64,000 nt of DNA from NCBI GenBank assembly GCA_963930775.1, contig OZ005692.1, positions 10,211,029 through 10,275,028 of the forward strand, written 5' to 3'. The position numbers were made by a program, and so were the translations under genes. Position 1 is the stretch's first letter, and each line of letters opens with the position of its first letter. Positions 1 through 64,000 of this stretch are shown here, piece after piece. The stretch comes from Cliona cf. orientalis (Eukaryota > Porifera > Demospongiae > Clionaida > Clionaidae). Below the pieces are notes generated by a model. It ran no database searches. It was not told the origin of the DNA and saw only the letters and a program-made list of their open reading frames with translations.

Positions 1-739
1 AAAAAAACCTCAATATGCATAGTGAAATCCAGACAGCAGCTGTTACTATAATTAGTTACAAACCACTCTCTGATTTGAAGTTTGCTAGGTACACAGGACA
101 GTATGGCAGTTGCATGCCCTCTTCCCCTTTGGGGTCTATAAGCCCTTGGTACCGTATAGCGGGTAGCTTTGGCGAGTATTGAATTTCGCGAAATGGCTCT
201 CCATTGGTATTGGTAAAGTTTAAAGTTTGCCGATCGATCTAATGCTTACCGCCGGACCATATATATACTATTATTAGGTGCCCATGCATTAAGTTCATTT
301 GGCGATCTATACTGTATGAATTTGCCAAAATTAATTAAAAAACCTCATCAAAGTTTCTCCACTGTACATGTATATTATGGTATTCACTGTCATGTATAAA
401 TGCTAGAAATTGGATGGTTTGCATGATTCTTATCATGTGACCTGCTCTGGGAAAGGGACCATTTGGGGAAGATGGTAGCATACATGAAACAGAATCAATT
501 TGTATCACGACAGTGTTGAACTTGCTTTCGACAAATGTGTCGGTATAGACACCAAACACAGACACGAAATACAGAGCAAGTGGATTACATGTACAGCACA
601 TTATATACAACAAGCAAACAAAAAAATCCCAAATGGTCCCTTAGCTGATCAAGTATTATCATATTATTATTGGCTATGTTTTACAATTCTAATCTACAAT
701 TTAATTGTGATGTATACATGTATATGTACATGCATGTAG
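1..739. other. Non-coding left flank
   Basis: No convincing exon is visible. The stretch lies upstream of the first visible exon of the GABA-B-like gene and is probably intron. It holds a short palindromic TTTCGCGAAA at about 184-193 and a degenerate inverted-repeat element at about 433-655. Confidence 0.5.
433..655. mobile_element. Degenerate inverted-repeat (MITE-like) element
   Basis: The left end reads TGTGACCTGCTCTGGGAAAG followed by GGACCATTTGGG. The right end carries the complementary CCCAAATGGTCCCTTAGCTG at about 613-640. The same terminal sequence bounds a better copy at about 13470-13890, so this looks like an old member of that non-autonomous family. No coding capacity is seen. 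Confidence 0.55.
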
Positions 740-3476
740 GGTTGTTAAAGCCTCCAGTCCGTGGCTGAATGTCATTCTCCTTGTTGGTGTCATCATTCGA
801 CTTCCCTCTGCCCTGCTCGGCAGACTAGTTCTGTCTGCCCACGAATACAACTTTAACATTAGCATCTGCCATGTGAGCCAATGTGCACGTATATATTATA
901 TGACATTGTACTAATAATTATAGTGATTTCAATCACGTTATATATATTATACAGAATGTTTGCCAGGTGAAAATTTTGCCATCTGGTTTTTAGTAGCATT
1001 ATATAGTTATAGAACAGTGTGAGTTTTTCACTCAAGAGAGGGCAAATGCCTATATAGAGCCAAAATTCAAGGGGGGGGGGGGGGGGGGGGCAACCCCATA
1101 TTTTTGCTATGTTACTTCCATAGAAGATAAGAACTGTATATCATTTGCAGTTTAAAATGTGGTTATATTTCCTTGGTGAGGCAATCTTTCTGTCCACGCT
1201 GATTGTGAAGAACTGGAGAATCTATAGCATATTCAACAATAAATCCCTGAAGATAATTGTGAGTCATATGCATAGCATAATATACATGCACACCTTTGGA
1301 TATACCATAGTAACTATAGTATCGCACGGAGTTGATAAAATCTATAAGTGTAGGGATGACACAATAGCTACATAATAATAATTATTACTAAGCTTTCGTG
1401 TGTAGTATGATATTTTAGGAAAATACATTGAAATTCATCTAGGGCAACAAACTCACTGACAATCATCTGATGCTAACCATTCTTCTCCTTTCCCTACCAG
1501 CCGTCACCATTCTCATCGCTTCGTCCTATTATGAAAATCACTTTATGCACGTGACCATTGATGGACAAAACAAGGCAAGACTGAAGAGCAATAATATCAT
1601 TATACAAATCTTACATACTGTATCCGATCTAATTAACGCACCTCTCTAATAGATGCGCCACCTTGGCCTGAAGTGCAATTTTCACGCTCTATTTAAATGC
1701 GCCCACCCACGCGTCCCTATACTTTTGTGTACAAAGTTTGCGTGCCACCTGATCGCGAAGGATAATTTTCAAGCTTTAATGGCGCGCCACCCAGCACTCG
1801 TAATTAGTTTTTCATGGAGCGTTAATTAGATCGGATACGGTAATATTGTCTGTGTGTGCATGCGTGCATGCGTGCCTATGAGCAGGAGATGCATTCGATC
1901 AAAGATTTTCTTTCTTTGGTACATTGCTGGACCTGGGACTTTTTAACAGACAGCTATGATCCCAGTAGCGACTAATTAAGATTATAGTCGTACATGTAGG
2001 CTGCTTCTTCTGCATGTAAGACATCAGCATTTTCCAATATATATATATATATATATATATATGGAGTGATTGATGACCTTTACCAGAAAAGCACGCATTT
2101 TTCATATTAAAATTATTCTTTTTTTTATATACGTTGTATTAGATCAAATATCACATATTATACCAATGTATGTGTATATACCTCTCTATTTCTGCAGGAT
2201 ATACAAATTTCATTCTGCACTTCCGAAAGAGTAGAACAGCTCAAAATTGCTGCACTATTCTATTCGGCCACTCTCCTCATAATCTTATTCGTTCTCACCT
2301 TTCTCACTCTGCGAAGCACTGTGTCATTATCTGCTTTTCATCGCGAAGGTCGCCTCTCTTACGTTGCTTTGGCCATGACTCTCGTTCCCATACCATTTTT
2401 GACTGTTGTCCTGGCCATTGCAACGACAGAAGATGCGTTTGACGAAGATGTGATACATGTGCTTTTATTGTGGGTGGAGTTTGCTCTTGGAGTGCTGTTG
2501 CCAGCGCTTATCATGATGGCTCTCTTTCTACCCAATGTAAGCATAACCCTATTTAACCTTATTCCTGAGTCGAGATGCACTACCTCATAATATTATGCGT
2601 AATAATTGTATCTCAAAAATGCGCAATAACAAGGTACTGGAAATTAAATTTATGCATGCCACATGACCTATCTGTATAATCAGTTTCTGTCTATTTTAAA
2701 TTGATTTTTAGATCTATCTAGTGCTGATAAAGGAGCGTTTTGAGAGGAGATTCAGTGTCAAGAAGAAAGAGGTTGACTCACTGGCTTCCCAAGACCTCGG
2801 TAGTCGGTATCACACTCTCCAACAGCAGTCAGCTTCACTGAAACTGCAGCTATCTGAGGTATTGTAGCACTTTAATGGGTGTGGTTTGGGGTGGAGTTTG
2901 TTGATTCCCAGTTTGTGGGTGCAGTTGCGTACATCCATGATTTAAAATTATGTCTACTCAGTTTGTTACCTCTCTCTCTCTCTTTCCTAGGCTAATCAGC
3001 TCATAGCCAAACTCTTAGAGGAAAAAGATGCAAAACAAGATGACACGTCTCCCTTGACAACAGACTCCACCCATTCTGAATCAGAAACTAAAGATCCAGC
3101 ATCGTCAATTCACATCACCGTTTATGAGCAAACTAGTGAACATTCAACGCATCAAAGTGATAGAGAACTACATGTAAGTCCACAGGAGTCTAAGCTTACC
3201 CATACTGGGACGGCGACAAATTCCACTAATATTGATGATGCTGGAGATTCGGAACAGTGCCGTGGAACTGACACGGGCCTGTGCATAACTGTATCAGATT
3301 CTAGCAACTATAATTGTCCTGCCAACCAGCAAGAACTGAATGTAGATCGTGACGAAAACACTTGGGAACTTGAAGTTTTGGACAAAGGATCAACACTTGG
3401 TGATCCTACGTTGCATGTTGAAAATTCTGATAGGCATGAAGTGACTAATAGTGCTATTGAAGTCATTAACCCATAA
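740..3476 (+). CDS. GABA-B-like family C GPCR, 3' part (left-truncated)
   Basis: The last six exons of a family C receptor: 740-872, 1151-1258, 1443-1574, 2198-2536, 2712-2858 and 2991-3476. They match the last six exons of the downstream receptor in phase and nearly in length. Recognisable pieces are KASSPWLN (first intracellular loop), KNWRIYSIFNNKSLK (second loop), several hydrophobic spans, then a leucine-heptad stretch (SASLKLQLSEANQLIAKLL) like the GABA-B coiled coil, and an acidic, Ser/Thr-rich tail ending in TAA. The Venus-flytrap exons must lie left of the window. Intron 3 appears to start with GC rather than GT (AAG|GCAAGA at 1575). AATAAA at 3690-3695 is a candidate polyadenylation signal. 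Ligand unknown; sponge family C receptors are numerous, so GABA binding should not be assumed. Confidence 0.85.
1072..1090 (+). repeat. Poly-G run in intron
   Basis: An uninterrupted run of about 19 G lies in the first visible intron of the partial receptor, about 60 bases before the next exon. Confidence 0.9.
1616..1842. mobile_element. MITE with 23-bp terminal inverted repeats
   Basis: The left end TACTGTATCCGATCTAATTA is mirrored at the right end by TAATTAGATCGGATACGGTA, with one or two mismatches. The ~227-bp interior has no reading frame. It sits in the third visible intron of the partial GPCR gene. TA-rich ends suggest a Tc1/mariner-type non-autonomous element, which is inference. Confidence 0.8.
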
Positions 3477-4322
3477 ACAGTATAATATAATACATGTTGT
3501 CTGTCATTCCTAGTGCAATATTATTATTGTTGTGCAGATCTACAGCAATAATAGCACTTTTTATTTATTTTCATGCTTTGATGTACCTTGATCTACACGT
3601 CATGTGGCTGCTAAAAATTACGATGGGAATTATTATACATACAATTATTAATAATCTTATCCTGCAGCTGGCTGACTTCATAATGTAACAATAAATTTGG
3701 AATCCAAGATGTGGTTATTATTGTATGCAGCTGCCAACCACTAACAACGTCATCCATTGATGGGTGGATTAGAGACTAGACCAGAATTGTTAGCCTAGCT
3801 AACCATAAGCAAGTCGAACTTTGATAAAAATCTCCGTCAATTCCTTTAATGTGTTGATTAAAGGGCTAGTCTCTTCCACATCCATTACGGCTATTTGTAC
3901 CAGCTCTGTTTTGGCACATGTAAAAATGTGTTTATGGTTAGTAGAGATGGGTACAGACACCACAATAATTAATTGTCTGGTGCTTTTGTCATCATAATTA
4001 CGTACAATTCCGCTAGCGCTCATTCCACGAATTCGAAAAGGCCGCAAAATCACTGTAGTGGCAAAATAATTTGCTCGTGGGCTTGTATTGGGCACGTTTG
4101 TGGGTGCGAGCAGGCAGCCCCACCCCGTACCCACCAGCTAGGGTCAAGGGTCATGCGTAAATCGCGCGCGTATATAGAGCTAGAGAAAAAACCTAGCGTG
4201 GGCGATCGCTAGAGAGCGGTCAGGGAAGCGTGGGTGTTGATCCAAGCTCGATCGATAAAAGCAAACGGCCACAGAGTAGCAGAGCAGCGCGATCGTGTGC
4301 TTGAAAGATTGGCCGTGAAACT
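3477..4322. other. Intergenic region and promoter of the second receptor
   Basis: It separates the two tandem receptor genes. AATAAA at 3690-3695 would serve the upstream gene. GC content rises from about 4000 to 4322, just before the signal-peptide ATG at 4323, as expected of a promoter and 5' leader. No further gene is supported. Confidence 0.5.
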
Positions 4323-11684
<7,362 letters not shown>

Positions 11685-13010
11685 TAAAAGGACTGTCAGT
11701 AATTAATAATACAAAACGACTGATAATTAACAGGTATGTGTATAGCTGAATAATAATAATAATTTTTCCACACTGGTAATAACATTAATGATCATGAGTG
11801 AATAATATTATCATGCCCAAAACAAATAATTTAAAATTAATTTTAATAGCACACAATCATGATTCTCTCTCCTTAAGCCAATGTAACTATATTGACCTGC
11901 ATGAGTAACTGTTGCATTTAATTTAGAAGTTAACCATTCTGTGCATACGCATATTTCCATATGCACAATTCTTTTCCATGACAAGTGTTTGAGGATCAAC
12001 AGCTTGTGTGCTGATATCTATGGTGTTATAGTACACTTCTTGAGCTTTGAGTTCCCTTGATCCATCATTGTAAATACCCTTCACGGCAGTATTATAGTAA
12101 GCCTCTTCGATTTCTGGTTTATCATCATGCTTGCTACCCACAGTAGCATAGTAGACTTCTTTGATACCTCCATTAGTCAATTTGGGTCCATTATCACCTT
12201 TGCTCTTAACAGCGGGGTTGTCCCTCTTATTAGCTCTGATACAGCTGAGTACAACTAAAACTGTTAGCAACACAACAAAGAACAGCACTGAGCTCACAGG
12301 TAGAGTAGCGGCCAGCATCACAATAATTTTTTTGTCTATAATAATATTATAATTATAATAAGAGTATAATAATAAATATATTATAATTATGTTGACATAT
12401 GTGATTGTTCATTACATAGTATATATACAGCATTCGGCTGTACATAATTTATTATAGCTCTTACCCTTCTCTAGCAGTGGCCCATTTGATTCTGTAGAAT
12501 TGATCACTTCTCCAAAGTTGATGGATTCTGTGTAGTGTGAAGACTCTAGATCTGCATGTAATTTAAGTATTATTGTATGGAGTGATATATAGTTTGATTA
12601 CAGATGTACAATAGAAACTGCAGCATGAGACACTAATTTTAGAGAGGCTAATGAAACACTTTCATTATTACATATAGTACTATAGGTAGCAAGTTACTGA
12701 TAACAATATTTCTGTCAACAAAAACCTCGACAAAAACAGAGCATTAGCTGATCAATAGCACCAAGACTGCAATACAGTACACTCTTGGCAATACTATGGC
12801 GTAATAATATAATACTTACGTGTGCAAGGCAAATCCTCCTCTCCTTGTGCAGCTCTGTAGTATCCCTCGACACACATGCACTGAGCCAGTCCCTCTCTCT
12901 CACTCACACTGTTAGCGGGGCACGTTAAGCATGAGTTGTTGCTTGGAGATAAGTATGTACCAGCAGGACAAGCTGTGTAAATATAATAATTATTAATTTA
13001 GAATAATATA

Positions 13011-13389
13011 TAGTTGTAACAATCTGATTGGTCAGTTGGAGGTCCATTATTTCACTTAGAGATCTTTCAGTTCACTTATATAGACCTCTTAGAGAGGTAG
13101 GTCTATTATTATTATTGGGCTGCCAACGGCAAAGAAAGAGGCACAGTGCAACAGTAGCCTAGTCCCCATGCAGGCTAAATGTCATGGTTATAGTTGCTAT
13201 AATTATTCTAAATCAGTTAGAGACCTCATCCAATGGTCTCTACATCTTTATAAGAGACCCTCAGGCCCTTAGTAGCACCTTCATTTCGCTCGGGATCCCG
13301 GATGCTATAGACAGCTCTGGGCTTTTGGGTCTCTTAAATGCGTAGGGACCTTGGACTCGATTGGTCTCTAACTATCATTTATGTGAACG
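13011..13389. mobile_element. Inserted foldback-type repeat in intron 2
   Basis: The block is absent from the matching 127-base intron of the intact paralogue (17253-17379). It carries the phrase ATCTGATTGGTCAGTTGGAG, found again at about 47870 and 48008, and internal mirrored segments around AGAGACC/GGTCTCT. It is a repeat insertion; its exact ends are uncertain. Confidence 0.55.
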
Positions 13390-13469
13390 ATCACGCTCCT
13401 GATTCACACATGTGTGCACCATAATGCACACAACTGCTGTACACTGAATAGTAAAGTACAGAGAATCAT

Positions 13470-13890
13470 TATGTGACCTGCTCTGAGAAAAGGGACCACT
13501 TGGGATAAAATTTCATAGCTAAAATGTGGGGAAAATAAATATTTATCATTTTTCTGTATTTTAGTCCACCAGAAAATGTAGAATTTTGGTTTCATATTGA
13601 TATGCTATGTTTATGTAGTTGCTATATATGTAAACTATTGTAAAGGGTGCAAACAATTGCTCAGACACAAACCCAACTTAATACAAAATTTAATTAAATA
13701 TGTGCATTTTCTGAAAATGAATATATCTACCTGCATGTATAAAAATGGTCATAACTCCACTTGTGATCGATATTTTTTCATGAAACTTGCACCATTGGAT
13801 TCAGCACACATAAAGCTATCAATCCATGCTAAACACTCAGTTTTTATGAAATATCCTGAGTGGTCCCTTTTCTTAGAGCAGATCACATAT
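13470..13890. mobile_element. MITE with ~28-bp terminal inverted repeats
   Basis: The left end TGTGACCTGCTCTGAGAAAA then GGGACCACT mirrors the right end AGTGGTCCCTTTTCTTAGAG then CAGATCACA. The ~420-bp block is missing from the same intron of the intact paralogue, so insertion is direct by comparison. A degenerate relative lies at about 433-655. Confidence 0.85.
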
Positions 13891-13934
13891 TATATTATGC
13901 CTTACGTTTGCATGCTTCTGAATCATTAAATATT

Positions 13935-14348
13935 TACCCCGCGCTTACCCCGCGCGCATGCGCAAGGGGTAAAGCAATCGGTTTGTCCGTCTGTCGTTGT
14001 TGTCGTCGTCGGCACGAAAATCGCCATATCTCGAGTTCTAGGCGTCTGTGCGTGCTGTAAGCACAATCAATCGGTAGATATCGATGAAAAACTGGTTTGT
14101 ACGGGCTTCAAATTGCTCAAAAAGGCTTACTAGTGCTACAAATCGTGCATTTTCTGTACAGCATACCTGTGGTTTATTGACCACACCCACTCCTTTAGCA
14201 TGCTGCTGCAACTGCGCATGCTCAAGCTTAGAGTTGGAAAGGGTCGTCAGCTAATAAAACAGCTCTACCGCAGAGTGTTGCAGTACTATAACTACATACA
14301 CTACAGTGGCTACAGAGCGCGCGGGGTATGTGCTCTACAGAGCTCTAG
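13935..14348. mobile_element. MITE inserted in a coding exon
   Basis: The block interrupts exon 2 of the decayed Eph-like gene. The paralogue reads continuously through this point, while here homology stops at about 13934 and resumes at 14349. Ends are TACCCCGCGCGC (with a partial second copy) and GCGCGCGGGGTA, an inverted repeat. The ~410-bp interior has no coding capacity. Confidence 0.82.
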
Positions 14349-15289
14349 TTCCCTGAAGTTGCCTTGTATGCATTGACAGCCCACTTCCGGCCATGGTACA
14401 CTGTCCACCCAAACTCCATCAGCAGAGCAGGCAACTAAAGGAGCCAGTCCATTCTCTGGTTGAGCATTCTCTATACAAGTCACAGGAACAGAGATATTGG
14501 ATAAATCTTCATAGGGACTGGATGGACCTGCAATTGTCTCGGGATAATGAATCAGATTGATGGTTTGAGCTTCACAGACTTTGTAGAATACAACCAGTCT
14601 GGTGATGACAATGCAAGTAGTCTCATCTCGAATGGCAAAGTAGAAGGATGAGTGATTGGTATAAAAGTTTAAATCGATGGTTTCATTCACTCTAGCCCTA
14701 GTGGTGATATTTTGTTTCACCTGTACATGTCGATAGTGTATCACAGCTCTTCTCCCAGCAGTGTCCAGAGAGGATGTTTCATAAATATGAGTAGTGAAGG
14801 TTTGCGTGCAGTTCAAAGAGGCATCACATTCCCTCTGTTCAAACTCTATCGTCACGCTGACTTGAGATAGCCTTGTTCCATTCACTGTCCTGTTGATGAG
14901 CTGTGTGATCAGCCAGTTGTCCTGTGGACCAGCACTGAATCCACACACTTGGACAGACTGATGACATGGAGTGTTTGAAGCTTGAATCCACTGTAGATAT
15001 GGTACATAATAAGATATACAATAAAATTTATACCATATGAAACTTACATTGGTTGTTAATCCTAGATCATTATTGTCATCATTGTCCACGTGGTCCCACA
15101 CAGCTCCAGTGCGGGGAGGGAGAAGGTTCCAATAGTTCCAGCACCCTCATGTTGGTGGAGTAGGCTGGTGTTAGAGCATGCAGCTCCTTGAGCTCTTAGA
15201 TCTTTACACAGTGCTGCCTCCTCATCTCCTGGAGCCACACCAGCAGATACTGTCACAAGAACGAATGCTAATACCAGAGCTGAAAGCAT

Positions 15290-16182
15290 AGCTATACTTA
15301 TCAGCTTAAAGATGCTCAGCCAGTTATAGGGACACAAACAACACTATAGTCGTGTGCATAGATATCTTCCGAGTAATACCCGGTATAATAATATTATATT
15401 ACAGCACAGCATTCTAAATTGTGAGCCCCATGTGCATAAATCACTCATACTGGGAATCACCACATTGATGTCAGATACTGAACGGAGTGTCATGTGTAGT
15501 ACTATTATTTAATAATAATATTATGGAGTGGCATAAATCACACTGTCATAGTATACTCGGACTATAGGTCCTCAGATTGTTGTTAGTGGGAAACAGGAAA
15601 TAGGTGTTTATGACAGAAATTATTATCACAATAACAGGCAAAATGAGTGTACTATAGTATTATTAGATGTGGTTTCATTATGAGAGTAATATAAAAATTA
15701 TATTTGGCCTGTAATACCAGCATATTATAGCTACTTATTCAATAACAGTATCTTTTAATATCCCCTCACAATGTCATAATAATATTATTATCATAATGTG
15801 CATGCATAATATATACACACTAAATCACATGCACAGGAGTCAAGCTACGGTGGCTGAGAGGTATGGAAGCCGAGAGGGGCAATCCGCCGCAATCCGATAC
15901 CATCACCGATATCGTCGCCGCTACCATCACTGAGACATCCAAGCACGAAAATAATGCTATAGAAGTCTTGTATATAACTCCATAATGACAATACAAAATG
16001 ACTGACAATAATATTATTATAATTATGGACAGGTATATAGAATAATAATTTTGTTAAGCTGGTAATAACTTAAAAAGTTAATTTTCATGCCCAAAAAGTT
16101 AATAATAATACAGCACACAATCATGATTCTCTCTTTATTAAACCAATAAACTATGTTGGTCTGAGTATATAGAACTGTTGCA
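15290..16182. other. Intergenic region between Eph-like copies
   Basis: It matches 18360-19040 over several blocks (for example AGTGGGAAACAGGAAATAGG in both), so it is the upstream region duplicated with the gene. TTTATT at 16134-16139 is a minus-strand AATAAA for the intact neighbour, about 45 bases past its stop. No gene seen. Confidence 0.6.
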
Positions 16183-18356
16183 TTAGTTAACCATTCTGTG
16201 TGGTATACGAATATCTTTGTATGAACAATTTATCTCCATTTGAGGGTCAACAGCACATGTGCTGATACCTATAGTGCTATAGTACACCTCTTGACCATTG
16301 ATTTCCTTTGATCCATCATTGCAAATATCCTTCACGGCAGTATAGTAAGCCTCTTCAATTTCATTAGTCGCTTCTGGTTTATCATCTTGTTTGCTCTTCA
16401 CGGTAGCATAGTAAGCCTCTTCGATTTCTGGTAAATTGTCATGCTTGCTACCCACAGTAGCATAGTAGACTTCTTCGATAACTTTGTTGGTCAATTTGGG
16501 TCCATTATCACCTTTGCGCTTCACAGCGGGGTTGTCCCTCTTATTAGCTCTGATACAGCAGAGTACAACTAAAGCAGGTAACAACACAACACAGAACAGC
16601 ACCAAGCTCGCTGGTAGAGCAGCGGCCAGCAACACAATAAATTTTATGTCTATATAATAGAGTATGACATGTGTGATTAATCATTACATAGTGTACAGCA
16701 TTCAGCTGTACATTATTAATAGCTCTTACCGTTCTCTAGCAGTGGCCCATTTGATTCTGTAGAATTGATCGTTTCCCCAAAGTTGATGGTTTCTGTGTTG
16801 TGTGAAGACTCTAGATCTGCACGTAATTTAAGCATTATTGTACGGAGGAGAATTATAATTTGATTACAGATGTAGATCTACGATAGCAACTGCATGAGAC
16901 ACTAAATTTAATTTTAGAGAGGATAATTATCATGAAAAACACTTTCACTATTACATAATAATATAGGTGACAAGTTCCTGGCAACAACATTTCTGTCAAC
17001 AAAAACAGATCATTAGCCGATACATGTATCATAGCACCAAGACTGCAATGGTACAATATCATGCATCATTCTATAACGGTATGACGTAATTATACTTACG
17101 TGTGCAAGGCAAATCCTCCTCTCCTTGTCCAGCTCTGTGGTATCCCTCGAGGCATGTGCACTGAGCCAGTCCCTCCCTCTCACTCACACTGTTAGCGGGG
17201 CACGTTAAGCATGAGTTGTTGCTAGGAGATAAGTATGTACCAGCAGGACAAGCTGTGTAAATATAATAATTATTATTATGAATAATCACGCTCCTGATTC
17301 ACACATGCGTGCATCATATGCATGTACACTGAATAGTTCAGTACAGAGAATCTTCATTTTTCTAGTATATATGCCTTACGTTTGCATGTTTCTGAATCAT
17401 TAAATGTTTCCCTGAAGTAGCCTTGTATGCATTGACAACCCACTCCCGGCCATGGTACACTATCCATCCAAACTCCATCAGCAGAGCAGGCAACTAAAGG
17501 AGCCAGTCCATTCTCTGGTTGAGCATTCTCTATACAAGTCGCAGGAACGGAGATATTGGACAAATCTTCATAGGGACTGGATGGACCTGCAATTGTCTCG
17601 GGATAATGAATCAGATTGATGGTTTGAGCTTCACAGACTTTGTAGAATACAACCAGTCTGGTGATGACAATGCAAGTAGTCTCATCTCGAATGGCAAAGT
17701 AGAAGGATGAGTGATTGGTATAAAAGTTTAAATCGATGGTTTTAGCCCCAGTGGTGATATTTGATGAAATTTGTTTGACTTGTCGATAGAGTGTCACATT
17801 TCTTCTCCCTGCAGTGTCCAGAGAGAATGTCTCGTAAATGTGAGTATTGAAGATTTGCGTGGAGTTCAAAGAGGCATCACAGCCCCTCTGTTCAAACTCT
17901 ATTATCACGCTGACTTGAGGTAGCTTTATTCCATTCACTGTCCTGTTGATGAGCTGTGTGATCAGCCAGTTGTCCTGTGGACCAGCACTGAACCCACACA
18001 CTTGGACAGACTGATGACATGGAGTGTTTGAAGCTTGAATCCACTGTAGATATGGTATACATAACTTTAAAATACAATATAGCTATAGTTTACCATATGA
18101 AACTTACATTGGTTGTTAATCCTAGATCATTATTGTCATCATTGTCCACGTGGTCCCACACAGCTCCAGTGCGGGGAGGGAGAAGGTTTTGATAGTTCCA
18201 TGAGTCCATCAGCACCCTCATGTTGGTGGAGTAGGCTGGTGTTGGAGCAACTCCATGTGCTCTTAGGTGTTTACACAGTGCTGCCTCCTCATCTCCTGGA
18301 GCCACACCAGCAGATACTGTCACAAAAATGAATGCTAATACCAGAGCTGAAAACAT
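16183..18356 (-). CDS. Eph-like receptor without kinase, tyrosine-repeat tail
   Basis: Five exons (18108-18356, 17380-18043, 17100-17252, 16730-16816, 16183-16649) join in frame to 539 residues. A signal peptide (MFSALVLAFIFVTVSAG) is followed by an Eph-type ligand-binding domain: AVWDHVDNDDNND, VCGFSAGPQDNWLITQLINR, FYFAIRDETTC and HYPETIAG align with the vertebrate Eph domain. Then comes the sushi-like piece (CIENAQPE to CQCIQGYF) and the GCC2/GCC3 module (CPAGTYLSPS to GYHRAG to LPCT, about 305-355). A ~30-residue stalk and one span (about 390-413) lead to a ~125-residue tail with four repeats: EEVYYATV, EEAYYATV, EEAYYTAV, QEVYYSTI. The two fibronectin domains, kinase and SAM of true Eph receptors are absent. 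The tail looks like a docking array for SH2 proteins; two repeats fit the ITIM pattern. Ligand probably ephrin-like, by inference. Confidence 0.85.
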
Positions 18357-19112
18357 AGCTATACCTATCAGCTTAAAGATGCTCAGCCTGTTAGGGACAT
18401 AAACAACATTATATAATTGTATGAATAGACGTCTTCCGAGTAATACCCAGTATTATTACATTGCAGTATTCTAAATTATGAGCCCCATGCACATGCATAA
18501 ATCACTCATACCTGCATGCAGGAATCACCGTATTGATGTAATATTATGTACGTATGACATTGAAATATTATGTGTATTATATATGTATCAATATGCATTG
18601 CTTGTGTAAGAGCAGCAGTGTGTACATAATTATAATAGTACATGACATTGTAATAATTATTATTCTTGCAGTATGTCAGGTGGCTAACAGAGTGTCATGT
18701 GCAGCATTATTCATGATTATGGAGTGCATGGCACAAATCATATAATATTATACTCGGACTATAGGTCCTCAGATTGTTATTAGTGGGAAACAGGAAATAG
18801 GTGTTTATGACAGAAGTGATTATCACAGTAATAATATAGGGGATGAGTGTACTATGTTAGATGTGATTTCATTATGAGAGTAATTATTAATAATAATATT
18901 ATTATTATAAAAATTATGCTTAGCCTGTAATACCAGTATAATAGTCAACAACAGTATCTTTTAATATCCACTCACAATGTCATAATTATAATTATTATCA
19001 TAATGTGCATGCATATACACACACTAAATCACATGCACAGGAGTCAAGCAGCATAAATAATAATAAAATCCACACTGTTTCCTCACTATAATATTATATA
19101 GCTAGTACTGAC
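18357..19112. other. Intergenic region, duplicated upstream sequence
   Basis: It is homologous in blocks to 15360-15840 and lies upstream of the intact Eph-like receptor. Compared with its paralogue it differs largely by short palindromic segments (for example CCTGCATGCAGG at about 18512-18524). No coding content is supported. Confidence 0.55.
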
Positions 19113-21008
19113 TCAATAAGCTATAGCTAATAACAGTGCTAGAAAATGAAGCAGATCTAGAGGTACTTTTGCCACTTGATGCAGACTCTGAGTTGAAGAT
19201 CGCTCTGTATACACGTATGCACAAGCAAAGACAGTGTTAACATAAAATCAATACCATAATAAAGTCATAAGTATAGTTAGAGTCCTATACAGTGGAACCC
19301 CTCTATTCCAGACACCCTTGGGATCGACGGCTTAGTGCCTTGATTAAAGGAGGTGTCCTCATTTCAGGGTTAGTTTTGTACACTGTTCTATTCTATGTAT
19401 AGCTGGGACCGTGCATGGTGTCTTGATTAAGGGAGATGTCCTCATTTCAGGAGTGCCCTTGTAGAAGGGATCCACTGTATTAATGATTGGTTGATGATAG
19501 CACATAATACAGCATGCTTTACCTGTGCATGGCAAGTCCTGCCCTCCTTGCTCTGATTCACCCCTTTGGTACCCTTCAATGCACATACACTGAGCCAGTC
19601 CTTCATCCTCACTGACACTGTTAGCCGGGCAGTCTGAGCACGAGCCACTGCTGGGTGACAGGTAGGTACCGATGGGACAGGCTGCATACGTGGATAATTA
19701 TTATTAAATAGATGAACATTGACTCAGAGGTGCCCTATATATAATATATTATTGTATACATTTCATGCCTATAGCTATAGCCTTGTCCCCATATCATGGA
19801 GGACCATTCCTACAGCTTTTTTAGTACTGCACGCTGAATCGCTTGAAATATATACTCCACGGGAACTGGCTTGGAATGAGGTTATGCAATTCATTTACAC
19901 AGAAAAAGAAATAGAATTAGCTATCAATTAAAGTATACATAGCTCAGCAGTAAAAGTAATGCATAAAATTTTAATAGCAGCTATACTGTAGCTATGTATG
20001 CACTTACGTGAGCATGTTTGGTTCTCTCTAAAGTAGCCTGGTAAACATTGACACCCTGCTCCCTGTATAACACTTCCCCAAATCCCTCCCACTGAACATC
20101 CTGATATCACAGGAGCTACACAGTTCTCTGGTCGTGCGTTCTCTACGCATGATGCAGAGATCTGGGGAATGTCTTCTCGAAAACTGGACTGAGAGCTAGC
20201 CATAGTCTCAGGATAACGAATAAGGTTGTCTATTTGAGCAGGACAGATAAGGGTGTAGAATACAATCAGTCTGGTGATGACAATGCAAGTAGTCTCATCT
20301 TGAATGGCAAAGTAGAAGGATGAGTGATTGGTATAAAAGTTTAAATCGATGGTTTCATTCACTCTAGCCCCAGTGGTGACATTTGATGAAATTCTTTGCA
20401 CCTGTTGATAGCGTTTCACATTTCTTCTCCCAGCAGCGTCCGGAGAGGATGTCTCATAAATGTGAGTATTGAAGGTTTGTGTGCAGTTCAAAGAGGCATC
20501 ACAGCCCGTCTGTTCAAACTCTATCGTCACACTGACTTGGGGTATCCTTGTTCCATTCACTGTCCTGTTGATGAGCTGTGTGATCAGCCAGTTGTCCTGT
20601 GGACCAGCACTGAATCCACACACTTGGACAAACTGTTGACATGCAACATTGGATTGCTGAATCCACTGCATATACATGGCATTTTTATTATTGCCAGGTG
20701 ATAATGCCTAGAAGATTAATGAAACTTACATTGGTTGTTAAACTTGGATCATTATTCATATCATTGTCCACCTGGTCCCACACCGCTCCAGTGCGGGTAG
20801 GAAGAAGGTTTTGATAGTTCCAGGAGTCCATCAGCACCCTCATGTTGGTGGAGTAGGCCGGTGTTGGAGCAGCTCCATTTGCTCTTATCTGTTCGCACAG
20901 TGTGTCCTTATCCCCTGGAGCCACACCAGCAGATGTAGCAATCACAGCAGCTACTGATACTAGTATCAGGGATTGAAACATAGCCACTGTAAATGTATCG
21001 CTCACCAT
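19113..21008 (-). CDS. Eph-like ectodomain with hydrophobic C-terminal anchor
   Basis: Four exons (20730-21008, 20008-20665, 19523-19681, 19113-19204) join in frame to 395 residues. The start at 21008 gives an N-terminal hydrophobic signal (LILVSVAAVIATSAG); a second ATG at 20981 would give a tighter signal peptide. The Eph ligand-binding domain (AVWDQVDNDMNND, VCGFSAGPQDNWLITQLINR, FYFAIQDETTC, RYPETMA), sushi-like segment and GCC2/GCC3 module (CPIGTYLSPS to LPCTG) match the two neighbours. The tyrosine-tail exons are missing. The only in-phase exon found downstream encodes a Ser-rich spacer and ends PLDLLHFLALLLAIAY-stop, resembling a GPI-attachment signal. It is either a GPI-anchored surface protein or, if that exon is wrong, a secreted ectodomain. 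The last exon is the least certain part. Confidence 0.72.
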
Positions 21009-21403
21009 CTAATATAGTACTAATGATTAAATTTTTGGGATTCTGTTTCTGTTTGTCTTGTTTATAGCAAGCTAGGTGCCAGTATATTCTGTACTCGTGT
21101 GTGTACTCACTTTCACCTGTATGACCTTATTTGGTGATTGTTATTATGGGTCGTATCTACATTTACATTTCCCAAATTTAATCTTCACTACTTTATCTTG
21201 CATCTATAGCATACACAATATTATCATAACAGCTATATAAACTGTGTGATGACATTGTTATATTATCGATCTAGCAAGCATTTGGTGATTGAGAAAACTT
21301 ATCTTTGAATCACTATGCAAGTTTACACACTTTATAATATTATTATGCTCTATAATATTATTATGCAGCTATAATTATATACATGCAATCACACATTATT
21401 CTT
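21009..21403. other. Duplicated spacer between Eph-like and beta-helix genes
   Basis: The segment (with TGTGTGTACTCACTTTCACC and CTGTATGACCTTATTTGGTG) recurs at 26480-26800, 32130-32360 and 37110-37470, always just 3' of a beta-helix gene. It marks the duplicated block. No gene. Confidence 0.7.
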
Positions 21404-24400
21404 TTAGTCCTGTAGACTAAGTAAGGGCTCTCGCAGTCTATTTGAATCTGTCCATCTTTTACCCTTTTGGTCGATCTTTTGCTTACAGACATGATCATTA
21501 TCGACAATACCAGAGCAGCTATCATTCATCACTGTCTCTTCACTCTCCATTCGGTGATAATTTTCTTCGTCAGCAGATCTAGAAATTTCATTCGCACCTT
21601 TGCTACTTTTAGTAGGTGATAAAATCACTTCTGTAAACGTTGGTTCAGTGACTCCAGCTTCTTGCAAGTCATCAGATTCTTGAGCATTCTTGAATCTAGG
21701 ATCATCTATCAGCCTTTTTTTCAGCCTCCGCAGATGTACTGTTTGCTCTATGGAAGCTATAAGATATCTGAAGCGTTTTATCTCCAGCAGGGTGTGATAA
21801 GAAAGAATAATTACAAACAGAATGAAAGCCAAAGCAATGGAGATTATAGAAGATCTTTTCTGACATGAGCTACTATTCAGGCAGTACAGCCTAGCTATGC
21901 TGAGTGCAAGAAGATTGTAGAAGAAGGATGAATTGATGTAATCTATGAATCGATTTCTGTATACGTTATTTCCAAGGAATGTCCGCAATAGTAGAATGCT
22001 TGCGGCGATCAAGCTAATGGCTAACACGACAGTCACACTTTCGTGAGATTTCTCCGTAGCTATTCCAAGATAGAGAGCCATCCTTACGAAGAGAAGCAGA
22101 CCAAACCAGTAACGATACTTTGCTTTATAAGGAGCTAAATTTGCTTCAATAAACAAATTAAGTCTCGTACTTCTGGCCCATTTAAATATCCGTCTGTTTG
22201 GTAATCGCAGAATCCACTGCCAGAAAAATAAGAGAACAGTATAGATAAATCCTACAATAATGATTGCAATAGTTACTAGACCGAGTGGAAAGTGCTTGAG
22301 CCAGAAATATTTCACGGAGGCATCTTGAAGCCAAACAATTTTTTGTTCTCCTGTGGGATAGGTGACAGCAGTGAAGGAAAGAGTAGTAATTATGGCTCGA
22401 AGAAGCTTAGTATAGGAGAGTAGAAGGAGAGTAGCTAAGGTTGATACTGGATTCCACTTGCCAATAAAATTACCAAATCGTGAAGAATATTTGCTAATGA
22501 GGATGATTAGTATAAGGACAAAAATCACATAGATGGGAAACCAGAGGTTCAACCATGCTTTAGAGTAAGCATCTATTCCCTTGAAGTAGCATACGTCGAA
22601 TCCCAAGTCTAAATTTAGCCAAGCAACAAATATGGTGTGGAAATTTGGTTTTGAAAATGACAAAAACAGGCTAGTGTCTGCGGCTAAGATATTAGCATAA
22701 AAGATCAATCCATTTAATGTTCCAACACTGACGGATAGGTTTAGCACCAGTATCAAAATTACAAGCGCAAGTCCAGCAATGAGCTTTACAATAACCATCA
22801 AAAGTGCCCAAGGCCAGTTTATTCCTGGACATGGCACACATTGTGAACTGCTGAGTGACAAACTGTATCCAGACTTGCATTGTCCACAAAGTAGACCAGC
22901 TCGATTGAAATCATGCACACTGTGCATCAGATCCATTCTGAAGATCGAGGATAATCTTTACAGGCTCACCTGGGGGAAGGCAGAAATCATATGGGCAGAA
23001 GGGATGATACAGAAAACCAGTATTCATATCATAGCTGATCCATCCTCGACCATTGATGCTTCTATCCACAACAGACAAGCTGCACTTTTCCTTAAATGGA
23101 CTAATCTTTGGATCACACTGACATTCACATGAAGTACTGTTGTATTTATCAACATGAAATCCCACGGGACACGTGCAATCTCTAAAAGATATGTTTACTG
23201 TTATCAGTTTAGTACTTTTAATAGCTCTATTACATTGATTTTCTGGAAATATGGATAGCATTTCATTCTCCCTCAATGAGTACACATTAAATGTTAAGTT
23301 AGTGCACTCAGATGGAATTTTTTGATCATGTTGATTTTTCCCTAGAGAACTAGCTGGATAACTGGTGAGATAGCTGGAAATAGAGGCACTCACTGAATGA
23401 TCGACTTGATCCAATGCAATAACTGGAATGGAAAACTTTTTACCCCGCTGAATTTGACAGTCTAACTTGTGATTTGCAGTACTAGTAGTAGGCTGACAAT
23501 AATCACTTGGCTTCATCCCATTACAGTATTCCACTCTTATTGGATTTGATGTAATCATTTGAGCAATATTTTTATCTCTCGTCATATCTTCTAAGTACTC
23601 AATACCTTTCAGTGGATTATTGTCACTAAATGCATTATTAACTATACATTTATCCAAGAGACCTCCAAATATTGTTGCCACATTAAACTTTCCTGTTATA
23701 ATTATATGCTTATCTTGTGAGGGATCAGTTGGCGGTGATGTTTGCAAAAAGCATTGAGCATGATATCGATTACATGAGGCCAGGTATGTGCTATCATCCA
23801 CATAGCTAGCCTTTCCCTCCTTATGTGCGTCGTTATTATTGAATACTATTTCATACGTTTGATACTCATCCTTTGGTCCATGAAGCTCGGAATTTGCTTC
23901 AAAATACAATCCACCACCACGGACAGCATAGTTCTTGCTGAAAATGAGGGAAGCTTTTGTTGAACAGTCTATAGTAGTACACTCCCTACTGAGGAGGATT
24001 TTAGAATCAATTGCATGTATTCCTCCTCCACCTCCTAAGTTTGCAGTATTATTTGAGAAGTTACAAGACACTTCACAGCTGAAGTGACTAACGAATAAGT
24101 AAATGCCTCCTCCATTGTCCTGTGCCTGATTGTTAGCAACTGTGATACTCTTATGTACATATATTTTACTTCCTCTAGCACTTATTGCTCCACCATTATT
24201 TCGGCTGTGGTTATCAAGAAATGTAGCTGAATCCATAAAGTGTATAGTGCTACCAGCAAGTGCAATGGCACCTCCTTCATGAATTGTACTGACATCATCT
24301 GATGTAAGCAATGAGTTGGAGTTGGAATTATTCAGAAATACTGATGTTCCACCAAAACTAACTTCACTATTGCTGATCAGAATAAAACCCCCATTATTCA

Positions 24401-25470
24401 CAAAGGTTAGCCTACTTGTAATACTGGTCTTTATGGTGCTATCTTCAAACCTTATACTTACTGAATTTTTCTGAAGTAGGTTTAATTCCTTCAATAGTGA
24501 TATCACCATAGGTTACCAATGTGCTCCTACTAAACTTCAAAACTGGTCCAAATTTTGCTTCATTCTCCAAAATTACTATATTATTCATTGTCATACTGCA
24601 GTGTTGAATATCGAATACATTATGCCGACCAATATTGGCACATATAGTGCTATTTTCCACCGTAAGATTGCTATGAAGTACCCATAAAACGTAATAATGT
24701 GCTTTGTTTCCATTCAGTTTGCACGAGTGGAAACTTATTTCACTACTATAACCAAGCAAGAATGCGCCATTTGCATCAATAGTGCATGATGTAAGGTTCA
24801 AATACCCCCTCTGTATCCGTATTATAGCATCTTCAATTGATACGAAGCCATAATTGCTTTTCTGAACGCTATTATGATAGTAATAACTTGCTGTATCAGA
24901 TATGTTGCAATCCACGGCATCAATTACTTTCCAAGAATCAATAAATTCACTTTTGTTAATTTTGATATTGCAATACTGAGCAGCGATGATAACTCCACGT
25001 AAATGATGAAATTTGCATTCTCTAAAATGCAAGTTACTGTTTAATATACTGAGCACTTCCACCGAGTCTTGTATGAGCCAGTTACTTCTTCCACATCCAG
25101 TAAATGTGAGGTACATAAATTCTATTGTAGTAATTGTAATCAAGCTAAACTTTGCAAGATGGTTACCACAAATAATACTGACACCTTTATCTGACTGTGA
25201 AAACACTCTCAGGAGAGTAATATCACGAATGAATATGGATGATGATAAGTTATGAGTTCCAGGAAGTAACTCCAGCAGGAGAGATGTATTTGTGTTGGAG
25301 TATTGAGTTGCGTTGACACTGAATTCCTCCAGGGTAAGACAGGACTGATGGTGAGAACATTGACTCGATATTGTAGTTATCACAGGATGGATGAAAAGAT
25401 GTACTTCTGATGTTTGACAAATGTTAGAAAATATTCCTAGAGCTACAGTAATTAATAGTGCTCTTGACAT
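21404..25470 (-). pseudogene. Beta-helix/multi-TM surface protein, copy 1 (two frameshifts)
   Basis: Homologous end to end to the intact copy at 26838-30926, but split into three frames: 24445-25470, 22911-24509 and 21404-22936. Both breaks are +4 insertions, at 24482-24487 and 22912-22917; removing either four bases restores the alignment. The N-terminal part has a signal peptide and parallel beta-helix repeats (GGAIALAGSTIHF, GGAISARGSKIYV, NNGGGIYL type). The middle is cysteine-rich (CPVGFHVDKY, GLLCGQCKSGYSL). The C-terminal part has seven to nine hydrophobic spans and a charged tail ending REPLLSLQD. All motifs remain well conserved, so decay is recent. It could be a pseudogene or a null allele; an assembly error is less likely because two similar insertions occur. 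Confidence 0.8.
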
Positions 25471-26019
25471 CCTTATAATTCCTGATGTGAAGACTTCAAA
25501 GATTAATACTATCTGATTCTAACTGCTTAGCTACTAGCTACACTTCATTACACAATCAGGTAGATCCAGCTACTGTTTATTATTGTACTGTGGTTTGATG
25601 ATAGCACTTTGAGAGTATAAATGTATAACAATTGTGATTTCTCAACAAATCAGCTTGGGTGCAATCAAAATCTCTTTGCACTGCTGAGCTCTAGGCTGGC
25701 TAGCTACACTGTTATCCAAATTTTGAATCGGACACACAACAATTGCACTGTTGATATAATACTCATGAGAAGAACACATAGAGCTATAGGTGTGAGTAAA
25801 AAAATAGCCACGAAAATTACCTACAGTCCCTTGCAAGCTACATCCCCACCACCCGGCCCCGCACTTTATGGGTACATGTGGTTTGCTTCACAGTACCAGT
25901 GAGCATGAGCTGAACTATCATGATCAGCTATCGATCATCATTGTTTTGATAGCTATGAGTTGGTCACTGTGTAAGTGTATTAATTAAACAGTGACTGCCA
26001 TGGACCAACTAGCTAATAG
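25471..26019. other. Divergent promoter region, copy 1
   Basis: It lies between the start of the minus-strand beta-helix copy 1 and a plus-strand relic of the GT43 anchor exon, the same head-to-head arrangement as 41685-42139. No gene. Confidence 0.5.
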
Positions 26020-26140
26020 ATGGCATTGTCTGGAATGGCGGTGGTGGATGGTACCAAGTTGTTTCTGTGGACGGCCGCTCTCCTTCTCACCAATCTACTC
26101 ACTGCAGTCATCTTCACCATCACCAGCCAAACAGACTCAG
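26020..26140 (+). pseudogene. Relic of GT43 first (anchor) exon
   Basis: 121 bases, nearly identical to the first exon of the GT43 gene at 42140-42260, still open and followed by a GT donor (AGACTCAG|GTACAG). It encodes an N-terminal signal anchor (GTKLFLWTAALLLTNLLTAV). No GT43 catalytic exon follows, so it is an orphan exon carried in the duplicated block. Confidence 0.8.
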
Positions 26141-26209
26141 GTACAGTGTAGCTAGCTACTCTCTAGAAACATGAGAAAAGGGGGTGGGTATTAATTTAAA
26201 TATCATAAT

Positions 26210-26451
26210 TGTCCACCAGTGACCTGGTCCCACACAGCTCCAGTGTGGGGAGGGAGAAGATTTTGATAGTTCCAGGAGTCCATCAGCACCCTCATGTTGG
26301 AGGAGTAGGCTGGTGTTGGGGCAGCTCCTTGTGCTCTCAACTCTTCACACAGTGCCTCCTCATCCCCTGGGGCCACACCAGCAGATGTAGCTATCACAGC
26401 AGCTAGCTACTGAGATTGAAACTTAGCCACTGTAAATGTATCACTCGCCAT
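26210..26451 (-). pseudogene. Relic of Eph-like exon 1
   Basis: It corresponds to exon 1 of the Eph-like gene at 20730-21008 (NMRVLMDSWNYQNLLPP, GAVWDQV). The ATG equivalent at 26451 runs into a stop after about 14 codons because of a deletion and a short insertion (26401-26406) in the signal peptide. No downstream Eph exons follow. Confidence 0.8.
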
Positions 26452-26837
26452 ATAATATTATAGAACACTATGTACTGATAATTAAATCTTTGGGATTCTG
26501 CTTTTTTGTCTTGTTTATAGTAGGCTAGGTGCTAGTGTCTTCTGTACTCGTATGTGTACTCACTTTCACCTGTATGACCTTATTTAGGGATCGTTATTAT
26601 AAGTTGTGTCTATATAGTTATATTATTACCCAAATTTAATCTTTAATACTTTATCTTGCATCTTGCATATAGGGCATACATATAATATTATCGTAATAGC
26701 TACATAAACTGTGTGATTATGTTATCGATCTAGCAAGGCATCTGGTGATTGAGAAAACTTGTCTTTTGAATCATTATGTAAGTCTACACACACTCTCTAT
26801 GATAATGCAAAATCATGCACAACTTGACATTATTCTT

Positions 26838-29800
26838 TTAGTCATGTAGACTAAGTAAGGGCTCTCGCAGTCTATTAGAATCTGTCCATCTTTTACCCTT
26901 TTGGTGGGTCTTTTGCTTACAGATATGATCATTCTCGCCAACACCAGAGAGGCTATCATTCATCACTGTCTCTTCACTCTCCATTCCGTGATAACTCTCT
27001 TCGTCAGCAGATCTAGAAATTTCATTCGCACCTTTGCCATCGCTCTTGCTACCAGAGGAATCTTTAGTAGGTGACAAAATCACTTCTGTAAATGTTGGTA
27101 CACTGACGCCAGCTTCTTGCAACTCAGATTCTTGAATGTTCTTGAATCTAGGATCATCTATCAGCCTGATCTTCAGTCTCCGCAGATGTAATATTAGCTC
27201 TATGGAAGCTATAAGGTGTCTGAAACGTTTTATCTCCAGCAGGGTGTTGAGAATGTGATAAGAAAGAATTATAACAAACAGAATGAAAGCCAAAGCAATG
27301 GAAATTATGGAAGATCTTTCCTGACATGAGCTGCTATTCAGGCAGTACAGCCTAGCTAGACTGAGTGCAAGAAGATTATAGTAGAACGATGAATTCATAT
27401 AATCTATGAATCGATTTCTGTATACGTTATTTCCAAGGAATGTCCTCAACAGTAGAATACTTGCAGCAATCAAGCCAATGGCTAACACGACTGTTACACT
27501 CTCATGAGATTTCTCCGTAGCTATTCCAAGATAGAGAGCCATTCTTACAAAGAGAAGCAGACCAAACCAGTAACGATACTTTGCTTTATAAGGAGCTAAA
27601 TTTGCTTCAATAAACAAATTAAGTCTCGTATTTCTGGCCCATTTAAATATCCGTCTGTTTGGAAGTCGTAGAATCCACTGCCAGAAAAATAAGAGAACAG
27701 TATAGATAAATCCTACAAAAATGATTGCAATAGCTACTAGACCGAGTGGAAAGTGTTTGAGCCCGAAAAATTTCACAGAGGCATCTTGAAGCCAAACAAT
27801 TTTTTGTTCTCCTGTGGGATAGGTGATTATTGTGAAGGAGAGAGCAGTAATTATCACTCGAAGAAGCTTAGTATAGGAGAGTAGAAGGAGAGTAGCTAAG
27901 GTTGATACTGGATTCCATCTGCCAATAAAATTACCAAATCGTGAGGAATATTTGCTGATGAGGATGATTAATATGAGGACAAAAATCACATAGATGGGAA
28001 ACAAGAGGTTCAACCATACTTTAGAGTAAGCATCTATGCCCTTGAAGTAGCATACATCAAATCCCAAGTCTAGATTTGGCCAAGCAATTAAAACTGTACG
28101 GAAATTTGGTTTTGAAATTGATAAAAACAAGCTGCTATCTGCAGCTAAGATGTTTGCATAAAAGATCAGTCCATTCATTGTTCCAATGCTGACTGTCAAA
28201 TTCAAAATCAATATTGTAGCCACAAGCACTATTCCTCCAATAATCTTTATCACAATTATCAGAAATGCCCAAGGCCAATTAATCTCATGACATTGCAAGC
28301 AACGTGAACTACTGAATGATAAACTGTATCCTGTCTTGCATTTTCCACAAAGAAGACCAGCACGATCAAAGGCACATTGTGCATCAGATCCATTTTCAAG
28401 GTGAAGGTCAATATCCACGGGTGTATTCGGAGGAAGGCAGAAATCGTATGGACAAAATGGATGGAATAGAAAACCATTTTCTTCATCATACCTAACCCAT
28501 CCTTGAGTTTCACTATTTCTAATCACACTTAATAAGCTGCATCGTTCCTTGTATGGATTAATCTTTGGGTCACACTCACATTCACATGACGTCTTATTTT
28601 GTTTATTAACATGAAATCCCACTGGACAAGTACAATTTTCAAATGTGATTTGCAGTGTTAGTACTTTACTTTTATCTTTGTTATTACACTGATCTTTGGG
28701 AAATATAAATATAGTTTCATTTTCATGTGATGAATATATATTAAATCTTACGTTGGTGCACTTACTAGATGTGATTAATTGATTATCCTGGCTATTTCCA
28801 AGATAGCTGTGTGAGCTGGATACACTGATGGAAATTGATGCATGTACTGAACGATTGACCTGATCCACTGCTGTAACTGGCACATTAATTTGTCCACCCT
28901 TCTGAATATTGTACCGTAGTATGCTTTCAGGTGTTTGTAGTGCACAGCCAGAGCTTGTACCATTACAGTAGCACACACGCACTGGGTTTGATGAAATCAT
29001 TCGAGTAATATTTTGATCTTCTGATACATCTTGTAAGTGTTTGATACCACTGACTGATTCAGAATTGTCGCTAAATGCATTGTTAACCAAGCATCTATCC
29101 AAGAGGCCTCCAAATATTGTCGTATTGGTGATATTTCCTGTTATTTTTACCCATCTAGTGGATGATGAATTAATTACTGGCGATGTTGATGTTTGCAAAA
29201 AACACTGAGCATGGTGCTGACTGCAAGTAGCCAAATATATACGGTCATCTACATAAATAGCATTTCCCTCCATATTTGCATGATTACTCTCAAATAATAT
29301 TTTATACCCTAGACTACTCCTCTTAGGTCCACGAATCTCAGAATTTGCTTCAAAATATATTCCACCACCACGAGCTGCTCTGTTGCCTTTAAAATTTAAT
29401 ATGAGTGTTATTGCTGCAGATAAATATATGTCAGATTCATTACCACTGAGAAAAATTATAGAATCAACTGCATAAATTCCTCCTCCACGTTTTATTGCAC
29501 TATTTTTAGAAAAATTGCAAGAAATCTCACAGATAAAATGGCTAATGAAGAGGTAAATGCCACCTCCGCTGTCCTGTGCCTGGTTATTTGCTATTAGAAT
29601 GTCCGCATGTGCATAAATTTCACTTACTACAGCACTTAATGCACCTCCATTTTTAATGTTATAGTTTTCCAAAAATGTAGTTGAGTTGAAAAAGTGCACA
29701 GTACTACCAAGACATGTAATGGCTCCACCTTCTTTGTGAAGTGTTGAAGGATAATAATATGATTCAAAACGGTTGGCATTACTCAGAAGAAATGTCTCAC

Positions 29801-30926
29801 CATGGAATTTAACTTTGCTACTGCTGATTAGCAAAATCCCTGAGTTGTTCTTAAACATTAATTTGCCATTAATATTGGACTTAGTACCATCCTCAAAGCT
29901 TATACTTGCTGAATTATTCCATGGAATATTTCCAATAATAGAGATATCACCATAAGTATTCAATGTGGTACTGCTGAAACATAAAACTACCCCAATGTAT
30001 GCTTCATTCAGCATAAATGTAGTGTTCTTCATATCTAAATGGCTCCAATAAACATAGAAAGCATTAACAAAACCAATGTTACCATAGATGTGGGTACTTT
30101 CTAGTGTGGCATTGACATGTATCATTTCAACAAGTACGAAATATTTGTCTGTGTTTTTAGTCAGCTCACACATGTAAAGAAATATAGTGACAAATTCAGT
30201 AGACATAAGGGGACCATTTTTATGAAACTTGCACATAGAAAAGTTTGATGTCCTCCATTTTAATGTTAGAACAACAGAATAATAAATTGCATTATTATGG
30301 CTTCTACTATCCATCGAATTATGATAGTAAAGACTTCCAGTATCATTTATATCACAATAATGGGTCACAAGAACACCTCTTGAAGAATTAATAAACTCAC
30401 TCTTGTAGATTGTGATATTACAATGTTCACCAGTGATGACAGTTACTTTTGAGTGGTAAAATTTACATTTTCTCAGAAATAGATTACTGCTAAGAATACT
30501 AAGTATTGAATTCAAACTGTATACTGTAGAGTCATCCCCACATCTGTGGAATGTGAGATCCAAGAACTCTACTCTTGTAATATAAGATAAATTAAAACTA
30601 GTGCAAACAATGCTGGAATTTTTAGCTTGTGAAAACAGCTTTAGGAATGCAATTCTATAAATGCTTATGAGCGATGATAAGTTGTGATTACCTGGCAGAA
30701 ACTCGAGGATGAGGGATATATTTCGCCTTGAGTATTGACTATCACTTTCACTAAACTGCTCCAGGGTAAGACAGGGATGGCTATCATTACACGAAGAGTC
30801 TAGAACTGCCGTGGGCTTGATATAAATATGCACCTCCGATGCACTACATGTTGCAGAAGAAGAGCTTAAAACTTCTGATAGTGGTAATATTATTACCAGC
30901 AGTAAAATACTTATTGATTGCACCAT
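26838..30926 (-). CDS. Beta-helix/multi-TM surface protein, copy 2 (intact)
   Basis: A single exon of 1362 residues and the only open copy of four. A signal peptide (ISILLLVIILPLSEVLSSSS) precedes about 700 residues of parallel beta-helix type with recurring hydrophobic rungs, many N-glycosylation sites and glycine signatures (GGAITCLGSTVHF, NGGALSAVVSEIYA, DSGGGIYL, RGGGIYF). Next come cysteine-rich segments (CTCPVGFHVNKQ, CECECDP, GLLCGKCKTGYSL). From about residue 885 to 1235 there are seven to nine hydrophobic spans (NWPWAFLIIVIKII, IYVIFVLILIILISKY, YWFGLLLFVRMALYLG). The cytoplasmic tail is charged and ends REPLLSLHD. The pattern recalls large, unnamed families expanded in sponges and cnidarians; no biochemical function is known to me. 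Probably a glycosylated surface receptor or adhesion protein. Confidence 0.85.
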   Translation of the reverse strand: MVQSISILLLVIILPLSEVLSSSSATCSASEVHIYIKPTAVLDSSCNDSHPCLTLEQFSESDSQYSRRNISLILEFLPGNHNLSSLISIYRIAFLKLFSQAKNSSIVCTSFNLSYITRVEFLDLTFHRCGDDSTVYSLNSILSILSSNLFLRKCKFYHSKVTVITGEHCNITIYKSEFINSSRGVLVTHYCDINDTGSLYYHNSMDSRSHNNAIYYSVVLTLKWRTSNFSMCKFHKNGPLMSTEFVTIFLYMCELTKNTDKYFVLVEMIHVNATLESTHIYGNIGFVNAFYVYWSHLDMKNTTFMLNEAYIGVVLCFSSTTLNTYGDISIIGNIPWNNSASISFEDGTKSNINGKLMFKNNSGILLISSSKVKFHGETFLLSNANRFESYYYPSTLHKEGGAITCLGSTVHFFNSTTFLENYNIKNGGALSAVVSEIYAHADILIANNQAQDSGGGIYLFISHFICEISCNFSKNSAIKRGGGIYAVDSIIFLSGNESDIYLSAAITLILNFKGNRAARGGGIYFEANSEIRGPKRSSLGYKILFESNHANMEGNAIYVDDRIYLATCSQHHAQCFLQTSTSPVINSSSTRWVKITGNITNTTIFGGLLDRCLVNNAFSDNSESVSGIKHLQDVSEDQNITRMISSNPVRVCYCNGTSSGCALQTPESILRYNIQKGGQINVPVTAVDQVNRSVHASISISVSSSHSYLGNSQDNQLITSSKCTNVRFNIYSSHENETIFIFPKDQCNNKDKSKVLTLQITFENCTCPVGFHVNKQNKTSCECECDPKINPYKERCSLLSVIRNSETQGWVRYDEENGFLFHPFCPYDFCLPPNTPVDIDLHLENGSDAQCAFDRAGLLCGKCKTGYSLSFSSSRCLQCHEINWPWAFLIIVIKIIGGIVLVATILILNLTVSIGTMNGLIFYANILAADSSLFLSISKPNFRTVLIAWPNLDLGFDVCYFKGIDAYSKVWLNLLFPIYVIFVLILIILISKYSSRFGNFIGRWNPVSTLATLLLLSYTKLLRVIITALSFTIITYPTGEQKIVWLQDASVKFFGLKHFPLGLVAIAIIFVGFIYTVLLFFWQWILRLPNRRIFKWARNTRLNLFIEANLAPYKAKYRYWFGLLLFVRMALYLGIATEKSHESVTVVLAIGLIAASILLLRTFLGNNVYRNRFIDYMNSSFYYNLLALSLARLYCLNSSSCQERSSIISIALAFILFVIILSYHILNTLLEIKRFRHLIASIELILHLRRLKIRLIDDPRFKNIQESELQEAGVSVPTFTEVILSPTKDSSGSKSDGKGANEISRSADEESYHGMESEETVMNDSLSGVGENDHICKQKTHQKGKRWTDSNRLREPLLSLHD

Positions 30927-31417
30927 TATTGATGGAGATTTGGTGATATTAAAAATGTCACTAATCTTGATATCTTAAGATTCTCAGTTCGACTGCTTGC
31001 CACTGATAAAGCTATGCTCAAAATTATAGCACATAATAATTATTTATATAGTGAGCAGTTTAAAGAGAGCATGACATTGTGATCATTTCAATTTTGGGAG
31101 CATAATATTGCTATTGACAAAGTTTAGCATGAGCCATGATAGCTAATCATTATTCTCATTTAGTAAATAACACCAAGGACGTGTAGACTTTGGGGGTCTA
31201 TAAGTCCTAGATAATACTGAAATGTTATGTACACAGTAAATCACCCAAGGGCTAATTATCATCAATCAATATGTGCGCGATACAATTCATTTCGCGAAAT
31301 TTTAGCTTTGCGCGCACGCAAGGCTACACCCCTCAACCTCTTGGGGTGTGGCTTGCCATCTTCCAAGAGAATCACAAACTACATGAACTAGCTAGCCAGC
31401 TGTCCAGATAGAATCTG
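30927..31417. other. Divergent promoter region, copy 2
   Basis: It separates beta-helix copy 2 (minus) from a GT43 anchor-exon relic (plus). It contains TTTCGCGAAA at about 31286-31295 and a hairpin of GGCTACACCCC/GGGGTGTGGC at 31322-31352, both also present at the corresponding place before the real GT43 gene. No gene. Confidence 0.6.
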
Positions 31418-31557
31418 ATGGTAGCTATTGTCTGGAATGGCGGTGGTGGGAGGTACCAAGTTGTTTCTGTGGACGGCCACTCTCCTTCTCACCAATCTAC
31501 TCTGGCACTGCGGCAGTGACATATTTCTGGCACCATCACCAACCAAACAAATTCAGG
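31418..31557 (+). pseudogene. Decayed relic of GT43 anchor exon
   Basis: Homologous to the GT43 exon at 42140-42260 but with a +4 insertion near the ATG (31422-31427) and further changes after TNLL that shift the frame. The following intron sequence to about 32050 also matches 42261-42740, so exon plus early intron were duplicated. No catalytic exon follows. Confidence 0.75.
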
Positions 31558-31568
31558 TCACTCTCTCC

Positions 31569-31575
<7 letters not shown>

Positions 31576-31609
<34 letters not shown>
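31576..31609 (+). repeat. (CT)n(CA)n microsatellite
   Basis: Short CT then CA repeats stand at the same place relative to the anchor exon as the CA repeat at 42269-42297. Confidence 0.9.
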
Positions 31610-31610
<1 letters not shown>

Positions 31611-32378
31611 ACATAGCTACATAGATCTGCTTCCTCTGCTAGGCAGTATAAAATATGCACATGTATAAAATAATTTTGACATGGATATTTCGATACCAGC
31701 TGATCTAATTATGGTAACACAAGAGGGGGTGGGTATGATAAATGTTATTTTTTTTGTAAATATCCAGGTCACTAGTGCACTGAAAGGGGGTCACTAATAA
31801 TGACCATTGTATGATCTACTAGTCTTGAGTACGATGATAAGATACAAGGGGGATAGCCTCGTGCCCCGTGAGCTTCAAGTTGATCGATGAGACTCCAAGA
31901 TTTTCCAATCTTGAACATCATGCATGAGAAGCTGGGAGGAGGAGCCTGGGGACAAACTGGGGGTGTGGACCTTTCAGTTGGTACTAGAATTGAAGGTAGA
32001 AGCAAGAGTCGAGTCTCCCAAAGTTTTAAAATCCTTGATTGGGCAAATATTATTAGTGATTCTCACAATCATGAAGTTTGCAGCATTAGTACGTACTAAG
32101 GCTAATGACATAATATTATTATTGTTGGTTCTCTTCTGCACTTGTGTGTGTACTCACTTTCACCTGTATGACCTTATTTGGTGATAGTTATTACAAGTTG
32201 TGTCTATAATTATATTTCATTTTCAATACTTTATCTTGTATCTAGGACGTACACAATTATCATAATAGCTATAATATTATAAACTGTGTGATAATAATAT
32301 TATTATGTAAAAATAGTGCAAAGTGACACACACTCTATATGCTAATGCACTTATACATGCAATCACGACATTATTCTT

Positions 32379-35300
32379 TTAGTCCTGTAGACTAAGTAAG
32401 GGCTCTCGCAGTTTATTTGAATCTGTCCATCTTTTACCCTTTTGGTGGGTCTTTTGCTTACAGACATGATCATTATCACCAACACCAGAGCAGCTATCAT
32501 TCATCACTGTCTCTTCACTCTCCATTCTATGATAACTCTCTTCGTCAGCAGATCTAGAAATTTCATTCACATCTTTGCCATCGCTCTTGCTACCAGAGGA
32601 ACCTTTAGTAGGTGACAAAATCACTTCTGTAAATGTTGGTACACTGACGCCAGCTTCTTGCAACTCAGATTCTTGAATGTTCTTGAATCTAGGATCATCT
32701 ATCAGCCTGATTTTCAGCCTCCGCAGATGTAGTATTTGCTCTATCGAAGTTAAAAGGTGCCGGAAGCATTTTATCTCCAGCAGGGTGTTAAGAATGTGAT
32801 AAGAAAGAATAATAACGAACAAAATGAAAGCCAAGGCAATGGAGATTATGGAAGATCTTTTCTGACATGGGCTGCTATTCAGGCAGTACAGCCTAGCTAG
32901 GCTGAGTGCAAGAAGATTGTAGAAGAAGGATGAATTGATATAATCTATGAATCGATTTCTGTATACGTTATATCCAAGGAATATCCTCAGTAGTAGAATG
33001 CTTGCGGCGATCAAGCTAATGGCTAACACGATAGTCACACTTTCGTGAGATTTCTCCGTAGCTATTCCAAGATAGAGAGCCATCCTTACGAAGAGAAGCA
33101 GACCAAACCAGTAACGATACTTTGCTTTATAAGGAGCTAAATTTGCTTCAATAAACAAATTAAGTCTCGTACTTCTGGCCCATTTAAATATCCGTCTGTT
33201 TGGTAATCGCAGAATCCACTGCCAGAAAAATAAGAGAACAGTATAGATAAATCCTACAATAATGATTGCAATAGTTACTAGACCGAGTGGAAAGTGCTTG
33301 AGCCCGAAATATTTCACAGAGGCATCTTGAAGCCAAACAATTTTTTGTTCTCCTGTGGGATAGGTGACAGTAGTGAAGGAAAGAGCAGTAATTATCACTC
33401 GAAGAAGCTTAGTATAGGAAAGTAGAAGAAGTGTAGCTAAGGTTGATACTGGATTCCACTTGCCAATAAATTACCAAATCGTGAAGAATATTTGCTGATG
33501 AGGATGATTAGTATGAGGACAAAAATCACATAGATGGGAAACCAGAGGTTCAACCATGCTTTAGAGTAAGCATCTATTCCCTTGAAGTAGCAAACGTCGA
33601 ATCCCAAGTCTAAATTTAGCCAAGCAACAAATATGGTGTGGAAATTTGGTTTTGAAAATGACAAAAACAGGCTAGTGTCTGCGGCTAAGATGTTGGCATA
33701 AAAGATCAATCCATTTAATGTTCCAACACTGACGGATAGGTTTAGCACCAGTATCAAAATTACAAGCGCAAATCCAGCAATGAGCTTTACTATAACTATC
33801 AAAAGTGCCCAAGGCCAGTTTATTCCTGGACATGGCACACATTGTGAACTGCTGAGAGATAAACTATATCCAGACTTGCATTGTCCACAAAGTAGACCGG
33901 TTCGATTGAAATCACACTGTGCATCAGATCCATTTTGAAGATCGAGGATAATCTTTACAGGCTCACCTGGGGGAAGGCAGAAATCATATGGGCAGAAGGG
34001 ATGATACAGAAAACCAGTATTCATATCATAGCTGATCCATCCTCGACCATTGATGCTTCTATCCACAACAGACAAGCTGCACTTATCCTTAAATGGACTA
34101 ATCTTTGGATCACACTCACATTCACATGAAGTACTGTTGTATTTATCAACATGAAATCCCACGGGACATGTGCAATCTCTAAAAGTTATGTTCACTGTTA
34201 TTGGTTTACTATTGCATTCAATTTGATTTTTTAGAGATATGGACAGTATTTCGTTCGCATTCAATGAGTACACATTAAACGTTAAGTTGGTACACTCAGA
34301 TGGAATTTCTTGATCATGTTGATTTTTCCCTAGAGAACTAGCTGGATAACTGGTGAGATAGCTGGAAATAGTTGCATTCACTGCACGGTCAACTTGATCC
34401 AATGCAATAACTGGAATGGAAAAATTTTTACCCCGCAGAATTTGACAGTCCAACTTGTGTTTTGCAGTACTAGTAGTGGACTGACAATAATTACTCGGCT
34501 TCGTCCCACTACAGTACTTCACACTAATTGGATTTGATGCAATCATTTGAGTAATATTTTCATCTCTCGTTACTTTTTTAAAGTATTTAACACCTTTCAT
34601 TTGAGGTATGCCACTAAATGCATTATTAACTATACATCTATTCAAGAGACCTCCAAATATTGTTGCCACATTAAACTTGCCTGTTATAGTTATATGTTTA
34701 TCTTCTGAGAAATCAGTTGGCAGTGATGTTTGCAAAAAACATTGAATATGGTATCGATTGCATGAAGCCAGGTATGTGCTATCATCCACATAGATAGCCT
34801 TTCCCTCTTCACGTGCATCATTATTACTGAATACTATTTCATACGTTCGATGCTTGTCCTTTGGTCCACGAAGCTCGGAATTTGCTTCAAAATATAATCC
34901 ACCACCACGGACAGCATAGTTCTTGCTGAAAATCAAGGAAGCTTTTGTTGGCAAACAGCCTATAGTAATTATACACTCCAGATCCCTACTGAGGAGGACT
35001 ATAGAACCAATTGCATGGATTCCTCCTCCTAGATGTGCAGTATTATTCGAGAAGTTACAAGACATTTCGCAGCTGAAGTGACTAACAAATAAGTAAATGC
35101 CACCTCCATTATCCTGAGCCTGATTGTTAGCAACTGTGATACCCTTATGTACGTATATTTTACTTCCTATAGCGCTTATTGCTCCACCATTATTTCTGCT
35201 GTAGTTATCAAGAAATATCGCTGAATTCATAAAGTGTATAGTGCTACCAGCAAGTGCAATGGCACCTCCTTCGTGAATTGTAGCGACATCATTGGAAGAA

Positions 35301-36523
35301 AACAGTGATATATATTCCAGCGAGTCACTGCTTTCTTCCATTCCAATAATATTATTGGAATTGTTCAGAAATACTGATGTTCCACTGAAACTAACTTCAC
35401 TGTTTCTAATCAGAAGAAAGCCCCCATTATTCATGAAGATTAACCTACCTGTAATGCTAGTTTTTACGGTGCTATCTTCAAAGCTTATACTTCCTGACTT
35501 TTTCTTGGGTGTATTTCCTTCAATAGTGATATCACCATAGGTTACCAATGTACTCCTACTAAACTTCAAAACTGGTCCATATTGTGCTTCATTTTTCAAA
35601 ATTGTAGTACTATTCATTGTCATGTTGCAGTATTGAATATAGAACACATTGTACCGACCAACATTGGCATAAAAAGTGGTATTTACTACTGACAGTGTAT
35701 GATTGCATTGAATTACCCTTAAGACATAGTTATGCTTTGCTATGTTTTCATTCAGTTTGCATGAGCGGAGAGTTAATTCAGAACGATAAGCAAATAAGAA
35801 TGGACCATTTTTGTCAATAGTGCATAAAGTGAAATTAAAATACCCCCTTCTTATTATTATCACAGTATCACTCAAAAGTATGAAATTCAAATTGCTTTTA
35901 GCATTGTTACCATAGTAATAACTTGCCGTATCAGATATGGTGCAATGCACAGCATAAAGTACTTTCCAAGAATCAATAAATTCACTTCTATTGATTTTGA
36001 TATTGCAATTCCAAGCAGTGATGATAACTCCACGTGAACGATGAAATTTGCATTCTCTAAGATGCAAGTTACTGGAGGATATACTGAGCACTGCCACCAA
36101 CTTGAAGTCTGATCCGTACCGATATATATATTGGTACTTACTTTTCCCACATCCATCAAAAGTGAGATGCATAAGCTCTATTACAGCAATTCTGGTCAAG
36201 CTGAAATTTGCAAGGTTACCACAAATAATATTGACTTTTTTAGCTGACTGTGAAAATACTCTCAAGAAAGTGATATTATGAATGAATATGGATGATGATA
36301 AGTTATGATTTCCAGGAAGTAATTCCAGCAGGAGAGATGCATTTGTGTTGGAGTACTGAGTTGCGTTGATGCTGAACTCCTCCAGGGTAAGACAGGGCTG
36401 GTGGTGAGAACATTGACTCGATATTGGAGTTATCAAGGGACGGATGAAAAGATGTACTTCTGATGTTTGACAAATGTTAGAAAGTATTCCTAGAACTACA
36501 GTTATTAATAGTGCTCCTGACAT
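32379..36523 (-). pseudogene. Beta-helix/multi-TM surface protein, copy 3 (one -1 frameshift)
   Basis: The first 1028 codons (33437-36523) are open and cover the signal peptide, beta-helix, cysteine-rich part and first spans. The remaining 339 codons (32379-33398) continue in another frame. The break is one missing A at about 33467 in the run before TTACCAAATCG, where the other copies have four A and this one three. Otherwise motifs (GLLCGQCKSGYSL, FDVCYFKGIDAYSK, REPLLSLQD) are intact. A homopolymer slip could be a sequencing error, in which case this would be a second functional copy. Confidence 0.75.
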
Positions 36524-36794
36524 CCTTATTAATTTTATCCCTGATACGAAGGTTTAGTTCTGAAGATCAATATTAATATCTGATTTGAACCGCTTAGCTA
36601 CTACACTTCATTACATGATCAGGTAGCTACTGTGTTTAGTCACACTGTACTGTACGTGGTTTGATGATGATAGCAACTTTGGGAGCATAAATATTTAAAA
36701 ACAGATAACAATTGTGATTTATCAACAAATCGGCCTTGGGGAATCTCTTTGCACTGCTGAGCTCTAGCTACACTGTTTATACTACAACAGATGT
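36524..36794. other. Upstream region of copy 3 without GT43 relic
   Basis: Unlike the other three blocks, no GT43 anchor exon is found here. The sequence passes directly to the Eph exon-1 relic. No gene seen. Confidence 0.5.
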
Positions 36795-37092
36795 CACCAG
36801 GTGTCATCACAAACTAGAAGGATTATTGTCATCATTGTCCACCTGGTCCCACACAGCTCCAGTGAAGGAAGGGAGAAGGTTTTGATAGTTCCAGGAGTCC
36901 ATCAGCACCCTCATGTTGGTGGAGTAGGCTGGTGTTGGGGCAGCTCCTTGTGCTCTTAGCTGTTCACACAGTGCCTCCTCATCCCCTGGGGCCACGTACG
37001 CCAGCAGATGTAGCGATCACAGCAACTATAGCTACTGATACTAGTAATATCAGAGATTGAAACAGAGCCACTGTAAACGTATCGCTTGCCAT
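36795..37092 (-). pseudogene. Relic of Eph-like exon 1
   Basis: The ATG at 37092 begins a near match to the exon at 20730-21008, but a +6 palindromic insertion (37026-37034) lies in the signal region. A +4 insertion (36994-36999) then breaks the frame before the conserved SAGVAPGDEE part. The rest (NMRVLMDSWNYQNLLPS, GAVWDQVDNDDNN) is recognisable. No further Eph exons follow. Confidence 0.8.
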
Positions 37093-37486
37093 CTAATATT
37101 ATAGAACACTATGTACTGATGATTTAATTTTTGGGATTCTGCTTCTTTTTGTCTTGTTTATAGCAAGCTAGGTGCCAGTATCTTCTGTACTCGTGTGTGT
37201 ACTCACTTTCACCTGTATGACCTTATTTGGTGATTGTTATTATGAGTCGTATCTATATTAATTTACATTTCCCAAATTTAATCTTCAATATTTTATCTTG
37301 TAGCTAGAGCATACACAATATTATCATAATAGCTATATAAGCTGTGTGATGACATGATTATATTATCCAACTACGTAGCAAGCATCTTGTGATTGAGAAA
37401 ACTTATCTTTGACTCACTATGCAAGTTTTTACACACTCTCTATAACTAATGCAGCTAGCTATACATGCAATCATGACATTATTCTT
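37093..37486. other. Duplicated spacer, fourth copy
   Basis: It matches 21009-21403 closely (CTGTATGACCTTATTTGGTG and following). No gene. Confidence 0.65.
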
Positions 37487-40400
37487 TTAGTCCTGTAGAC
37501 TAAGTAAGGGCTCTCGCAGTCTATTTGAATCTGTCCATCTTTTACCCTTTTGGTGGGTCTTTTGCTTACAGACATGATCATCATCGCCAACACCAGAGCA
37601 GCTATCATTCATCACTGTCTCTTCACTCTCCATTCCATGATAATTTTCTTCGTCAGCAGATCTAGAAATTTCATTTGCGCCTTTGCCATCACTCTTGCTA
37701 CCAGAGGAACCTTTAGTAGGTGACAAAATCACTTCTGTAAACGTTGGTTCAGTGACGCCAGCTTCTTGCAACTCAGATTCTTGAACATTCTTGAATCTAG
37801 GATCATCTATCAGCCTGATCTTCAGCCTCCGCAGATGTAGAATTTGCTTTATGGAAGCTATAAGGTACCGGAAGCGTTTTATCTCCAGCAGGGTGTTAAG
37901 AATGTGATAAGAAAGAATAATTACAAACAGAATGAAAGCCAAACCAATGGAGATTATGGAAGATCTTTTCTGACATGAGCTGCTATTCAGGCAGTACAGC
38001 CTAGCTAGGCTGAGTGCAAGAAGATTATAGAAGAAGGATGAATTGATATAACCTATGAATCGTTTTCTGTATATGTTGTTTCCTAGGAATGTCCTCAACA
38101 GTAGAATGCTTGCAGCTATCAAGCCAATGGCTAACACAATAGTCACATTCTCATGGGATTTCTCTGTAGCTATTCCAAGATAGAGAGCCATTCTTACGAA
38201 GAGAAGCAGACCAAACCAGTAACGATACTTTGCTTTATAAGGAGCTAAATTTGCTTCAATGAATAAATTTAGTCTTGTGTTTCTGGCCCATTTGAATATC
38301 CATTTATTTGGTAATCGTAGAATCCACTGCCAGAATTAAGAATAAGAGAACAGTATAGCCAAGCCCTATGACAATTATGGCAATGGCTAATAGACCGAGT
38401 GGAAAGTGTTTGAGCCCAAAAAGTTTCACTGAGGCATCTTGAAGCCAAACTATTTCTTGTTTTCCTGTTGAATAAGTGATAATAGTGAAAGAGAGAGCAG
38501 TAATTATGGCTCGAAGAAGCTTAGTATAGGAGAGTAGAAGGAGAGTAGCTAAGGTTGATACTGGATTCCATCTGCCAATAAGATTACCAAATCTTGAAGA
38601 ATATTTGCTGATGAGGATGATTAATATGAGGACAAAAATCACATAGATGGGAAACAAGACGTTCAACCATGCTTTAGAGTAAGCATCTATTCCCTTGAAG
38701 TAGCATACATCAAATCCCAAGTCTAAATTTAGCCAAGCAACCAATATGGTGTGGAAATTTGACTTTGAAAATGACAAAAACAGGCTAGTATCTGCGGCTA
38801 AGATGTTAGCATAAAAGATCAATCCATTTAATGTTCCTACACTGACGGATAGGTTTAGCACTAGTATCAAAATTACGAGTGCTAATCCAGCAATGAGCTT
38901 TACAATAACTATCAAAAGTGCCCAAGGCCAATTTATTTCAGGGCATCGTACACATCGTGAACTGCTGAGTGACATACTGTATCCAGGCTTGCATCTTCCA
39001 CAGAGTAGGCCGCTTCGATCAAAAGCACATTGTTCATTGGATCCATTTCCAAGGCGAAGATCAATACGCAGGGGTGTACTCAGAGGAAGGCAGAAATCGT
39101 ATGGACAAAATGGATGGAATAGAAAGCCAGTATCAATATTATAGCCAATCCAGTATTGTTTCTTTTTAATCAACGTAGAAATGCTGCACTTAATCTCTGT
39201 TAATTCTGCATATGGACTATAATACATCCTGAGGTCACAAGCACATTTACAGTCACTTCGATTTGGCAATGTGTAAAAACCCACTGGGCACAAGCATTCC
39301 TCAAAGATTATTTCTACTTGTACTGCATCACCATAATATTAATTATCATAATTACTGCAGTGGCTTTCGGGATAAATATAAAGTGTTTCAGTTTTGTAGA
39401 GTGAATATGCATTAAATGATAAATTAGAGCATTCTGCTAAAATTAATTGAGAATGCTGATCCCTTTCAAGTTGGCTTTTATTACCTGATTTAAAATTGAT
39501 GGAAGCTTTTGCTTTTATTTTATGATTTACCTGATCCAATGCACAAACTCTTACAGTGAATTGTTCTCCCTTTTTAACATGAACTGTCGTTGTTTTTGAT
39601 TCAGATAGAATACGAACTGCTTTGGATGTTATCAGTCGACTGATATTTTGATCATTAGTCATGGTCTTGAGATAATCAATGCCTGAAGTAAACTTATTGC
39701 TGATAAACTTATCAGAGACAAAACATTTGTATAGAAAGCCTCCAGATATGGCAGTCTTAGTAATTTCACCACTAATTTGGATCTGACCACCTTGTGAATC
39801 ACTTTCACTGGGTAGAGTTGGCAGTGATACCTGTAAAAAACATGGCACGTATTGCTCACAAATATCAGGGTATGTGTCGTCATCAATATATAGTACTTGT
39901 CCCATGATGTCAGCATTATTATTCTCAAAAATCAATGTGTACCGATGAGTCTCCTTTGGAATAATGAGCCTAGAATTTGCTGCTAAGTACATTCCACCAC
40001 CTTTTGTGGCAAAATTGCCTTTTATGACAAATAAAACAGTATTAATATACCTATGGTTTCTAATGCCCAGTACTATGCTTGAATCAAAGGCATAAATTCC
40101 TCCACCTTTTCCTTCTGTTACCCTATTCTCAGATATATTACAGGATTTTATGCAAAGGAAAGTGCTTTTGAAAAGATAAATACCACTTCCACTCTTCTTT
40201 GCTTGGTTTTTATATAGTAGAATGCTCTTGAATATGTATAATTTAGCACAAAGACCACCTCCAACATCTTTGCTATAGTTATTTATAAATTCTACTGAAT
40301 CATAAAACCAAATATTGCTGCCCATGCTTGTAAGTACTCCTATGGGAAATTTTGATGAATTAGATGTTGCAATCGATGCTTTAGAGTGCTGAAATAATAC

Positions 40401-41684
40401 TGTATTAGTGAAGTTTACATCGCTGGTTGTGATCAGAAATGTTCCGGAATTGTTGGAAAACATCAGCCTTGCAACTGTCACTTTACTTTCACTAAAGATT
40501 ATAGTATTCTCTCCATTATTGTGTGCTATGTAAATATCTTGAAGTATGTTATCTTTCAACCGGAATTTACTCACACTGACAGATAGAACTTGTCCAAATG
40601 TAGCATTATTTCCAATAATTGTAACATTTCTCAGTAAAATAGGGCTATTTTCAAACATCAAAATACCATATCTTCCTATATTTTCTTTGATATAACTATT
40701 TTTTATCATGACATTGCTTTCATGTACATCAAGTAATGCATTGTTTGAGTTAGCTGGCGTTGTATTATTAATCATCTCATTAAAGTTCAGAGCAATAGTG
40801 GTATTCTTCAACATAAAAAGAGCACCATTGCTACAAAAGTTACATGCGATTAAGTTGAAAACAGAAGAATAGGAATGCACCACACTATCAGTGGAAGTAT
40901 GAGGGGACAAGGAATTGTTATAATATAGGCTACCGACATCAGTCACATTACAACATTTGGCATCGAAGACTCTACCTGAAGAGTTAAAAAAGATACTCTT
41001 ATATACAGTAATATTGCTGTGATCAGCATAAACAAATGTCCCTTCTGAGTCATGAAATTTACACTCTGCTATGCTAAGCCTACTCTTGAAGACTTGCAGT
41101 ATATTGTGTGGCTCAAAGGAATTGCTAAACTTACTTTTATGCAATGTGATATTGCTAAATTCACTGGGGGCTTTAACAGCTAATCCTTTGGAGTCACGAA
41201 CCATGTTTTCTTTAATAGTAAGATTGCTGGAGTTAATAATTTTGAGTGCTACATAATAATCATTAAGTCCACATCCAAGAAATGTGAGGCGTGTTAACTC
41301 TCCTATCGCAATTTTGCTAAATTGGAAGTGTACAGCATGATTACTTTTACTAAAACAAATGATATTGGCATTCTCAGTTCGTGAAAGGAGTGTCAAGTTT
41401 GAAATATCATTGAAAATTACAGGTGCTGTTAATATATGATCACCAGGAAGAAATTCGAGAGTGAGGGATATATCACTCAGAGAGTATTGAGAAGCGTTCT
41501 TACGGAACTCCTCCAGGGTAAGGCACAGCTCAGTAGGGGGGCATGGGCTATCTGAATCTGTCAAAATCTTGATGCTGACATCATTATTTAGCACTTCAGG
41601 TTCAGATGTGCATAAGATTACTATTATAGCAGAAAAGTGCAACAACACTGTTAGCAATGCCGACATTTTAATCTGCTGAAGCAT
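37487..41684 (-). pseudogene. Beta-helix/multi-TM surface protein, copy 4 (stop and frameshift)
   Basis: The most diverged copy. The N-terminal 781 codons (39339-41684) are open: signal peptide, then beta-helix with GGAI-like turns (GGGLCAKLYIFKS, GKGGGIYAF, KGGGMYLAA). A TAA at 39339-39341 interrupts the frame, which then continues in the same frame (CLCPVGFYTLPN, GLLCGRCKPGYSM and the first spans, 38304-39293). A +4 insertion at 38334-38339 shifts the frame, and the last 234 codons follow at 37487-38191. Its ectodomain differs clearly from copies 1-3 while the membrane region is nearly identical, which suggests gene conversion of the 3' half. Probably a pseudogene, though a truncated secreted beta-helix protein could still be made. 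Confidence 0.75.
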
Positions 41685-42139
41685 ACTTGTTCTTTGGCCA
41701 CTGCAAGCTGGCTATTATTGTAAGGACTGCTAACTAAATTTCTGCACTGAATTATTTTAGAAGACAATGACTATCACTGCATCGTGCAACGTAAGTAGCT
41801 ATATAGCTATGAGTTTGGACTGAATTTTTATACAAAAAATAGCAGCATTGCATTGGTCATGCAGCGTTGATTTGCGTCAAGCCATTTGCACCACAAGGCT
41901 CTTTGGGACACAAAGAGTGTGATGAAAACGGGCCAAACATGAGATAAACTCCAATTCTCAGTTGTTAAACTACCTCTGCATTTTAACACAAGAGCTATTA
42001 TCTTGAAATTGCGTTTTCGCGAAATTTTAATTAAGCCACACCCCTCCACCATTAGTGGGTGTGGCTTTCAGCTAGCATCAGTCGGTATATCAGCTAGCTC
42101 GCTACTGTTCGACGGTGGCTCAGCATAGGGGCCAGCTAG
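41685..42139. promoter_or_regulatory. Divergent promoter between beta-helix copy 4 and GT43 gene
   Basis: The two starts are 455 bases apart and transcribed away from each other. The interval contains TTTCGCGAAA at about 42016-42025 and a hairpin AAGCCACACCC...GGGTGTGGCTT at 42033-42067. Both recur at the duplicated site 31280-31354. TTTCGCGAAA resembles an E2F site and CCACACCC a KLF-type box; function is inferred from position and conservation. Confidence 0.5.
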
Positions 42140-42265
42140 ATGGTATTATCTGGAATGGCGGTGGTGGGAGGTACCAAGTTGTTTCTGTGGACGGCCGCTC
42201 TCATTCTCACCAATCTACTCACTGCAGTCATCTTCACCATCACCAACCAAACAAACTCAGGTACT

Positions 42266-42300
<35 letters not shown>

Positions 42301-44631
42301 TCCACATACATAGATCTGCTTCCTGTGCTAGGCAGTATAAAATGTGCACGTGTATAAATTTTGATAAGGCTATTTTGATACCAGCTGATCTGAATGGTTC
42401 AACACTAGATCAGGGGGTGGGTATGTTTTTTGTAAATATCCAGGCCACTGGTACACAGAAAGGGGGTGGCTAATACTACCAGTATATGATTTATGATTTA
42501 TCAGTCTCGAGTACAATGATAAGATACAAGCAGGGTAGCCTCGTGCCCAGGATTTCGAAGCTTCCAGATTTTCCAATCTTGGACGTCGTACTGAGAAGCT
42601 GGGAGGAACTTGGGGACGAACCCCAGCACAAACTGGCCTGGGGGGGGGGGGGGGGGGAGGGTGGACCTTTCAGTTGGTACTAGAATAGAAGGTGGAAGCA
42701 AGAATCTAGTCCCTCAGAGTATTAAAATCCTCGATAATTTGGACCTGATTAAATTTCGCTACGTTTCTCTGTGCTGCAGTGTGATATCTAGTATTCAGAC
42801 AAGAGTGGACACTCCGGAGCGTCTTAGGAGACACTTAGTCTAGGGTTTAGGACAGTCAGGCTCCGATTGTGTACTCTATAGCTCCTGATTGTGTCGTTCT
42901 ATTGCTTCATTGTGGCAGGCTACAATGAGGCGACAGTTAAACATTAGGTCTAGTTTACGGACACAATACGATTGAGACGCCATTGTCTAAGGCATATGTC
43001 TTCGTGAATCAGCCTTGTGTACCACATGTGTTTCCATTGTGGAATCAGTTGATACAACATGTATGTAGCATCGTCACCACTATATAGCTCCCTCGTCTCC
43101 AGGCCCATTCCCAGCTTTCCAATCCAACATTGGAATGGAGAATGGGCCTAAGATAATGGGGACGAGGCTAGTTTGAAATCTCAAGGCTAGTACACGTATA
43201 TAATATAGTAAGAATCTAGTGATTTTATCGATATGTATGTGTGTAAGTAAACGCTCAATTGTCTTCCTCAATCAAGACGGACAAGTGCACATGTATTGAT
43301 GATATTCTAGTTCAACAAAGTATGATTGTACAACCAACCATATCTATCTACACATCTGTTGAAGTCAGTGAACTGTTGCCCTTCTCAGCTCAGAGTTATT
43401 ATGGACTAAAAAGGAAACACTAGTGTACATTATGCACATCATAGCATACATACATGTAATTATGGTTATGTGGGCATATGGTGTAGGATCTACAGACATC
43501 CTCTGTGTGTGACCACTGTAACATCTGGTGCTATTGTGTGTAGGCATAACCATGTAGTTCTGGGTATATACCCCGGCAAAAATTACAGCTGAATGTCATA
43601 CAAAATGACATCGTTCTCAGTTGCTATCTGCATGAAACAAACAAACGAAGATTCTTTGTGGACGCCTGAGGATGACTAGAGCATCTAGTCAAAACGTCGG
43701 CAAGTTTTTACCAAACAGTTGAGTTGTCCACAAAGAATCTTTGCTTGTTTCATAAATGACATGCATGTAAAAAATTTGTGTTTTATATAATATTATTATA
43801 TTTCAATTGTGTGTCTCCTTTTGCAGATTATTTGTGTCCAATGTATCCCAATGCACAGTCATTAAATGACGATTCCAAATACTCGCAAATTTCAGACGAA
43901 CAACAACTGGTCTTAAATCGAGACGTTAATAACTACAATAACCCCTTAATTATTAACACTGATAATGATGACAATAATTTAAATCAGCTTCAAACGCTGC
44001 GGTCTCAATTAAACTTGGATGTCACAAGTTCCATAAAAGTAGTTCAAGCTAACTGTACGGTGGTTTCTTCGGACGATAAATGTCGTGCAAGTCGATTTGA
44101 AGCACTTTTGAACTTGGCGGACAGCTCCCTCTGCAGGTGTGAACCAGGAGCTATAGAGACACAGGTCGATAAATGTATGCAAGAGAGAAGAGACCAAGAA
44201 ATGATTGCCGAACATCAAAGGAAGTGGGAGGAGCTTGAGGCAGAGAAAGACCTTCCGACAGTCTTTGCGATCACGCCGACTTATGCAAGGATAACTCAAA
44301 AAGTTGACCTAACCAGTCTTTGTCAAACTGTTATGCACATACCGAATTTTGTGTGGATAATTATCGAAGACTCCGAAGAAAGAACTCCGCTAGTTACAAA
44401 ACTGTTGCAACGCTGTAAAGTGGAAAGTATTCATTTGAATGTTCGGACGCCTCAGAAGATGCGACCGAAACCAGGGCAGGAGAAAAACCCGAATTTGTTC
44501 TCTCGAGGGGTGGAGCAAAGGAATACTGGTTTGGAATGGATAAGACAGCGGTGCTCAAAGAGGAGGTGTAGGGGTGTGGTCTATTTTATGGATGATGATA
44601 ATAAGTACGACTTGAGGCTCTTTGAAGAGGT

Positions 44632-44672
<41 letters not shown>

Positions 44673-45655
44673 GAGAAGAGAGAAAAAGACAGAGAGAGAG
44701 ACTAAGATTACAAAATATTGTTGTGTTTACAGTGGCGCCATATGGCATCACTTAACTTAGTGTCCTTAAGCACAGAACACAAAGTGTCAGTACAAATTAT
44801 TTGACTGCATTTCTTGTTTTCGTACATGATATATAGATGAGGAAAACAGTGGGTGTGTCCGTGTTTCCCGTTGGATTCAGCGGTGGACTGAAGTTGGAAG
44901 GCCCACTCTGTGTCAACGGCACTGCCTCAAAGTGGCATGCAGCATGGGATCCGAACAGGTCAGAATTCACATTCCCATTCCAGATCTAGCATGACAATTA
45001 ATAAATTATTTTTGTGATTTGATCAGCACTACATGTATACTGAGCTCCCATAATATAATATTATTATAGATCCAGCATCTTCATACAATGACAAATACAT
45101 TACATTCATTCACACCCACCCCACCCCCCCCCCCCCCCCCCCCCCCCAAAAAAAAATTCTGATATTTAATTTCTCTTCTCTGCTATACGTAGACCATTTC
45201 CGATCGACATGGCTGGGTTCTCCATCAATGTCCAAAAGATCCTGGACAAGCCTGAAGTGAGAGTTGGACTGCTGGAGGATGGAAAACCAACAAAGAGAGG
45301 CTACCTAGAAACCTCGTTTCTTGAGAACTTCGCAACTAGGAAGACAGTGGAATGTAGAGGATTATCTAATGAGGTATGGAAACGCTATAATATACCGTAT
45401 AGCCACAAATATTGGCAGGAATTAAATTTGGCAATTGAGCCCCAAAATCGCTATTGCAAGAATATTAGCGGATTTAAATTTGGCGGTTCGGTACGGGATC
45501 GCCATACGTATAATACTATTATATGCAAGTAGGAAATTTTGGCGGATTTTAATTTTAATATAGACCACCAAACAGCCAAATTTTCCGGCTATACGCTATA
45601 TATTAGAGAGAGAGAACAGTAACATTACTGCATGTAGGAGATAATGGTATTGTAG
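42140..45655 (+). CDS. GT43 beta-1,3-glucuronyltransferase-like, C-terminus lost
   Basis: Exons 42140-42260, 43827-44629, 44837-44958, 45193-45373, and a short terminal exon ending TAG at 45653-45655. Exon 1 is a type II Golgi anchor (GTKLFLWTAALILTNLLTAV). A long acidic, Asn-rich stem leads to the GT43 fold: TPTYARITQKVDLTSLCQ, VEQRNTGLEWIRQRC, the metal-binding FMDDDNKYD (about 295-301), SVFPVGFSGG, PIDMAGFSIN, and the glutamate of LETSFLEN that corresponds to the catalytic base. Such enzymes transfer glucuronate from UDP-glucuronate to galactose in glycosaminoglycan linkers or HNK-1-type glycans. The conserved last exon (WH-K-TQ in the sisters) is absent: after ATA ATG GTA the sequence is TTG TAG, then a minisatellite. 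Activity is therefore doubtful. Confidence 0.8.
42269..42297 (+). repeat. (CA)n microsatellite
   Basis: About 14 CA units lie just inside intron 1 of the GT43 gene. A poly-G run follows at 42640-42658. Confidence 0.9.
43632..43753. repeat. Inverted repeat with conserved loop
   Basis: The arms are ATGAAACAA...GATTCTTTGTGGAC and GTCCACAAAGAATC...TTGTTTCAT. The ~60-base loop contains CTGAGGATGACTAGA and AAACGTCGGC. It lies in intron 1 of the first GT43 gene, about 75 bases before exon 2, and is probably a short mobile-element remnant. Confidence 0.6.
45122..45147 (+). repeat. Poly-C run before exon 4
   Basis: An interrupted run of about 26 C followed by A-run stands 45 bases upstream of the acceptor of GT43 exon 4. 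Confidence 0.85.
45390..45600. mobile_element. Imperfect inverted-repeat element
   Basis: The left ATACCGTATAGCC and right GGCTATACGCTAT frame ~200 bases with internal mirrored GGCAATT/AATTTGGC-type words. It lies just 3' of exon 4 of the first GT43 gene. The ends resemble those of 52154-52634, suggesting a related MITE family. Confidence 0.5.
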
Positions 45656-45731
45656 GTAATATTGGTAAAGTAAGTAAAATCGGTAATGTGGGTAAAGTGG
45701 GTAAAGTAAGGTAATAATATTATGAGTAAAT

Positions 45732-46155
45732 CAAGAGTAGATAATAAAGAGAGAGAGGGAGTGTCCAATGCACTATAATAATATTATGCTCCATACAACA
45801 TGTTTGCGTCGAGTAACATGACTTCCCACCTTGCGCACGTGATTAGCCCTAGAGGCTAAGTACTTGATTTATCGTAAGATTGCGAAGAATAGGGGGCGTT
45901 TTTTGTGAGCTTTGTGCTAGAATCTTCATGAACGCTCGCTTTATATTATTGTTATCTGGAGGGTTATCTGCTAGTGTTTTTAGTTGAAACTGCGCTTGCG
46001 TTAGCTTGTACTCAAGGCCACACCCACGACATACCATTTGAATTGAGCACTCTCATTGGTCAATTTTTGAATTCCTGGCGCATGACTTTCTGCAGACATC
46101 CTACACAGAGCATATAGCGCATTGGACACTCTCTTATTTCTATTATCTACTCTTG
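45732..46155. mobile_element. Inverted-repeat element inside the minisatellite
   Basis: The left arm CAAGAGTAGATAATA...AGTGTCCAATGCACTATA mirrors the right arm TATAGCGCATTGGACACT...TATTATCTACTCTTG, about 45 bp each. The interior has no coding signal. It splits the GTAAGT-type array. Confidence 0.75.
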
Positions 46156-46802
46156 GAGTAAAGTAAGTAAAATCAGTAATGTGGATAAAGTAAGTAAAAT
46201 TCGTAATAATAATATTATGAGTAAAGTTGAGTAAAGTTGGTAATGTGGGTAAAGTAATTATGAGTAAAAGTAAATAAAATCAGTAATGTGGGTAAAGTAA
46301 AGTAAGTAATAATGATAATATAAGTGAAGTTTCCCCATATGTTTGTATAGGGAAGCCATGCATTTGCAATGTTTTCGCCCACGCGCACATAGACTTGACG
46401 CCCTTTACCCAATTTGGCCAAAATTGGATTATAGGCAACCTGCTTGCATTGTATGGCTCTACTAAGCATACAGCTCAACTGTGTCGTGGGTTTTTTCTGC
46501 TTAGTGTGTGGTCTCCTTATAATAATATAAGTAAAAGTAAGTAAAATCGGTAATGTGGGTAAAGTAAGTAAAATCCATAATATGAGTAAAATAAGTAAAA
46601 TTGGTAATGTGGGTAAAGTGAATAAAATCCGTAATGTGGGTAAAGTAAGTAAAATATGAGTAAAAGTTAGTAAAATCCATAATATGAGTAAAGTAAGTAA
46701 AATCAGTAATGTGGGTAAAGTAAATAAAATTGGTAATATGAGTAAAATAAGTAAAATCGGTAAAGTAAGTAAAATCAGTAATGTACAATAATATTAGTGT
46801 GC

Positions 46803-46917
46803 TACATATAAAGTGTCATGTTTTATTAGATTAGTATAGGCAGTATAGGTAATTGTGGTCAGGTCAAAAAAGGGCATCTATAGATCTAGGGGAACAAAAC
46901 ATGACACTTTATAATAT
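46803..46917. mobile_element. Short inverted-repeat element
   Basis: The arms ATATAAAGTGTCATGTTTT and AAAACATGACACTTTATAAT bound ~75 bases. One arm recurs alone at about 47204-47222 at the other edge of the array. Confidence 0.65.
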
Positions 46918-47255
46918 TATGTAAGTAAAATTGGTAATGTGGGTAATGTAAGTAAAATTGGTAATACTATGAGTAAAGTAAGTAAAATCGGTAATGTGGG
47001 TAAAGTAAGTAAAATAATATTGGTAATGTGGATAAAGTGGGTAAAGTAAGTAAAATTGGTAATAATATGAGTAAAGTAAGTAATGTGGGTAAAGTAAGTA
47101 AAATAATTACTATTTTTTGGTAATATGAGTAAAGTAAGTAAAATTGGTAATGTGGGTAAAGTAAGTAAAATCGGTAATGTACAATAACATTAATATACTA
47201 CATATAAAGTGTCATGTTTTAATAATTATTATTAATCTCTCTCCCCCCCCCCCCC

Positions 47256-47257
<2 letters not shown>

Positions 47258-47299
<42 letters not shown>
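47258..47299 (+). repeat. (CA)n microsatellite
   Basis: About 20 CA units with a preceding C run close the minisatellite region. Confidence 0.9.
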
Positions 47300-47305
<6 letters not shown>

Positions 47306-47410
47306 GTAGATCTTGGTATGGCATGTAAAGACACAAAAACCCTTGACTATTTATGAAGGAAAGCACCCCTCAGATCCTCTATATGAATTTTAGTGCATAT
47401 CATTATGCTA

Positions 47411-47638
47411 TACCGTATTTCTTCTAAAAATTCGGCCCTTCTAGTTATTCGGCACCCTTTACCGAATGATTGAAAATAGTCTCTAATTTTCGGCAAAGGT
47501 CGTCCGGCATATATTATATGCTATAAACGGGAGTAGAATGCGCACGCAGACAGAATGTTGAATTTTAACCTCTAAAAATTCGGCGAAGCTAAAGCAATAT
47601 TATTATTTCCATGCCGAATTTTTAGAAGAAATACGGTA
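47411..47638. mobile_element. MITE family A, copy 1
   Basis: 228 bp bounded by TACCGTATTTCTTCTAAAAA and TTTTTAGAAGAAATACGGTA, a nearly perfect inverted repeat. Further mirrored words (TTCGGC/GCCGAA) extend the arms. A second copy in opposite orientation lies at 53105-53331. No coding capacity; flanking TA suggests TA target duplication. Confidence 0.88.
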
Positions 47639-48309
47639 ATATTATTATACAACGAATACAATGAAATATATTATTTTCAGATGATCATTGTCATTATTAT
47701 ACCTGGAGGGCATCACTGTGAATAATGCATGCATATTATTAGCTACATGCATTATCCCATGATCGTTACATCAAACATACTAAGTCTTGTAACCGTCCAA
47801 ACTTAGCAAAGCTGGCCACCCGGGGTGGTATCGTAGGGTATACGTAAAGTAGGTCAGGAATCTGATTGGTCAGTTGGAGGTCCACTATTTCACTTCGCCT
47901 TGCTCGGGATGCCACAGTCTCAGGCCTCTATACGACACCACAGTATTAAATTTTGTTGGGTATTGTAGGTATTGTAACAAGGTAAGGTATTTTAGGGTAA
48001 TATAGGTCAGCAATCTGATTGGTCAGTTGGAGATCCACTATTTCACTTCGCTTGGCACAGCCTCAGGCCTCGTAACCATAGTGACTGTAAGTAGGTGGCA
48101 ATTTTTGTTGCTACATGTACGTATATACGTCACATCGTTACCGCGCATTAATAATTATTTTAAAAAATGCGCCCCCCGGCCGGCCGGCCCCCCAATAGGT
48201 GGAGTTCGAGTGCGCTTTAATTGGAATAATACTCCTCTCGACAAGTTGTCTTTATCATGTTAGCGTCGCCTCGTCGTGAATGAAAGAAAGCAACAAGAAT
48301 TCGTCTACT

Positions 48310-49306
48310 ATGAACGGCTACGGGTGTCGGAAGTCGCTCTTCAACCCGCTACCGTGGCTGTTTCCGATCATCTTTATACTGATACTTACCTTCATGTTTA
48401 TCGTCTGGAACGGATCGACCAAAGGTATGATACGTGTATAAAAATAATTACGGCCAAGTGTGTAGCCTAGCCTTTACTGATAGTATAAGTTATTTGCTCA
48501 CTGTTGAGTCATTTATTTCTTTGTAGAAATTTTAACGAGCTTATTAAACTATGGGTGGGCCAAAGTTGAATCCGACTGATGCATTTAATTAGGCCACTTC
48601 AACTTAATACTCTGTTTCTCGGGCCCGACCGACCCTACTTTTAGAGAAAACTTTTGTTAGTTTTGAGGTCAGAGGTCGGATTTAATTACGTTCTGAGCAT
48701 GCGCAATAGGCTTTTGGAGCTAAAACTCGATTATTGACCTAGGACACGCCCAGTTAATTGAATTTATTTTCATTTACAAGCTGGCCTACCGACCCTATCC
48801 TGAGGAGAGGCCAGCCCGAGAAACAGAATATTAAATTGAAGTGGCCTTATGTGATTGTATAATGTTAAACTTGGATCGGCTCAAACTCACTTGGCTCATG
48901 ACCCACCTGACAGTGCCACACCTAGCTATACTATAGTAACAACATTTAAGGCATGATAGTAGGGCATAATTTGGGTGGAGACTGTGGCCACATCAAAGCT
49001 TATGGATTAGCACTATTCCCACATCAAAGGGAATTCTGAACTGAAGGCTTGTCGGGCCGACATGCATGCCTTGGGTATGCTGGGGAGAACACTGATACAT
49101 GTACATGTAGAGTGTCATGTACGTGTACATGTACATGTACTTGAGTAGGGTGAATTTTTATCATGCTTGAGATGTGATCACTAGCCCCATGCCCACTTGA
49201 CCCATGTACCCAAAAGCCTTTTGAGGGGTGGATCAAATTCCCAAAGAATTTAATATCGTGGACTACGGATTTTCTGTACACTATCGTGGGCTAGATACCT
49301 ACATGT

Positions 49307-49399
<93 letters not shown>

Positions 49400-50807
49400 G
49401 GAGAGCTCTACATGTACATGTACTGTGACTAGTTCCTGTGATGTCCATGCCTGAGAGCTTCACGCATCATATTTAGAAATGTACAAGTTGCCGTGCATGC
49501 TACAAGCAATGCAATCATCCAGGTTCCTTACATGTACATGTATATAGTCGGGTGTGTTGGAACTAACAGATCGTGTCAACATTCCTGTCTACAGACCTTG
49601 TATGTATGTTTGTTGGTAGTTGCTCAGCAACCAAAGTTTTTATAGGCAATTTGCTGGCTATGGGAAGGGGTTGGGTCATCATAAAGTAGCCCAATGATGA
49701 ACAGAGGTCAACTACCAACAAAATAGTTATCTGCCAGTAATAGGGGTGCATTCGACCATGCATCTCATGCACCCCAATTACTGGCAGATAACTATTATAT
49801 GTGTGTGTATGTGTAGAATAGTGTGTATTTATAAATTGTAAATTGCCTACTTACACATTATCATGTGTAGCAACCAAGCGTGTTATTAGCTATGAGATGA
49901 ATTCATTAATGTAGATGATCATAAATAGTCAGATACATGTAGCAAAAGAAAGTCATGGATAGTTAGTTAGCATAATACCATAGAATCCCGCGATTACGCC
50001 CCCCCCCCCCCCCTTTGTGCACGTTAGGATTGGGCAAAAGTGGGGAGGGGGCTTATACACGGGATCCTAACATTTCCGTGTGACGACCATTACCAACCGC
50101 AGAATATCACGTGGGCGCGCTATCTCTGTACTTTCTCTGGTTGTTTGGTGGGCAAAACTCGAGAAAAACGACAAAGTAAGGCATATTGTGACACAAATAG
50201 CTAGTTTGCTAGCTGTAGCTACTGTTTTTATTGACTTATGGACCCCATTTTACAGTCAGGGAGGGGGGCTTATACATGTACGCGAGACAAAACTACCTAT
50301 GCAAGAACTTGAGCTAAAAATGCAGGGGGGGGGGGCTTATGCGCGAGGGGGGGCGTAATCGCGGGATTCTACGGCAATATTATTGGACTGCACTCGACCA
50401 TGCAGCTCATGCACCACAACAATTTGTAACTGCTGCATGTGCCTTTGTTGGTAGTTGCCTAGCAACCAAAGTTTTTATAGACAATTTGCCGGCTATGGGA
50501 AGGGGTTGGGTCATCATAAAGTAGGCCAATGATGAACAGAGGTTAACTATCAACAAAATGGTTATCTGACAGTAATTGGGGTGCATGAGATGCATGAGAG
50601 AGAGAGAGAGTGAATTGCTTGAGTATCAAGAATTTATGGAATTGGTTGTGTGTATTAAACTAAGGAAGACAGTAGCCGGCAGTATGTCAATCTATTGTGA
50701 CACTGAAAGTTACAGCTATGTATCCAATTGTAAAGTGTAGTTAGTGAGTTATATCTGTGTGATAAATTAATGGGTGATGGAAGTACAGCTACTATTCTTC
50801 CCTCTCA

Positions 50808-50864
<57 letters not shown>

Positions 50865-53800
50865 CCTTCTCACATACTGGTACATTAATTTCCCAGACTC
50901 TTACACGCTTCAGGACTACAGCTACGTGTATGAAATGTCTGTCAGTGGTGGCCTAAATCACCAAGCCGTCATCAGTCCGCTGGCAGTCGCTGCCAGTAAT
51001 AGTTCAGTTTCACCGCCGAAAGACCAATCTAAGGCAAAAGCTAGTGAGAATAAACACGTAGACTCTGCTCCGCTCAAACCCCCTCAAAATACAGAAGTCA
51101 AGGAGAAAACTGCTGAAGAGAAATTGATGGCCGACAGCAAAAATTTGCAAGTGACCAACAGAACTATTCGTGAGGAAAAGGGAAAACCTGTCGTAGGTAG
51201 TGTAGGGGGTGACGGCAAAAATGCCAAGTCATCAAAATCGTCGGAGGAGGAGGACGACATCCCCACCATATTTGGGATCACTCCCACGTACAAGAGAAGT
51301 ACGCAGAAAGTCGATTTGACTAGTTTATGTCAGACGCTCCTGCTCGTGCCTCGGGTAATGTGGGTAGTAGTTGAGGATGCTGTCGAAAAATCAGATCTAG
51401 TCAAGAATTTTCTTCAGCGCTGCAAGGTAGAGAGTGTGCACATGAACGTGAAGACTCCACCGAAGCAGAAATCGAGGGGAGTTTTGCAGAGGAACGCTGG
51501 ACTGAACTGGATACGTCAACGCTGTACGGAGACAAAGTGCAATGGAGTCGTGTATTTTATGGACGATGATAATAAGTATGATTTGAGACTATTTGAAGAG
51601 GTGAGGGGGAGAGAGAGGATGGATAAATAAGCAGAGGGGTAGAGAGAGAATGTAGACTTTAAAAAATTCGAAATATTTGAAGAGGTGTGAAAGAGGAAGG
51701 GAGGGAGAGAGAGAGAAAGGATGGATATAAGAGAAACAAACAGAGGGGTAGTGAGAGAATATAGTCTTTGAAAAATTCGAAATATTTGGAGAGGTGAGAA
51801 AGTGAAAGAAGAAGGGAGGGAGAGAGAGAGAGAAAGGATGGATAAGAGAAACAAGCAGAGGGGAAGAGAGAGAGAGAATGTACATGTAGACTTTGAACAA
51901 AAATTCGAAATATTAATCTTGATACACAATGTCTACACCATCCCCTGTGATGTACATGTACATGTACATGCATGCATACTGATCATTCTCTAGATGCGCA
52001 AGACCCAGGGAGTGTCGGTCTTCCCTGTCGCCTTCAGCGGAAACCTGGCAGTGGAGGGCCCGGTCTGTGAGAATGGAAAGGCTGTTAGATGGATTGCTTC
52101 TTTTGCTCCACAAAGGTACACAGTGTAATTGTTTTTAGCTGTTTTTCTTACTGTATACCGTATGGCCGGAAATTTTCGAGGGATCCAATTTTCGCGGAAG
52201 GCCCATCTTCAAAGATTTCGCGATCTAATTTTCGCGGATGGACGTTTCAGGGTTGCTCCACCCACAATATCTGTCCGGCTCCACCTCTTACTGCACGCAC
52301 GCCGCAGCTCAGGAACCGGCCGAAAAAACAGCAAGCGATCGATCGATCGTATACTTGTACTTAGCAGAGATCGAGAAATGGCACGAGAGTAGCATTTGAT
52401 CGAGGCTAGAGACATTTGTGCAGAAGAAGCTCAACAATAATGAACTGGTGTGAAGTAAAGCAGCTGTTAGATCAATCCAGCTGAGCAGCGGCATGCACCA
52501 CGATGGCCACGCCCCCCTGTTATCGCACGTGCGCGCGTGCGTTTAGGTTTTTTTATTTCGCGGGTTTAATTTTCGTGGATCGCTAGTCAACCGCAAAAAT
52601 TGGCTCCCTCGAAAATTTCTGGCCATACGGTATACTACATGTATGTGAAAAACATTGTAGCCTTATTTTGTGAGGCTGAAAGCTTTCACAAGATAGAGCA
52701 GAACGTGATCACAATGATTGAACAAATACACAAAAGGCTGGAAAGTTAATCGCAGAAAAATAGTCTTTTGGAGCATGATTTTGGCCTATATACATGTAGC
52801 CACAACATTACCCCCTCGAAGACTTTAGGCTGGAAAAATTGTCACCCTTCGTCACTTTGCTTTTTCCCTGAGCATGATTACATAGTTCGAGCCTTAGGTT
52901 GTCCATAAAGAAGCCTATATAATATTATAACCCTAAATCGTGAATATTTCGTTGTTAAAATATTTTCGGACAGCCTGGCTTGTGCGAAAATTAAACGCAT
53001 GAAAATACATCTGCAATATTATTAACGATATTGCGGTACAGGGTCGTTTGTCCGAAAATTATTCAACGCGAAAAATTATTGCACGAAATATTTTAGACAC
53101 GAAATACCGTATTTCTTCTAAAGATTCGGCATGAAAATAATAATATTGCTTTAGCTTCGCCGAATTTTTAGAGGTTAATATTCAACATTCTGTCTGCGTG
53201 CGCATTCCATTCCTGTTTATAGCATATTATACGCATGACGACCTTTGCCGAAAAATTAGAGACTATATTCAATCATTCGGTAAAGGGTGCCGAATAATTA
53301 GAAGGGCCGAATTTTTAGAAGAAATACCGTATTCGCAATTTACATGTACATACGTTATTATACAGCTGCTACAACAGAGGACAGAGTAACACTTTGGGAT
53401 CTTCGTTTTGTTTTAACATGCAGGTCACTGCCAATTGATATGGCTGGATTTGCTGTCAACGTGAACCTTGTCCTGAAGCATCGTGACGCTGTGATCGGTA
53501 AAAATAAGAATGGTAAGGCCTCTCTTCCTGGCTACCTCGAACCAGACTTCCTTGAACAGATGTGTACGAGAGAAACAGTGGAGTGCAGAGGTCAAAAAGA
53601 GGTACGGATCTGTGGTGCTCTATAACTAGTGGTGATGAAAATCATCTGTGCGGGGCAAGCCTTCGCAAAAGGCATAAGATTTCTTTGAAAGCACACAGGC
53701 ATGCACATGGGGTTGGTACCCCAATAGCTAGGCCTGAGAAGCTACCACAACAGTGAAAGTACATGTACCATAGACTGCTAGTATAATAATATACATGTAC

Positions 53801-54151
53801 ATATTATAAAACCGCTTCCTGTCTCTCGTGTATTCGGGGCTCGCTCAGACTCGCCCCAAATTATCATCAAGAGTGGATTATATTATAGTACAGTTTGACT
53901 GATATCAGTTATCAGCACATGTGCATATGAATTCTGGCCCGATCCATAATAGGGCGGGCGAAGCCTGAACTGCTGGGTATAGTGTTAAGTGCTTAATACA
54001 AGAGTGGCTCATAATAATTATGGCAATAGTAGAGCATTTTGACGACCTTTACCATATTACTCTGGTGTTGCAGGTGATGGTGTGGCACACGAAAACTCAG
54101 GCCAGAGTTACGAACGATAATGCCCCGAAAGAAGGATATGAAGTACGATGA
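48310..54151 (+). CDS. GT43 beta-1,3-glucuronyltransferase-like, complete
   Basis: Five exons (48310-48424, 50897-51600, 51994-52115, 53424-53601, 54074-54151) join in frame to 398 residues. The start gives a type II anchor (LFPIIFILILTFMFIVW). A Ser/Lys-rich stem with NxS/T sites follows, then the catalytic domain: TPTYKRSTQKVDLTSLCQ, LQRNAGLNWIRQRC, FMDDDNKYD (DDD at 261-263, binds Mn and UDP), SVFPVAFSGN, PIDMAGFAVN, the LEPDFLEQ glutamate equivalent to the catalytic base, and the terminal VMVWHTKTQ. All landmark residues of the family are present, so this is the best candidate for an active enzyme here. Acceptor sugar (linker galactose or N-acetyllactosamine) cannot be read from sequence. 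Intron phases equal those of the three sister genes. Confidence 0.87.
48590..48849. mobile_element. MITE in intron 1 of GT43
   Basis: The left end AGGCCACTTCAACTTAATAC then TCTGTTTCTCGGGC mirrors the right end GCCCGAGAAACAGA...GAAGTGGCCT. Total ~260 bp, no reading frame. Confidence 0.82.
49310..49396 (+). repeat. (GA)n microsatellite
   Basis: About 43 uninterrupted GA units in intron 1 of the complete GT43 gene. Confidence 0.95.
49609..49750 (+). repeat. Dispersed repeat, copy 1
   Basis: The ~142-bp block (TTTGTTGGTAGTTGC...GGGGTGCA) is about 93% identical by eye to 50443-50585. Its right part forms a hairpin with 49777-49796 (AATAGTTATCTGCCAGTAAT mirrored). Confidence 0.8.
49981..50371. 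mobile_element. MITE with G/C-run inner borders
   Basis: TAGAATCCCGCGATTACGCC and GGCGTAATCGCGGGATTCTA are perfect inverted repeats. Each is followed inward by a C run (about 15) or G run. ~391 bp, non-coding. It separates the two dispersed repeat copies. Confidence 0.88.
50443..50585 (+). repeat. Dispersed repeat, copy 2
   Basis: Second copy of the block at 49609-49750, in the same orientation, about 830 bases downstream and on the other side of the 49981-50371 element. Confidence 0.8.
50812..50860 (+). repeat. (CT)n microsatellite at an acceptor
   Basis: About 24 CT units end 36 bases before the acceptor of exon 2 (50895-50896) and extend its pyrimidine tract. Confidence 0.92.
51591..51911 (+). 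repeat. Tandem repeat duplicating an exon end and its donor
   Basis: Three units of about 84, 109 and 128 bases begin at 51591, 51675 and 51784. Each starts with ATTTGAAGAG or ATTTGGAGAG and then GTG(A/T)G, that is, the last ten coding bases of GT43 exon 2 plus its 5' splice site. Each continues with GA-rich sequence and ends in ATTCGAAAT. Confidence 0.85.
52154..52634. mobile_element. MITE in intron 3 of GT43
   Basis: TATACCGTATGGCC then GGAAATTTTCGAGGG mirrors CCCTCGAAAATTTC then TGGCCATACGGTATA. ~480 bp. Inner parts repeat TTTTCGCGG words. No coding capacity. Confidence 0.87.
53105..53331. mobile_element. MITE family A, copy 2 (inverted orientation)
   Basis: 227 bp, the reverse complement of the element at 47411-47638 over most of its length, with the same TACCGTATTTCTTCTAAA end. 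It lies in intron 3 of the complete GT43 gene, about 90 bases before exon 4. Confidence 0.87.
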
Positions 54152-54172
54152 CCCAGCAACAGCTAGCTTCTT

Positions 54173-54175
<3 letters not shown>

Positions 54176-54252
<77 letters not shown>
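54176..54252 (+). repeat. (CT)n microsatellite in 3' flank
   Basis: About 38 CT units begin some 25 bases after the stop codon of the complete GT43 gene, so they probably lie in its 3' UTR. Confidence 0.92.
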
Positions 54253-54258
<6 letters not shown>

Positions 54259-54698
54259 CCCCCCTCTTCCTCCTTTTACATGTACAAGCCGTCATATAAT
54301 ATTATTGCAACTGTTCTCTTTCGGAATATTTTGTGTGATATTATAAAGCAATATTCTACATAAGATGCATTGTGTTAATTATTTATTACATGTCCACTAT
54401 CACTAATATATATATATAATATATATTTTTGCCACTATGATTATGGTTATATGTGAGAAAAGGGACCATATCGCGCAAAACGCGATTATTTGCCATTTTT
54501 CAAACTGTAACCATTTCAAGGCCTCGCGAGCCCTAGGTTTCTGGCTTGGTTTGTTAGCAGTTTGGGCCTTCTACTTCACAGATCCAACATTAGAAGCCTG
54601 AGCAATCCTTCTGTCCAGAGCAGTGAGCCGCCAAATCAAGGCATAAAACGGCGATTTTCGAGCACATGTGCAATAATAGATCTAGTTCATAATAATAT

Positions 54699-54736
54699 TA
54701 TTATAGACTACGTAAACGTTTACGTAGTCTATAATA
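54699..54736. repeat. Perfect 38-bp palindrome
   Basis: The half-site TATTATAGACTACGTAAAC (from 54699) is followed with no spacer by its exact reverse complement. It lies ~170 bases upstream of the ATG of the next GT43 gene. Confidence 0.9.
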
Positions 54737-54907
54737 TGATATATACCAGTGCAGTCTAGTCATGCATGTGACGTTATTTTTATGCATGCGCAATATGCTC
54801 CGGGATATGGATCCGGGCGTGGTCAAATTCGTGCCGGCCTCGTCCCCAGTCTCCGCGTTGGGAAGGGCCTGGAGATGAGGCCAAGATCCACATAGCTATA
54901 AGCTGAG

Positions 54908-57900
54908 ATGAGAGCTATTAATCGCATATGCAAGGGGGAGAATCTCGCTGTCGGCTTCGTCGCGTTCTCCGCAGGAATCATTGCGACATTGATCTTATTC
55001 GGTGGGCAACGAGATGCGTGGACTACGATAATCGAGCTAGATGAATATGGTAAGCTGTACATATTATGTATTTATAAAATAAAGATTTGAGGGTGGTGAA
55101 GTACAAACATACTGAACAGGATTATTTGTGTGCCGCCTTTATTCGTGAGTACTATTATCACTAACTTTAACCATAATATTATGCTTTAACTAGCTAATTA
55201 CTATACTATTCTGTAGCTAGTATTGATATTAGCTTGGGAGGGGTAGGAAGCACTGGAGACAATAAACTCAAAGGGCAAGTCCGATTTATACAGATACTGA
55301 TTTTTGCTTTCAGATTCAATATTAAATTTTGAAGCACTATCCACTGTACATGTATATGCGATCACCCCTACCTACGCGAGAGCTACCCAGCGAGTGGACT
55401 TGATAAGCCTATGCCACACGCTCATGCACGTGCCCAACATCACTTGGATAGTCGTAGAAGATTCAGTAAATAAAACTCAAGCCGTAAGAGACGTACTGAC
55501 TAAGCAGTGGCAGTGCAAGTCTGTCGCCAGTGTACACTTAGCAACAAGGTCACCTAAACCGCTCGCAAAGGGGAGAGGAATCGACCAGAGAAATGCTGGA
55601 CTGAGTTGGATCCGGCAAAAGTGTGGCTACAATGCGACAGAGAAGTGCAGAGGTGTGGTCTACTTGATGGATGACGAAAACAAGTATGACCTGAGGCTAT
55701 TTTACGAGGTGGGTATATTAACTGTTTTTGGTCATACCTATAGATGTCAATGTAGGAACACAAATGCAAACACGTTAATATAAGTTCCGACTGGAAGTAA
55801 GGTACAAATTAAAGTCTGCATGAACATAATGGTTGTCGATAAGGTACAAGGCCCGTGCAGTTAGGCTGAAACAGCTCTCCGCAGTTGCACTTTTGGCACC
55901 TACATTTTGAAGTTTCATGCTGCATTAATTTCACGGGTAGAGATTTATAACTGGGTTGTAGCTAGTGCTATGGCAGTATCGTATAGTGGGAAACTTTCGA
56001 GGGAGAAAACCTTCATGGGTTTCACGATTTTACAGCCACACTGCAAAAACTGATGGGTGAAGTTCACCCCAAAATTGGAGTGAAACACTTGCCACAGGGA
56101 GCACTCTTTTTTTGGGAGTGAATGCCACTCCTCATCTTAGACTATGGGTGATCTCCACTCCTAAATTAAGGTGGCCGTCACTCCCTACTAACAATATAGT
56201 ATACATGCACTGTATATATTATTCCAGTATTATAATCAATGGGTGGTATACAGTAAATACACACACACTATAATAGCAACACAACAAAATATCTCGACTT
56301 CCTAAAGTTCTGTTGGAGTTCAACGTAGGGAGTCACAGACGAGAAAGCCATCCAGGCTGACACAGGACCTTTAGTGCTTCTGTAGTTAGAATTCAAACAT
56401 CGTCTGCTATCTTTCCTCCTGCAAATTGAATGTAGAAAAGTACATTACCACTGATTCAAAGTACTTACGTACATATTAAATTGTCAAAAAATATGCACCA
56501 ATAATTTTAGCTCCCACCCCACTAGCCTTCTCCACATCCCTCCTAGTCTGGCGGGCCAGCCCCTTCGCAAGAGGGAGGAGGAAGGGTCTGGTATCATGCC
56601 TATACGCGACTTGTACCGCTGCAGCCAGGAGTGCAGCCCAATCAGATCGCTCCACGTCTGGCTACTGGTATGCAGGCCGACCAATCAGAGGCCTACTCTT
56701 CTTGTTCAATAAACGGTTGGGGTTGTCCCTACCACGCGTTCTGACCAACCAGGTGCTAGATCTTCATAAGGCTGGCGATCATAACAATTTTATTAAAAAC
56801 GAAGAGCAGGCATCTGATTGGTCAGCCTGAGTATTTAGATAGCTCCACAATATTGGTGGTGACGTGGCGGGATCTGATTGGGCTGCACTCCTGGCTGCAG
56901 CGGTACAAGTCGCGTATAGGCATGATACCATACCCTTCCTCCTCCCTCTTGCGAAGGGGCTGGCCTGCCAGACTACATCCCTTCCACTCACTCTTTTCTT
57001 CCCTCCCTCTCCCTCTTTTTTGAAACCAGAAAGTCGATTAAGTTTACTGCGTGCATACTAAAATAGTTACTGTAGCAAGGCCTATAGCAAGTTATTTTTT
57101 TAGTACTCACATTATTCAAAGCTTTATCCTCACCATGAAGCGACTGGACTCGGATTCAGCAATCATTTCGTCCCAGTCTTTCAGTACCAACAATACCTGG
57201 AAATTTATCAGTCAGTGTAAGATTTGCCAAATGGCTAGGGATGCACCGCATTTCACTCACCCCGAAAAAGCTTCCACGAGCTTTTTCTTGGACTCTTCAA
57301 TTTTCATCGATGTATTTTGTTGAAAAGGACTCCAAAGATAAGCTTCTTCGGCGGCCGGTAGGCAAGAAAATGGCTCCTTCTTTTGTCTACTTTTTGAAAA
57401 ACGCCTGCAGCTGCTCCTAGTACCGCCCACGAATCACCTTTGAACCCCATAGTGATTGTAGTGTCCTAGTCATGTGATGATCACGTGAGCGGTACCGCTA
57501 TATTATGGCTATAGTGCAAAGAGACTGGAAATTCACCTATTTGAAAGGTCAGTTACTTAAACTAGAAAGCATAGTAGTATACAGTGACCAGTGCTACCAA
57601 GATGCCTAATCTTTGAGTAGTTTTCTGCTAGGCCCCATCTTTTTTGGCAGTGGTCTGAGTCATTGGAAGCTAACTTGACTTTAACCATGGTATGTATGCT
57701 ACCAAGATGTATCATCTTTAGGTCTGAGTATCCTGCCAAGATGCTCCATCTTTTGGGAGCTCAGTGGTTGGCATTCATCAAGTTAATATGACTCCATCCT
57801 CGTGTTGCAGTAAACTATAGCTACCACAGCTTTAAACACCATACTGTTTCGAATTTCAGGGAAGTTCACGGAAGTCCGAATCAATAAGATAAGATTCCAA

Positions 57901-60900
57901 GAAATAGCTATAGCAGCCATTGGACTAGTCTTGTTAATTACTTAACCACAAAAGACATCAATATTAATATTCAGATAGTTTATGAGTTAAAGTACAAAAT
58001 GGGTGAAATCACTCCTCTACAACATGTCACTCCATGCCTGGATGTATTATGAGGGTGAAGTTCACCCGTTTTAGGAGTGAGCGCTGCGTCACTCCTCAGG
58101 AGTGATTTCTAAAGGAGTGAACTCCACTCATCTTTGGAGTGAATTCACTCCTTTGATGCGTCACTCCTTTGGAGTGACAGACTGGTAGAGTGAAGTTCAC
58201 CCATTTTTGGAGTGATATCACCCCAAATTTTTTGCAGTGCACCTGCGAAAATTTCTCCATTGTAGGCATACACACATCTATGTGATCTGTCATCAGTTTA
58301 ACATTCCGCGAGAGTTTTCTCCGCGAAATAGCTACTCGGTCCCTTTCTACTGATCCGTGAAAGTTTCTCCCTCGAAAGCGGCTTCCTGCTATCATGCTGT
58401 ATGGTATATATTGTATGCATTAATGTTATGCTCTTCCATGGCCATATATTGAAAGGTATTGTGTGCGTGTTTGGACGGGAAGAAAACACTGTGTGGTGGG
58501 CTTCGTGTGTGTAGCTATTTGTGAACAGTTCTGCTCCATTAATTATTATAATTATATAGCTATAGGCTTGTGAGTTTAATATCTTCATAGTTGCCAAGTG
58601 TCCCAGTTTTTGGCCCTATGTTCTGGTTGAGTCCCGATTTGCCTGATTTGCAGCATTGTCCCTGAATCCAGCTCGATTAGCTACACAAAATGGAGGTATT
58701 TGGCACAAGCATGATACTCATATACTATCGAATTTCAGTCCGTATATCTCGATGTTTAGTGGGTGTGGCAGTACATAAGTGGGTGTGGTCCATAAAATTT
58801 GCAAGCGCTTCGCACGCGTCTTCTACTTTGTTCCGGTCTCTCGTTCTCATAAACTTGGCAATTATATGTATCTTCTTTCATTTCCTGACAGTGTATTGTT
58901 GGGAAAACCTTCATATTATATATAATAATATTTATATATAATATTATAGCTAGCTAGCTACGTCTCAGAGAACATCTCATATTATATCTGATAGCTCACC
59001 ATTGGTCATGTGACTACCACCATCAATCATGTGACTATATTAGCTACATACCACTTCCTTTTTATCAATGGTAACTGGCACTAACTTGATCAATGACAAC
59101 TCATGGTTACCAACTGTGTGTGTCACGTAAGCTAATGGATCTCATTAAGTGTGTGCAAAGGTCAATTGCACAAGCAATCTGTTTATATAAACTGTGAATT
59201 GGGGTTGGTGTGATCACAATAATAGCCTGATTCCATGTATAGTATACTGCATTATTTAAAACATAATATATAGCTACACCAAGCTTATTTATCTAAGCAT
59301 CACCTATATATAAATATCAGCTTGCTCCAATTGACTTCTCCAAGGGCTTATTGGGGGTCTATAGCTATATAAGCCCTTGATCAGCTTTACCTAATCCTAC
59401 TGTAGTGTCCCGGACAAGCGCCCACTCCCATGCAGGTAAGTGCCCATATAGCTAGCATATAATTATTTCAAGGGGTCAATGTAACAGCTTCTATACAAAA
59501 TTTAATGTTACAGTATGGAAATTATATCCCCCGGGTAAGCACCCATGCGGGCCAAATCACAAGTTATGTTAAGTGCCCATGGAGGAGAGCTGAGTGGGAG
59601 GATGCATGAGCAACCACAATGATGATAATGTTGAAAGCATACCATAGTGTCCAGAGTATTGATTAAGCACCCATGAGCGCTTAACTGTAACTCCCGATAC
59701 CGTATTTTTCCGTTATTAAGTGCATGTGCTTATATCTCCACAGGAAGAAAACCTGCGCCTAATAGCGAAGCGTGTCTAATAGCGAGATGTGCCTATATAA
59801 TAAAGAATAGCTACATCCAAGAACACATGCACGTTCGCGGTATCATTTAGGGGCATGGTCAATCGATCGATCGCACAATCATTTGTGTTGCTGCATTCGG
59901 CCAACTTCGAAATGGTGCTCATAGCTCGAAGAACCGGAGAATCGATAGTAGCCATCGTGATTTCAAGTAACTTGAAAAGGCTGGAACCTTGGGCTAACAA
60001 GAAAGCATGCAATGTATCAAGGTCAAGGGTCACATATGCGCTTATATGCGAAATGCGGACGGGTGGTCATTGTTCATTATTGAATATCGTTATGTAACTA
60101 GCTGGCTTGCAGACTAAGGAGGGGCTCAGAAGCAAAGTGGGCTAACCCATGCCATAAATGTTGACTTAGCCCCCCGAATCTTGAAAACATGCTTAAAATG
60201 TGTTTCATGAGCTATAGAAAATTCAATTTTTTGAAACTTTTGGCAACTTGGTAGAGTACTACAATGTATGGTTTTTAGTCCATTTTTGAGCTTTTTAGAC
60301 AATTTAGTTCAGGGTTATCCCACTTTGCTTCTGAGTCCTTCAATTATTTTATTATTATAATATTATTAATATAGCAGTGCATAATGAATTTTGAGGCAGC
60401 TACAAAATAAGCATGCGGGTGGGTGACCGGAAATAATAAATCAAGTTTATAGTGGTCTTATTAATTATTGCAGATTAGGAAGACTAGGAAGGTGTCGGTG
60501 TTTCCAGTTGCTTTCGCTGGAGGGCTCTTGGTCGAGGGTCCAATTTGTGCTAAGAGTAGGACGGTGGCAACATGGCATGTGGCACAGGCTCCTGAGAGGT
60601 ATATAAGGCATGTATATTATACCTGTATGATGTATCGCAGCCAATAGCTGTTTTTAATTTAACCCTCTGGATCCCTAATTTTATGTGATGTGATGATTCG
60701 TGACATTGGTTGTTGTTGCTTTCATAATAATTATATCATAGTGATATTTATACGTACGCCTGTTTGTCGCCAGATATGCATAAGTTAGAGTTGAGTTTGT
60801 AAAAACAATTCAGTGTATAAATAAATAGTACCAGTTTCAATACCACATTTCCGTATCAGTATACGCTAAGCCCTCGCTTTTGCCTGATCACTTTCGGTTT

Positions 60901-61684
60901 GCGGTTGCTGTATTGAACATATGGAGACCGCGATCGCGGTCAACAGGCATGACAAAAAAGTTTAGTTTCTGGCTATACTGGTATATTCCTGGGTTTTGAA
61001 ACACGGCAGACTGTAAGAAGACTTAGCTAAACAACATAATATGGGCACGTCCAGTTCGTGTCCATAGCGTAGCTACCTCGCTATACATGGCCGAATATCG
61101 GTCATAAATGTTTGGCCGACTCATTTTCAACATGTTATTATAAACCTGAATGTATATTTCTAACCTCATGTATACACAGGCCCATTCCCATAGACATGGC
61201 CGGGTTTGCCATCAACGTCGACCTTATCGTAAGGAACGAAGACGCAGTGCTAGGTCAGATGAGCAATGATGGAGAATGCTCAATGCTAGAAACATGTTTC
61301 CTTGAGCAGTTCACTACAAGAGAGACAGTGGAATGCATTGGTGGAAAGGAGGTATATATAATGATAAGTATTATGCAGAATTTTTCACCATCGGCTCTCA
61401 ATGGCAAAATTTTTTTATTATGCAAAATTAATAATAATTATTAAATTTTTGTCCTGAATTTTATGAAGATATGGTGACCTTTACCGAATTGGGGGAATAT
61501 TTTCCAGTTCCCAGTTATGATTGTGATGTGGAATGTTAAAAAAAAGTGCTAATGACTGCATTAATTTTAGTTTGCCAGATGATGATCACATTGATTGTTT
61601 CAGATAATGGCATGGCATGTGAAGACTCAAGGTGGCTACTACAATGAAAAAAAGAATCCATCCGACAAAAGTTATGCCTTTTAG
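54908..61684 (+). CDS. GT43 beta-1,3-glucuronyltransferase-like, short stem, DDE motif
   Basis: Five exons (54908-55049, 55314-55708, 60474-60598, 61180-61351, 61604-61684) join in frame to 304 residues, about 90 fewer than its upstream sister because the stem is very short. The anchor is LAVGFVAFSAGIIATLILFG. The catalytic domain keeps TPTYARATQRVDLISLCH, IDQRNAGLSWIRQKC, SVFPVAFAGG, PIDMAGFAIN, the LETCFLEQ glutamate and the terminal MAWHVKTQ. The metal-binding triad reads DDE (LMDDENKYD, residues 167-169) where the other three genes and the family have DDD. In human GlcAT-I the third aspartate directly contacts manganese, so activity may be altered; Glu can still bind metal. Intron 2 is ~4.8 kb and filled with nested repeat elements. 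Confidence 0.86.
56039..58239. mobile_element. CACTG...CAGTG element with subterminal repeats
   Basis: The termini CACTGCAAAAA and TTTTTTGCAGTG are inverted repeats. Inside both ends are many copies of TCACTCC/GGAGTGA and GTGAAGTTCACCC words, the subterminal-repeat layout typical of CACTA/CMC-type transposons. 2.2 kb with no transposase frame, so non-autonomous. Family assignment is inference from the ends. No clear target duplication was found. Confidence 0.7.
56544..56975. mobile_element. Foldback element with ~105-bp arms
   Basis: The left arm starts TAGTCTGGCGGGCCAGCCCC and runs to about 56650. The right arm (about 56870-56975) is its near-perfect complement, ending GGGGCTGGCCTGCCAGACTA. 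It sits within the CACTG element, giving a third level of nesting. Confidence 0.85.
60115..60342. mobile_element. MITE in intron 2 of GT43
   Basis: CTCAGAAGCAAAGTGGG(C)TAACCC mirrors GGGTTATCCCACTTTGCTTC then TGAG. ~228 bp with no frame. It ends about 130 bases before exon 3. Confidence 0.82.
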
Positions 61685-61976
61685 CTAGCATGTAGAATTC
61701 ACTATTAATCATCTAGTTATTCTGTCACTGATAGAGAGATAATTATATATTATTATAATTATTATTCCTGATGACGAGAAAGTTGCATCTTCGTGTACTG
61801 TACCAATTCCCGCGGAGGGTTGTTTACGCATGCGCAATAGAGCGGTGGAGCAGCTAGATAGGCCCATGGGCGGTACTGAGTCTATTATGATCTATGGTAC
61901 ACGAACCCTAGTCTGTGGTTAATTAAGGGTTGTACGCTATACGCAGGCAGCTGTCGTGGATTACTAGCTGCGCTGG
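61685..61976. other. Intergenic region
   Basis: A short spacer between the DDE gene and the fourth GT43 gene, AT-rich first, then GC-richer near the next ATG. No feature recognised. Confidence 0.5.
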
Positions 61977-63937
61977 ATGGGAGCTTTCCAACGAATATGC
62001 ACGTTGGAGGCTCTCGGTGTAGGCTTCTTCGGGTTCTTCCTAGGTACTCTCACCGTCTATTTCGCGATATTTTACACTGATGGTTGTGCCGTGGAACCGT
62101 GGCACGGCGGTGGCCAGAACTGTCATACCCGGATTCGAACTATTGATCTTGATCTAGAACTGCTGTACAGTATACTAAATGCAAACACTCAAGGAGGAGG
62201 AGGTATAAATATATATACAAGTATTTAATAGATCCTACTTGTAACAAATACAGTGATCTGATTGGTTGAACTGCAGTATCTATCCTTCATAAAAAGCCTT
62301 GTAAGCCCCATAAAAAACCTTGTAAGCTCCATAAAAAAACCTAGCTGGTATATTTTGTTTGCCTATAGCTATAGTTTGTTGCTAGGCAGTTGTTTAGTAT
62401 ATTATAGACGACTTAAGGCGTGACCGTTTAACCCATTAATGCACCTATCAATATAATGCCCCACTACCCCCCTCCCGGGCGCTATAGGGGGCAACACAGG
62501 GGGATTGACATAGAAAACCAAGCCCCAGACAGGGGCATTTGACATGCATGTATTTGATATTTGTCAAATCCCCTATCATTTCCCCACCCTGGAAGGGGGA
62601 TAGAGTGGGGATTTGACAGACGAGGCTGGCCCCACCTTACGGGAAGTTGACGAGTTCATTAGTCAAATCCCCACCTAGCCCCTATGGTGCCCGGGAGGGG
62701 GGTAGTGGGGGATTACATTGATAGGTGCATAACTGCATAGCTATCCGGCATTTTGGTGGTCAAGCGGCAATACCGCGCGTACTGCCAGTATGCCAGTGGA
62801 AGCTAGCAAGATCGATCATGAGCAAGAATTACACTGACAGGTTGTCTAAAGCAGCCCGAGAGCATTACATCCGGAAGCTTCAATGCCTCTATGGTGTCGT
62901 AGGCAAGCTGAGAGACGAGAAATGCACTCGCGATCGTACGCTGTATAAAGTTATGGCAGCCTTGACCACCAAAATGTGCAGTTAATGGGCTAAACGGTCA
63001 CGCCTTAAGTCGTCTATACCGGTACAAAGCTGTAAGAGTTGGACACTGTATAATTAGTTGGTTTCTACATGATTTAGAAGACCTCAGGGCTCAATAGAAC
63101 CCTCGCCTCGCTCAGGATTCTATATACAGCCCTTCAGTCTTCTAAATCATGTAGAAACATCCTAAACAGTACAGTGTCTAACTATTATTTAGTGCATAAG
63201 AGAGCCTATAGTATTGCATACTGGGCTTTTCCGTATACATATAGAATCATGAGTCTACACCCACCCCTAGCTATATGCATGGCTACGGAAGTCTACATTT
63301 GGATTTTCTCCCTAAGGAAGGCTACTATTGAAGCAACCATCAGGAATCCTTTTCAAAAAGGGGATTTGCATGATCTCTAAAAGATTCAGTAAGATTTGGC
63401 CCCCAGACTAGCTCATGCCAGATTCATTATCAAGTTTGCTATCATGCCAGAGTGAATGGTAGCTACTGCAGCATTGAAATAAAGGCTAGAATTTATTCTG
63501 AGGCACAGTGCAATCAGAACAGGATTGAAAATAATGCACCTATAAACATTATAGAATATCTGGAAGAGTCCACCGTATACGCGATCACCCCTACCTATGC
63601 AAGAGCTACCCAGCGAGTGGATTTGATAAGCCTATGCCACACGCTCATGCACGTGCCTAACATCACTTGGATAGTCGTAGAAGATTCAGAAAAGAAAACT
63701 CAACCTGTAAAAGATATACTGGCTAAGCAGTGCAAATATGTCGCCAGTGTACATTTAACGACAAAATCATCAAAAAAAGGTAAGGCAGAGGGGAAAGGAA
63801 TTAATCAGAGAAACGCTGGTCTCAGCTGGATCCGGCAAAAGTGTGGCTCCAACACAGTGACGATTGAGACAGAGTGTAAAGGTGTGGTCTACTTGATGGA
63901 CGATGACAATAAATATGACCTGAGGCTATTTCATGAG
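61977..63937 (+). CDS. GT43 beta-1,3-glucuronyltransferase-like, 5' part (right-truncated)
   Basis: Exon 1 (61977-62202) encodes a type II anchor (LGVGFFGFFLGTLTVYFAIF) and a stem with two cysteines. Exon 2 (63453-63937) encodes the first half of the catalytic domain: TPTYARATQRVDLISLCH, VEDSEKKTQPVKD, INQRNAGLSWIRQKC, and a canonical LMDDDNKYD (DDD at 225-227), then a GTGGGT donor. The exon 2 acceptor at 63451-63452 was chosen because it alone keeps the phase-1 junction used in all sister genes. Its pyrimidine tract is weak, so the exact join is uncertain. Exon 2 is about 85% identical by eye to the DDE gene, so these two are the most recent duplicates. The remaining three exons lie beyond the window. 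Confidence 0.82.
62403..63018. mobile_element. MITE with 36-bp arms, containing another element
   Basis: TATAGACGACTTAAGGCGTG then ACCGTTTA(A)CCCATTAA mirrors TTAATGGGCTAAACGGT then CACGCCTTAAGTCGTCTATA. A second inverted-repeat element (62438-62732) lies at its left inner border. In intron 1 of the last GT43 gene. Confidence 0.87.
62438..62732. mobile_element. Nested MITE with GGGGGTAGTGGGG-type arms
   Basis: TTAATGCACCTATCAATATA then ATGCCCCACTACCCCCCTCCCGG mirrors CCGGGAGGGGGGTAGTGGGG then GATTACATTGATAGGTGCAT. ~295 bp. The arms are ~55 bp with few mismatches. Confidence 0.85.
63038..63184. mobile_element. Foldback element with ~55-bp arms
   Basis: AGTTGGACACTGTA...GGTTTCTACATGATTTAGAA mirrors TTCTAAATCATGTAGAAAC...TACAGTGTCTAACT. 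The loop contains CGCCTCGCTCAGGATTC, a phrase similar to the loop of the insertion at 13011-13389. Confidence 0.82.
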
Positions 63938-64000
63938 GTGGGTCTGAGAGCTTTGTACAGAGTAGCTAGCTATGATCTTCATAATTGGGGTGAGCCTGAG

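Follow-up and report, generated by a model that had tools for sequence, protein, structure and literature searches.

Eph receptors, among them EphA, EphB and the sponge Ephs of Krishnan 2019, carry a ligand-binding domain (LBD), a cysteine-rich domain (CRD) and a GCC2 module, in that order. For sponges, the available part of Krishnan 2019 (PMC6485061) gives 100 Eph-LBD sequences, of which 15 are full length and the others include fragmentary or partial models. Kinase-dead Ephs and kinase-less splice forms have been described as well (Arcas 2020, PMC6993872, available part). We found no description of kinase-less Eph genes in the accessible portions of PMC10176882, PMC8662651, PMC8242945 and PMC9798719, and a literature search, mostly outside subscription papers and supplements, found no publication on a kinase-less Eph receptor with a tyrosine tail. 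Here we describe a sponge gene (gene 2) whose ectodomain modules stand in the same order as those of the Eph receptors; in contrast to them, it has no fibronectin domains, kinase or SAM domain, and it ends in a tyrosine tail of its own.

Results

Gene model and ectodomain

Gene 2 lies on the minus strand at 18356-16183 of the window (the whole stretch of DNA that was analysed, 64,000 nucleotides), and its spliced model has five exons and encodes 539 aa. All junctions are GT-AG, those downstream of exon 2 are phase 1, and the 539 codons are free of stops. The domain order is leader, Eph LBD, Eph cysteine-rich domain, GCC2/GCC3-like module, one span and tail, distributed as follows:

18108..18356, minus strand: exon 1, signal peptide and LBD start (start ATG, donor GTAAGT, hydrophobic leader by eye)
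17380..18043, minus strand: exon 2, most of the Eph LBD and the sushi-like Ephrin_CRD (Pfam over cut-off; best Foldseek and VIA-align rows are Eph ectodomains)
17100..17252, minus strand: exon 3, EGF-like module of GCC2/GCC3 (Ephrin_rec_like) type with PCT at its end (within the EphA2 phmmer alignment; Pfam sub-threshold)
16730..16816, minus strand: exon 4, short stalk (flanked by phase-1 GT-AG junctions)
16183..16649, minus strand: exon 5, transmembrane span, cytoplasmic tail and stop codon (frame open to the stop)
16186..16551, minus strand: cytoplasmic tail, 122 residues (spliced model)
16134..16139, minus strand: AATAAA polyadenylation-like signal about 45 nt past the stop (sequence)

In Pfam searches, Ephrin_lbd scored 36.4 bits and Ephrin_CRD 29.2 bits, each against a cut-off of 27, and Ephrin_rec_like (GCC2/GCC3) was sub-threshold (17.9 vs 23.1); no fn3, kinase or SAM family matched the gene 2 model at E <= 1. 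The best phmmer match among PDB chains was the human EphA2 ectodomain (E = 7.5e-27), in an alignment that covers the LBD and the cysteine-rich region up to the last PCT of gene 2. The AlphaFold model, built for exon 2 only (221 of the 539 residues), is of moderate quality, with a mean pLDDT of 69.6 and residues 1-23 below 50. With this model, the best Foldseek match was EphA2 8tv5 (E = 8.6e-12, TMq 0.64) and all 50 matches listed were Eph entries; the best VIA-align rows were also Eph ectodomains, and the last of its 50 rows was a non-Eph enzyme. Hence, the ectodomain of gene 2 is of Eph type, by sequence and fold. A preliminary description of this DNA had proposed a kinase-less Eph-type receptor at 16183-18356 with one span and a cytoplasmic part of about 125 residues, and had asked for a comparison with Eph structures; the five-exon model, Pfam, phmmer and Foldseek bear the receptor out, and its tail comes to 122 residues.

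One feature of the LBD departs from the Eph pattern. In the alignment, gene 2 has Ser in place of an LBD Cys kept by the other 11 rows of its 12-row clade. By our reading of the alignment, the missing residue is probably a member of the C105-C115 disulphide pair, which the available part of Krishnan 2019 (PMC6485061) calls invariant. With one Cys changed to Ser, gene 2 would lack one of the two LBD disulphides of Eph receptors, and this counts against it as a normal ephrin binder.

Gene 2 is flanked by two paralogues:

about 11923..15289, minus strand: gene 1, tandem paralogue with a three-YY-motif tail of the gene 2 kind (sequence comparison)
19524..20981, minus strand: gene 3, tandem paralogue with signal peptide, LBD, CRD and GCC2 module (sequence comparison)

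Exon 1 of gene 1 is broken by frame-changing indels and its exon 2 by an insertion of roughly 0.4 kb; gene 1 is likely a pseudogene. Neither a span nor a tail homologous to that of gene 2 was found between gene 3 and gene 2, where the hydrophobic ORFs are unrelated.

The rest of the window holds other gene families. On the minus strand, 21404-41711 contains a tandem family of large span-rich proteins, about four copies by eye and some of them split, and one span-rich ORF of 1378 aa there matches the Pfam Chlamydia PMP repeat. A glycosyltransferase family 43 gene array occupies 43760-61444 on the plus strand (Pfam E 8.5e-32 for one ORF, others by eye). At 2111-11684, plus strand, two gene copies with span-rich ORFs look by eye like class C (GABA-B type) receptors; three short ORFs of these genes gave no Pfam match.

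Tyrosine motifs of the gene 2 tail

The cytoplasmic tail carries four doubled-tyrosine (YY) motifs, three of them within a tandem repeat:

16453..16476, minus strand: motif 1, EEVYYATV, second Tyr fits the strict ITIM (sequence)
16399..16422, minus strand: motif 2, EEAYYATV, ITIM-like, Ala at -2 (sequence)
16333..16356, minus strand: motif 3, EEAYYTAV, ITIM-like, Ala at -2 (sequence)
16270..16293, minus strand: motif 4, QEVYYSTI, second Tyr fits the strict ITIM (sequence)
16306..16479, minus strand: degenerate tandem repeat with motifs 1-3, three 54-nt copies at spacings of 66 and 54 nt

All four motifs had been named in the preliminary description, and their presence and coordinates were confirmed; they are spaced by 18, 22 and 21 residues. 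The strict ITIM pattern is [SIVL]xYxx[ILV], and acidic residues ahead of tyrosines suit Src-type kinases. Only motifs 1 and 4 fit this ITIM pattern strictly; motifs 2 and 3 have Ala at -2. The YxxPhi endocytosis pattern also fits all four YY motifs. Relative to shuffled tails, strict ITIMs number 2 vs 0.34 expected (P = 0.044) and YxxPhi sites 5 vs 1.67 expected (P = 0.0086), P values that overstate the evidence since the motifs are repeats of one unit. We also tried an ITAM reading (paired Yxx[LI] with 6-12 residues between) and found no match in gene 2 or in any of the 8 tails counted.

Eph-LBD loci across the genome

We surveyed the assembly to which the window belongs (216.8 Mb, 149 contigs) with a profile search, which scored 25 candidates and placed at least 17 Ephrin_lbd loci over the cut-off. 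One of the 17 has an Eph kinase downstream, 10 have a span and a kinase-free tail, 1 is broken (gene 1) and 5 were left unclassified (gene 3, C4_10077k, C4_10112k, C8_4850k and C8_5472k). The tail is kinase-free at 10 of the 12 Eph-LBD loci with classifiable ends, on the basis of 5 complete models and 5 partial models or ORFs. The complete kinase-less models are gene 2 (539 aa), C4_10123k (576 aa), C2_2931k (552 aa), C1_652k (560 aa) and C8_5486k (549 aa). Hence, the evidence supports a kinase-less Eph ectodomain with a span and a tail as a design that this genome uses repeatedly and not as an isolated oddity of gene 2.

The unclassified loci differ from one another. C4_10077k was not counted as a further kinase-less member, its span and tail pieces having no in-frame GT-AG junction; C4_10112k has a span and short tail downstream with other modules intervening; C8_4850k has a long modular ectodomain whose end was not found; and the LBD match of C8_5472k contains an in-frame stop. 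Six more Eph-LBD matches, below the cut-off, lie at C6:10.69-10.78 Mb and C17:7.46 Mb, which suggests that a larger family of divergent LBD receptors may exist. Among prokaryote contigs, 40 pattern matches were followed for relatives and none was confirmed.

Three kinds of tail occur besides that of gene 2. The tail of C4_10123k is long and different from the others, with YVNI and an SH3-type RPLPLLP motif; it has no ITIM and a YxN site that chance could explain (P = 0.34), and it has 4 YxxPhi sites vs 1.20 expected (P = 0.016). At two C6 loci (known as ORFs) and at C17_7466k (partial model), fn3 is combined with a very short tail that carries no kinase. Five loci on three contigs (C2_2931k, C1_652k, C8_5486k, C1_696k and C8_5663k) share a homologous tail, the other four tails having 65-82% identity to that of C2_2931k. 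The first three of these loci have the five-exon plan of gene 2 plus one fibronectin domain, with a tail of the type AYYSTI..AYEEV..AYG; C1_696k (first exon not found in the sequence read) and C8_5663k (middle unread) are LBD ORFs with the homologous tail downstream. By tblastn, a single fibronectin domain is present at 4 kinase-less loci other than gene 2, and in C2_2931k it is sub-threshold in Pfam.

In the five shared tails, Tyr is found in three or more rows at 5 columns, all of them invariant; at a sixth column only two rows have Tyr. Of the columns adjacent to Tyr, 12 of 16 are invariant, vs 17 of 48 among the remaining columns (Fisher P = 0.0066). All 5 tails contain a single strict ITIM, which taken alone is not above chance (P 0.13-0.21). 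With hhalign, gene 2 and the five-tail family aligned over 15 residues of the span and over none of the tail (probability 44%, E 0.00023). Local alignments between the gene 2 tail and 4 members of the five-tail family gave P values of 0.009, 0.018, 0.043 and 0.126; across 10 tests of the gene 1 and gene 2 tails against these 4 tails and the C4_10077k tail, P was 0.0025-0.126, and the C4_10077k tail against the same 4 family tails gave 0.002-0.10. These alignments do no more than suggest that the gene 2 tail shares its origin with those of the five-tail family.

The tail patterns bear on whether the YY motifs may serve trafficking instead of signalling. As YxxPhi signals they would recruit clathrin adaptors, and the protein would act in ligand clearance or adhesion without phosphotyrosine signalling; all four gene 2 motifs have this form, and YxxPhi exceeds the shuffles in both the gene 2 and the C4_10123k tails. 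However, a YxxPhi signal requires neither acidic residues ahead nor a doubled tyrosine, and the third invariant site of the shared tails (AYG..) is YxxPhi in 0 of 5, so we consider an endocytic or adhesion receptor unlikely.

Kinase searches

The one locus shown to have a kinase, C8_5520k, is a canonical-looking Eph with LBD, CRD, GCC2, fn3, span and Eph kinase on one strand within 18 kb, an order that rests on ORFs and not on one spliced model. The best PDB matches of its kinase are EphB1. In a tree of exon 2 (16 rows, C8_5472k left out), C8_5520k falls in a six-row clade with the shared-tail loci (96/100), and the forks that place it inside them are weak (86/89, 86/77).

Splicing of the ectodomain to a kinase exon elsewhere had been set beforehand as the observation that would speak against a kinase-less receptor; using tblastn and a juxtamembrane search, we found no local Eph kinase exon. 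In window 1-21300, Eph kinase queries had no match on either strand (tblastn, E <= 0.1). An Eph juxtamembrane query, which is blind to divergent juxtamembrane regions, matched the whole genome only at C8:5537k and C8:1177k. Since genome kinase surveys scored few of their candidates (PF07714, 119 of 2511; Eph kinase query, 150 of 1525), we relied on the juxtamembrane search and on tblastn of nine 20-kb neighbourhoods and the window. At C1_652k and C1_696k, kinase matches of 24-30% identity lie 13-19 kb along on the opposite strand, and near the C17 LBD a kinase match contains stops and is also on the opposite strand. Downstream reach was only 3.5-4 kb at C8_5663k, C8_5472k, the two C6 loci and C17, where a kinase farther away is excluded by the Eph-kinase survey (150 of 1525 scored) and the juxtamembrane search alone.

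Some transcripts may nevertheless join the ectodomain to a distant kinase exon, and the gene 2 tail would then be an alternative short form of an ordinary Eph. Because the junctions downstream of exon 2 are phase 1, the gene 2 exons could be swapped, and elsewhere, on C8, a distance of about 36 kb separates the C8_5486k tail from the Eph kinase exons that follow it on the same strand. However, the juxtamembrane search, tblastn and the matches listed in the kinase survey place no Eph kinase near C4:10.2 Mb, and gene 2 carries its own stop and AATAAA. Hence, splicing to a kinase is highly improbable for gene 2.

Two further kinase regions were seen. A second Eph-kinase exon cluster at C8:1175736-1184289 has 68-76% identity to the C8:5537k kinase query, and no LBD was found near it (C8:1.175-1.184 Mb) at E <= 10 among the matches listed. 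At C17:2316562-2325288, minus strand, an open frame of 2925 codons contains ten tyrosine-kinase matches and an SH2 match.

Selection

We tested constraint on ectodomain exon 2 in six pairs. Among shared-tail loci, constraint was significant for C2_2931k vs C8_5486k (dN 0.108, dS 0.303, P = 1.4e-5), C8_5486k vs C1_652k (P = 0.00019) and C2_2931k vs C1_652k (P = 0.02). For gene 2, P was 1.3e-8 vs C4_10123k, 5.2e-6 vs gene 3 and 0.12 (not significant) vs gene 1. The two deepest of the six pairs may include time before kinase loss. Hence, the kinase-less loci show purifying selection on ectodomain exon 2 when compared with one another. For the tail, dN/dS was 0.68-0.93 between gene 1 and gene 2, by region and method, and 0.67-1.60 in the cytoplasmic part of the five-tail family (10 pairs); values near 1 indicate that most tail residues are free to change.

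The little constraint between gene 1 and gene 2, together with the lost LBD Cys and the broken state of the adjoining gene 1, would fit a gene 2 that is a young pseudogene, or nearly so, with a frame intact by chance survival. We regard this as improbable in view of the 539 open codons, the five canonical exons, the poly(A)-like signal and the constraint relative to gene 3, though the latter spans time before the gene 1/gene 2 split. Moreover, the design persists at other loci whatever the fate of gene 2.

The main rival to a signalling tail is a decoy or dominant-negative co-receptor, whose ectodomain would cluster with a kinase-bearing Eph or compete for its ligand and so damp signalling, the tail being mostly filler or a trafficking signal. 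Kinase-bearing C8_5520k is nested in a clade of five kinase-less fn3-type loci, and could therefore share ligands and co-cluster with them. According to the available part of PMC7717530, EphA7-T1, a truncated splice form of mammals, binds full-length EphA7 and lowers EphA7 phosphorylation, and the tail dN/dS near 1 also suits a decoy. In contrast, the five-tail family conserves both its tyrosines and the residues beside them, C4_10123k has a different long tail, a multi-tyrosine tail is superfluous for a pure decoy, and gene 2 stands far from the kinase locus, with 54% exon 2 identity. We hold the decoy to be possible and somewhat doubtful.

Possible SH2 partners and ephrin search

The genome has 103 SH2 matches, and several share one open frame with a kinase match (e.g. 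C12:707-708 kb). A gene at C8:9.936 Mb is of SHP-2 type, combining a pair of SH2 matches with a phosphatase domain. The second of its SH2 ORFs matches human SHP-2 (4.4e-62); its phosphatase ORF has LAR as the top match (9.8e-51), with SHP-2 further down at about 1e-35. Of the preliminary proposal that the receptor signals via partner kinases and SH2 proteins, what stands is that the route is possible, such genes, including the SHP-2-type phosphatase, being present. On the ligand side, no ephrin (PF00812) was found over the cut-off in the genome (best E 0.51) in a profile search run exon by exon, from which introns may hide one.

Discussion

We propose that gene 2 is a phosphotyrosine docking receptor of kinase-less Eph type, with a probability of about 0.5. 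Exons with phase-1 borders link the Eph ectodomain to the span and the 122-residue tail. On homology, the ectodomain may sense a ligand, either an ephrin or a relative, that a neighbouring cell displays. In clustered protein, the YY motifs could then be phosphorylated by a Src-type non-receptor kinase or by a kinase-bearing Eph in the cluster, and SH2 proteins would dock onto the phosphotyrosines, the likeliest being a SHP-2-type phosphatase at the ITIM-like sites. This second half of the mechanism (tail phosphorylation and SH2 docking) draws on motif and conservation, and the sign of the signal is one that we infer. The preliminary suggestion that a docking tail replaces the kinase thus keeps its structural part, namely the Eph ectodomain, the missing kinase and the tyrosine tail, and is weakened by the tail dN/dS near 1, the YxxPhi alternative and the lost LBD Cys.

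More tentatively, the Eph ectodomain in this animal may be mainly a recognition cassette for docking receptors, with the kinase-bearing Eph one branch among them. Phase-1-bordered exons would couple the ectodomain to YY-repeat tails, to AYYSTI/ITIM tails, to a tail with YVNI and an SH3-type ligand, and to minimal tails. If so, Eph signalling via partner kinases and SHP-2 would be an early-branching alternative to the receptor tyrosine kinase, with the logic of immune inhibitory receptors.

In at least one sponge genome, then, a contiguous assembly has several kinase-less LBD genes that are complete as they stand. This changes the counting of Eph repertoires of early animals, and the family offers a testable case of receptors that swap their own kinase for a docking tail.

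Besides the Eph receptors themselves, four described systems come closest. Partial sponge Eph models and a Salpingoeca urceolata Eph-LBD protein have an LBD without a kinase, as gene 2 does; the available part of Krishnan 2019 (PMC6485061) presents fragmentary or partial models and an S. urceolata fragment, whereas here five kinase-less models are complete in a contiguous assembly. EphB6 and EphA10 share with gene 2 an Eph ectodomain and no kinase activity of their own, but they keep a kinase domain in which catalytic residues are missing (PMC6993872, available part), and gene 2 has no such domain. EphA7-T1, like gene 2, is an Eph ectodomain with a span and without a kinase; it arises from a kinase gene by splicing and ends in 11 residues unique to it (PMC7717530, available part), whereas gene 2 stands as a gene of its own, and its multi-tyrosine tail is 122 residues long. 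Like gene 2, the ITIM inhibitory receptors of the immune system have [SIVL]xYxx[ILV] sites spaced along a short tail and carry no enzyme; gene 2 differs from them in having no immunoglobulin ectodomain and in that only 2 of its 4 motifs are strict.
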